Shown here in pieces: positions 1 to 64,000 of a stretch of DNA of 64,000 nt. Positions within the stretch are counted from its first letter, which is position 1, and every line of letters starts with the position of its first letter. A program made the translations under genes and the position numbers. The stretch comes from Mytilus galloprovincialis (taxonomy: Eukaryota > Mollusca > Bivalvia > Mytilida > Mytilidae), in contig NC_134838.1 in NCBI RefSeq assembly GCF_965363235.1, positions 17,330,441-17,394,440 on the forward strand, given 5' to 3'. The notes below the pieces were generated by a model, which ran no database searches, was not told the origin of the DNA, and saw only the letters and a list, made by a program, of their open reading frames with translations.

Positions 1-214
1 TTAATTCTAATTTGGAAGCTTACATTTGTCGGAATGAGGGCGAAATTGTGGTTAGGGACATTTTAATATATATCCGTCAACAACTGTGAAACAAATATTC
101 CATTGCGGTAAAACGAATTGTAATGGCGTCAAGTCAATTTTAATTTGGATGGCATTATTTCAACTTCATTACTTTGAACCATTCGTTTAAAAGTTTCGTA
201 ATAAATAGCAATCC

Positions 215-815
215 TGTATCAAGTAAACTCATCATAGATATCAGGATTAAATTTGGTATTTACGCCAAATGCGCGTGTAGTCTACAATAAACTCATCATA
301 GATACCAAGACTAAATTTTATATATACGCCAGACGCGCGCTTCGTCTACAAAAGACTCATCAGTGACGCTCGAATCGAAAAAAGTTTAAAAAAGCCAAAT
401 AAAGTACGAAGTTGAAGAGCATTGAGATCCAAAATTCCTAAAAGTGTTGCCAAATACAGCTAGGATAATCTATTCCTGAGGTAGAAAAGCCTTAGTATTT
501 CAAAAAATTCAAAATTTTGTTCAAAGACTCATCAGTGAAATCGAATCCACAAAAGGTAAAAATGCCAAATGAAGTACGTAGTTGAAAAACATTTAGGACC
601 AAATTTCTTAAACGTTTTGCCAAATACAGCCAAGGTAATCTATGTATCAGGTAAAGAAACCTTAATATTTCAAAAATGCAAAAGTTTTGTAAATAGTTAA
701 TTTATAAATATGATTACATCAATGATAATTCATGTCAGCACAGAAGTTCTGACTACTGGGCTGGTGATATCCACGGGGAAATAAAACTCCACCAGCAGTG
801 GCAATCATGATAGAA
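215..815 (-). repeat. Dispersed repeat family R1, compound copy
   Basis: Reverse-oriented copy of a roughly 600-base family whose landmarks (forward sense) are CCAGCCCAGTAGTCAG, TACCTCAGG, a stretch with TGTATTTGGCAA, CGTCACTGATGAGTCTTTTG, ACGCGCGTCTGGCG and TATGATGAGTTTA. Its 5' part is here at about 750-800 and two tandem 3' parts at 215-370. Other copies are at 17935-18245, 25450-25705 and 29045-29370. No transposase or reverse transcriptase is visible; type unknown. Confidence 0.7.
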
Positions 816-1700
816 ATCATGAAGAAAAACGGAAAATTTCAAAAAGGTATATAGAACCATATTTTGCATAATAACAAATTCATCAATATTTGATACATAT
901 CATTTTTGACATGCAAGCTATGGAATCACGTGTTAAGACTGCATGGACATGCGGTGATGGACTGTTACTAGATAGATATTGCAAATTGACAATTTAGAAG
1001 CTGAAACAATTTTTAGTTCAAATTACCTACATTCATGTCAATATATTACGCACACTTTTCTGTTTTTGTTGTATTATTTGTTAAAAGTTTGATGGGTTAC
1101 ATTTGTTTGACATAGTCGTCAACAATCTTTGGATTATTTAGTGAAAGACCATCATCTTTAAAGAGGAACGTGAAGTTAAGGGATAATGTAGCTTCATTTC
1201 TACTCATGGCGAAGAATTTATTATGGTTACTGTATATCATGACGGACAGTTTAAATGATAGTGCCCAGTGAAAACTAGCAGCCTAATTCAATAAAGAACA
1301 TGGTTGAAAGTATCCTTTTAAAGCTGTTTTTGTCTCGCTCAGTCCTAAAAACGGACATCTTTTTTTTTTTTTAGATTGGACGTCTATCCGATTCTTATAT
1401 AACGCGTGTAAATATTTGACAATATTTTTTTTATGAGTAATGATACATGTACACGAAAAATTAGTTATAAGAAACACACATAAAGAGTACAAAACAACAC
1501 CATTTAAAAAAAGACACATGAAATGTTATTACCGATAAATGTTTAAAATAATAGATATCCGTAATCAGTATGATTATGATGCTAAATGAATCATAGATTT
1601 CAATTCGTATCCAAAGTAGGTTTTTTTTTAAAGATATCTTTTTAAATGTTATATATGTACATGGATTAAAAAAACAAATGACTGACTATTAACGTTTGCA
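815..1700. other. No gene recognised
   Basis: AT-rich sequence with short chance frames only. No caspase exon for the orphan block at 1712-2089 was found here. Confidence 0.5.
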
Positions 1701-2105
1701 CTGAAAACCTTTTCCGAGAAATAGACTTGATAAAAAAACTTTAAAAAACTTCTACATGGATAATGTTTTTTAATTAAAGTTTAAAAATCAACCTTGAATA
1801 AATGAATACTTTCCATTGATCTTCACTAAAAAAATATAAATGGCATAAAACACTTTTATAATCTAGATATGTAAGATATTTTACCTTCAGCTGCTGGTTA
1901 TCTAACGATTTAAGTACTGGACTGTCAGTGTAAATTACTTCCTGCAAACGTCCAAAACTGGAACAATGTCAATTAATAATTTTTGATCAAGTGGATTGAA
2001 CCTAGATTACATATTTCCTGGCGTATTTAACTACACAAATATAAAATTACTAATACCTGCACTCTAACAATCTCTTGCTTTTCCGAGAATTAAGCCTGAT
2101 GATAA
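1700..2105 (-). promoter_or_regulatory. Paired 5' block without a gene in the window (probable start of a sixth caspase copy)
   Basis: Two copies of the block seen upstream of the caspase genes. Minus-strand TTCTCGGAA lies at 1712-1720 and 2081-2089. The second is followed, reading leftwards, by GTGCAG and a GT donor, as in the block upstream of gene B (GTGCAG-gta). Another donor-like CAGCTGAAG-gtaaaa lies near 1885 and has a twin near 62530 upstream of gene E. No caspase exon lies between here and base 1, so the gene served should begin left of the window or has been lost. Interpretation as a non-coding first exon with promoter is inference. Confidence 0.45.
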
Positions 2106-2459
2106 AATAAAATATATACTAAACAAAAGCGTAGGTAGATAAAATGTTTAAAGTTTTAGGAACAATGACATATCTATCTATCTATATATAACAAGTTGGC
2201 TCATACCTAGACGTTTTTAGTATATAATAGAAATATAATTGTGTAATTGTGATTTCGACGTAACAAATGAATAACCAGTTTAACAGCTTTAAAAATCAAA
2301 TATCAAGTTCTAAAATTTCTTACGAATGTTATGTCATACATTTGTCATAAGATAGAAGATTATTGCTCACACAGATTATTTGTAAGGTTGAATAGATAAA
2401 GGCAACATTAGTATAACGGTTTTCAAAACTCATAAACCGTTTGAGAGAAAACAAATCAG

Positions 2460-2720
2460 GGCTCTAAACTAAAACCGAGGATATACATCCACTATAAGAA
2501 GAAAACAACAGGAACAACGGGAACACTGAAATGCAATAAATTACAAACGCCAACATACATAGAAACGAAATATTTGTAAACAACTGCCATATTCCTAACT
2601 TGGTGCAGGACATTTGAACGTTTGAACTTTAAGGAAGCAAATATAATTTGATTGACCGGTATTGAACATCTGTGTCGAAGAGTATGTTTCACTTGTCGAT
2701 AATACAATCCAGTTTCAAAT
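2460..2720 (+). repeat. R3-related repeat
   Basis: CAACTGCCATATTCCTAACT then TGGTGCAGGACATTTGAACG match the R3 core. Surrounding bases are diverged. Confidence 0.5.
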
Positions 2721-2869
2721 TATCGATCATGACATTCGGAAAAGGTACATACACCAATATTAGACTCTATAGTAAACTAACAAAATTGGGAAGTCCATTA
2801 ATCATACAAATTAAACTTAATACCAAACATTAACATGCTCAGCGAGACGATTCATGCATGAGTGGAGCA

Positions 2870-2950
2870 TGAACTCCTTACCTTGAGTTCTGGAGCACCT
2901 AGTTGGGTTCGTGTTGCTCAATCTTTAGTTCTCTCTGTTGTGTTTTCAAA
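2870..2950 (+). repeat. R2 repeat scrap
   Basis: CTGGAGCACCTAGTTGGGTT followed by CGTGTTGCTCAATCTTTAGT matches the 3' part of family R2 seen in full at 43285-43495. Confidence 0.5.
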
Positions 2951-2959
2951 GGTTAGAAA

Positions 2960-4590
2960 TATGAAAATGGTCTATTGATAAAATTTAAGCAAGTTTTATG
3001 AAGGCATGAAAGTATTTCCTTGCTCGATGGACTCTGCAATGCTTATTTAAACTCATACTTTTTCCACATAAAGTACAATTCATTGAATCTTCCAATATAA
3101 ACCAAGCTACATCATAACACAATGTAAAGACTGTCGATTTCTATTTTCCATTGAATCGCATTTGGCAAGGGAAAGATCAATTCATTTTCATAGATAGAAT
3201 AGTAATAATAAAAAAGTGTAATACATAGGTATCATGCATAGGTATCCTACATAAGTATCATACATAGGTATCCTGACAAAGAATACCAGACATATCAGAT
3301 TAAATTTTTTTAAATTTCTGATGAAATATAAAATCAACAATAGACAACTTTCGAGTTCGTTGCAAATCCGTCAAAAATTAGATTTTTGTGAACATCATTT
3401 GTGTGTTAAGGGGCGTCGACACTTCTGTTCCTTTGTTGCGCAATTGGTAGAAAAAATTATAATGCTATATGGCACGAATTATTCGGTAAATTAAATTCTT
3501 ATAATTGATATTCAGCACTGCTATCATAAGGGAATTGTGATTAGGGACCTACGGTACAAATATTATTTCTAGTTTATCCTGCACAATGACGACCACTAAG
3601 ACGCCTGATGAACGTTGATAGTGCAGTGATATAGGCGTTTCCCTCTGTCTGGTAAATGACGTCATAAAGGCGCGCGTGACGAACAAACTCGAAAGTGGTC
3701 TATTAAAGATATCTTTTGATACGGTTCAGGGCACACATATAATTCACAATTAGAACAATTAGAATAAGAAAATGAGAACAATGGTAATTTGTGTAAACTC
3801 ATGTATATTAAATTCATTAAACAAAGTGGGCAAAGCAATTTAACAAACAAAACCCAGATATACATTTATTCATAATCAGTCCCCAGAAACGAAACAGATT
3901 TTCCTGTTACATTCTTGACTTAGTCGTATATGTTATACGATTCACTGTGCCGACGTAATAAAGTCACCACACTCCTAGGGTTTAGGGTCCTTATGCATAA
4001 AATCACTGAAGTTAAGATATCCAATCGTTATACTAATTTATTGTAGGACATGTTGAAAAATCCGTCCGTTCGGAACAAATCTTAACTGAAGTCGCTTTAT
4101 GCATATGGGCCCAGATAGTGTTATATATAAGAGTGCTTTGGCCTTTTAATTTTTTTTTATTCGAACGTAACTGGTGAGTCTTTTGTAGACGCGTCTGGCC
4201 GAAATATAAAATTTCAATCCTGGTATCTATGATGAGTTTATTCACAAATTAGAAACCCTTTTAGATGTTTGAATTACAAAATGTAATTTTAGTTATTTTG
4301 TTTTAAATGATGACTTCAACTTTACATTCAGGAACTCAAAGTTCAAACTATTTAAAATTGTGGAAATAAAACAAATATCAAAATTCAGCATATGAAGATG
4401 TGGTGTGATGGTGACATTTGATCTTCGTATTCAAAAATAAAATTATCAGTCCCCAAATGGTAAATATATTTCAAACAAATAAAAAAAAACTATGTGCAGA
4501 AAAGTGTGCAACTTCATCCAAATCTTGATTGATTCAAGTTTAGTTTAACTTACGCTTACGAAGAATCAGATTACTAAAATAATTTTCACT
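2960..4590. other. No gene recognised
   Basis: Holds the 14-bp tandem repeat (3215-3280) and an R1 scrap (4165-4235). Otherwise nothing identified. Confidence 0.5.
3215..3280 (+). repeat. 14-bp tandem repeat
   Basis: Four to five units of CATAGGTATCATG/CATACATAGGTATC type. Confidence 0.6.
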
Positions 4591-4599
4591 CTGGCTTGT

Positions 4600-4985
4600 T
4601 AAAGTCATTTGAAACGAGTGACTGGTGAAAACTAATGTTTATCCAATTCCTAAACCAATGCATGTATATATCATAAACTTAGTCTTCTGTGCACGATTTT
4701 ATCATTTCTTCCGAAAAAATATCATATAATCGTTATTTTTGTCTGTCTGTCTGTTATGATTTAACAAATATGGCAGCTGATTGATTGCCGTGTTTGGAAG
4801 CCGTAGTGTACCGATTGTCACCTTAAAGTAAACAATCAATAAAGATCATGGATATTAAGCACGTGTATAACATTTACAATCAGATAATAGTTTATGCCAA
4901 TGACACTCAGATTCATGCGAATTGCGACCACCGGATTATTACGTGAGGGTCACGCTAAGGTCACTTGCGTACGGAAAATATTTTA
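4600..4985 (+). repeat. About 390-base repeat, left member of an inverted pair
   Basis: Matches the reverse complement of 38325-38713 over nearly its full length: ACGAGTGACTGGTGAAAA, CCAATGCATGTATATATCAT, CGATTGTCACCTTA, CAATCAGATAATAGTTTAT and GGGTCACGCTAAGGTC. Neither copy shows a protein or an RNA gene. Confidence 0.65.
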
Positions 4986-5459
4986 TTGTAAGCACACAGA
5001 GAAATAATGTGCAGATCATGTCCCTACTCTTTTCTGTTCTTTTCTGTTCTTCTTTGTTTGAAGTTCCATTGATTTAAATGTGTTAAAAGAGGTAAAGTGC
5101 CTGAAAAGCAATTTATACAGTAAACCGGCCATAATGAAGTATACAACAAACAAAAAAGAATAACATATGATTATTTTAATGATGACATCCAATGCAGAGA
5201 AAAATAAAACTGTCCATCTATGGGTTGTTGTTTTCAATATCATATACCCATCATCGTCTTCCATATAATCTACAAGAGATATGTTATAACTAATGTGTCC
5301 GGTGTTTTTGATGTTATCTGTTACTTCTTAAGTTAAGGCATATCTATTCTGGAGTTTATTCTCAGTTGTTTACATTTCATTTCTTACCCAGTCTTTTTTG
5401 TTTCGATAATCTTTGTTCGTTTATTTTGTTTTTGTTAAATTAGATCTATTCATTCCATT

Positions 5460-5790
5460 ATTTCCTGTAATATCATCTTGCATATACGTTAATATTTCCT
5501 GTGGTTGTATAAATGTTTGTATTGTTCATCCACCATTTTTCGTAAAATGTCCTGTATAAAGTCAGGAAAATGGCAATTGTTATCTTATAGTTCGTTTCTG
5601 TGCGTGTTCCATTGTTGTTCGGTTTTTTGTTGCACTCTAGTGTTTCTGTTCTGTTTCGTTGTTTTCCTGTTATATTTGATGTGTTTCCCTCAGTTTTAGT
5701 TTGTAACCCGGATTTCTTTTCTCTCATCAGTTTATGACTTCTCTAAAGCGGTATACTACTTTTGTCTTTATTAACGTATTTTGAATTGAG
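5460..5790 (+). repeat. Dispersed repeat family R5
   Basis: TTTGTAACCCGGATTTCTTT and AGCGGTATACTACTTTTGTC recur at 55600-55740 (inside the inverted-motif element) and, in part, at 61370-61395 and 58500-58560. Open frames on both strands here are low-complexity repeat translations. Confidence 0.55.
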
Positions 5791-5994
5791 GTGGTCACTC
5801 AAATAATTTGTTTGGATTGGTTTGCTCTTGATAGCCATTTATCTGTTGGTAATCAAACAAATATGGTGTATAAATTTAAATGCTGTGTTATCCACATCGA
5901 ACCAAGCGTTATCACTCATCACCAGCTTACATTGAGGTATTCCCAAGCATTTGCTCCCTGTTGATCACCTCAGTGTGACTTCGTGGTGAATTAA

Positions 5995-6160
5995 CTCATC
6001 AATGATACCAGGATTCAAACCTTGTATTTGCGCAAAACGCGCGTTTTGTCCAAAAAAACTAATCAGTGAAGCTCGATTTAAAAAAAGGTTTAAAAGTCCA
6101 CATAAACTACAAAGTTGAAGAGCATTGAAAACAAACAAGTCATAAAGTTCTGCCATATAT
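5995..6160 (-). repeat. R1 repeat, partial reverse copy
   Basis: Reverse copy of the family's 3' half: ATACCAGGATT, an AACGCGCGTTTTGTC-like stretch, AATCAGTGAAGCTCGA and AGTTGAAGAGCATTGA. Smaller scraps are at 4165-4235, 14160-14235 and 33490-33575. Confidence 0.6.
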
Positions 6161-6964
6161 TTACACAGTTGAAGATATTTTTCTTTACTTCGTGGTTGTC
6201 AAGTATACTTCGAGATATTTTGTCATGAATTATTAATTCTTCAATATGTACAAAATTATTAAACAAAGTACAAAAACTTAGTTTATGGCATATAAAAATA
6301 TTTCATACAAACAAGTACAATTGTGTATCAGGAAGAACAACAGAACAAGCTATATAACTGGACTAAAAATGTGCAAGGTATATATGTAATTTTTATTGTA
6401 AAATACAAAGAGCAGCAAATACTGAAACAAAGAAAAAACTATTGTAGATGCATTGAGAATGCAAAGATTAATTTCATGATACTGTACAGTTGTTTATTTT
6501 CGACGAGTTTCAATTATATCTATAGAGTTGTGTGTTTTATTTTAAAATATTTTCTTTTTTTCATTGGGATATGATCTACATTTAAAACCTTTACTCGAGT
6601 GCAAATTAATGGCTATTGATTTTTAAGAGCAAAATTGACAGAAATAAAGCATATTGTCAAAATGTTTTACATTACAGTATGAAAGAACAGAAAACTAGAA
6701 TGTTTTATACTCAATTGATATGTCAGATTACATTAGGTACATGCAATATGTATATAATTGTAAAATTGATTTGACAAAATAGTCTTACCACAACATTACA
6801 ATGTTGATATAGATTTCTTTTAATAAAATAAAGATTCCAATAAATGACAGTAAACTTCAGGACCTAATGCAGTTTGCAAATTCATGTTATTATTTTGGCA
6901 TTGTTTTTTTCCTTAAATTGAAAATGATCATATGTATATATGGGTAACTACGTACAGCCTATTG

Positions 6965-7270
6965 GTTAAAAAAATAAAATCACAAAAATACTGAACTCAG
7001 AGGAAAATCAAATCGGAAAGTCCCTAATCACATGGCAAAATCAAATGACAAAACACATAATAAACGGATGGACAACAACTGTCATATTCCTGACTTGGTA
7101 CAGGCATTTTCAAATGTAGAAAATGGTGGATTAAACCTGGTTTTATAGCGCTAAGCCTCTCACTTTGTACGACAGTCTCATCAAAATCCGTTATATTTAC
7201 AATGATGCGACATAATAAATAAAATAGTCAAAATATGGGTACAGCAGTCATCATCGTGTTACAATTTTAA
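6965..7270 (+). repeat. Dispersed repeat family R3, downstream of caspase A
   Basis: Landmarks in order: TCACAAAAATACTGAACTC, ACAACTGTCATATTCCTGAC, TTGGTACAGGCATTTTC, GTGGATTAAACCTGG and GGGTACAGCAGTCATCATCG. About 300 bases with no coding content. The same order recurs at 9240-9545 and 20310-20545, and partly elsewhere. Confidence 0.7.
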
Positions 7271-7370
7271 AACAACTTTGTTTATATCCTTATCTCCAAA
7301 TGGATGTCAACATTGTTTTGCTCCTTTTTATATGCCTATAGTTGTTAAAATTGTGGTAAATACAGATTAT

Positions 7371-7376
7371 TTTATT
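7371..7376 (-). terminator. Candidate polyadenylation signal of caspase A
   Basis: AATAAA on the minus strand about 111 bases past the stop codon of gene A. The position is right for a 3' UTR signal, but AATAAA is frequent by chance in DNA this AT-rich. Confidence 0.35.
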
Positions 7377-7486
7377 ATTATTATGTTATTAAATATCACG
7401 GTGTTTAGCATTGAAATACACAACTAATTTGTTCATATCTTTGTAACCCGTCATTTTAGTATATTTTCATGCTGTGGATGATTTGT

Positions 7487-10208
7487 CTAATCTTTTTGTT
7501 TTAAATATAAGTCTTTGGTAAGATGTGAAATAAAACAAGGCATCTGGGTAATAATGTCACTGTGTGCATAATTTGGCTTATATCCAAGACCAACGTCTTT
7601 ATTAACTCTGGTCAAGACTTTGTAAAAGTCATCTTCTTTCTTCATTTTGAGTAGCTCTTCTGACAAGTAACGGACAAATGGTGACCCTTGCTCGGTGTTC
7701 CGGAAAGATCCATAACCTACAAAAAGAGAGAAAACCATTCTGGTTTAAATATACTTTTTATTGTTAACGAGTATAACTGTTCCTTTTATGGATTTCAATT
7801 AAAAGCCAACACCTACCATACACAGCCTTTTAAAATCAAAATTAAGAGATTCTCGCCTGCTTTAAAATAATGCACGCGTTGACTACACCTACCAGGGGAA
7901 GTAGAATACACGGCTAGGAAATCTGCTTCATTAGGAATACGTATAATCTCTCCGTGTGTCTTGTCATACTCATGATATTCTGCAGCAGCGTCTGCCTGAT
8001 TTGGATCTCTTCTTACCACTGTCTTGTTTACACCAATTCCTAATCCTGTTCCTCTACAGGCCTGTAATTATAATTTGTAGTATATTTTACAACCGAAAAC
8101 AATACATTTTCTCCTATACCGTGTTTAAACCAAATGCTAACCTTTTTAGGATATTTTCTTTGGAAGATGAACTATATCATGAGTAACTTTCTTAATTCGC
8201 ATATTAAATGAATCAAAACGGAGTTTAGATTTCTATTTTTAAAACTAGACGACGAGCTTGTTAAACAATTATGGTCCAATATGAAACCAAAATTTGAAAA
8301 AATGAATCAAGTGGACCTAAATGCAAACTTAGAACGAGCGATTTGTTACACAAAGTGGAATCGTGATCAACGACATTTTCACTTGCTTGCAATTTTTACA
8401 AACAAAACTAATGTTATTAAACTTTAGCGTAAACTTTGTTACTATATTCCTGCAGGAAAATTCTAGAAAAGATTTATCTAACCTGGACAATAAATATTTT
8501 TGGCTTCATTATAAGTTCTGGACAGTTTTCTGCATTGAAGTAATCCATCACATTTTTTATCTTAACAGACTCATCTGTCATAAATACACTATCCTCATTT
8601 CCATGCGTCAACAAAGCTACGATTAGGCAACCTGCGTTTTCCAAACTTTTTTTGTCGTTTTTAACTACAATAAAAAAAAAATTGTTTGAAATGTATGTTA
8701 ATGCAATTTTATGTTCATTTTGTTTATCAGTTTATACAATGTCTTACTTAATTGTTTTTGTACCATAGAATCAACAAGTACACACAAAGTTAAATGAATC
8801 CAGAGTTAGAATACAATAAGGAGTTTTTATGCATTTCATATATTCCTTCCATACAATGGTAAACATTTTCAAAAGTTTTGGAGGAAAAAATTCAAACATA
8901 AACGATGTATGATAAGTTCAGTGATTTCATCACAGCACATTCAATCTACATCTTTTTAAAATCTTACTTTCATTAAATTTGTCCTCCATGTCAACTTTAG
9001 TGGCATCATTTAAAAGATCACTATCAAAACCAAGTTCCTGAAATCTTTGGAATAAGGATGCAGCATCCAAGTCACTTCCTTTACGATCACCTAATTTCAA
9101 ATTGTTATGAAATTCTTTGTTATTGATCACAACTGCTATCCCAGAACTAATAGGATATTTTTCTTGATCCAAATGTGCTTTCGATACAAAACCTTGTCCT
9201 GAGTTGCTATAACAGAAATTAATTTCAAGTAGATAAAAGGTAAAAATCACAAAAATACTGAACTATGTGGAAAATTCTAAACGGAAAATTCCTCAACAAA
9301 TTTCAAACTCAAAATATCAAACACATCAAATGAATGGATAACAACTGTCATATTCCTGACTTGGAACAGGCATTTTCGGTAGTAGAAAATGATGGATGAA
9401 ACCTGGTTATACAGATAGCTAAACCTCTCACGTGCGTGACAGTCAGATCCTTTTATTGACAACGATATGTAAACAAAAATAAGCAGACATAATTAGTAAA
9501 AATGTCACAAATAGGGGTACCACAGTCAACATGGTGTATTAATCTTTGTATCAACAGTCTACAATCTGAATCACTATAAAAACTTACAAATACGTAACAA
9601 ATAAATAAATAAATAGATATCAAAAGAATGGTTCGGTGCTGCTTTTTCTCTCAACTAGATATGTAAACCGGCGTTTTGCATTTTCGCCGATCTGCAATTC
9701 ATTGGCGCGATTGTTTTACAAGGAAATTACAGGTAAATGACAGGTGAGTATTTTTTCCCCTTTATCACCATAGACCTCTTCCGTTAGCCAGTTGTACAAA
9801 TGTTATGAAATGTCAATAAATTGGGAAAGCCATTTACAAATTTCACTTAATTTGTCTTTAAATTCTGTGCTCAGCCCACATGGTCCAACAGACTAGATTT
9901 TCCTCCACAAGATCTGAGTATGATGAAAACGACAACACTCTAATCTGCATCGTGGAAAGCATCCATAATTGCGTTATGCCTTGCTTGTTCAAAGTCAATA
10001 TGCATAATCTCGGCCACAAAGAAAAGCTGATTTTGACAGCAGAGATCGCAAACAAATCCCCACATAATTTCATAGCACTGTTCACCTTTCGCTGGTAAGA
10101 GGGCGTAAAAAAGATAAACGTTAGTTCTTATTTTCAAAGTTGAATGTCTTAAAACTCTTCTTTCACATATGAAAAGTAATAACAACGTACTAATTATAAC
10201 GAGAACAA

Positions 10209-10240
<32 letters not shown>

Positions 10241-10435
10241 ACAACGAAATTTTAGAGCGTATTTGGATTATATCCCTTCAACAAGTATGGAACTATAACA
10301 TTAACTGTAACAGTTATAGTGCAGAACTGTGGGAAATATTTAAGAGCAGTACGTTTACCTTTCTGGTCCATGGATGATGGTTGATGTTGACGTGTCTTCT
10401 GGTTTACCACGTTGGGCATCTAGAACATCTGTCAT
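7487..10435 (-). CDS. Caspase gene A: executioner-type caspase (caspase-3/7-like), apparently active
   Basis: Cysteine-aspartate protease that should cut proteins after Asp in apoptosis, acting in the cytosol as a p20/p10 dimer. Five coding exons: 10359-10435, 8968-9206, 8483-8664, 7893-8061 and 7487-7716, joined at GT-AG sites with intron phases 2, 1, 0, 1. They give 298 residues, close to human caspase-3 and -7. The start is the only ATG in exon 1, and its exon position matches the other copies. The prodomain is about 30 residues (DVLD-A near the start), with no CARD or DED. Visible signatures: pocket Arg in GDRKGSDLDA, catalytic His in LLTHGNED, catalytic Cys in QACRG (Q ends exon 3, ACRG opens exon 4), linker NQAD-A as a likely maturation cut, and YSTSPGYGSFRN with the second pocket Arg. 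The protein ends with SHLTKDLYLKQKD. Intron 1 holds a dispersed repeat just upstream of exon 2. Family assignment is firm; orthology to CASP3 versus CASP7 is not. Confidence 0.93.
9240..9545 (+). repeat. R3 repeat in intron 1 of gene A
   Basis: Full-length copy starting 34 bases from exon 2 of gene A, opposite in sense to the gene. Shares all R3 landmarks, including TCACAAAAATACTGAAC at its start and GGGGTACCACAGTCAAC at its end. Confidence 0.7.
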
Positions 10436-11124
10436 TTCTTAAAAAAAAATAAAAAGTGTGACTGAAGAAAAATTCTATGAACTTATAAATCTTAGATTGA
10501 AGTTAAAACGGATACTTCAAACTGTTTCATTTTTACCAATATAATTGTAAATCTGGTCTAAAGGAAAATTATTCAGAACTATGAATCATTTTAAATTTCT
10601 AACTTACAAATGTGAACCTACAAAACTGACGCTGAATAAAATAATCATTGATTACTGTGTAACGTTAAGGCAGCAGTTATCGTCCCATGTTTATATGTCG
10701 CAAATGAATTTTGAACATGAAAAAAAAAACCAGTGAAACCAAACATGAGAAACGCATGGACTTTATTTTTGTAAAACATAGAATGGACTTCTGCAGTTTT
10801 TGAAAAATATATACGAAATAAAAGCATGCAACAATTACATTTTGAATGAAGCTCAGACGCACACAATGATATATCGATATCCTCGAATTACAATCAAGTT
10901 ATAAAACGAAAGTAAAATCCAGTTAATATATTTCAAAATAATTAACGTTAAAACACTGAAAGAAAACTAAATATTTTACCTTTTGATGTGTCGTGTTGTA
11001 AGACTAATGAATGAACTACTATCACCTCAGAATTACAATCATTTGACGGAGGATTCTTTGAAAGAATCTAAATCATGATTGTTCCAATTCGGCAAGCGTT
11101 TTATATGTATGATATAATCTATAC

Positions 11125-12530
11125 GTTTACCTAGTTTCCAAAAATGTCCGACCTTTTCCGAGAAGTCAATTTCACAAGAAGATTACAAAAGCAGTTATTT
11201 TTTTACAGTGTCTCGCATGACACATTATATAAATGTATAATCCTTTGTTCAACTGGGTTATATAATAAGTAAGATTTAATGATATATTTTTATAGAAAAG
11301 GTAGTCTTATTTCTCAACACGTCAGTCATTTCTCACAAAAGATGATATGTAAAATGGATGCACTTTTAATCTGGACAACGTGGAATCCTGAATGGCGAGC
11401 ATGATAACTTATATTTTTTAAATCAGTATGAAAAACAAAACGCTTTTTATTCATTTTATAAGGAGTTATACTAAAATTAATTGTTAGGTCATTTTTTTTA
11501 CTTCTTAAGTTTTATTGTATGTTATGCTTTTCCTTTTTTTATATATATTTTAGCACCGCATTAATTTGTATCATCGTTTTTGCTTCTTTTGTTTTGATCC
11601 AGATCTTTCGGTCCTTTATTCTCTATTATTCCCAATTGTTTTCTATACTGTAAATCAACTCTAAATAATCACTAACAGTTGGTAATAAATTAAAGATATA
11701 AAACGTGAAAATGGTAAAATCTTGCTAAGGGTACTTCTTGAAAATATACTTCATTAAAATAGAACCATGGATGACTGTTTAAAAAAAAAACAACCTTTGT
11801 TCGTTATTTTCTCGCAAATCACTTATTCGAAAAATATCTCTTAATAATGTAAAGTTTTCTGGTCACTCAAGTATGAGATTTTAATTTTATTGTTTTTGTA
11901 TTTTTCAAATATTATAATTTCTTAATCATTAGACCTTAAAATACTTGAAAAGTTCTTCATAACAAAAAATATGTAAGTATGTCAAAGATATTGAAGTATA
12001 TACTATCATTTTCCATTTTCAATGGACCGTGAAATTGGGTAATACATCTAATTTGGCATTAAAATTAGAAAGATTATACCATAGGAAACATGTGTACTAA
12101 GTTTCAAGTTGATTGGACTTCAACTTCATCAAACATTACATTTACTCAAAAGCTTAACCTGAAACTGGCACTTCCATTTTCTATGTTCAGTGGACCGTGA
12201 AATTGGGGTCAAAAGTATAATTTGGCATTCAAATTAGTAAGATCATGTCATAAGGAACATGTGTACAAAGTTTCAAGTTGATTGGACTGCAGCTTCATAA
12301 AAAACTACCTTGACCAAAAACTTTAACCTGGAGCGGGACTGACGAACGAACCAACAGACGGACAAACGAACGGACGCAAAAACCAGAAAACATAATGCCG
12401 CCTACTATCGTAGGTGGGGTATAAACAATTAAAGTCTGTCAGAAAAGTTGTACTTTGCTAACTAAACAGTTCAAAATGATCTGTTTACTTCTAAGAGTAT
12501 TATACATTACCTATTCCAAGAAGAAAAAAT
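11125..12530 (-). promoter_or_regulatory. Upstream blocks of caspase A: candidate non-coding first exons
   Basis: TTCTCGGAA (minus strand) at 11156-11164, followed by AACTAG-gtaaac about 20 bases further on. TTCTTGGAA lies at 12514-12522, followed directly by ATAG-gtaatg. Both resemble the 3' ends of exons with splice donors, 0.7 and 2.1 kb upstream of the coding start. A related motif without the GGAA half (GTCACGTCTTCTTCTC, then CACAG-gtac) is near 13190. Each 9-mer also fits the STAT-type TTCNNNGAA consensus. Role inferred only from recurrence. Confidence 0.45.
12000..12425 (+). repeat. R6 repeat, two tandem units
   Basis: Two roughly 180-base units, each with TGGACCGTGAAATTGG, TAATTTGGCATT and AAGTTTCAAGTTGATTGGAC, followed by a GGAC/GAAC-rich tail and CCTACTATCGTAGGTGGGGT, a short palindromic end. 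It lies between the upstream block of A and gene B's 3' side. Confidence 0.7.
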
Positions 12531-12699
12531 GTATTAATCATCTACCGAAAAATATATGTCTATACTCATATCATAATAAAAGTCTGGCAACACATTACTT
12601 TAAAAAAAGATTTCCAGGTAAAGAAAACTTTAATTTCGGTCAAAGATATGTATCGTTTAGGAGTAATCTTTATTGCTAACACATGAACAATAAAGATAC

Positions 12700-14440
12700 A
12701 CCATTCTTATATCGCTTATACATATATATTATATTTTTTTGTGTTTTATATCATAAGTTGTAATCACAAGTGGTATTCTTATTCTGATCTTGCTTCCTTA
12801 TTTATTTTGTTTGTTGGCATTATAATAATTGTACATTACTTCTTCTTAAAATGTTCCTTTTTGATCGTCTTACAAATAGAGTATTACTAATTTTGTCTGG
12901 TTGTATGGTAAATCTTACTAATATACATTTTAGAAAACAGCAAAATCAACAAAACAAAATGGGGAGTACGAAAGAGTAAGGCAAAATTATTTACAGAATG
13001 AAATGGTTCTATCACAAAAAACAAAATTCTTCTTTACAACATGTCAAATGTTGAGTTTACGGCGAATTGTCTAATCTATCTTAAGCATGGAGTTGAAAAG
13101 AAGTATTATACACTTTTTAGAAATCATCAATTGCATATATATTTCAGATTTAAGATAATAAAATGTTTACAAATGTACCTGTGTACTGAGAAGAAGACGT
13201 GACATAAAAAATGAATAAAAGTAGGTGTTTATGACATATAATACACTGATTGCCTGATGTTATTCTAATCCAGCATTTGGTATGTTATTTGATTTTACAT
13301 TGTGATATTCAAAAACTGCAATTTGTGATTTGATCAGCTATTTAACGTTTAAAATAAGATTTTGGTTTTAAAATATTTTGGCCTCACGCAAAAATTAAAG
13401 GCATAGATTGTCATATCAGATGATATTGTTATTTTATTTTTTTGTTTGAACAAGCAGAAAAATCATTTGTTTAATTTCTGAAAAAAAAACCCATCTGTGC
13501 AGTAATAGTGGTACCGTATTTTAGTATCAACTCAAACGTCACCAATTATTTACATGCAGACGAGTTAAAAAGTATAAGGTTAGTTTCTTTGATATTTTTT
13601 AACTTTTCGTTTGCACAAGCAGGTAAAAACTTGTTTGATTAAAGTAATTTAGTAACGTCCAATATCACATAGATTATAAAGCCCATACTATACTGAATTC
13701 TTTTTCTGCTTGTTAACTGTTTTCATCTATTTAAATCATCTGTTTTTAATTCTAGAATTGGTTGATCTGGCCTTAATTTATGTCAATACTTACCCATGCA
13801 TTCACATTAACATCATTTTATTTTATACGTATAGGTAATTTTTTAACTTAATTGCGATTGGTACACTGTATGTTGTGTTCCCAAGGTGTTAAGTTTTGAA
13901 TTTTATTTTTTCTGATGGCGAACGTCTGTAGCAAAATTGTCATATACTCAGATTTATGTAATAAAATAAAATTGATGTGACTGCATGGTAATAACATAAT
14001 AACTAACGACAGGTAAAATAGCTTGTTTAAAGAACAAACTTATCAAGGAGAAGATTCAACTAGGAATGCCACAGGACATACTCTTTTTATTGTTTTAATT
14101 TGATTGATATGTTGTGGCATTTTATATTTGAATGACAGGCGTTTAATTTGGACTTTTGCTTATGATACCAGGATTAACATTTTGTACGCCAGAAGCGTTT
14201 CGTCTACAAAAGACATACCCTTGACGCTCCAATAAAATAGTTCATACCTGGACTTGTTTGTATTCTGATCCAAGAACAAACAACACAGAGATTATTGATG
14301 CCATATCACTCAAAAAGCTACACTTCATTGATTGTTTGCTTTTCATTTAGTCCAAATAAAGTTTAGATCAAAAATACTAATCATACCCTATATTCTGCTT
14401 CATATTTGGGATTTTGATTATAATTTTATTTAAAAATTGA
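12700..14440. other. No gene recognised between caspases A and B
   Basis: AT-rich. Contains an exon-like motif near 13190 related to the upstream blocks and an R1 scrap at 14160-14235. Otherwise nothing identified. Confidence 0.45.
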
Positions 14441-14449
14441 GGCTTTGCT

Positions 14450-14625
14450 CACACCGAACAGCAAGCAATTAAGAGCCCCAACAATGACAAGTTTAAAACC
14501 AATAAAACAGGAAAACTTACAGTCTATTTCATATATATATAAAAAACAAAAACACGAAAAAACGACATCAACAAACGACTATAACTGAACAACAGTAATT
14601 AAAAGTATATGCATCCGAATCAAAC
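14450..14625 (+). repeat. Mussel-type repeat family R4
   Basis: GAGGCTTTGCTCACACCGAA, CAGCAAGCAATTAAGAGCCC and ACAAACGACTATAACTGAAC form a repeat that I recall as very abundant in Mytilus sequences. Confidence 0.65.
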
Positions 14626-14861
14626 ATATTAAAAAGCAGTCATTAGGTAGGCAACAGGGTTTCAAAATGACATTTAGGAAACACCTACAAAATAGACCTA
14701 TGTTAAAATACTGAGTGCTTCGTTTAACTTTTCCAATGTCTATCGAATAGCAGAGTATAATCCCAAACGGAATAAAAGAACGTAACATTTAATAAAAATT
14801 ATTCAAATCCAATTGACAGTACAAAAATATTATATGTCCGTTAAGATCAACGTCTCTTTTC

Positions 14862-14904
14862 TTCTATAGTTATTGAATCATTCTATAATTCAATAACTAT
14901 AGAA
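14862..14904. repeat. Perfect 17-bp hairpin
   Basis: TTCTATAGTTATTGAAT (14862-14878) and its exact inverse (14888-14904), with a 9-base loop. It lies about 350 bases past the stop of gene B. It could be a tiny MITE end-pair or an RNA hairpin; nothing else supports either. Confidence 0.55.
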
Positions 14905-15245
14905 AAGCTTTTAATATAGGGAAAATAGCAGCAATAATTAATTAAAATAATATTTTAACAAACGGTTGTAGTGCAATATGGTACACTTCGTTGACCAGTA
15001 CCCTTGTAACGGTCATTGTAATAAAGACTTTTTACATATTAGAGTGTGAAAAGTTTCAAAGCAGTATTCAACAAAAGTTTATTAAATCACCTTACTGAGA
15101 CCTAATCAAAATTTTAGAAATATTTTACATTATTGTTAATAAGTAAACCAAACAAATAGTTTCATTTCTAATATTATATGGTCAGTTTGATTTTTAAAGT
15201 CTGGTGAAACGATTGTCGGAATCTTGGCTGAAGGTCATCATATGT

Positions 15246-18200
15246 CTAGTTGGTCTGTTTCAGATATAAATCTTTTGTAAGGTGTGATACAAAATATGGC
15301 ATCTGTCTCATATCTTTACTCGCCGTATGTCCAGGCTCAAATGTCATCACTTTGCTATTTACTTTTGTTAAAACTTTGTAAATATCATCGTCTTCCTGGA
15401 TGTTATGTAGCTCTTCTATTAAATGACGTAAAAATGGTGATGATGACTCTGTGTTATGAAATGATCTGTCACCTGTTGAAACAAATTTTGGACATGAACA
15501 ATTTGAATGTTATAAATGTATTTCAATTTTCTTCCAAGGACTCTTGTTATGTAAGTAAAGAAAAAAAAATATAATATACTAGTAGTTAGAACTCGGCAAA
15601 CTATCACCTTTTCCGAATTTACTTTGGAGTTCGAAGATAGTTGTTAAAACTTTTATTAGCCCAAGAAGTTTTCCACTTCGCTTAAATTTTACAATCAAAC
15701 CTTTTATTTAAAAATCCTCTACTCAGAATTTGCAGGAAAAATAATAGATAAATTTCTTGCCAAAGAAAATATTAAAAAAGGAATTAAAGAAAATAGAAAC
15801 AGATAACATTATGAATATTTTACTCGCCCCGTTAATAGTATTTTTCACCCAACATCAATTTTCTCTAGATCAATAATTAGAGATAAAATAAAACATCGAT
15901 TTATCCGGCAGAACAGCAAACAAGATTAAAAAAATGAAAATGTTACTCGAATACGAAAAAAAAAATTGGAAATGTTTCAGTTATATAAAAAAACTACAAC
16001 ATAGCACAAATATGTATTAGAAATGTGTTGTACACACCTATTGACGTAGAAAAAACTTCAAGGAAATCGGATTCATTGGGAATACGAACTGTATCTACAG
16101 CATCTGGAATCGTAACCTTGTTTTTAAGTGTGTCCTGAACAGTAATGTGTTCACCTTGTCTTGAGTCGGGTTTTCTAGAGCACTGAAATGATTAATAAAT
16201 AAATCAGTAAGGTCAACATGTTTTTTCTTTCTATAAAAGAAATCCTTGATTGGTCTATAATTTAATATTATTTTATACTTTACGGTAAACGTTACCAATT
16301 GTCTGCACCAAATGCGCATTTCGACGATATTGTCTTTCAGTGATGCACAGGACAAAATTGAAAATCCAAGAATGCTGTTATTATAACCGATTTAAATTGA
16401 AAATATGTTTCGTTTTACTTCGCAATTTTTAAGACAGTCTTGCAGATTTTTTTATGCCTGGTAGGTCTGAAAGTCCTTCTATTCCTATAATATTTTTCAT
16501 CTTTCGTAACGATATGTGCATTTCGAGTTAATTTTTTTCACAATCGTGCATGATATTTATATGCTTTTTTTTAATATCCGTAGTGTCATGCCAGTACCAA
16601 AGTCTAATCGGCTGTTCACATGTTGGACCAACAATCCGTTGGCAGAGTAATTGATTCAGTGGATGTTACTGTAGTATAATATGCTTAAGTTATCGTGAAA
16701 GTGTTATAGTTTTGCTATGGTTTCCTTAAATCAAAATCCTTTGAAAATATTTAAAAACAGCAAAATACACTATCTGTATTTGCAAATTTCGATATCAACA
16801 TAAGTTATCAACTCATGTCAAATCACTTAATTTTTTAAAACAGGATATTTGTTTTTAATACTTATCCCGTTTCACATACGGCACGATAACATTTTTACGT
16901 TGTTTACACCCGTAAAAGAGTCATTTCTTACGCATTCACATTTATAATGTTCATTAGAAGTTTCTTCGGAAGCTTTGCCGATAAGATAATTGAACATGAA
17001 TGTCAAAATATCAGACACTGCAAAACAGTTTCAGGAAGTAACCTTCGTTTTTTGTATGTCTACATTAGCCTTTTACATGTATCTTGAGGAAGCCAGTTAC
17101 AAATGAATTGTTCAAATGCAGTAATAAACTGCAGGACTATAACGAAGTTTTATTCCAAAAGAGCAACAAATAACATTCACATATATTACCTGGAAAATAA
17201 ATATTTTGGGCTTAAGAATTAACTCTGGACAGTTTTCTGCATTGAAACAATTCATTATTGATTTCATCTTTATACTTCTATCTGTCATATACACGCTGTC
17301 CTCATTTCCATGTGTCAACAAAGCTACGATTAGACAGTCTGTTTTCTTTAAATTCTCTTTGTCATTTATAACTACAACAGTATATACAAAAGCCTTTGTT
17401 TATGCAAATTGTATTACCTAAAAATGAACATTCGAAAAAGAAATGACATACAAAATGTTTCTTTTAACGTAAAGCATGTAAATGTGACTTCCTACTTGAA
17501 TCTTGTGATTTAAATCAATGATTTTATCGTTTCAGGCTGGTAATGGGTGTTTAATCATGAAGGGAATATAACAAAATTGAAATAAAGTGGCTTAAGATAA
17601 AGAAACAGTAAATGGGTTATGTCTCAGATTTTGCAAAAATTTTACATACAACCTTTACTCGTTGAACTACAACTGAAAATCGAAAAAAATAATGCATTTA
17701 TCTCTTTTATTACTTGAAATATTACAGATTGATTTCTTTCAATATGGGTGAATATTTGTATAGAAAGCACATAAAATCGGCGACAAAGCTTCTATTTTTT
17801 TTTCTAAAAACCGTCAAATCACTAATTCTACTCCATAGATTTTTCTAAAAAAAATATATATTGTTGATACATAAATTTCCGTTTCAATGATATAAAATAA
17901 TCATCTGGTCACCGACTTCGTTTTTTGTCTACTGATCAATTTATTACAAGCCCAGTAGTCAGCACTTTTTATGCTGACATGAATTATCATTGATATTGTT
18001 ATATTTATAAACTGTTTATAAAATTTTGATTATTTTTTTTTTTTAAATATTTAGGCTTTTCTACCTCAGACATAGATTACCTTAGCTGTATTTGGCAACA
18101 CTTTTAGGAATTTGCTCTTCAACTTCGTACTTTATTTGGCTTTTTTTTTTAAACTTTTTTGGATTCGAGCGTCACTGATGAGTCTTTTGTAGACGAAACG

Positions 18201-20854
18201 CGCGTCTGGCGTATATATACAATTTAGTCCTGGTATCTATGATGAGTTTATTTACAATGTTTGTGGTAAAAAACGTAAAAAAATCAATGTTTTACGGCCT
18301 GTAACGCGATGACGTTGCGATTATTTCGACGTTTTATTAGATTTATTCACAAAGAACACCACTTTGAATAAAGTTTACCGTAAAAACGAAGTCGGAAATC
18401 TATATACCAACAACATATAGTTTTTTAAGAAAAATCTATGGAGTAGAATTAGACCTTTGACGATTTAAGGACAAATTTTAGAAGGTAATTCTCCGCTTTT
18501 ATGTGCTTTCTATACAAATGTTCATCCATTTTGTAGGATTTCAATCAGTAATATTTCAAATAATAAATGAGATAAATGCTGTTTTTTTTCTACTTTCAGT
18601 TGTTAATTCATCCAGAGTTATGTGCAAATTTTTACTGAAATCTGTGACATAGCCCATTTACTGTTCTTTGACCTTAAGGCAATTCACTACGCAGTTTTAA
18701 AAAAACCAAACTTTTCATAACGTTAGTATATATTGAAAAGGGATTAATAAAGGAACCAAAAGAGCGAAAAAAATATGTAGGTCCGTGTGCTTGTTTTCGA
18801 GATATCAGCCATTTAAATTTTGGCGGGAAAATGTTCTCTCTTGATTTTTCATAGCTTTTTTCATTGACATCTTTAAGTTCTCAAAAACTATTAAAATATA
18901 ACAAAGATTTTATATGACTTTCACAGATGGTTAATAAATATACATGTAAAATATTTATAAAAAGAAAAATGGGGGTTATTTGGCAAAATGTTTTAGGGCA
19001 TACAAATGGATAAAATCAGAAGATTCAGAAAATCTTACAGGAATTAAAAAAATGACAAGCGAACATCCTTAAAGCAAATTATTCTGCTTAAAGAGTTCAC
19101 AGTTCCTATGTTTCCCATTGTTATTGGAGAAATATTTTCTGTATTTGTACAAACGTAATAGTATGACTTGTAATAATGACATAACGTTAAGGATAAAAGG
19201 GGCCAAGAGTTTGTCATAACTATTGTGGTTAAACGATCTTACAATCATTAACATAAAAAGGTGTATATATAGCATATGCTGTGTAAAGGGTATCTGAAAT
19301 AATTTTTTTTATAGAATATTATGAACTTAAGTAGTTTAATTCATAAATCGTTAATCTAGATAACTAATTACTTTGTAATACCTATGTAATAGCCTGATTG
19401 GAACATAAGAAAACAATAGTAACAACGTCTTTGAAATTATATTTGTTAGTTTGAAAATCATGCATAATAAACTATTAAACCTAAAAATCATTTGTATCGA
19501 ACTATAAATCTAACAGTTATGCGTATCGAGATTCAAAAAGGTTGATTTCATGAGTATCGAAATATAAAATCCAACAACTATGCCTATCGAGATTCAAAAA
19601 GGTTAAATTTCATGCATATCGAACTATAGAATATATATGCTATATGTAGTGCTTTGATTGAGAAGCTCTGCGAATTATTTTAATAGGTTTAAACACAAAA
19701 CAACAAGAAATTTTTACAACAAGATATACAAATAATTGCAAATTCATTTTTACTTTCTTGTAATTTCTCTACCAAGTCATCCCTATTGGCATCGTTCATC
19801 AGATCACTTTCGAAACCAAGTTCCATGAATCTTTGGAATAGGGATGAAGCATCTACGTCACTTCCAGAACGGTCAGATAAACCTAATCTGGCATCAAATT
19901 CTGTGTTGTTTATCACAACAGCTATTCCTGATTTAATTGGATATCTTTCTTGGTCTAATTGGCTTTGGTATATTGTTCCTTCATTTGTTTTTCTATAGCA
20001 GAAAAATAATTCTTCAAATTTGTGAATAAAAAATAAATAAAAAGGTTAAATACTATACACCAGCAGAAGTGTTTTGAAATGCATTATTTTCTTGTAAGAC
20101 GAAAATATTTTTTATTTTGTAAATTGTTCAATTGAATTTGTTTTAGAAAGTTTTATGATTGTTTTGATAAAGTATTCAATTTGCACAAAATCCTATATCT
20201 GCACGACATTCTGCAGGTAGTACATGATAATGAGAATGATTACTCCAACGTTCGAGCTAAGACACTTTCACCTGATTTTGCGTAAAGCTTAAAAAGTATG
20301 CTATACAAAGTAGAAATATCAAAAATACCGAACTCCGAGTAGATAACAACTGTCATATTTCTGACTTAGTACATGCATTTTTTATGTAGAAAAGGGTGGT
20401 TTATACCGAGCTTACCGCTCATTACTGTGACATTCGCATGTAATTCCATTATATTGACAACGATGTGGGAACAAAGAAAACAGGAAAAATAGATAAAAAT
20501 GTCAAAAATAGGGGTACAGCAGTCAACATTGTGTTATATTCTTAATCTCTATAAAACAAACTAATTTGTCAACAAAGAAAAACCAAAAGGCATTTATGCA
20601 AAGCAAATAAGCAAAAACGAAAGATAAGAATAGAACAAATTACCTTAGCAGAATAACACAATGACAGGACGTATAAACACAGAGATATTACTATGTTTAA
20701 ATTTGTTTCTTAGATTATACGGGAAAAAATCAACATAACTGAGTGAAATAATTGAATGTTATATTTACGGTTCTGTCCCTTTGGTAACTGGCAATTTTGT
20801 TGATGTTTCTTCAATAAGATCAGGTTTAGCATCTAATGTGTCTTGACTTGCCAT
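15246..20854 (-). CDS. Caspase gene B: pseudo-caspase, catalytic Cys replaced by Ser
   Basis: Caspase-fold protein predicted to be catalytically dead. Exons 20769-20854, 19754-19992, 17190-17371, 16038-16182 and 15246-15472 join in frame (phases 2, 1, 0, 1) to 292 residues without internal stops. The prodomain reads DTLDAKPD, very like the DSVDAKPD of human caspase-7. The catalytic His remains (LLTHGNEDSVY) and the first pocket Arg remains (SDRSGSDVDA). The active-site pentapeptide is QCSRK instead of QACRG: Ser (TCT) stands where the catalytic Cys belongs and a Cys now sits one position earlier. The S-W-R-N pocket motif is RSFHN, so Arg has become His. The linker of exon 4 is shorter than in A, D and E and lacks NQAD. 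With every splice site and the frame intact, a maintained non-enzyme is more likely than a decaying gene. Possible role by analogy with cFLIP-type proteins: dimerising with or blocking active caspases (inference). Intron 2 contains a 1.1 kb fold-back element. Confidence 0.88.
17591..18678. mobile_element. Long fold-back element in intron 2 of gene B, with an R1 insertion
   Basis: Arms 17591-17915 and about 18385-18678 are inverted repeats: CTTAAG at both ends, AAACAGTAAATGGG against CCCATTTACTGTT, and TATAGAAAGCACATAAAA against TTTTATGTGCTTTCTATA. The spacer carries an R1 copy (17935-18245). No protein is encoded. Probably a large MITE or foldback transposon later hit by R1. Confidence 0.68.
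17935..18245 (+). repeat. R1 repeat copy inside the fold-back element in intron 2 of gene B
   Basis: Forward copy with CCCAGTAGTCAG at its start, then the TACCTCAG, TGTATTTGGCAA and ACGCGCGTCTGGCG landmarks, ending in TATGATGAGTTTA. It lies in the spacer of the fold-back element 17591-18678, so it probably inserted into it. Confidence 0.7.
19490..19632 (+). repeat. 62-bp tandem repeat in the 3' flank of gene B exon 2
   Basis: About 2.3 units with TATCGAACTATAAA and TATCGAGATTCAAAAAGGTT. It lies in intron 2 of gene B. Confidence 0.65.
20310..20545 (+). repeat. R3 repeat in intron 1 of gene B
   Basis: Copy with ATCAAAAATACCGAACTCCG, ACAACTGTCATATTTCTGAC and GGGGTACAGCAGTCAACAT. Same intron and same orientation as the copies in genes A and E. 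Confidence 0.68.
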
Positions 20855-21839
20855 TTCCTAAAAGGATAAACATATTTACTCAATATAAATTTATAACTTA
20901 TTACTTGTATCAGGTTTTATATTAAGCGTTGTATCTAATGTTGGAAGAGTGTGAAATATGCAAAATGTGTTTCAAAAGTAGAGCATCTGACCTTCTTCTC
21001 AGTAAACAGGTCTTAAAAGTTGGTTATAATTTTATTATAGAAAAGTTGGATAATTATCTAATGTGTTGTTTTAAGTCATTGAGAGTAGAACTGTATGTCA
21101 CAATATCTTTTTATGTTGCACTTTGTATCTATAGAAGATCCCAAGACTGGGTATTTTTTAGGAAGACACCATAATGTGTTAGTGTACAATTTGAAATTGT
21201 ATGCGTCATTCAACTTCTCTATGTTTACCACAGTTCTTCATTATTTTTAAATTTAAGACACATTAGAAGAATCAGTTTAACTTTGTTTTATCAAAAAAAA
21301 AAAAACAACGTAGATAAGCTTTCACGTTCGTTAAAGGTGTTAATAAAACTTTGATAAAAAAGCACTTCCTGAAACGGCATCATATACTAGTACATGCTTG
21401 ATTTTTTATTGCGAACAAATGAGTCATTTTTTTGGGGATGTCGTTTCGTTAACATACTACGTGGATGCCTCGATGGAGCATCCTGCTTTCCTAATCCTCT
21501 GTGCATTTGACTTTACCAAACCTGGTATTTAAAAAATTATGTTCATTTTTTCCAGGAAAGGGAAGCAATGTACAATGAAGAAAATTTTCATGAATGACAA
21601 ATCATGAAACAAGTTTTTTAGTTTTTTAGTTTAATTAAGACAAACAAATTGTTCTCCTTCAGTATCTTATCTGTAGCACAATATGTACTTTTCATTCACA
21701 AAGAATATGACTATGTGTTATGGTGCTTTTCCTTGGTTCTTTTGGAGATTTATTTTATAAAAGATTCTTAAACAATTTGAAGACAATAACAATCAAAACC
21801 AAGGAGTAAACAAAGACTCATCAAACCAAAAGACATTTA

Positions 21840-22340
21840 CGTCAACAGTTACAAATAATAAATAAGAAACAACACGAACTCCACTAAAAACAGGGCGTGA
21901 AATCAGGTGCTTCGGAAGGGTAAGCATTTCCTGCACCGTATACGGCACCCGTCGTCCTATTTCTTTGTTCAGTTTGGTAATGATGGAAGGTTATTATGAC
22001 TACGGAAGAATATCAGATATGATTTCTGACACACTTTTGTCATAATGGCCAATCAGCTCATGATGGCGACCGTAAAATTTCTTGAGTGATGACCTTAATT
22101 TGATTGATTCATAGCCCTGTCCTTAGCAACTTTTGAGAAAGCAGTATTGCTCGTTCAACATAATCAACGTACTTTAAGCTAGCTCTAGAGTAACGTATCA
22201 ATTGAGACACATATACTCCATATGCTGGTGCCGCTGGGATGTTGCTATACAGAAATGGAAAGTTGACTATGGGAAAATTAAAATCATCGCGTTTGTCATA
22301 AATTGTGGTATTTAAGAATTTTCATTCTTATGTTCTTTCT
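21840..22340 (+). repeat. Dispersed repeat family R8
   Basis: CACGAACTCCACTAAAAACA, CACCGTATACGGCACCCGTC and CATCGCGTTTGTCATAAATT landmarks. A shorter relative is at 63170-63470. No coding content recognised. The strand given is nominal. Confidence 0.5.
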
Positions 22341-22499
22341 CGCACATATAAGATGTAATTTTCGATGACATTATCATGCATAATTTCAATCACAGGCATA
22401 CCTTCAATTAAACTATGAAGACCTTCTGCTGTTGTTTTTTTCTATAGTCGGGTTGTTGTCTCTTTGGCACATTCCCCATTACCATTCTCAATTTTATGA

Positions 22500-22785
22500 A
22501 ACTAAGAGTTCGGAGTGGTGAAGTTGAAATTACCCATATATAAACGGACGCCATCACGAGTTTGTTGAATGTTAGGGAAGATCCGCTTCACAGGTGATAG
22601 CAGATATGTTCCAATTGTCGTATTTACAATCCAGTGCACTTTTCCTCGAATGTGACCTTCCGAATAAGACTTAAGACGGAAGGGCGAACGGACAAACGGA
22701 CGGACGGACGGACGAACGAACGAACGTACAAACTGAATCATAGACCGATAAACATGATGTCCATAAATGGGGCATAAAAAGCAAA
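22500..22785 (-). repeat. Mixed repeat: R2 scrap joined to the GGAC microsatellite of family R6
   Basis: The GACGCCATCACGAGTTTGTT stretch matches the R2 retroelement. It runs into (GGAC/GAAC)n at about 22683-22725 and then CATGATGTCCATAAATGGGG, similar to the end of the R6 copy at 12425. The long frame here, rich in FVRPSVRP, is a microsatellite translation. The strand given is nominal. Confidence 0.5.
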
Positions 22786-23404
22786 CCCAATTTGAAATTA
22801 TTTAGTTTGTGTTTACTTGTGAGAATAAAGGACGATACAATTAACAACTCGTAACCGGAAATCCGACTTTCGTCAATTGAACTGTTTTTTCGAGAGAAAT
22901 ATGAAGGTTAAAAGTCATACAATTTAGTTTTTTTTTTTTTAAATCGATGGTAACATCTTCTGTATATATGGTTCATAATGCGTTTGTTGATATTCGATGT
23001 ATTGTATTGATTGTATTCCAGTGTCCATTTAAATAAACCTAAAAGGAGATCGTACCGTGTCTTCATTTGGACAACATTTTTATATTTCACTGAACATTTT
23101 AAAAAAAATATTTGATAAAGCCATCAATATTAACCACGAAATTTGATACCCTTCGAATAAAAAATTCCTTGGTAACTAAATGAATAAATTGGTTTTCTGT
23201 GAAATTTATAAAACACACACATGAAATTCACAAAGTACACAATTATTTGGGGGTTCAACTTGTCAACAAACAGTCATGCTTGGACAAAGTTTAGCCTGAA
23301 TACAACTTCTTACTTTGATGCATATCAACAATTTTAAAAGTGTGATAATCAATTGATAAGAAAAAAAGAAATATATATTGACAGTGCGATTAAAATAATG
23401 CATT

Positions 23405-24040
23405 ACCTGCACTAGAAAGTTGGTGTAAATTTCCGAGAAGTAGACGGAAGGAGGAAGTAAAAGAGAACAACATAAACTTAAAGTAGATAATATGAATGTG
23501 CAAAATTTGACATTCAAGAAATGAAGAATTATAAAGGACTTTGTTAAAATAGTTATTGGTTTATTTATATATTTTGGAGTGTTTTATGATGTCTAATTTT
23601 GTTGAACTAGTATACATTATTGTTGAGGGGCCAGGTTATACCTGCTTCCAGGTGCGAGCTTTTATCGCTTTGTTAAACACACATAGGTGCATCGGTTGGT
23701 GACCGGTCTTTTGTCGGTTGTTGACTCTTTGATTCATTCTTCGTTTCCATTCTTAATTTTTTTTGTTAACAAAGAGTTGCTAGTAAACACATTAAAAAAA
23801 ATAATTGTTTACATTTAGCTGTCGACTATCTAACAGATACAGGGATTGACTCACAAATTTGTAAACTTCCTGCTTAGTACAAAAAAATATTTAACCGATG
23901 AAAATCAGTAAATTTTATCAAAGATATCCTTTCTACATATTTGATTGTTTGACATGAAAAATACATACGTTCATTTAAAGATTATTTCTTCATGCACCAA
24001 AAAATATCTCGGTTATTCCAAGAAAAGATGTGACAAGTAA
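23405..24040 (-). promoter_or_regulatory. Upstream blocks of caspase B
   Basis: Minus-strand TTCTCGGAA at 23431-23439, then TAGTGCAG-gtaatg, a good donor. TTCTTGGAA at 24016-24024 is preceded by GTCACATCT, which also precedes the second block of gene C. They lie 2.6 and 3.2 kb upstream of the ATG. They are interpreted as alternative untranslated first exons or promoter elements shared across the array. Confidence 0.45.
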
Positions 24041-24589
24041 GGAAACATTCGACTTAAAATAAACATAACTCATGTCATAAGTAGTTTAAATGTTGATTGG
24101 TTAAAAAAAGATATGTATATACCATTGTTCAACAAGGTTTTTCCATTTTAAAAACTAATTACAAGTAAGAAAACTTCAGCTTTTTAATATCAACTAATTG
24201 TTTGTGGATTATCTAAAAGAGGGTGGGTGTGAGTTTCCGATACAGATACATATCAAGATTATTTAGTTGATTTAAACAATGGTATCGTTCATGCAATAGT
24301 CTTGAGACATTCACAAACATTTATTCCAAATAGTATTATGAATAAAGAATATGATTATCTAACAAATGTTAAAGCCCCAACTTTTCAGCATGTATCAATT
24401 TATATTAGTTAGTTAGGCATGTTTAAAGACTTTAAAAATAACTTAAATTATTTCAGCTAGATGGTAGCATCTTATATGACATTGTCAACTTCCAAATGAA
24501 GTTTTGTCATGTAAATTGTAGATCACGTAAATTGTAAAACAAACACAAACCGCACTAAAAACAATTTATATACAAAAAAAATAAGTTAT

Positions 24590-24915
24590 AAATTATTATG
24601 CATACTTCCAAGGTAAAATATATAACTTACAATTTTAAATATTGTGTAAATTACTCCATTTGCTTTCTCTATATGCCTTCTTGTGTTTCTTTGATACATA
24701 TGACGTGGATCTCTACTTCCCGTCATTGTGTTATTGTGCTATGTTAAATTGTTGTATTCTTTTCTTTCATGTTTGCCTATGTGCTTTGTATTTATATCTT
24801 TTTGTGCTTCTTTGTTATATTTTTTTTAATTGTGATTAAGATTATAACACAATGATGGCTGCTGTACCGCTATTTTTGACATTTTTATATTCTATGTCTG
24901 TTTGGTTTTTTTCAC
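24590..24915 (-). repeat. R3-linked T-rich repeat
   Basis: Ends in ACACAATGATGGCTGCTGTA, the reverse complement of the R3 terminus, preceded by a T-rich stretch. A similar T-rich piece with the GCCTTCTTGTTTTTCTTTGT landmark is at 60490-60720. The short frames here are not genes. Confidence 0.5.
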
Positions 24916-25449
24916 ATTAAATGTATCGTTATCAATAGACATGTTACGAAAAGGTATACTCACGACGCTGAGGTTGACAAATTACACTTGAAATGTGGAG
25001 ACTGCGTCAAAACACAAAAGAGATTACCTGTGTTTACATTGAATATTATTTAAAAAACTGTACTGATCCTTTTGGCAATTCTGTATGGAACGAATATTCA
25101 ATAACATGTGTACCATAAAAAATATAAGAAATAAATATTAATAAATTCCATAATATTTTTTAACAAACTCTAATGCAAAAAAAAAAAAAAACGGAAGCCA
25201 GTCTTGTAAATGCAGTAGATGTTCGGCGCAACGGAGACACGTGATACATACGTGTGTGAATTCCTCAGCGAGCCCTTAATAGACCTTGCAAATAATCTTA
25301 GGTAGTATAATCTGTTTTATACCTACTCTCAAATATAGATGTAACGGTCATTTTTATATAGTTATGTAAAGCAAAGAAAGGAGTGTATGGATGTTGATCC
25401 AATTGTTTGCCACCTAAATTTTTATCTAACAGGGTCTGTTTTAAAACAC

Positions 25450-25705
25450 CTAAAACACGATTTTACTGTTAACAAAATTTAGAATTTTTGAAATACTAAG
25501 GCTTTTCTACCTCAGGCATAAATTACCCTAGCTGTATTTGGCAAAACGTTTAGGAATTTTGGTCCTCAATGCTCTTCAACTTCGTACTTTATTTGGCTTT
25601 TTGACTTTTTTGGATTCGAGCGTCAGTGATGAGTCTTTTGAAGACGAAACGCGCGTCTGGCGTGTATACAAAATTTGGTCCTGGTATCAATGATGAGTTT
25701 ATTTT
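25450..25705 (+). repeat. R1 repeat copy
   Basis: Forward 3' part of family R1, well kept, with TACCTCAGGC, ATTTGGCAAAACG, GAGCGTCAGTGATGAG and ACGCGCGTCTGGCG, ending at the ATGATGAGTTTA mark. Confidence 0.7.
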
Positions 25706-25859
25706 ATACAATTTCAACTTGAAATATGTTGCATTATAGTTTTAGAAAATTTACTCCCGGTCATATAGATTCGAATGTATTATTTTCTTCCTTTATTTAG
25801 TTTAAACATATTTGTTTATAGTGGATTGTGAAACAAGTTTTGCAACTTTTATCAATTCC

Positions 25860-26158
25860 TTTCCACTTTGCGAGTGCGAGTGCTGCCTTGCAGCGGCACG
25901 ATTAGCCTGCTCTCTTTCGTAATCTACAAGGGTGTCTTTAACGTGCTAGAAAGATGGCTCTCTCTTAACACGGGTCAGCGATTTATCGTCCCCTTCCGAT
26001 GGACTATCATCTTTTCCTCAAGACCCTACTCGCAAATGGTGTCAAGGGAGAGCCGAAAACTCAGTCCCTGAAAATTTTCATCCCGGAACGGGAATCGAAC
26101 AAGGAACATTTGTGTAAGAAGTCCGATGAACTAACCACTACACCACGGCTCACTGTAA
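25860..26158 (-). mobile_element. tRNA-headed SINE
   Basis: Minus strand: A-box-like TGGTGTAGTGGTTAG (26131-26145), B box GTTCGATTCCC (26090-26100), then a GC-richer body without coding sense (landmarks GGCTCTCCCTTGACACCATT and GAGCCATCTTTCTAGCACGT). The head resembles tRNA-Glu/Asp type genes but does not fold fully. The body is much less AT-rich than its surroundings. Confidence 0.68.
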
Positions 26159-26499
26159 TTATTCTATTTCCTTCCAACTTTGTCTTAACTTAAACAGTTT
26201 CAGCTCAATTTGTATTTTCTTTATAAGGGGTTTGTGATTGATTGCTTGTTGGACTTCCAGTGGCAAATATTTCAATTATCATATAGGATGTCACATAATA
26301 ATGTAAATACATGTGATTTGAATTAACCAAAACGCACATGATTTAAATTTGACCTATTTAAATCTATAATCAGTGTTTTGACACCGACCCCAAATTTAAA
26401 GTCTAATTGGTCATTCTCAACGTCGATAATATACCTTTTCTTAACATGTCTAATTTAATGGATTTTGATGCGAATGTCAAACAAAAGACAGGTTAACCT

Positions 26500-26695
26500 A
26501 GCTATTAAACCAGGTTCAATCCACCATTTCCAACATAAGAAATGCCTGTTAGTGTACCGTGTCAGGAATATGACAGTTGTTATCCATTCGTTTGATGTGT
26601 ATGAGCTTTTTTTTCCATTTGATTAGGGACTTTCCATTTTGACTTTTCCTCGGACTTCAGTATTTTTGAGATTTTAATTTCTTTTCACACACACA
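26500..26695 (-). repeat. R3 repeat, reverse copy
   Basis: Reverse complement of the R3 core: CCAGGTTCAATCCACCATTT, GTCAGGAATATGACAGTTGT and CTTCAGTATTTTTGAGATTT. Another reverse scrap lies at 60880-60990. Confidence 0.65.
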
Positions 26696-26699
26696 ACTG

Positions 26700-28264
26700 A
26701 ACACATTTTTGGTCTATAAGGTCGTAAGATTGCTGTATCATTGACGTTTAATGTACATCTAAAATGACCGTTTGAGACTTAAATTTATGTACACTGTTTG
26801 GAGTCCACAGTATCAAAGGAAATCGTTTAAAATGCCAAAAGCTTATACCTTTTTCTTGAAAATTTACATATACATGCTGCAGTACATAGTAATAGTTTGT
26901 GTATCTATAGCAGAGCAATGTCAATATATGGATCAAATAAAATTGATGGAAAGTAGAAATCGATGCAGAAACGAAACTATTACAAACAATATCTGGGAGA
27001 GGCTATACGATATAACCATGTTAAAAATGCTAAATGCATCATTTTACTGTTTCTGTACACTAATGTAAAAAACAATACTACACGCCATACTGTGAAATGA
27101 TGAATGATTTGATGAAAGTTGGATTACTTTCAGCTGAAAAACTGCTATATAGAGCTGCCTTTATGCTTAATTTAAAAACATACAGTTTAGTGTACAACGA
27201 CAGAGAAAAAAAAACAATATTTTTTTATTGCCTTGAGTTATGATTTTGGATATGAAAAAAATATACGAACATACATGTTTCTACACATAAATATATTATT
27301 AAACATTTGGTATATTAAAACATTCTTTAATACATATTTTGCAATTTACTTTGGGATATGAAACTTTAGCTTGAATGTAAAAACAATGCTGTGGTCTATT
27401 TGTTTTTAAATCATCATAATAAATAAGTAAATTTTTATAGAAAATTTTAAAGTCGTTGAAAAATATTCTTAGATTTTAATAACAATTGATCAATAAATTT
27501 GTCCTAAAAATCTATTTTTGTTGCCGAACATTTTTTTTTTTATTTCATAAGTTTGGTAGATTTATAATTTAGCTTGTCGAATTGTTTATATACATTCCAC
27601 CTTCAAAGTAACTTTGTAACGTATTGATTTGAAACTAAGTCTATCAATAAATCAAATTATCTTTAATGAATTTCATTGACCATTTTTCTGCACATGTCGT
27701 CTTAAAATAATAATAACCTGCTGACGATCTAAGGGCTCCTTGTCACAAATTTTAAACTATTGAACATCTTTAAAGGATTTTTTATTTTCACCATAATTAT
27801 GTTAAAAACTCGTCAATTATTACAAACCGTGTAATATTAACACTGTAACCTAATCTTATGAAAACTAGTTATGTTGTGTGTACTTGACATTAACAGGAGA
27901 CAAATTAGCTTAACCAACAACTTCTTGTTTGTAAATCATTTTTGTTTTACATGTATTGTTTTCTATAGATAGACAATTGATTGTCATTTCACTATGAAAT
28001 ATAAGTTACAATATTTATTTTACTCATTACAGTAGTATAGCATGTAATGAACTTTTATATAATATCATATATCCTTGATCTAGATAAATTCCTAACGCTT
28101 TGTAACAAAAATACGTGTTCTATCAGTTAGTTCTAATTTTCCCCCCATATAAATTACATTTTTATATATTTTATATTACCTTTGATAACTATTATATATC
28201 AAATCATAGTAAAGACAAATCAGCATTCATTTCTATCTTATTAAAGTTAAAGTCGTTGCTGAAG
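26700..28264. other. No gene recognised 3' of caspase C
   Basis: AT-rich with poly(A/T) tracts. A 98-codon plus-strand frame at 26772-27068 has no recognisable domain and no support beyond its length. Confidence 0.45.
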
Positions 28265-31200
28265 TTAATCATGTGCCATGTTCAGATACAAATCCTTCGT
28301 CAGGTGTGATACAAAACATGACATCTGTCTTATATCTTTAGTCGCTTTATGACTAGGCTCAAATTGCATTACTTGACAATTTACTCTGGTCAAAACACTG
28401 TAGAAATCATCGTCGACACCCATGTTCTTAAGCTCCTCTATTAGATGGTGTAAAAATGGCGATGCTCTCTCTGTCTGATTGAATGATCTTTCACCTGCAA
28501 ATAAAAAATTAAAAATAACATATGTTTTTAAAGATAATAGCTGAAATATGTGACATATAAACCAAAACTGACAACTTGCTAGAAAAGATTATTCAACTTG
28601 CATGAATGTTAATGTAAATTCTACATCTTATCAGGCCATAGAAACATATTATATACTAGTGTTTTTACAATGCAATGCTTTCACATTGACACTTCAGTGT
28701 GTTGATCTGTCAGAAACTTTTTACTGATTTCAAGATCATACAGGCATTGGTCAATCAGTTTAAACTGTTCAACAAAATGAATTTTCCTACTTTGGGGAAT
28801 TGTTTATCTTGCAATTGTTCAACCCGACTATAATGGCCGAATTAATGAAATAATCTCGGGTCGAATCTGCGAATCAACCTATTTGTAAGTGTAAAAGGGG
28901 GTTCTAATCTTATTTCGTTGATGTTTATTTGATAAAAACAGATCCGAAAGAATACATCTACATAAAAAAAAGATTTCAAGATGTTTTGTAAACAGATGCT
29001 AGTATTCATAAAAAAAATTTTTTTATCATCAGCGTTGAGATTACTTTACAACAGGGTCGATGCCACTGCAGATGGAGTATTTCTCCCCGATGATATCAGC
29101 AGCCTAGTAGTCAGAATCACTGTATTGACATGCAATAACTTTGATATGGTAACGTTTATTAATTAATTGTAAACAAAAATTTGAATTTAAGAATTTTCGA
29201 CCACAAGAATAGATAACCTTAGTTGTGTTTGGCAAACTTTATGGGGATTTTTGGTTCTCAATGCTACACAACTTTGTACTTTTCTCTTTGACGATTTGAG
29301 CGCTTCTTATCTTCTTTTGTAGACGAAACGCAAGTCTGATTTACAAAATTGCAATCCTTGTATCAAAGATGAAGTTAATAAAGTAATGAGCAGTTTTTTT
29401 TTACCCATTTGTATTTTTCCTGACAAATGTGATATATATAGATTATAACATGGCATTTTCATATCAGACCCCTTATCAGCCCTAGGTCATGATATCAGCC
29501 CGAGAGCTTACAGGCTCGAGTGATGATTTTGACCATGGGATGAAAAGGGGTATGATATGAAAAATGAAATGTTATGTTCTTTTTATCATATACTTCAACA
29601 AAGACATACAGAAAAAAAAACTAGTTTTATAACTTTGAAAAAACAAAACGTTGAATAATTGTTTTGCATATTCTAATAATATATTTTTCTTATTCCTAAT
29701 ATTTTCTTTTTATCCAACTTGTTTTATGTTTTACACACAAAAATGTACCATTTAGATATATATTTTCCTGAATTTGCCGATTGACGTCGAAATGTCATGC
29801 GATAATGTTACAGCAAAGCATGCGATAATAACCGGAGGCAGTTGATATAAAAAGGAAGCAGTTGATATAAACCGGAAGCAGTTGATAACAAAAGTCATAT
29901 CACACGGCTAAGGCAATTCTTCAAATTTAATGAATAAATATATGTTAAAATGAGTTTTATCATGGGGTACAATTATACCATTGTTTTCTCTAAGTATATG
30001 ATAATCCTATTTTCTTCAATAATGGCTGAATATATGAGTTGCTGTTCAAGTAAGCATCACTTTAATAGACCCCCTTTAGTTAACTGTACGAACTGTTAAA
30101 GAAAAACAAATTGCAGTTTTGCTCTCATTTTAGGGGGAAAATAGATAAAATATCATTGATAAATTGTTACACCGCAAGTAGTGAATAAGAAATATGTAGT
30201 TCAAACCTAATGCTGTAGAATAAACTGCAAGGAAATCTGCCTCATTTGGAATACGAACAACTTCTGCACCTTCGGAAAGAGGAATCTCTTCCTGTTTTAC
30301 TTTCCGATCGCCAATGCCAGCACCAACACTTTGAGATGATTGTCTAGAAGCCTTAAAGGGAATATGTTGAATATATATATATCAGTGATCTTTAATGGTT
30401 TATCCAAAAATAAAATTGAGATGAACACCATAAGTCATATAATTCGTTTGAAATAAGATGCTATAGTTAGTAAATATCAGTGCTTACACAATATTATATG
30501 TATACTCCGTCTGACCTGGCATTTGGTGCTCACTGTTTTATTCCTCCTCATAATAAATGTGCCTGTTCTATGTCAGGAACCTTTAAATGAGTGATTTGTG
30601 TTGGTTGCTGTCTGTCATGGATGTTTTTCTATAAAAATATTGTGTCATAAATCAGGCTATTAGTTGTTTCTTTTGAATTGTTTGATAGTTTTTATGTCGT
30701 GGCCTTTTTAATCATTTGCCTAATTATTGAAAGCCATACGATGACCTATAGTTGCTAAAATCCATGTCGTTAAGCCAATATTGCATATTCATCTCTTTGA
30801 CAGTCAGATCCGATCTCCTTCTATTAAAATTTTCTAAATGACAGGGAATATAACGTCTTGCATACTGATTTGACAAGAAACTTGTCAAAATTATTATCCC
30901 AATGTAGGATGATAAAATTAATTTATCAAGAATATATTTCAATTTGCGGATAAGGAAATCCTTTCTTACCTGAAAAATAAATATTTTGGGCTTCAGAATG
31001 AGTTCCTCACAGTTTTCTGCACTAAAGTAGTTCATGATACTGTCAACTAGAACAGCTTGGTCCTGGGTATAAACACTTTCATCATTACCATGTGTCAACA
31101 TAACTATGATTAGGCAGTCTATCTGCTCTGATTTCGTAGCTAAGTTTCTCTTTACTGTAAAGAAACATAAAATTGTTATGTACAAATGTAAACGATAAAA

Positions 31201-33059
31201 AAAAAATCTGAAAAGTGTGTGCAGGATCTGCTCACCCTTCCGGAGCACCTGATATCACCCCCATTTTTGGTGAGGTTCGTGTTGCTTAGTCTTTAGTTTT
31301 CTGTGTTGTGTCTTCTGTACAATTATGTGTCTCTTTGTTTTTTTATTTTTAGCCGTGGCGTTGTCAGTTTATTTTCGATCCATGACTTTGACTGTCCCTC
31401 TGGTATATTTCGTTCCTCTTTCAAAGAAGAGATTATCTTGATTTATGAAACATATGATACAACTACCATAATTAAAGGAAAAAACGAATGAAAATATGTT
31501 TAAATCTTCGATGAAACAAGAACTTTTAAGTAGTTTGTAATAGAGGCGCTAATGCACACACACCCTTTCTAAAATCATGAAGAACAAGTCATTATTCATT
31601 GTCGCTGGTACTATAGTACTAGAAACACCGGCTGTGTTAAAATAAAAATGGTAGAGTTTACGTAAGCACCGAAAAGGTCCTTCCATATAAGCGTGATGTT
31701 AGGACTGCATTATTCATTAATATTTTATTTTGCGACGTCGCCACATATAACATATACTCTTTCTAAAGTATACTGGTATACAAAGACTTCCAATCCTTTT
31801 ACTGAATTGTCCGTATATAAAGGAGTAGGGGCAATTAAACCCTTATTTAACCCAAATATTACTGCAAATTTGAAAGTTGTCATACATATTCTTAAATTGC
31901 TACAAAATAAACTAAGGTACAAAGTATTCAGAAAATCAAATCAAATTTCACATTGAACAAGTTACTATGACAACAATTTTTAAATCATGATAAAAATGGA
32001 TATTTTTTTTTCTTTCTTATTTTCCTCTTTTTTATGTGGGCACCAACGAAACAACCTTATATTTGGTGAGATTATGTCAAAAACTATAACAAAGCTTCTC
32101 TAAAATTTTATTTGTTTGTTTCTAGTTGCGGACTGTTTTCACAACGGAAATAAGGAGACAATGCATAAATTCTGTATTTATACATTATGACGTAATTTCG
32201 ACGTAAAAAAATAATTTTTTTTCTGTTCTTCATTAATATGTCTTGACCCTATGCAGTTTCAAACATGATGTGCTAACTTGAAATAGTTGTTAAAAATTGC
32301 TAATGATGTGATTTCTTTTTTTTTTTTTTTTAACTTGGATGCATTTAAATGTAAAAATTATTAAGAAACTTATGCTCTATTTCTCAAATGACAGGTTGGT
32401 ATGAAATGAATTATTATTTTTTTAATGTTCATTTTAGTCATATAGTATTTGTTACGACTTTGGTTTTCAAATATATTTTGAGCGTTTCTGACAAAGGTTT
32501 AACTAGAAAAGCGCGTCTGACACAAAGCAATTTATAAGTGTCATTTCTTTCTTTAGTTGTAGATTACATACGTGTACTAAAACTAAGGTTGTCTCTCTAC
32601 AGAAAAACCCATGCTACATACTGATATTGGAATGATATGTTTATTTTGCTATTACAAAATTTGAATGTTACTTAGTATCCAATTGTATACTTTTAAAGCT
32701 ACAGCATATTTGAGCTCATTTACCGAAATATCTTTTAAATATAAAAAGAACAACCAAGTAAAGGACTAGATTTTCCAGTGAATTTTAGATTTTTTCATAT
32801 TCCTCTGAAAAAAATCTTACTTTCACTGAATTTGTTCTCCATATCCTTCTTGGTAGCATCCGTTAGAAGAATAGTTTTAAAACCAAGGTTTTTGAATCTC
32901 TCTTCTAGAGGCTCGGCTTCATTTTCAAGGCTACCAGGACGGTCAGGTAAGCGTAAGCGTCTATCAAATTCTGAGTTATTGATAACTACCGCCAAACCGG
33001 AACGAATAATATATCTTTCTGCGTCCAATACACTTCCAGATATAGAACCTGATGTTGAC
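28265..33059 (-). CDS. Caspase gene C: second pseudo-caspase with Cys-to-Ser active site (exon 1 uncertain)
   Basis: Caspase-fold protein predicted to lack protease activity. Recognised exons: 32821-33059, 30970-31154, 30207-30351 and 28265-28494, joined with the same phases as the other copies. Exon 3 is one codon longer. The His motif is kept (MLTHGNDESVY) and so is the first pocket Arg (PDRPGS), but the D-V-D-A that follows in its neighbours is changed. The pentapeptide is QASRQ: Ser (TCT) replaces the catalytic Cys. The second pocket motif reads RSFNQ, so Arg is lost. The linker (about 48 codons in exon 4, the same length as in B) has no Asp at the NQAD position. The p10 exon resembles B's more than A, D or E (PFLHHLIEEL, FEPSHKA, FVSHLTKDLYL). 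No exon 1 of the usual kind was found. A minimal candidate is 33827-33837 (ATG ACA TCA AG before a GT donor), which fits the phase but is weak. Confidence 0.84.
29045..29370 (+). repeat. R1 repeat copy, diverged
   Basis: Starts with the 5' landmark CAGCAGCCTAGTAGTCAG and continues through decayed versions of the later landmarks. The short frame that runs through its start is a translation of the repeat, not a gene. Confidence 0.55.
29443..29582. repeat. Short fold-back repeat downstream of gene C exon 4
   Basis: ACATGGCATTTTCATATCAG on the left pairs with TATGATATGAAAAATGAAAT on the right. The centre is GAGAGCTTACAGGCTCGAG. MITE-like, about 140 bases, in intron 4 of gene C. Confidence 0.6.
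29836..29892 (+). repeat. 20-bp tandem repeat in intron 4 of gene C
   Basis: About three units of CCGGAAGCAGTTGATATAAA with small changes. Confidence 0.65.
31220..31430 (+). repeat. R2 repeat copy in intron 2 of gene C
   Basis: Contains AGGATCTGCTCACCCTTCCG, GTTCGTGTTGCTTAGTC, GTGGCGTTGTCAGTTTATTT and GACTGTCCCTCTGGTAT, the landmarks of the terminal part of the retroelement at 42750-43500. Confidence 0.7.
32460..32535 (+). repeat. R10 repeat scrap in intron 2 of gene C
   Basis: GAGCGTTTCTGACAAAGGTT and AGAAAAGCGCGTCTGACACA. The same family is at 36290-36400 (GAGCGTTCCTGATGAAGGTA), at 36785-36860 and, diverged, at 58375-58480. Confidence 0.55.
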
Positions 33060-34794
33060 CTACAATGAAAAAAAACCATGTCTGTTTGTTTTATTTTTCG
33101 CATTGGCATTATCAGCTTATCACTTAATATGATGTAAAGAATATTTCGAAAGTTTTGTCATATAACATTGATGTAAGTCCCTTTGTATCTATTTATACAT
33201 AATACATCTGACAATTTTCAATTCTTTTCCCATGTACTAGTATTTGATTTGAATCACAAACTCGTCTGAGAACAGCAGTTTGATCTTTTAAAATGACGAA
33301 GGAGTATTAATATTATAAAGGTTCAAAGACTATTAGTAAGAATCTTCCAAAATTCGACCGAATCTCATATTACCTGGAGTATGGATATATATAAGGAATG
33401 ATATCTACTTCTGTAAGATATATTTTGCACTTCTTGAATTCATCTTTAAAACAAAGTTAAAAGTAAGGTCAATTTTGCTTGCCTTTGCCTAACTCGAACT
33501 TCGTACTTAATTTGGATTCAAGGGTTACTGATGAGTCTTTTGTAGACGAAACTCACGTCTGGCACAATTTTTGATAGTTTTACAATTTACATACATAGTG
33601 CAGCGCTAAACATTTCCGTTGAAAGCGTTTACTATAACATTACACGTTGTTAAATATTTTCTATAGTCAGACAGAGTAATGCGAACATATGAAGATATGT
33701 TATTTGGTGGATCTATGATAATTGTGAATGACATGAAGTGGTTCAGTAATACATTCTTCTGATCATTTTTCTGGGATCACGAAACTCGCAGTAAAGGCAA
33801 CGAGATTCCACAAACTATATATCTACCTTGATGTCATATTTTACTTCTGTTGGACAAACTACAAGTGACACGCAGTCGACAGCTCTCAGAATAGCACAAA
33901 TGAGCTCCTAGATATTGCACAAGCTGTATATAAAAATAAATGATAACAGTTACATGTAGAACAGGTCGCCGATGACAAGTCAATTTAACAACTGCTCGCC
34001 TAATGTCATACTATCAAATAATAATGATAATAAGTTCATGAAAAATGTATAACAGAATCATTAAGCCTTGGATACCATGATTTATTCATTACTCTGTGTT
34101 GGTTTTGTACACGCCATCAGTAATTGCAAGTACTTAGGTCGTGATTTAGTTGCTTTTTATTGGCATGCTAGTTTCGTTACCTTCATGCCGATAAGATGAT
34201 TAAGTCATTTCAATACTTGTTTTAAAGTTGTGTTTATGTTGTGCCGTTACATCATAATCCCATGTTAGGGAAGTGTTGAGTGCCCACAATGTTAAACATG
34301 CAAAATTCTGTATAAGTCTGTTCAAAGTCATGAGCCTGAAATTCAGTAGTTGTAGTTTGTTGTTATATCTTTTAATGTTTTTTTTTCTTCATGAAGCAGG
34401 TTGTTGGTTTTTCGTTAGAATTATTACACACTTTGTCATATTGGGGCCATTTATAGTTGGCTATGCGATAGAAGTTTGCTCCTTGTTGAACACTAGAATT
34501 TTCACCTGTTTTCCTTGAGAAAAAATCTCGCAAATCATCCTTATTTCAAATTTTGAAAGACGATTGTGGAGAGCACTCTATTTGTTAAAAAGAAAATTGA
34601 AGCACTTTCCTTTTAGACAAACTATTATAAATGACCTTTTTATGTAACAACAGGAAAGAACAAAGAAAATGTATTATTTTTTACCATTTTTGACCTACCC
34701 TCATAAGTATTGACAATTTCCTGTTAGATGCACCCTTGCTTACGACATGTCTCCTATGAAATCGAGACAGTGGTCAATGAATTATATGTATTAA

Positions 34795-35240
34795 TCTTGT
34801 GTTACCTTTTTCCGAGAAGTAAAACACAACCAGAAAATGAAAACAGTATACTAAAACTCTAAATCCAGAGACAAGGAAATAAAATATAGACTAAAAATAG
34901 GTTATTTTTATTAACAAAGTTCGAAGTTCAATGTTTGGTAATATATGAATATATTTTGAGTACACTTTATATCTAACAATAAAAAAATGTTAGATTCTTA
35001 ATATTTTACCATAATCTTAGTAATGAAGGACTCGACTGACATGGTCGCTAATGTCCTATCAATTTAGAAATCGATGTTACATTCTGACTTTTAAAACATA
35101 TCCTACACACCCATGATGTCACATTCCCCTTCTTAATATGTTTAAAACACACAAAATGTACATTGAAATTGAGATTATTGATATATTTACCCGAAATTTC
35201 TGTCTTGCTTTTTCCAAGAATCAGATGTGACAGGGAGATG
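34795..35240 (-). promoter_or_regulatory. Upstream blocks of caspase C
   Basis: Minus-strand TTCTCGGAA at 34810-34818, followed at once by AAAG-gtaaca. TTCTTGGAA at 35212-35220 is preceded by GTCACATCTGA and followed by TTTCGG-gtaaat. Spacing between the two is about 400 bases, like the pair at 1712/2081. They mark the 5' side of gene C although its first coding exon is not certain. Confidence 0.45.
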
Positions 35241-35726
35241 AAATAAAACACAAAGTCATCTTATACATTTGTTATACTAAAAATAAACGTAGATAATATG
35301 AAATTTCATAAATATGCCTTCGGTGAAAGTATGTTTCACTCTTTCTACAAGGAAAAATTTTTATTATACGAGACAAAAAATGTTGATATGCTTGGAAATC
35401 ATTTAGATGTTACCTATTTCACTTGACGTTTTTGCTGTCGGCAGGTGTCTGCAGACGATTGTAATAACAGGTAAAACTTGGGGTCAATATAGGAAGACAT
35501 GAGACCTGATCTTGTCAGACTGGCGAAGATTCAAAATTACAAACAAAACAAAACATAACAAAAACAAAACAAAAAGAAGATGTGTTGATAGCGACCGGAA
35601 TTTTCCATTTCGAAGGACCAAATAGGGACCTTCACAGAGTTGATTATGCGGTTCTATAATGTGCAGCAAGCGTGGTAGTCTTCCTACACGAGGCATAGGA
35701 ATTAATACTCAAATTTATACGGAACA

Positions 35727-36268
35727 AGCAGGTCGAAAAATTCAGCGGGTCGACAGGTCAGCAGGTCGTCAAGTCAGCAGGTTAGATGGTCGACAAGTCA
35801 GTTGGTCGATTGTTGGATCCCAGTTATTTATATGACCTGACGACTTTCTACGAAAAAATTGACGGCGGCTTTTAAAAAACCGTATTTAAGTGAGGATGTT
35901 TTTGATCTGCTGAGCTAATGACTAGTTGACCTACTGACTTGCTGTCCTGTCGACCTGCCTACATGTCGACCTGCTGACACAATAATCCAATAATTGAATA
36001 CCAACTATATGTATCTATATGATGACCTGTCTACTTGCTGTCCTGTAGGGTTAGGGTCTAAGATTCTAAGTGTGGATATTTTGTCGATCCCCCGACGTGT
36101 AGATACTTGCTGACTCTATAATGCAATTGTTGGAGACCAATTATTTATATGTTGACCTGTCAAATCGCTGTCTTGCGAACCTGTGGACTTGCTGCCCTAT
36201 ATTGTTAGCATAAGTTTAAGGGTGAAGGTTAGGTTCAGGGTCAGGGTTGTTTGTCGACTCGGAGAACT
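35727..36268. repeat. Degenerate GTCGACCTGCTGAC motif array
   Basis: More than twenty imperfect 8 to 10-mers built from GTCGAC, CAGCAGGTC and CTGCTGACC. They run in one sense up to about 35810 and in the opposite sense from about 35820 onward (for example GTCGACCTGCTGAC near 35970). It ends in a GGGTTAGGG-rich part (36040-36250). It resembles the 54987-56106 element in design, but matched ends were not found. Confidence 0.55.
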
Positions 36269-36289
36269 GCATATATTAAAATATAGCTC

Positions 36290-36410
36290 TTCAACGATTT
36301 TCGGTACTTATACATCTTCGGATTTCAAATGTTTGGCTTTGAGCGTTCCTGATGAAGGTAAATCCAGAAAAGCGCTTCGGACGCAATAAATTATTAAACG
36401 TGTTGTTTTA
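36290..36410 (+). repeat. R10 repeat copy
   Basis: TTTGGCTTTGAGCGTTCCTG, GATGAAGGTAAATCCAGAAA and AGCGCTTCGGACGCAATAAA. The best kept copy of the family in the window. Confidence 0.6.
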
Positions 36411-36904
36411 TATTTTTATAATTTTAACAAGATTTGCCTCATCGACCATATTGAATCAAAGCTTTGAACGAACAATGACGAACTATCTGTCTTGCATAAA
36501 TCAGATCTCATAATTCCTGGTTCTTATTTATGCAATACAAGCCTATAAAAGGCAATCGCGCGTCAGATCAATCCCACACTTGTCTGATTTGAAAGATATT
36601 CCAATACTCTTACGCATAGATGTAGGAGCACAAGGTATGGTCAGTCTTCACTGAGGCAGATACCAAACACACATCAGCACATGTGTATAAAACAGTAAAC
36701 ACCAGTTGATTTAAAATGAATTTCCTCATTTTGTTAAGTCACTTTTTAATTATACAGTTCTTAAGTGTTAGGTTGTTAGACTTTTTTTTAGCTTTGAATT
36801 TGTTTGGGTATGAGCGTCCCAGAAAAAGGTAAATCCAGAAAATATCATCGGTTACAAAACAGTCATAAAGTGTTATTTGTTTGCAGCATATGGTTTTGCA
36901 ATAT

Positions 36905-37015
36905 AATAAAATTAAGAATGGAAATGGAGGATGTGTCAATGAAAACAACCCGACCATAGAGCAAACAACAACCGAAGGCCACCAATGGGTCTTCAAGTCA
37001 AAGTCGAAAGCGTAC
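36905..37015 (+). repeat. Mussel-type repeat family R5b, partial
   Basis: AATGGAAATGGAGGATGTGT, ACAACCCGACCATAGAGCAA and CCGAAGGCCACCAATGGGTC. Reverse copies of the same family are at 39440-39560, 22420-22500 and 23630-23765 (the TTGTTGTCTCTTTGRCACAT mark). Confidence 0.65.
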
Positions 37016-37249
37016 ACAAAACCTGCATGCATACATATAAATTCTTAATTTTTCAAGAAATGATATGTTTTAATATTAGTTTTGAACTTCCCGAAAAAGT
37101 GGTCTCGCAATAGTCTGTGAATTTGAAAACCAAACCAGAAAGGAAAAGTTTAGTTTAACGGTTCGTCAGTTTCTTTTGAGATATGAAACGAGTTAGTGAC
37201 ATTAATGATTTTGTATGTAGCATATGCATTTAAGATTGTAAAGATCTTG

Positions 37250-37475
37250 ACTTCCCTTGAAGGCCTAGCACAGTCGGTCGGGCTATCTATATGAAGGAAC
37301 TAAGGGTCCGTAAATCGAACAGTTTACGAAGAATTTCAACATTTAATAAACATGAATCGAAAATTCTTATACTGCCTGTTGTGATTTTTTGACTGAGTGT
37401 GGTTGCTCAAAGCGAGTGGTATAATGAGAGGCTTACCATATTGTCGCATCAAGTCTCGCTCTTTTTTTTAGTCTT
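37250..37475 (+). mobile_element. SINE with tRNA-like A box
   Basis: TAGCACAGTCGG (37266-37277) matches the A-box consensus. A weak B box surrounds AAATCGAAC (37312-37320). A body with GAGTGTGGTTGCTCAAAGCG and CGCATCAAGTCTCGCTC follows, ending in a T run. The 3' limit is uncertain. Confidence 0.5.
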
Positions 37476-38324
37476 GCAGTTCCTTGGGTTTTTGTAATTG
37501 AACTTGATTTGTATCTTCCTTATTGATTCATTGAATTTAGAGATTGGTAAACTACTGGTCTCTATTATGTATGATAAGTTTTCAATGTTAATTGTGGGTG
37601 GTAAATAAAAGAAAATACAGTGAATGATTTATTAGTAAAAAAATATATACAAAATGATGATATTTATAAATAACTCAATATAAGTATATTGTAAAATGTT
37701 ATCTGTAGATGATAAAATAACGAAGAAACATTGAATAATTTACTAGCTAAGAAAAATATACAAAATAATACAATGAACAAAAATCACAATCTAAGAAGAT
37801 ATCAAAAATAGTATTGGAATTTTTAAAAATATGATATGTATGCAATCATTACAGTGTACTAAATAAATGTTATAATTCCACTTAAAGACTGTTTTCTATT
37901 CTATCTCTTTATATTGTCTCTGGATGATAATTTGAATGGCTTATCAATGTTGATAAATTTATGAATAGTTTGGATTTGTAATGTCTTAGATATCAACAAA
38001 ATATTCCAACTTCAAAAAATATTCCTAAGAACTGTTACTTGATATCAATATTAGAATTTGAAATTTACATCAAACCTTAAAAAGACATATAACTTAATTT
38101 GCCATGCCATTATGTTGGAAAACAGACAAATAGTAAAAAGAGATGACAAAATTATTTTATTAATAGTATTATTAGTGATTTAACTCAATAATAATTAAGA
38201 AGCTTAAAGTCATATAAAACCTTAAATCAAATTTTTTTTTTAACAAAATGGATAGTTGTCATTATTAAACTTGTGTACATATACTTTTTTTTAATTGCTT
38301 GCTTCCAGGAATCAATTCGCCGAC

Positions 38325-38713
38325 ATATTTTCCGTATTCAAAGAGACCTTAGCGTGACCCCTCTCGTAAAAATCTGGTGATCGCAATACGCATGGATATG
38401 TCATTTAAATAAACTATTATCTGATTGTACATGATATACACGTGCCCAATATCCATGCATCTTTGTTGGTTGTTTACTATAAGGTGACAATCGGTGTAAA
38501 CTACGGCTTCAAAACACGACAATTAATGAGCGGCCATATTTTCAATTCATAACAGACAGAGTGAGAAAAAAAATGACGATTAAACGATATTTTTGCGTAA
38601 AAAATGACAAAATCGTTCACAGAAGACTAATTTTATGATATATACATGCATTGGTTAAAGATATAAAAAAAACATTATTTTTCACCAGTCACTCGTTTCA
38701 TATGACTTTAATA
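38325..38713 (-). repeat. About 390-base repeat, right member of an inverted pair
   Basis: Reverse-oriented partner of 4600-4985. It lies 3' of caspase D, as the other lies 3' of caspase A, but in the opposite sense. Confidence 0.65.
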
Positions 38714-39187
38714 AATTACCAAGATATTGTACCAAAAGTTATAACTCACATCCTTTACATCTGACAATGTGAAGTTTAGAATTAAATAAAATCTAAACTC
38801 ATTCGGGAAACAACTGAATAGCTTACAAGATTGTTTATTATACCAAAATAAAATAATCAAAGCATTTCGTTTGGTCCGAATTCAAAGTGGACATACGTCG
38901 AAAAAATGAACTAACATTTGTAACACTTTTGCCCAACGGTTTGAAAATTAAACAGGTGTTAGTTTGTTCTCTTCTTTATCTTAGTTTTTGACGACATCTT
39001 TTTTACAGGTTGAATATTTTATTGTCACGAAAACTCACTATAATTGAAACAAACATATCAGTTTTTTATAAAAATATATCTGATGAAATTTTTAAATTGT
39101 TCATTTCAATTCCATATATATATGATATCCGCTCAATCAAGATCAATTTTACAATTGCAATGATTTTTCTGTCTTACTGTCAAACAT

Positions 39188-42100
39188 TTATTGTTTTAAA
39201 ACCAACTTTTTTGTAAGATGTGAAATAAAACAAGGCATCTGAGTAACGTTACTCCTTGGAATGTTGGGTTGATATCCGATTCCAACTTTTCTATTTGCTC
39301 TGGTCAAGATTTTATAGAAATCTTCACCTTTATTCATGTGACGTAGTTCTTCTGTCAGGTGGTTTACAAATGGAGTTCCTTTATCTGTGCTTCTGTAAGA
39401 CCCGTAACCTGTTTGAAAATAATTTTCGTTTTACATGTTATAAACAAGTGCGGGAATTTCTCGCTATATTGAAGACCTGTTGGTGACCTTCTGTTGTTGT
39501 TTTTTCTATGGTCGGGTTGTTGTCTCTTTGACACATTCCCCATTTCCTTTCTCAATTTTAAGTATATGACAATAAATCATATTAAGTTGTGTGTGTTGGT
39601 TTTTTCGTTTTCTCTGTAAAGAGAAAGTTTTAAGAAGAATGCAACATGGCTTCACAATAGTTTCAAATTCATTGACTTTTAAATTTAGTACTCTGATATC
39701 AATATCACAATAATAAATATCTGTCTCTTTTTATACTTTGATTTCATTATTAACACATTTCGATGTACGATTATTATCAGTTTCTTGACAGGTACTTAAA
39801 AACACTAGTGTAATCACTAAATCTAGCTTTATTTTGTAAAATGTATAACAAATTTGACTCAACGATAGCCAATGAATTACAGGTTACTGACTTGGGACTA
39901 GCTCAGCAAGATTTTATATATGAGCCAGTTTATGCGAAAAGGTACAAAAAGTCCTTTTGGTAAACTTTATAGGACACGTTATCAAAGTTTGTTATAGTAT
40001 TTTTGAAAAACGATTTTATCCGAAAAAAATTTACATTAATGTAAACATTTATAAGATTGTCAATTCTATCCCGAATTTGTCAACTAAAACAGAAAAAGAC
40101 GTAGAAATATCTGAATTTTTGGTATTTGAGCAAGTGTAAAATCATTTGTTCCCCTGACTAATGCTATACCGACCAGAAACTACAGAGACAAAAGTCAATA
40201 ATTTCCGTCACTTCTACAGGTTTCAAGAAAGTAAGACAACATTAAAACATGAGGGAAAATACAAAAACTATGACATCTTGTGTTTGAGAAATTGAAATTA
40301 AGTTAAGTCATTTAATATTATATAAATCAACCTTAGTTGCACGGGATTCGAACCGTTGCCCGGTTTGATTGCATTGATAACCGCATCGTAATCGAGAGCT
40401 TTATCCCCATTGCTACCGGGGTTAACATTATCAATTGGCAAATCAAGCTATTTAAACTGTACTTTGAAAATGATTGAAATATATGAAATAATTCACAAAA
40501 AATCTTGATAAAACTAAAAGGGGGGGGGGGGGTCTCAACACTTGCAGGTGCGTGTAGCTCCCAGCTTGATGATATGAGGAAAAGTAAATGTGTTTTATAA
40601 ATCACAAGTCTACTACCAATAATTTTGCACACTTTTTAGAATTTCGTAAATTTTTCGTTTTTGTACCTTTTCGCATGGACTGGCTCATATGATTTAGCTT
40701 TAGCAATACTAATATACAATATGAAACTGCCATCATAATTATATAACACGCACCAGGGGAAGTAGAGTACACTGCCAAGAAATCTGCTTCATTAGGTATA
40801 CGCATTGGTACTCCATACGATTTGTTATAATCATAATATTCAGCTTCGCCATCAGCCTGGTTTGGATCTCGTACTACTGTCACGTTAACACCACGCCCAA
40901 TGCCTTGTCCTCTACATGCCTGTAATCAAAATAACACAATACATTGGTAATACTAAGTAAACAATGAACATATTATTTCACTATTAAGCTTTCAATTAAA
41001 ATGGTTCTGTCCAGCACTCTTTTTACTGATGTGCATAAATTCATACCGTTAATCTTATTTAATTGATGCTTGGCAAACCTGAAAATTAAACAGGATCATG
41101 TTAAATGAAACCACTATTTATTTTAAACATTTTCGAGGGCACCAACTATCATATACTTGGAGCTTGTAAAATAATATTATCCTTTAAAACAAAAACCCAT
41201 TATATCAAGAAACACTTGTGTGTACCTCATATGGAGTACAATATATATAAAAAGATTCTAATCTTCAATTATCTCACCTGAAAAATGAAAATCTTTGGCT
41301 TCAAAATAAGTTCTGGACAGTTTTCTGCATTGAAAAAAGACATCACATGTTTTATCTTGACATATCTATCTGTCATACACACAGTGTCCTCATCCCCATG
41401 TGTCAGTATAGCTACAATCAGACAGCCAGTTTTCTCTAACTGATCGCTGTCGTTTTTAACTACAAACATAAATATACATATTAGCTAAGCCTTTACACAA
41501 ATTCTATTTTGCTACCAAGTTAAGAATTCAAACACTTGAAAGGACCTGTTTTAGATATTGATCTGATATTGACATAACTAGAATAAGGACTTTTGCCAGA
41601 CTTCCTTTATTTCGAAAATCAAAATTTCATAGAGGACATTTTTTCTAAAGGAGGTTGAAACCCGCCAAATAATTAAGCAAACTGTATTACTTTTAAAATA
41701 CTTTCACACTTTGCTTGCATAAATAAGTAATAAATTACGATGCTTTATTTTTCTTTTTAAAAGGCAACACCACGAAATGAATTACATAAATTGAAACAAT
41801 TTTTTGAAACCAGAACATTCATGATTAATACAATTTTAGTCATACTATCTTTAAATTTCTCTTCCATGTCATCGTAAGTGGCATCAGTTAATAGGTCAGT
41901 TTCGAAACCAAGTTCCTGGAAACTTTGGAACAAGGACGAAGCATCAACATTACTTCCCATTCGATCAGGTAAATTCAAATCACTTTCGAACGTTTCGTTG
42001 TCGATTATTACTGCCGTAACAGAACTAATTGCATAGTTAGCTTGCTTCAGATGACCTTTTGCTATGTTAGCTGACCCAGAGTTGCTATAAAAGGAAATTC

Positions 42101-42585
42101 ACTTCAAGTAAAAATATTAATTTTATTTTAATGGAATGGTATATCTCTTGTGTGTTTAGTGTTTCCTTTAAATGGTAAATTCTTAACCTTAAGATTATTT
42201 TCTTAAATAATGTCTCTGACAAGCATATGAAAGCGTTCGATTTTTTCCCCCGAAAATAAAGTAAAAACAACTAAGTCAATCGTTTTTTGCAAGTTTAATT
42301 CTTTTTTACAAGTGGCAAGTGTTTTTTTTTTTTAGAATAAACTGTCATTTCCAGGGTGTGTTTAAGTGCACATATTAATCATGTTAATAAACGTTCAAAA
42401 TACGATTTATTCAATGAAATTTTGATGAAATTGTAGTTGATTTAAAATGAGAGAGTTTATGTACACAATTGAAAAATGTTTATTCGTCATTGTATGTACC
42501 TTTCGATTTCATGAGTAATGGGAACTGATTTTGTATTTTCTTCTCCTTTATAATGACTAGCATCCACTTCGTCTTGATTAGCCAT
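39188..42585 (-). CDS. Caspase gene D: executioner-type caspase with N-terminal DEVD-A site
   Basis: Predicted active executioner caspase. Exons 42500-42585, 41846-42084, 41278-41459, 40754-40919 and 39188-39408 give 297 residues with intron phases 2, 1, 0, 1. Residues 5-9 read DEVDA, the exact effector-caspase recognition sequence, so removal of the short prodomain by itself or by a neighbour is likely. Signatures: NLPDRMGSNVDASSL (first pocket Arg), catalytic His in AILTHGDEDTV, catalytic Cys in QACRGQGIGRG, linker NQAD-G, and YSTSPGYGSYRST with the second pocket Arg. The S1-side residue after Arg is Ser where human caspases often have Asn. The p10 end is SHLTKKLVLKQ, slightly shorter than in A and E. 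This is the most compact copy: intron 1 is only about 415 bases. Intron 4 carries a mussel-type dispersed repeat, a SINE-like head and a 13-G run. Family assignment is firm. Confidence 0.92.
39440..39560 (-). repeat. R5b repeat, reverse copy in intron 4 of gene D
   Basis: GCGGGAATTTCTCGCTATAT, TCGGGTTGTTGTCTCTTTGA and CACATTCCCCATTTCC match the reverse complement of the family at 36905. Confidence 0.65.
40335..40430 (-). repeat. tRNA-like remnant in intron 4 of gene D
   Basis: Perfect B box GGTTCGAATCC at 40344-40354 (minus strand), with a tRNA-sized region upstream of it, but the acceptor and T stems do not pair well and the A box is poor. Probably a SINE head or tRNA pseudogene. Confidence 0.45.
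40520..40532 (+). repeat. 13-G homopolymer in intron 4 of gene D
   Basis: Uninterrupted G run in otherwise AT-rich DNA. Confidence 0.8.
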
Positions 42586-42749
42586 TTCTATAAAGATAAG
42601 AAATACTTAAATGATGTAGCAGGATTAGACTAAAACTGGCATAGTTTTACATCAGTCTCGTCACAGACCTTTATTTAGTACTATAATTTCCAACCTAAAG
42701 TTGGTGTAATCTAAATGGTTATAAAGACCTATACGTTTCCACTTTTATC

Positions 42750-43500
42750 TTTCAAATGCATATAAGTGTCAATTTTCAAAATTCAAACATGGTTATAAAG
42801 GATACTACAGATATAGTTAAGTCGGCCTCATGTCTTGACTTACATCTAGAAATTGACAATGAGGGTCGGTTGAAAACAAAACATTACGACAAAAGAGATA
42901 ATTTTAGCTTTCCAATTGAGAACTTTCCATTTCTTAGTATCAACATTCCAGCAGCACCTGCATACAGGGTACATATCTCCCAATTGATAAGATATTCCCG
43001 TGCTTGCATTTCCTATCACGATTTTCTTGATAGAGAGTTGCTGCTCACTAGGAAGCTATTAAACCAAGAGTTCCAAATGGTTAAGTTGAAATCATACCTT
43101 CGTAAATTTACGGACGCCATCACGAGTTGGTTGACCGTTATGGAATAACCGTTTCACAAATAAAATCGGATATGTTCCTTACGTCGTAACTACAATCCCC
43201 CTCCCTTTCACGAATGTGACCTACCGATTTAGACTATTTACCGGATTTGTTATCACATAAGCAACACGACGGGTGCCACATTTGGAGCAGGATCTGCTTA
43301 CCCTTCCGGAGCACCTGCGATCACCCCTAGTTTTTTGTGGGGTTCGTGTTGCTTATTCTTTAGTTGCGTATGTTGTGTCATGTGTTCTATTTTTTTTTCT
43401 GTTTGTCTTTTTCATTTTTAGCCATGGCGTTGTCAGTTTATTTTCGATTTATGAGTTTGACTGTCCCTCTGGTATCTTTTGTCCCTCTTTTGTAGAGTAG
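42750..43500 (+). mobile_element. Retroelement 3' fragment with reverse-transcriptase tail (Penelope-like most likely)
   Basis: The stretch from 42760 to 43148 reads as a protein segment with the landmarks CLDLHLEIDNEGRLKTK, YDKRDNFSFPI and ISQLIRYSRAC. I recognise this as the region after the RT palm in a retroelement very common in molluscs, reminiscent of the FLDL...Y-K part of Penelope-like elements. Family R2 sequence (GGATCTGCTTACCC, CATGGCGTTGTCAG, GACTGTCCCTCTGG) follows to 43495 and is probably its 3' end. Only an end fragment is present and it is broken. It lies about 165 bases upstream of caspase D, so D's first untranslated sequence may have formed around it. Clade is not certain. 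Confidence 0.6.
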
Positions 43501-44337
43501 AACTTATCGTTAATTATATTTTTTTTTTCAATGTTGTAGTTAAAAGATAAGGCAGCTGGTTATCCAAAGTGATATTCATACTCATAAGTCGAAGAACAAT
43601 CAACCAAATGACAAACAATAGTGTACATACACACAATATAGAAAACTAAAGACTTAGTAGGTATGATAAACTGATATGATATATTCTACTATAATGCCTC
43701 AACAATCTTATAGACATTAAACCACATAAAAACCAACACGCAACACGTGGGTGAAATTTTGGTTTAAATATTTATATTACGAACCTTGCCCAAGTTGTAA
43801 GGATAATGTGTCTATTAAACTACTTGTGTATATTAATGATTTTTTTTAAATAATGTGTTCACCAACGTTTTGAAATGGTCAAGTTTAAACTTCACTTAAA
43901 GTTATCCTTCGTTATAAGAGAAGTTGATTTAACTAGATCATGTAGATAATAAGAAATAAAAAGATACGCGTACGGACGTGCAGCCATGATGATTCTTACA
44001 TATATCCCGATTGTATTATGATATTTTAAAATATACATCTGAGAATATTTTGTTTTCAACTGACCCTCATCGTCAATTTCTTGATATAAGTCAAAATATG
44101 AGGCAGACTAAACTGTATCTGTTGTATGCTTTAACTGAAGTTCGATGAGATAGATTCGTTTAAAATAGTTACAAAAAGGGTTCAGAAGCAGACTGATTAA
44201 AAACCGATTAAACTCATTTTTTTCTGTACAATGAACATAAAATGGGTCTGCTTCATAATAAGACCGAGAAAATAGTATTTTCTTTAAATAAATAAAAAAA
44301 AATAACAAAGATACCAAACTCCAAGGTATATTCATAA

Positions 44338-44339
<2 letters not shown>

Positions 44340-44372
<33 letters not shown>

Positions 44373-44482
44373 AAATTATTTTATTTTTGATGATGAAACA
44401 TGTGAAATTACATACTACAGTATTCGATACACATTTTAAAAATAAAGTAATACTTGATAAATCAATTAAGTCATATGGATAT

Positions 44483-44518
<36 letters not shown>

Positions 44519-44592
44519 TCTATACGAATCTACCAACCAGTAAACTTAATAGGTATTGGATCATCAAAATTGACAATACTACACAAACAGGA

Positions 44593-44628
<36 letters not shown>

Positions 44629-45125
44629 TTATAAAAAGATTTTGTTAATTAATCAATAAATTAAATAAAAGCTGCTTCTAACATATGCAATTTCTGATCC
44701 ATTTTTACTTTTTGTACAGGGATTAAGAAACATACAGAGTATTTTTCTATATTAATCCAATATTTTAAATATTCTACCCCACCATATTTTGTGGGGGATA
44801 TGTTCTTACATCTACATTTGTATATATAATATTTGAATAACAACAAAATATTGTTAACTGTTTTACTGTTAACAAAATCCTGAAACACACCTAACATGAC
44901 TTCTTTTGCACTGAAAGGCAGGAGAATGCCATAATTTTTAATCTAATAACGGATAGCCAGAAGTTTTGCGATACATTACATTCCCAAAAAATGTGAAAAA
45001 TATTTTCTTTAAATTCTGAACAAAAAGTACAAAGTTCAGATTCTTTTAATTTACATTTCAATAAAAATGAATATTCAGAAAGTTCATAAAACTTAGAAAA
45101 ACAATCTTGATCAACCAAAACAGCG
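44340..45125 (-). mobile_element. LINE 3' fragment with poly(A) tail
   Basis: Minus-strand translation 45118-44891 contains CTFCSEFKENIFHIFWEC, the C-x2-C...H-x4-C pattern of the zf-RVT segment after LINE reverse transcriptase. The coding continues in another frame to 44661 (KYYIYKCRCKN, KYWINIEKYSV), so one frameshift lies near 44893. The 3' UTR holds two (TA)n tracts (44487-44515 and 44595-44624), and the element ends in a 32-base A tract (T on the plus strand, 44340-44371). It is truncated at its 5' end near 45125. The long tail suggests a fairly recent insertion; clade not determined. Confidence 0.7.
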
Positions 45126-45774
45126 AGTGAAAAATAACTGTTATGTTCTTGACTTGGTACAGAAATTTACCGAAGCAAATACTGTGCTAAACTTTTGTAT
45201 CTAAAAGAGTTATGTCAGCCGATTAAACATCATTGCTGTGTTTGTATTTGGCAAAATTTTTCAAAGTTTTAGGTCCTTAATGCTTTCCGACTTTTTTCTG
45301 AAACTAGTTTATTCATAGCTTTCTTAACCCCATTCTTGTTTGGTAGTTGTTTACAATTCCGTTGTTGACAAAATTGGTTTAATAAAATTGGTAATCAACA
45401 CAAACAGTCTTAATAACTATAATATACGCGAAACAGTTTAAGATTTTGACCAGTGCGTAGGAACTATTTTGTTTAAATATTTACTACTTTCCGGTATGTT
45501 CATTTTCGGTGGTGAAACGTCTTCCTAAGTCTATCATTTATTTTTTTGGATAGAAATTCGCTCAAGTCGGCTCTAAGGGCCGTCTTATACATGCAATGAG
45601 GTGAAAGTTTTTGTGACTCCGTGTTGAGACCTCACTATTTTGTGCTTTTTTGTTTTGTTGTGCATGTACTGATTTTGTGTCATGAATGGATACCCCATAT
45701 ATTTTGTTATTTCTTAGATAATAGGTTAATAGGACAATAACTTCGATTTAGTAACAAAACACTTATAAAAGGCT

Positions 45775-46065
45775 ATTACATTTTTCGAGAAGACCTATGA
45801 TAGACAAGGAAATAAATAAAATGACATTCGTACTTTTTTTTAATATTGATATTTACCTTTAGTTTTCTGTTAACTAACGAAATGTAGAAATGATTACAAG
45901 GACATCTTACTTCCAGTTAAGGTACAAATCCTTGACCGATTTAATTATTTGTTTCAAAAGTTCCTTACTCTTATGTGTCACATTTCCCCTGATTTTAAAA
46001 CAACACTAACATGATTTCATTCATGACTGCATAACAAATATCGATTACCGGGAAATAGATATGAC
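45775..46065 (-). promoter_or_regulatory. Upstream block of caspase D (altered copy)
   Basis: At 45784-45791 the minus strand reads TTCTCGAA, one base shorter than in the other blocks, within a flank rich in AAGGAAATAAA-like sequence (plus strand) as near gene C. A second possible relic near 46045 reads ATTTCCCG-gtaatc. Position 3.2 kb upstream of the ATG fits the pattern, but this copy is the most diverged. Confidence 0.33.
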
Positions 46066-46101
46066 GATAAACTTAAAAATAAAATTAGTAGGTCACATGT
46101 G

Positions 46102-46302
46102 TAGATTTTTACGGAAGCGTATTAGCGCCACACATTTTATTTTTTTATTTTTCTTCCTATGTTTGCGTTGTAACGAAAAGGTTTTCGTTATATCGCAAAG
46201 GTTTGCGTTACAACGCAAAGGTTTGCGTTATAACGCAAACATAGTAAGAAAAATAAGAAAAATAAAATGTGCGGCGCTAATACGTACGCTTCCATAGATT
46301 TT
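46102..46302. mobile_element. Palindromic MITE, hAT-like, with 8-bp target duplication
   Basis: TAGATTTT occurs at 46102-46109 and 46295-46302 as a perfect 8-bp direct repeat. Between them, 185 bases form a near-palindrome: the ends carry GGAAGCG, GTATTAGCGCC and CACATTTTATTTTT in inverted order, and the centre repeats TTTGCGTTATAACGCAAA-like units. No coding capacity. The 8-bp duplication points to a hAT-type transposase supplied in trans. It lies just upstream of the gene D block. Confidence 0.8.
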
Positions 46303-46519
46303 ATCATGAATTGAAATAATGAATATTTTTTTTCCAACTGGGTTTTTAATTTTATAACATGACTTACCAGTTAAAGAACACTATAAGTCGACATTTGTAT
46401 GTTCAGCTTACGTTTTATAAGGAATTCAGGATTATGTCTTTTTTTTCCAAAGTCTGGTTATAGATATTTTATATTTCACGTGATGTTTGCTCATATAGTA
46501 AATATTTTTACTCTGTCGC

Positions 46520-46855
46520 AACTATGAGTAAACGAGAAGCCGATTCACCAAAAAATATTGGAGCAATGATCGCTTATTCAGTGTTTTCTGTGTTGTGTAT
46601 TGTGTGTTGTGTGTTGTGTGTTGTGTATTGTGTAATGTTTATTGTCATTAGGTATTTTTCCTTTATTTGCCTTGGCTTTGTCAGTTTATTTTCGACGTAT
46701 GAGTTCGTGTTGCTTAGTCTTTAGTGTTCTATGTTGTGTCATGTGTACTATTGTTTGTCTTTTTGTCTTTTCCATTTAAGCAATGGCGTTAGAAGTTTAT
46801 TTTCGATTTATGAGTTTGACTGTCCCTCTGGTATCTTTCGTCCCTCTTTTAAAAT
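46520..46855 (+). repeat. R2 repeat, two partial copies with a TTGTGTG microsatellite
   Basis: Two incomplete runs of the R2 3' landmarks (GTTTATTTTCGACGTATGAG, then GTTTATTTTCGATTTATGAG and GACTGTCCCTCTGGTAT) separated by a (TTGTGTG/TTGTGTA)n tract at about 46590-46630. Open frames here are repeat translations. Confidence 0.6.
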
Positions 46856-46919
46856 GTCCATTTTGGTATATTTCGTCTTTCTTCTTAACCAACAGCCATT
46901 GCCATCTTGTAAGAACTAA

Positions 46920-49518
46920 AATGTATTCAAAGATGATTTTGGACGATCTCAGTTAGATGAAAAAGTCATAGATAAATTGAAGCATTGGAAAGGCTTTTAG
47001 TTTTGGTAATATAAATCATAAATTTTTAGTATTTTGAGTAATAAGGATTGCCTTTAACTTACAGTGAGGTGAGAGTTTTTTTTCACTTCGTGTTAAAAAC
47101 CTCATTGTGACTTTGAAAAGTAGAATAGCAATAAAATCATTTTGCTTTGGTTTTTTTTTTTTTTTTTGCTGAGCATGTACTGATTTTATATGTTATTCAT
47201 AGATACCCTATAATATCCACAGTTTTCCATTAATAATGCTACATGTATGCGAGACTGGAGGATTCCATGAGTATTTTATTGGAATAACTTAATATCTGCA
47301 TTAAAACGATGACAATTGTTTTCCATGGAACGTTTTTAATTTACGTATGATTTTTAGTATGAAATAAACCAAATTTTGGAGTTTGATTCAAGATAAGGAC
47401 GAAATCTGTCAGCCGTTCTGTCCCTATATTTGTTCAATGTTTATCCTTTCTAATGCGATGTATATCATTAAAGAAATAACGAATTTGGAATATTATGCTT
47501 TAAACTAGATACCTATACTAGTCCATCACATGTTTCCTTGTTTTCCTCTTAAAGTGTAATTACCTACAGGCGTCCTTACGTCGTTTGAAGATCATGCTTC
47601 TCGATGTTGAAAAAATATTGCAAACAACTTTAACATATCGACATATCATAGGAACATGAATGGAGTATGTATTCTTAACATTATTTTCGTCGTCTCCGAC
47701 AGTACCGTGTTATTATCAGTTAATTTTCGACTTATCAGTTTTAATATTAAAGGCATCTTTCTCATCGTGTTTGTATTATAGTAACTAACTATGAAGGATC
47801 TTTTTATTTGTTTTCGTTTAAAAAAGCAACATGTAAGTAACAAATTTGCAACAGAACCTCCAAACATACCACCAAAAATTGAAATAAGTGGAATTTGAGT
47901 TTGACTGTTGGAGTATTTTTTATTCACAAATCTAATTAAGATAACATTTTGGTGACGAATTTAAGATTACAATTTTGCCTGCATAAGTTGTCACTCAGTA
48001 TTTACATTTAATTATAGAATATTTATCCATTTTGATAATTGAAAACGCACAACTACCAGTACAAGAAGTTGCGACAATCTGCAAAAACCAACCTTGTAAA
48101 AGCTACGCACTGCGCAGTAGTCTCATTTATTGGAACTATACCAAATAAAAAATTCAGACATTGTCGCAAACGAACCAGGCATAATGTCTTTTGAGATATT
48201 GTATTGTTCTAAATGCACAACTCTTGTACAGGATAGCATCACCCTTCGTTATATAACCATTACATAACAGTCGATTGAATTTTAGTGAAAACCATGCTTA
48301 AAAAAAGTACTGATATATATTAAACTCTATTATGAACAACCTCTCATATTTCAATCTTTGTTTTTCAAAACTTAAAGATATTTACTCTCTCATTGAATGA
48401 GCATTTTCAAATAACATGCCTGCAGCTGGAACTTATATATAGTTTTAAATTCCAAGATTTACATACAAAATTTGGTTGAGGTTTCACTTATCTACGATAT
48501 TTGAATATTCTAAGATATTTGCATATTGGCATTTCAACTAATTTTGATTCGTCTATCAAAATTTCTTTTCAGTTTTGAATTGTTATTTATTCTTTTATCA
48601 AAAAGGAAAGTTTGTCATTTCTGAATAATTAAATCACACTTTATTACTTAAGGTTATTGATTTTATGAATATTTGACAGTTGAAGACTCCAATTATCTCA
48701 ATAATTCGAACATTATATTCCTTTGTAAAAATACCCTTCTCCTAAAAACAAGTTAGTTAGTAAACAATTATTTACTACATAAATTTGTGTAGCAACATAA
48801 AAAACATAAAAAGAAATAGTGACATATTTTGATGAAGTAACCTTGCAGTAAATAAGATGCCGATTGTTTTATATATTTTTTTTAACTTTTGTTAAGAATT
48901 TACTGCAAAGAGCTGTGACCGCAATTTAACTTGTTATCATTGCATTTAATTGAAATTGAAATACTTGCATGCAATTGCCAAACCAAGCTTATAAGATATA
49001 GAATACCCAAATGTAAAAGAAAAAGCTTCACTTTTTGTAGTTACTTATGTTAATCGGCACCCTGATATCTTTTTTTTAATTATTGTTTTCTTTAAACTTC
49101 TAATTGCGGATTGACTGTTTAACAAAATTTCAAATCCACCATCTTTAAACTTTGCAGGATAATGTACTAAATGCATTTCATATAAAATGATATTCATTTA
49201 AGTTGGGGAAAAAATTAGTTGATAGCAAGTGTATTTATTTAAAAAGTGCAAGAGAAGCAAATATTTGATAAAATGAAAGTGTATTGTCGTGTCCACACTG
49301 AAATGTTCAGGTGTTATAACTTTACCCCACACTTTAAAAAAATAAACAGGTTAGAATTTAACAATCGTTAAACAAATAACATTTTGAATAAAGCAGAATA
49401 TATACGCAATTGTTCAATTTTGGATCAAATTTTGAAATAAAACTGTATTTAAAACATTGTAAATTTCTATATTTGACACCTGGTCCAGTCTATTTGCACG
49501 AATTCATAGATTAGCCTT
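46920..49518. other. No gene recognised between the D block and caspase E
   Basis: The minus-strand frame 47646-47927 (93 codons) overlaps a decayed R2-like stretch (CAGTTAATTTTCGACTTATC) and is probably not a gene. The rest is AT-rich without identifiable content. Confidence 0.45.
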
Positions 49519-52500
49519 CTAATCTTTATGTTTAAAAACCAAGTCCTTTGTAAGATGTGAAATGAAACAAGGCATCTGGGTAACAATGCCACTGCTTTGA
49601 TGTTTTGGTTTATATCCCATTCCAACTTTTTTGTTAACTCTGGTCAATACTTTGTAGAAGTCTTCACCTTGCTTCATCTTCAGAAACTCATCTGACAAAT
49701 GTCGTACGAATGGTGACCCTGTCTGTGAGTTTCGGAAAGATCCATAGCCTGTTATTCAGAAATAGATTTCAATGTAAAAAATAAGCAGATGTTGTATTCA
49801 AGTGTGCATTATGGTGATAAGAGGCAATCACATTTTTTATAATTTCGTATCATTAGACATCATCGATTATAATAACTAAGATACATCATTTATGATTTAC
49901 TTTTCAGTTATTAAATGAATATCATAAAAAATCTTTAAGTCGTATTTTAAGCACATTAATTATTATGTATATCTTTATACGGTTTTATATCAACTTTCTC
50001 CATGAATCCATCTAGGAAAAATGCATATTGATTTCGAAATAATATCCAAAATGTATGAATAATTTAAAAGAGTAAACCATTTCGACTAAATTATCGTCAT
50101 AAAGAATGGGGCCACATTTTCATCACATAAGTCGCCTATGAGAAAACAATAAGGTATAATTTCATGAATTGAAAAAAACTAAATTATTTCCAATATGAAA
50201 AAAACAAAAATCTTTTAATATAAGAACCATATCTGAATTGTATATGAATTGGATCCAGCCAAATTTATTATCATTACTAAAAAATACAAATGAAAACGTT
50301 TTTGACGTGTGCTTTTGCTGGAATGTTGTATGAGCAGCTTAAAAAATTGGAAAATCTTCTTTCTTTTCTAACCTTTATATTACAGGATTATGATATCATC
50401 TTCTGATTTTGTTTTATCTTATTATACGAGCAAACACACACTGCTACTTATGTTCCGTTTTTTTGTTATTTATACCAATGCTTCATCACTATTTGTTTTC
50501 TTGTGGATTGTATGTTTGAAATTGATAAACGAAATTTGAGCATCATTAAACTACTGTTGCTATATATTCATATTAAAATAGTATTAATCATAAACTGTAC
50601 AACGGTTGATTTAGCTCGAAACCAGATAAAATCGGGAGAATATACCACTCAAATATTAACACCTTCCAATGAGCCTATGAAAAAATACTTGTAGTTTCTA
50701 TGGAAATGGTTCCAGCACCAAAGATTTGAATAATAAACTGAGAAAAAATTCGAACGAATCCTCGCAGAACATGTACAATGCATACGTGTTCTGTGTATTG
50801 CACACACAAATGTAAAGTTGAACAATTACAAATCATAAAGACAATCTGACCGAAATTAATTGTCGTTCTTTACCAAGTTATTGAGGAATAATAATGCGAT
50901 CACAATTCGTTAACTTGTTTATTGTTAGAAAACTAAGCCATCCATAAACCAACACACATATTACAATGGTGTAATGGTTTTTCTCCGTTAAGATGTATTG
51001 AGCTTAATACTACTTATAGGTAAAGTTTTATAAGTAAATATAACGTTATATTCTTTTTTCTTTACTTTCTTTACTTTTTTTATAAAATGAAAACAAAACA
51101 AAAATTTGAGAATGAATAGAAACCGAATTTATTATAAAATCATCCAAATTCAAATATCTCTAAATTGATTTCAACAATATTTTACTATGAATTATACAAG
51201 TACATTTTATAAACACATTCACAATTAGAATTCAGAAACAAGCAACCAGTGCTTTTATTAATCTGTGTAATAATATACATACATACGTATGTTTTGTTTT
51301 TAAATCAGTTTATAGGTCTCGAAGGATGAAAGGTGCAACGGAGTTTGACACCCAGCAGCAAAATCATTATATCTTCTTACTGGAGGCATATATCAAACAT
51401 TTGAGACAAGGTTTTGTAGCTTGTTATGGTTGATTAAAGGGATGAAAACAATTTTTTACTACCATTTGACCTTAATGTGTCATGTTCATCCAAGTTGGAA
51501 GACCACTTTTTTGGCAATTATATGCTATAATGTTAAAAGAAATAATTGGTGAAAGCTATACTTTATTGTAGTTTTATCATGGGTAGGCCTTATATTCGTG
51601 ATTATTTTTGCCCGAGCGTTAGTATAGTTGCAACAATTATTTCGATTCTGACAATAAAGCAATTTCTATGTCCGATGTGTATAAGTGTAGTGAGTTTGTG
51701 AAGGCTCTTACACGAAACCTCCCTTTTTTGTTTTAAACAAGAAACGACTGGCAATTTGATTTTTCAGAGGCAAGAGTTTTGAACAGACAGCATGAACGGT
51801 TGTCGTATCTAGGTCAAATATGTCAATTTCGAATTGCAACACATTACAGCCTTATTTAATGAATAAGTCTCAGCATGTGCATCATTTAAGAGTTTGGAAG
51901 TGTTTTAAGTTAATGAAATATATTAAATGCATGCCAATTTGATCAAATTCATTATTCTTCAGTAGTCAATATAAGCATGTGCAAACAAATTTTACTGGAT
52001 TTAGAGCATGGGTTTATTTACAAAGCGAATAAAAGCACGTCATATCAGAATTTGAGATTAATCATACCAAAAATAAATTTATCTATAGATTAAGAAAGAA
52101 TTGTATTTTAGCTTTGAAATGAGTTAAGATTTTAAAAATCCATTGAGTAATTTTGGAGAAATTAATCTTTGAGAACTGTTGGTTGGAGTCAGGAAATTCT
52201 GACTGTAGTGCTACCTTTATAAACACCAATACAAATATATAGTCGGCTTTTTTAAAATTAAGGTATTAGTGCAAACTTTAAACGTGTATCGAAAGCACGT
52301 GTTATGTCTGTAAAAAGTTAGACTATATAGATTACTTGTTGTTTTTTCATGTTTGTATTTTGCACGTCTATTTTTTAGAACTTCAGTGTTGTTGTGATTA
52401 TTACATTATTTAAATATTTAGGTTTTTCCTCTTTCCTTTTTTTTTGGTATTATGAAATACTTATTTTTGCTGTTCTTGCTGTACTAATCATATCACTTTT

Positions 52501-55500
52501 GAATTACTCTAGACTTCGAGAACAGTATTTCTACCACAGGAATGACTAAAAACTGACCTACATCCTTTGATTTATATATTCTCGTATTATTATCAAACAT
52601 AAAATTGTATCATTGGAAATCATACCACATCTTCTTTTTTTTTATATTTCTAATGAATTTTGTAACTGTTTATAGTGTATGGTTTATGGCGAAAAGCGCA
52701 TGGTTCATGGTGATATTGTATTTGTATTTGTATTTTTGTTTATTTCATGAAAAAAAGAGATGTATGGTATGTGGATAATGATACATGGTGACATGTATAT
52801 CGATGTAAAATATCAATGTAATAATGACGGACCATTGATCTAAGACGATAAAAATAACGAGTGCATAAGTAAGTGGAATTACTAACACCGATGTATATTT
52901 AGCTTTACTAATGCTTTGTATACGGATTTACTAAACTAACCAGAAGAAGATGAATACACTGCAAGGAAATCTGCTTCATTAGGGATTCGTATTGTGTCTC
53001 CAAAATTATGGTCATACTCTGTAAATATAGGAGCAGCATCTGCCTGGTTTGGATCTCTTATAACTTTTACTTCTACACCACCTCCTAAATCTAATCCTCT
53101 ACATGCCTGAAATTGTAGATTTACAATCATATTTTGACCTTACTGAAAAATTTAGTCTGAACTGTTGTATTGTGCACTTTTAAAGTATATGAAACACCGA
53201 CACTTATATCACTTGTAAGTTTCTGGGTATTTTAATTTTCAATGAGTTTTATTTGATGATGCAATGTTTTTCACTCGAGTGCCATTTTAAATCCTCAAGT
53301 TTGTAAAAAGTGCCCATGGCGTCCTGAGATAAAAGTGTTGTTTTGGAAATATGTAAGTTCGAAACTTAACAATAGTCGTAAGTGTAATAAAATCAACGGT
53401 ACCAATTTTGTTGCACCAGATGCGCATTTCGACAAAATATGTCTCTTCAGTGATGCTCGTGGCAAATATACATCATACTAGCTTTAATTATATGACACGT
53501 AGGGTGCTGAAAACTTGATATCATTTATGTGAAATATCCTTGATTTCACTTCAAATGTATGAAAGTAAACAAATTTTAGCATTAAAGTCACTAAAGTAAA
53601 ACTGTTAAAATAGGAATTTAAAAAAAATAATACTCAAAGGCAACATAGTCAACAAAGTAAAAATGTGAATCTTTTGTAAACAGTTGATACCAATTTCTTA
53701 ATAACACATTTTTATCTTAAGCAACATGTAAATTATTTAATGATTTCCACAATAAGATCACAATGTTTAAATGAAAGTCCTTTCTTTTCTTAAAGTTTTG
53801 TCTTCAAAGTAGATATACTGGTTATTTCTATGTGAGGGTTTAAATAAAGATTGAAATTTGTCCTGTAAAAAGATGATATCAATATAGTTACAAGTGTTTG
53901 AAAAATCCAATAGCAAAACATAACATATATTGGTGATAATGATGTCTTAGAATATTCGTAGAGATTACTTGTTTTATATCATTCGTTAGGGAATGACAAC
54001 TGTCAGTTTAAAAATTATTTAGGAAATATTACTGATTTGGTTTTCGCTAAGATAATCACAAATTATACTAACATCAGTTTCATGTAAATTTCCGTTAGAA
54101 TATATAGGGAAATAATGGTTTCTGTTTACCTTTAAGAAGTTGATTGTATTTATATATTTGACATCATTCAACAAACAAACAAACCAAATTATAGAAACCT
54201 CAGAGTTTAATAAACAGCCATAAGACTGCCCATTTGTTTTGCTACAGTGAGTAATGACGATATACATGTTACAGCTCAAACTACATTGCAATCTCCTTGT
54301 ATATTAATCAGTAGATCATATAAGTTATATATAATTTTACCCTATAACTCATGAAACAAAACGAGTTTACTAAACATTAAAGTTCAATGTACTAATATAC
54401 TAGTATATAAAAAAAAACATATTTAAAAAAAAAACATGCAATTTATTAAACTTACCTGTAATATAAAAACTTTTGGTTTCAGAATAAGTTCTGGACAGTT
54501 CGTTGCATTAAAGAAATCCATCACATATTTGATCTTGATAGACATATCTGTCATATATACACTGTCCTCATTACCATGTGTCAACAATACTACAATCAGG
54601 CAATCCGCATTCTTCAAACTTTCCTTGTCTTCTCTAACTTAAAAAAAATATTAATACATAGTAAGGAAAGTCTTTTTGAAAATTCTAGATTTATAGAGGT
54701 TGATTCAATGCAATATAACATTTTTGGTACAAATTGAATGCACCAGATGCGCATTTCAAAAATTAATATCTATCCAGTGATGCTCGCTGCCAAATACATA
54801 TACAAACATTGAAGAGCTGATTTAACAAAAATAGAACTTAAGTATAACCAAATCCGGAATTTGTCCTCATTGACAACACCCACTCTACGTTTTCTTATTT
54901 CCTGGTTTTAAACACAATTGGTGTTTAATTCTGTAATCTGATATTGGCTTTCCTTTTTAGTCTATAAAGTATATTTCTGAAGTCTCAAGCCTCGGTAACA
55001 GCTTATCGGATAGCACGAACGGCCGCCTAACGGATGAAAATAAAAGTTGTCCGTTGACAAAATTGTTATCCGTTGGGAGTCCGTTGATGTACTGACCGAA
55101 TAAAACGGACGTGTAACGGATGCATAACGGACACACACCGGATATGCAACGTACGAGAAACGGGCACGTACCGGACAGAACGGATGTCGAACGTACGTCC
55201 AACGGACGAGTACCGCATAAAACGGACACCAAATGGAAGCGTACCGGATAAAACGGATGAACAAGATATACGGAAAAATCAAAGGCGACAATAATAATAC
55301 ATGTAAATCGTATATATATTCAAAATGTTTCTGTGTAACTGGTTTTGGTTTATTCTTCAAAATTCCGCCAAAGGACAGTGTCTGGCCTGAATAAGAACTG
55401 CTTGATTGTGGAGACGTGCCTATACTCTAAGATCGATTATGAATAATAAAAATTCATGAACCTTAAGAAATCTGACATACCAATAATTGGCATTTCTGAC

Positions 55501-58500
55501 GCGAAATTTTCAATTTGCATTTATCTGTTTCAGATCCGTTCATCATCCGTTTTATCCGTTATACCGGCGGTAGACGTCCGTTTCTCATCCGTTCAACATC
55601 CGTTTTATCGTTTGTGTCGTTGTTCTCCTCTTATATTTAATGCGTTTCGCTCGGTTTTGGTTTGTTACCCCGATTTTGTTTTTTGTCCATGGATTTATGA
55701 GTTTTGAACAGCGGTATACTACTGTTGCCTTTATTTATCCGTTAAACGTCTGGTAGAAGTCCGTTGGTGACTTTATCTTCCAGACCTCCAACGGATGTAT
55801 AACGGACACGTAACGGATACAAAACGGAAACGAAACGGACGAGTACCGTACAAAACGGACGCCTAACAGACGTTCAACGGACATTTTATCCGTTGGACGT
55901 CCGTTCAAAGTTTTGAACATGCTCAAAATTTTCCACTGGACAGAACGGACGCCGACGGATAAAACGTACGCTTAACGGACATGCAACGGATATGGACGGA
56001 CGTCTAACGGATAAGAACGGACGTGTAACGGACATGAACGGATTGAAAAAAAAAGTTATCCGTTAGGCGTCCGTTCGAGCTATCCGGTAAGGTGTGACCG
56101 AGGCTTCATGGTGTGAATATAATGTCTGTAGTTTAAATTGGAGGTTGTTTAACTATGTTGTTATGTTGTTAATATAAGGCATATAGACAAAGCACATTAT
56201 CAAAAATGAAAGACAAGAACACAATTTGTTTTTACATTATAACAATAACACAATGAGGGGATGTATAAGTTACGTCATACGGATATCCATCAAAAAGAGA
56301 CTAAATAGTAAAAAAAAATATTCGTAAAGACATATAAAAGAACACTATTACACGCGAATAATTTTATAAACAACGTCAGTACCCAGAATCTATATTTCAA
56401 GACCATCGTGTATTATTTGTGAAATTGATACGGAATATTGATCAACAAGTTAGAAACTTCTGATGAATTCTTTTAGGAACAGGGAAAATGAAAGAGGATT
56501 GATTGCTGCTCACAATGAAGCTATGTAATCATTAGTTCCATGCGATTGAGTTGAAATCATTCCATCGTAAATTTTACGAACGCCATCACTAGTTGGTGGG
56601 CCGTTATGAAATATCCGTTTCACAGATGTTAACTACAATCCCGTCCCCCTTTCCTGCATGTGACGCATCGAGTTAGACTAATTATCGGATGTGTACTAGT
56701 ATGAGCATCATGACGGATACTACAAGTGGTTCAGGATCTGCTTACTCTCCTGGAGCACTTAAGATCACCCCAATTTTTATAGGGTGTTTGTGAACTTTTG
56801 TTGGTATGTTGGTCTTGTTATTTTTTTCAGTCATGGCGTTGTCTGTTTATTCCCGACAGGTGTTCAAACCAACGACTGTCTGCGCTCAAGGCGCACACAC
56901 TAACGCTAGACCACTAAGGCGGTGACTTTATCAGAGATACCAAACTTATAACTTTGAACGACAGACGCACGTTTTGTATCTAAAGACTCATCAACTCGTT
57001 CGAACATGAAAGTTTAAAGATCAAATAAAGGACAAGTGAACATAAAATGCATGCTTGCAACATGATAAGCTTAAAACTGTGATTAGTCTTAAAAAATATC
57101 TCTTTAAATCTTTACACACATGATTTAGAAGATATATATAGTTTCCACAGAACAGGAAATAATCATTGACATCTATTAACTAAATTGTCTATTGTAGCCA
57201 TGTTTTCAGTCGGATCCCCCAAAATCTAACTGCTATTTTGTATAATAAAACGCCTTTCATATAAGACTATTGGCAAGTATTTGTTCTTCTCTATATTAAT
57301 GATAAGTTATTTAGATTTTTTTCGGAACGTTCTGGTAGAATTGATGATACATCATTGCTGTGATGTTTGTCAACCTAGCAACATAAAATGAGTATCCTTA
57401 TTATAAAGAACATGAAAAATAATTCCATTACAGCGGATTCCACTGCCTGTGTAGTGAAAGGTAATATCTTTGGTTAGCATGCTTGTTAGCTGAACCGCGG
57501 AGTCATTATGAGGTCAGATATACTACCCTCCCTTCTAAGTAGCATAGTCCAAAAGACTGATCGATTGGTTTTCTGTCGGACTAGTCTATTCTTAAAGTAG
57601 GTTAGTTTTTCTGACCAAACAATGACTTCACGGTTCAGCTAACAAGTAAGCTAACCAAAGATATAAACTGTGGCTACACACTCAATGGAATCCGCTGTAA
57701 ACATCAGAACGAACTGAGATTTTCGCGTTGTAAATTTAATTTAAAATATTTAAGCATTCATAACAAAACATTACAAAAACTTAAAAATTTTAAGTTTGAT
57801 TTTGAAAAATCAAATTTAACCTTTATTACTCTCAAATTCTTACTCTCATTAAATTTCGTATCCATGTCATCTTTTGTGACATCATTCAACATATCAGTAT
57901 CAAAACCAAGTTCCATGAATCGTTGGAATAAAGACGAAGCATCCACATCACTTCCTTCACGATCACCTAATTTTAATTTTGGATTAAATGTAATGTTATT
58001 GATTACAACTGCTATCCCAGAACTAATTGTGTATCTTTCTTGGTCTAAATGTGTTTTGGCTATTTTGCCTTGTCCAGAGTTACTACAACAGAAAAATCAT
58101 TTAGAAAAACAAAACTTCAAAATTTACATGATAAATCAATTCAAAATATCGGTGTTGTATTTTTACCCTGAATACAAACCCTTTATTTTTGTTCAATTTG
58201 TTCTGATTTGATCGTCCTTACTTAAGAGCAGTCTATCTTATTTAAGGGCCAGTGTTTGTAACATGAATCGAAAAAATGAGCATGGATATCATTTATACTT
58301 TTGGAGCATTTAGATAAACCTTAACCAGAATACGCTGAAAATTTGTAATATTAAAACATTTACGATCCTTCAACGTTTGTAATAGGTTTATGACTTTTCG
58401 AGACGTTGGCTCCATTTATCACTGAACAAATGTGATTCGTGAAATACGCGTCTGACAGGTCAAATTGGTACCATTTATGTTTGAAAATAAATGCAGCAGT

Positions 58501-60037
58501 ACTGTACCGCTGTTCAAAAGTCATAAATCAATTGAGAAAAAACCAAATCTGGTTTACAAACATAAACCGAAGGAAACAGATCAACTATAAGAGTTGTACT
58601 TACGATCAATCTTAGTCTTAAGATTTTTGTGAAACCTACTTTGAAAACAACAAAAATCAAACGACAATGTAACACACACAAAAAAAAAAAACGAACTATA
58701 AGATAACAACTGCCATTTGCCTCACTTGGTAAAGGACATTTTGAGAACAAATGGTGGGTTGAACTTAGTTTTGTGGCTAGCAAAACTTCACGCTTTTATG
58801 GCAATCTCAAACATACCACTAAAATGACAACATTTAATGACAGAAAATGTAATTTCAACCGTTTGAAGGAACTGAATTAGATTGAAATTAATTTCTTCTA
58901 GTTGTCTCCCATAGACCGTTAGTTGTTTTCCCGCGCTTCATGGGATATAGCCATTCAGCACGACAGGGCCGACTCGACTAGACGTGTTTCTCAGTTAAAT
59001 TTTTTATCTTGCTTATGTGAATTTATTTGATTTTATATGAAATGTTTTGATTTCAGTAGTAATTATTACAAGTAATAGTAATTACTTGACTATATTTTGT
59101 CGACATGATATTATGTATCATAATGTGCAATTAAAATCAGCACATGTATGGCACTGTCGTGTGGGTATTCAATTTGAACTTTAGTTTGGTTTTTATTAGT
59201 CTTATGTGCTTAGAGTTCGGTAGTTTATGGGCGTAGTTATTGTGGAAAAAATCCAGTTAAAATAAATGCAAGATCATACAGGACAGAGAAATACACAATA
59301 ATTTCTCAATACAATAGTACATTTCGACATGCTAACCACAGAATAACACCGAACACCATAAACAACCTAAGACAGCACTCAGAGCCACGAACTATACGTC
59401 AGACATTTTCACATGACTGTATCAACTCCACACAAGTGATGTCACAGGTGACTTAAAAAATAAATTAGATATAATTCAATAGTAGGTTTGTAATTATGTT
59501 ATTTGATGTATTTTATAATAATTCAAGAATATTAATATAGAATGGTGTTAGTAATTAGTTGATAAATTGTATTATCAATCTATGTCGGTATTTCTTCTAA
59601 ATCAAATTGTAAAACAATCAAATCATGTGCAAATAGTTATTGTAACTAAAATCATTTAAATGACTGGGTGATTAGTTATCTTTACTTTTACACACAAATA
59701 AAAAATAAAAACAAATAGAATTACAACTACAAATGACAAGATATTGAACAATATCCGATCAGAATTACAAATAAAATTGTAAAGTACCTACCTTTCTTCA
59801 AGTTTTGGACTCATTCTTTAAAAAATTAATTAAACTATTTTTACTGGAACAGTTATACCTTTTAATGAGTTGTAAATTGCGGCATTCAATGGAAAATGGA
59901 TTAAAGACAACACAAAGAAAGTATATTCAATCACACATGTACCTTTCTGTTTCATTTGCAATTGGTGCAATCGGTGTTTTTGTTAATGTTTCTCCCTTGT
60001 TACCAACAACAGCATCCACCTCGTCAAATTTTTCCAT
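49519..60037 (-). CDS. Caspase gene E: executioner-type caspase with N-terminal DEVD-A site, long introns
   Basis: Predicted active executioner caspase, 303 residues. Exons: 59943-60037, 57844-58082, 54456-54637, 52941-53106 and 49519-49748, phases 2, 1, 0, 1. Residues 5-9 are DEVDA as in gene D. Signatures: GDREGSDVDASSL (first pocket Arg), VLLTHGNEDSVY (catalytic His), QACRGLDLGGG (catalytic Cys), linker NQAD-A, YSSSSGYGSFRNS (second pocket Arg) and SHLTKDLVFKHKD at the end. The gene spans 10.5 kb, three times gene D. Intron 4 (49749-52940) is 3.2 kb with nothing I recognise. Introns 1 to 3 hold dispersed repeats, a TA-flanked MITE in intron 2 (57431-57697), a 1.1 kb inverted-motif element in intron 2 (54987-56106) and a retroelement fragment followed by a SINE head (56470-56925). 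Exon sequence is closest to A and D, not to the neighbouring pseudo-caspase type. Family assignment is firm. Confidence 0.92.
49749..52940. other. Intron 4 of caspase E, nothing identified
   Basis: The largest intron in the array (3.2 kb). No repeat family from elsewhere in the window and no coding segment was recognised in it. Confidence 0.45.
53385..53480 (+). repeat. R9 repeat scrap in intron 3 of gene E
   Basis: CACCAGATGCGCATTTCGAC then CTCTTCAGTGATGCTCGTGG. Related scraps: 16285-16355 in intron 3 of gene B, and 54715-54800 in intron 2 of gene E. Confidence 0.6.
54987..56106. mobile_element. 1.1 kb non-autonomous element with long inverted ends made of short motifs
   Basis: The ends match as inverted repeats over about 60 bases: GCCTCGGTAACAGC opens at 54989 and ACCGAGGC closes at 56104, with shared GATAGC and CGCCTAACGGAT further in. 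Both arms (54987-55265 and 55755-56106) are degenerate runs of AACGGACG/AACGGAT-like 8 to 12-mers, read as TCCGTT in the other direction. The middle holds an R5 repeat. Apparent frames on the minus strand (RFIRYASIW type) are translations of the motif run. The target duplication could not be fixed. It lies in intron 2 of gene E. Confidence 0.72.
56470..56870 (+). mobile_element. Second retroelement 3' fragment of the R2 type, in intron 2 of gene E
   Basis: Parallels 43010-43440: a coding-like start with GAACGCCATCACTAGTTGGT, then GGATCTGCTTACTC and CATGGCGTTGTCTG. Shorter and more worn than the copy upstream of D; broken. A SINE-type tRNA head abuts it at 56855-56922. Confidence 0.5.
56855..56925 (-). 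repeat. tRNA-like SINE head in intron 2 of gene E
   Basis: Minus strand: GTGGTCTAGCG (56904-56914, A-box-like) and GGTTTGAACACC (56859-56870, B-box-like) at the usual distance. It abuts the R2 fragment. Confidence 0.5.
57429..57699. mobile_element. TA-flanked MITE in intron 2 of gene E
   Basis: Inverted ends CAGCGGATTCCA (57431) and TGGAATCCGCTG (ending 57697), with TA on both sides as expected for Tc1/mariner-type insertion. The inverted arms continue for about 90 bases (ATATCTTTGGTTAGC, then TTGTTAGCTGAACCG). Total about 267 bases, no coding content. The TA duplication fits Tc1/mariner, but TIRs starting CAG also occur in other superfamilies. Confidence 0.72.
58500..58850 (+). repeat. R3-type repeat in intron 1 of gene E
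   Basis: Contains AACAACTGCCATTTGCCTCA, CTTGGTAAAGGACATTTTGA and AATGGTGGGTTGAACTTAGT, diverged from the other R3 copies. A reverse scrap of family R5 (TACCGCTGTTCAAAAGTCAT) opens it. Confidence 0.55.
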
Positions 60038-60104
60038 ATCTTAAAAAGTTAAAAGTGTATTTAACAAATGTGAAATTGGCAAAATAACCTGCGCATGTCT
60101 ACGT

Positions 60105-60310
60105 TAAAGATATAAGAAGATGTGGTATGAGTGCCAATGAGACACATCTCTGTCACAATTTGTGAAAGTAAATCATTATAGGTCAAAGTACGGTCTTCAA
60201 CACCGAGCAGCAAGCTATAAAGGGCCCCGAAAATGATCGTAAAATATAGATAATACAATCAACTCAACTTTTTTCCGAAATAAAAACACAACATAGAAAA
60301 CCAAAGACTC
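60105..60310 (+). repeat. R4 repeat copy just upstream of caspase E exon 1
   Basis: GAAGATGTGGTATGAGTGCC, AATGAGACACATCTCTGTCA and GAGCAGCAAGCTATAAAGGG are strong landmarks of R4. It starts about 70 bases upstream of the ATG of gene E. Confidence 0.68.
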
Positions 60311-60989
60311 AAAATAACCTAAATAAAGGCAAAAGAAGTATACCGCTGTTACTACTCGAGAAATGAGTGGGAAAAAAGTATTGAAATACAAATGTACCGG
60401 TAGTGGTAACTTATCTGAACTTAAGATACCAAGACATTTTTGTTAAAATTCCGTATCAACTTCACAAATAATACATGATGGTCTTGATGTATTATTCTGA
60501 AACTGACGTTGTTTATCCTCTTAATTACGTTTTATAGTTTTCCATTACTTTGTGGTTTTGTAAATTTTTACTTCCACTATATAGTGTATTTTTTATACAC
60601 CCCGTCAAAGTTTTATTGTACTAAATTTTTGTATTGTTATCTTTTGTTTTTGATTATATTTGTTTGTTTGTATGCCTTCTTGTTTTTCTTTGTTATAGTG
60701 ATAAAGATTACAAAACACAGTTGACTGGTCTAATCCTATGTTTTATTTTACATTTTGACCTACTATGTCTTTGTTTTGTTGTCAATATAAAGGAATTATA
60801 TGCGACTGTTATACAAGTGAGAGATTTAGCTAGCTACAATATCTATAAAAACAGATTTAATCAATCATTTTCTACATAAAGAAATGCCTGTAATAAGTCG
60901 GGAAATATGACAGTTGTTATCTTTTCGTATGATGTGTTTTAGCTTTTAATTTGTTCATTTGATTAGGCATTTTTGAATTGTCCCCTGTG

Positions 60990-62520
60990 TTCAGAATTTT
61001 TGTTATTTAACATTTTAACGTTGATATATACCATCTTTCTTCCTTGATGGATTTTTTACGGGCATGTATGTTCAATTTATATGTTTCCCGATTAGAAACT
61101 ATGTCAGGATAATGATATGAAAATATTTTTTTAAAAACTACTCTATGAAGTGTTTAGTCACAAGCAGAAATTCGTTGACGTTGTCATGATCACATCTCTA
61201 ACATCACCGAAAATGCAATACAGTGACATAAAGATGCTAACATCCATGTCATTAAGTCTCTGGTAAATAGTTGTCTTCTTGACAATCATACCATATCAAC
61301 TTAATTTTTTATCATCTGTCAATTTACTGTATCAATTATACAACAGAACAGTAGTTAGGAATACACAGATAGCGGTATACTACTGTTGCCTTGATATAGT
61401 ATAATAAACACACTTATACTGAAAAAAAGTCTTTATATGTAGAAATATGATGTTTAACGTATTAACTCAAGAACGCATTGTAAGGGTATTTAATATGAAT
61501 TTCTTTTTTTTTGTCACCAGGTGGTTAAGTTTATTTCAATAATTTAAAATTATCAGTCCATGAAACATTACATAACATTTCTTGGAAGGAGTTAGACAAA
61601 ATATTATCATACATATATTAACCCATATTTTAATATTGACTTAAACATTCATCTTGATTTTCTTGAAATTGAATGGTTTGTGTCGGTAACCAATAAAATT
61701 GACTAAAAACAAATGCTAGTAAAGGGTATCGGGTCCATCCGACCCTGAGATTCAGTCGGACCCCATGTACCCCATTTTCATGTCGAATTTAAGATAAATT
61801 AGATCACATTTTCGCCTTTACTCAAAACATTTATTTTTAGGATAGAAACAACATGGATAAATATGTTTTGAAAAAGCTAACTGCAACTGTAATATGTAAA
61901 CAGACAAGCGTCAGTTTACTTGAAAAGGTACTTTTAAAAATAGGGAACTGACTTTACTTTTTACTCATTTTTATTTATCATAAAAATATTAGTCTTCAAT
62001 CTATAATATTAAGCCCGGAGCAGGTCACATGAATTAGGAAAGAACAAACAGCCAAAGTGTTCAAAAAATATTTCAACTTTCGAAGTGTTACAGATAATCA
62101 AAAAACTCGGAACGTTGCAAGATTTGTTACTATCTGGAAATTTAATAGTTTTTTTCTAAAAATTGTTTGGTTTTCCATCGGTAGCCAGTCTTCATGACGA
62201 AAAACGGATCATTTTCTACGTCACGGGGTTACAAATTTCAATGCATTCAAGTTAAGCGGTTCGGGAATGTTAAATCGAATTGAATTTATTTTCAATACAA
62301 ATTCAAGCAAAAGTATATTTTTATTCGATCTCGGAAGACTATTGAATGAAAAGCTGGTGCAATTTTATTGTTGGTAAAACATAATGGCAAGTACATCATG
62401 ACAATAAAGTCAAATGCATATCAAATCAATTCTAAAATTAAAAAAATCATTTTCTATATTTTTTTTTCTTTCTATTTCATTAATAATGAATGACCTTTTG
62501 AATAATTAAATGAAAATGTC
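60990..62520. other. No gene recognised upstream of caspase E
   Basis: AT-rich, with an R5 scrap at 61370-61395. Otherwise nothing identified. Confidence 0.45.
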
Positions 62521-62524
62521 TAAT

Positions 62525-62720
62525 ATTTTACCTTCAGCTGTTTGTGATCTTACAAAATAAAGTATAAACTGCCTGGGTTCCTGAGCTAACCAATGTAAAA
62601 CATATGTTTAGTTATGTCAATTGATGATTTCTTTCAAGTCTACTATACTGATTAGCAGTTTGATAATATTTAAACTGCATTCCAACAATAGCTGACCTTT
62701 TCCGAGAAATAGACGTAATA
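62525..62720 (-). promoter_or_regulatory. Upstream block of caspase E
   Basis: Minus-strand TTCTCGGAA at 62700-62708, in a flank closely matching the block at 2081 (shared CAACAAT-type stretch). CAGCTGAAG-gtaaaat near 62530 matches the site near 1885. It lies 2.7 kb upstream of the ATG of E. The best inter-copy match in the window is between this block and the orphan pair at the left end. Confidence 0.42.
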
Positions 62721-63164
62721 TTAAGACAAAACTGAAACAAAAAAATAAACGTATAGGCAGTTTAAATATTTAAAGTTTACGTACAACGAAATTTCTTATA
62801 CTTCTTTGTTCAACAGGTTTTTGCATTTAGAAAAATAAATAACCAATGTAAAAGGTTTAAGAGGGAAGTATTTTACCTTTGTTGACGATTTTCGAACGAC
62901 TTAACCGATGGTGGACTTTTCTACAGATGAATATTGATCTGTGGTATTCCTGTAGACCGTATAATGATATTTAAAACATTAAAGGAGGTAAATACACACA
63001 TAACAAGTGAAAACCAAAGGGTAAAGGATAAGATTATCCATAAAAAAAATATTTAGACAACTGCTTTGCTTTACCTACACAGTTGCATTACATGTAAAAA
63101 AAAAATGCATTCGTTTTAATCTAAATTTGAAAAGTACATTTACTTCATGTACAAATTGAAATGT

Positions 63165-63480
63165 ATTGCTTAATAAGGGACTGAAGATCACAAAGGAATT
63201 GCCAAAGTCCTACAACGAAAAGAAACGGACAGCACATTTGCTAAAAAATATAAAGAAAAAAAACGTACAAGTTCTCAAAACACTACATAGAAACTTTGGC
63301 TGTGGAAAGGTAGGCAAATCCTACTCCACATGTGGCACCCTTCATTGTATTCATGGCAAGTATGAATTAGATGATAAGTCTCATTTAATGTTGTCAAAAT
63401 CGAGGACAAGAGGACGAGATTGTGTACAATTAGCACATATCCGTTGAAATCTGGGAAGGTCAGCCCTGGCGTCTGTAAAA
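63165..63480 (+). repeat. R8-related repeat near the right edge
   Basis: AAGGTAGGCAAATCCTACTC then CACATGTGGCACCCTTCATT parallel the 21900-21960 part of R8. A 93-codon frame runs through it, but it is part of the repeat and has no known domain. Confidence 0.45.
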
Positions 63481-64000
63481 CGTTCAACGAGAGTACGTCA
63501 ATATTACCACTTAGAACCCTTGGTTTAATAACTTCTCTATAAGCAGCAAACCTCTATAAGAAAATCCAGTATATGAAACGGTAGGTCTTGTCTATCTTAT
63601 CTGCTTGGAGATATATGATCAACACTCAAGGAATGTTGCTGACCATACGGAAGCTGTAATCACCACTTTGGCTTAATTTTAAAAATGTGTATCTGACTTT
63701 CCTTGCACTTCTCAAGATGTAAATAAAGACAAACAGAATTAACTGTTTCTGTGGAATTCATTAATTCAATTCGATGAGGGATAAGAGTAAATGTGTTGAA
63801 CTTAGTCAACAACCTAATTAGTAATCGAAAGGACATCATCTATTACATCTAAGTGGGAAATTAAGTTAAAGGATAATGCTAGTTTCTCTTTATCCTCAAT
63901 TAGGAGTGCATGCATGAAGTCTGCCGCATATGAATAAAGGAAAAATTCGACAAAACGAGGTCCACAGTTGGTTCGTATTAGTTGTTTTAAAGAAAAACAA

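Follow-up and report, generated by a model that had tools for sequence, protein, structure and literature searches.

Serine in Place of the Catalytic Cysteine in a Probably Maintained, Noncatalytic Caspase Lineage of a Mytilus galloprovincialis Tandem Array

Introduction

cFLIP(L), encoded by CFLAR, is a pseudo-caspase found near live paralogues, and its inactivating changes are conserved, as described in the accessible portions of PMC7586951 and PMC11121540. In Aedes, the effector-type caspase-like paralogue CASPS18, which has no catalytic domain of its own, is considered a decoy that enhances the live caspase CASPS19, according to the available text of PMC4840389. The Caenorhabditis elegans proteins CSP-2 and CSP-3 are caspase homologues whose active sites are altered or absent; the part of PMC3591282 consulted here records that inhibition of apoptosis had been reported for them by others and that the csp-3 effect could not be replicated.

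Bivalves have dozens of caspases, many of them carrying changes at the active site that may mark either junk or regulators. Caspases that have lost the catalytic Cys, the catalytic His, or both have been described from Crassostrea gigas, from Mytilus coruscus (Mc-caspase-3/6/7), and from M. galloprovincialis (caspase-2), and these altered proteins, which belong to expanded and partly tandem sets, have already been suggested to be noncatalytic (PMC7836458, PMC10967218, and PMC3037946, in the sections available). For M. coruscus, eight Mc-caspase-3/6/7 genes with a deleted or mutated His or Cys were counted, and such variation was termed ubiquitous in bivalve caspases (accessible portion of PMC10967218). 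Because losses of this sort are on record for all three species, at least in those portions of the papers, a noncatalytic bivalve caspase is a known kind of protein. In the open-licence literature, as far as its accessible text goes and supplements aside, we found no selection test, no Ser-type lineage, and no exon mosaicism for such genes, and the motif strings QASRQ, QASRG, QCSRG, QCSRK, and QASRX did not occur in the open-licence papers searched.

Here we describe a caspase array of M. galloprovincialis in which live copies stand beside copies with Ser at the catalytic position. The genome searched was an assembly of 1.385 Gb in 331 contigs. The window, by which we mean the whole stretch of 64,000 nucleotides that was analyzed, is positions 17330441-17394440 of contig 1, and coordinates given below without a contig are those of the window.

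Results and Discussion

A tandem array of live and Ser-type caspase genes

The array comprises eight caspase genes over 96 kb, five of the Cys type and three of the Ser type (C, D, and G), all on the minus strand and lying, from the high end, in the order H, A, B, C, D, E, followed by F and G. It exceeds the window at both sides, with H beyond the high end and F and G beyond the low end. Nine genes were modeled, these eight and gene K, which is carried by an unplaced contig of 25.3 kb (C268). Exons 2 to 5 have identical phases in all nine, and the splice sites of these exons and the stop codons are intact in each of the four Ser genes. The catalytic motif is QACRG in the Cys genes H, A, B, E, and F. 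Within the window, the live-type genes are the five-exon genes A (49519..60037, minus strand; p10 motif SFRN) and B (39188..42585, minus strand; SYRS) and gene E (7487..10435, minus strand; SFRN), of which exons 2 to 5 are firm. Candidate short first exons in splice phase were found for seven genes (A, B, D, E, F, G, and H). Those of A and B are alike (E value, 0.004), those of D and H fit more loosely, and those of E, F, and G are weakly supported; the candidate prodomain exon encodes 28 amino acids in D and 25 in the weakly supported case of G. The candidate first exons of gene A (59943-60037) and gene B (42500-42585) contain DEVDA, likely a caspase cleavage site in the prodomain. Between caspase genes, similar peptide stretches of the form NFPFL...NIPAAPAY...QLIRYSRA occur at 22109-22321 on the minus strand and at 42699-43148 on the plus strand; both are probably retrotransposon remnants.

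Gene C reads Ser where Cys is expected

Gene C has its p20 start in exon 2 (32821..33059, minus strand), which keeps a pocket Arg in PDRPGS, and its catalytic His (LTHG) in exon 3 (30970..31154, minus strand), which ends FIFQ. Exon 4 (30207..30351, minus strand) carries QASRQ, with Ser for the catalytic Cys, and a shortened linker without DPNQAD; exon 5 (28265..28494, minus strand) encodes p10, in which the second pocket Arg is lost (SFNQ) and the C-terminal strand SCFVSHLTKDLYL is kept, and ends in a stop codon. Exon 3 finishes with TTTATTTTTCAG, followed across the boundary by GTAAGA, and exon 4 has the acceptor TAAG, the opening codons GCT TCT AGA CAA, and the donor GTTTGA, so that the spliced reading is FIFQ/ASRQ. 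Spliced in phase, exons 2 to 5 give an uninterrupted frame of 265 codons that closes with a stop codon, and all of the introns are GT-AG. An earlier note on this DNA had proposed a Cys-to-Ser change (QASRQ) at 30207-30351, and our gene model bears this out, the span being exactly exon 4 of gene C. Another acceptor or frame that would restore Cys in exon 4 was considered and rejected, as none of the opening codons encodes Cys and exons 3 and 5 leave no freedom of phase.

The product of exons 2 to 5 of gene C matches the Pfam family PF00656 (Peptidase_C14) at 2.4e-43 over profile positions 2 to 233 of 233, spanning p20 and p10. The corresponding match of gene D is 1.3e-45, and among solved caspases the best match is caspase-6 (1.4e-28). 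Peptidase_C14 was the sole domain found by Pfam scan in gene D and in exons 2 to 5 of gene C, and the scan found no DED in either. The strength of the Pfam match of gene C and the presence of Ser in four of the nine modeled genes, one of them on another contig, put the Ser reading beyond chance. The earlier note had also called the Ser copies full-frame, which holds for exons 2 to 5 of gene C; a first exon and start codon of C and K were not found by profile search, by comparison of candidate peptides between C and K, or in lists of ATG-to-donor stretches. Within the window, no first exon or start of gene C was recognized at 33065-39187.

Three further genes share the Ser

The Ser of gene C had been thought to be shared with one neighboring copy. 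The sharing stands and the number does not, since at least four genes (C, D, G, and K) have Ser instead of the catalytic Cys of QACxG. Gene D, on the minus strand, has a candidate exon 1 at 20769..20854 (short prodomain, MASQDTLDA...), exon 2 at 19754..19992, exon 3 at 17190..17371 with the His kept, exon 4 at 16038..16182 with QCSRK, in which Ser is at the catalytic position and a Cys lies one place earlier, and exon 5 at 15246..15472, in which the pocket Arg is lost (SFHN). The motif of gene G, outside the window, is QCSRG, and that of gene K is QASRQ. Gene G encodes its Ser with TCA, and the other three Ser genes use TCT. In D and G, Cys replaces the Ala directly before the lost catalytic Cys (QCSR). 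Cys is most likely the ancestral residue at the catalytic position, because a more distant relative on contig 1, some 0.6 Mb away, has SCRG there.

We find it scarcely credible that a single-codon artefact, of the assembly or of an allele, explains these readings. They come from one assembly, and K, whose flank is a 94% match to that of C, may belong to the C locus as a divergent haplotype, but Ser is present in three array genes as well as in K, its codon has undergone a synonymous change (TCT and TCA), and it is accompanied by linked losses.

Losses are focused on the active site

Judged by aligned residues, loss in the Ser genes is centered on the active site. We counted 113 columns of exons 2 to 5 that are invariant among the five Cys genes, 96 outside the active loops and 17 inside. 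Gene C keeps 73 of the 96 and 5 of the 17; the corresponding figures are 72 and 5 for K, 80 and 5 for D, and 81 and 4 for G. The p10 of the five Cys genes starts with GY(G/K)(S/G)(F/Y)R, and the Arg, whose position was set by alignment to the solved caspase-6, is replaced by N, Q, H, or D in all four Ser genes. The P1-Asp pocket, which consists of two Arg and a Gln, is thereby incomplete in each of them, with the p20 Arg (DRxGS) and the Gln kept and the p10 Arg lost; a substrate-binding role of the pocket residues is described in the accessible portions of PMC3037946 and PMC10967218. The linker motif DPN[QK][AP]D is present in 5/5 Cys genes and 0/4 Ser genes, and the latter have a linker deletion in common. 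The catalytic His (THG or SHG) is kept in all four Ser genes, and the Gly that ends the catalytic motif is gone in three.

These patterns bear on whether the Ser genes might encode proteases with altered chemistry, with the nucleophile supplied by Ser itself or, for D and G, by the preceding Cys. We give this very little credence. The His and the S1 Gln, kept 4/4, and the QCSR of D and G would suit such an enzyme, but every copy lacks the pocket Arg and the linker motif, three of the four lack the motif-ending Gly, and the motif of C and K is without any Cys. Exchanging Cys for Ser is, in addition, a usual way of killing a caspase in the laboratory.

One Ser clade, probably with mosaic genes

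C, D, G, and K fall into a single clade, supported at 100/100 by nucleotides and 99.9/100 by protein, and the support is still 99.8/100 when the motif, linker, and pocket columns are dropped. The signal differs by part: the Ser genes group at 99.9/100 with exon 4 alone and at 100/100 with exon 5 alone, whereas neither exon 2 alone nor exon 3 alone groups them, and support for the clade is 100/100 from exons 4-5 and weak (67.9/45) from exons 2-3. When the clade was split by placing D and G with one Cys gene, exons 4-5 rejected all five such placements (AU P of at most 5e-5) and exons 2-3 rejected one of the five. For exons 4-5, these results reject a separate gain of Ser in C and in D. A single history of the whole gene is also unlikely, as the part-wise trees and the synonymous distances disagree between the halves; a mosaic is likely, not proven.

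At fourfold sites, D and G differ from the Cys genes by 0.40 in exons 2-3, the same value as among the Cys genes themselves (0.40), and by 0.56 in exons 4-5, where the Cys genes differ from each other by 0.35. Between C,K and D,G the difference falls from 0.51 in exons 2-3 to 0.34 in exons 4-5. Bootstrapping of codon mismatches (codon columns, shared amino acids) gave P values of 0.014 and 0.026, the 95% interval of the second including zero. These comparisons suggest that D and G are likely mosaics, in which the p20 half resembles the live copies and the exon 4-5 module is the dead one. The features of that cassette are the Ser loop, a linker without the usual cleavage motif, and a p10 without its pocket. 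A more elaborate scheme, which we put forward as a doubtful possibility, would have modular decoys: the dead exon 4-5 cassette would have been recombined or converted onto different p20 halves, with D and G as chimeras in which a p20 of the live type is joined to a dead p10 fitted to the live neighbors, and C/K as an older, separately evolving dead type, present as two divergent haplotypes or paralogues.

Gene K is tied to the gene C locus by two blocks, each of which gave two matches in the genome search. The block upstream of gene C (34684..35350, minus strand) matches here and upstream of K, the two being 66% identical; it is a possible promoter or 5' exon region, and no conserved reading frame was seen in it by eye. 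The flank downstream of gene C (26907..27686, minus strand) has its two matches at this place and at the end of C268, which are 94% identical. The identity of C and K jumps from 77% around the gene end (27884-28515) to that 94% in the downstream flank, which may reflect a divergent haplotype, conversion, or duplication. The introns of the two align in small part, and their pairwise coding dS is 0.19; on these comparisons, K may be either a paralogue or a haplotype of C that has diverged greatly. A repeat unit of 1746 bases recurs upstream of K (C268, 1 to about 14500) and forms the 5' part of K; a unit-length query found copies that are 95-96% identical on contig 5 (2259 first-look candidates, of which 1 was scored).

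Coding constraint in the Ser lineage

Selection was assessed with a codon model written for this analysis and applied to 255 gap-free codons of the nine genes, with the gapped linker columns left out; if the genes are mosaics, such single-tree tests are approximate. Omega was 0.271 overall and 0.307 in the Ser clade versus 0.242 in the rest, a difference that is not significant (2dlnL, 2.52), and omega = 1 was rejected for the Ser clade (LRT, 108.8). In a five-class model, omega was 0.235 for the Ser stem, 0.327 for the C/K stem, 0.365 for the C and K tips, and 0.303 for D/G, each of these Ser-lineage classes being below 1 with an LRT of 14.2 to 44.9 (17.2 for the C/K stem and 14.2 for the C and K tips). 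Within the Ser clade, omega = 1 was rejected in exons 2-3 and in exons 4-5 separately. In exons 4-5, omega was higher within the Ser clade (0.424) than in the rest (0.238), with omega = 1 rejected at a P value of 9.5e-6, and on the C and K tips it was 0.535, with omega = 1 not rejected (P = 0.15). Exons 2-3 yield a very short Ser stem, for which omega = 1 was not rejected (P = 0.57). Pairwise omega between C and K was 0.41 overall and 0.75 in exon 4, and the C/K stem is long, at 0.66 changes per site. When the coding sequence of gene C was evolved neutrally in simulation, 7 of 400 runs were free of stops at a dS of 0.2 and 0 of 400 at a dS of 0.8. Overall, the Ser genes combine noncatalytic residues with a coding sequence under purifying selection, with a caveat for exons 4-5 in C and K alone.

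We regard it as improbable that the Ser genes are decaying pseudogenes that are still open by luck. Decay could be read into the first exons of C and K that were not found, the raised exon 4-5 omega of their tips, and the length of the C/K stem. Against it stand the rejection of omega = 1 for the Ser clade as a whole, for the C/K stem, and for the C and K tips, the complete absence of stop-free neutral runs at the higher dS, and the intact splice sites and stop codons of exons 2 to 5 in all four genes. The suggestion in the earlier note that a pseudo-caspase lineage is maintained here gains support from the single Ser clade and the rejection of neutral evolution, and the dN/dS near 1 that it had named as the contrary outcome is not seen over the whole gene, although in exons 4-5 between C and K omega is 0.54, with a P value of 0.15. 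As far as sequence can tell, then, the Ser lineage is very probably a maintained noncatalytic caspase.

Loss of the catalytic Cys elsewhere in the genome

A Pfam search of the genome gave at least 143 matches, counted exon by exon, among which 48 further stretches, picked because they extend to the catalytic loop or close to it, were read by eye. The catalytic position is Cys in 43 of these, neither Cys nor Ser in 2, and unreadable in 3, and among the stretches read Ser at this position is confined to the array lineage. On contig 2, at 87605750-87618400, caspase-like exons read Phe (VDAF) and Ala (IDTA), and these exons near 87.6 Mb are perhaps a second, independent group of Cys-less caspases. 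A distant relative on contig 12 (32379702-32379926, minus strand) has a p10 exon without the pocket Arg (AFTN), and in its relative near 17.97 Mb of contig 1 the Arg is kept (AFRN).

A possible mode of action

The Ser copies probably act as regulators, not enzymes, a reading that follows from the loss of the cutting residue in copies that selection has nevertheless kept intact. The proteins would fold as caspases, as suggested by the caspase-domain match and the retained C-terminal strand of p10, and cutting would be impossible with the nucleophile, the P1-Asp-binding Arg of p10, and the DPNQAD linker motif all gone. Pairing with the live paralogues (A, B, E, F, and H), or with the enzymes that process them, could then damp or boost caspase activity; the assumption that heterodimers form draws on the conserved C-terminal strand of p10. 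The dead exon 4-5 module would be joined to two types of p20 in this scheme, one in C/K and a live-like one in D/G. We put the chance that the Ser proteins act through live paralogues at about even. Restraint of the active copies, as first envisaged, is not the sole option, because the effector-type analogue CASPS18 is described as enhancing its partner (PMC4840389, in the text available).

A decoy might also do its work without pairing with live caspases, as a sponge for IAPs, adaptors, or substrates or as a caspase-independent scaffold, which we consider unlikely. Stripped of the linker motif and the pocket Arg, the protein would be left as a zymogen-like fold that offers surface contacts only, in keeping with a sponge, and expanded IAP families have been reported for bivalves (accessible portions of PMC7831173 and PMC8917759). 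On the other side, an uncut linker would expose no new N-terminus of p10.

Conclusions

Among these readings we lean toward one in which gene C belongs to a set of at least four protease-dead, executioner-type paralogues that would have arisen in or with the array, are held by purifying selection, and would act through their live paralogues. A dead lineage among live copies in one array, with a selection test passed and linked losses, makes the junk-versus-regulator question directly testable.

Compared with cFLIP, which in the accessible accounts has two DEDs, groups with caspase-8/10, and carries Tyr and Arg in place of Cys and His, the genes of the array are executioner-like and keep the His, so that the likeness is one of logic, dead beside live, and not of architecture. 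The motif of C. elegans CSP-2 is VCCRG. With CASPS18, as far as the available text describes it, the array shares an effector-type dead paralogue beside a live one; the mosquito system has one decoy and one partner, whereas here four dead copies with a common exon 4-5 module stand beside five live ones. If the Ser copies do modulate the live ones, bivalves would have evolved a caspase decoy family of their own, separate from cFLIP and from the mosquito decoy.
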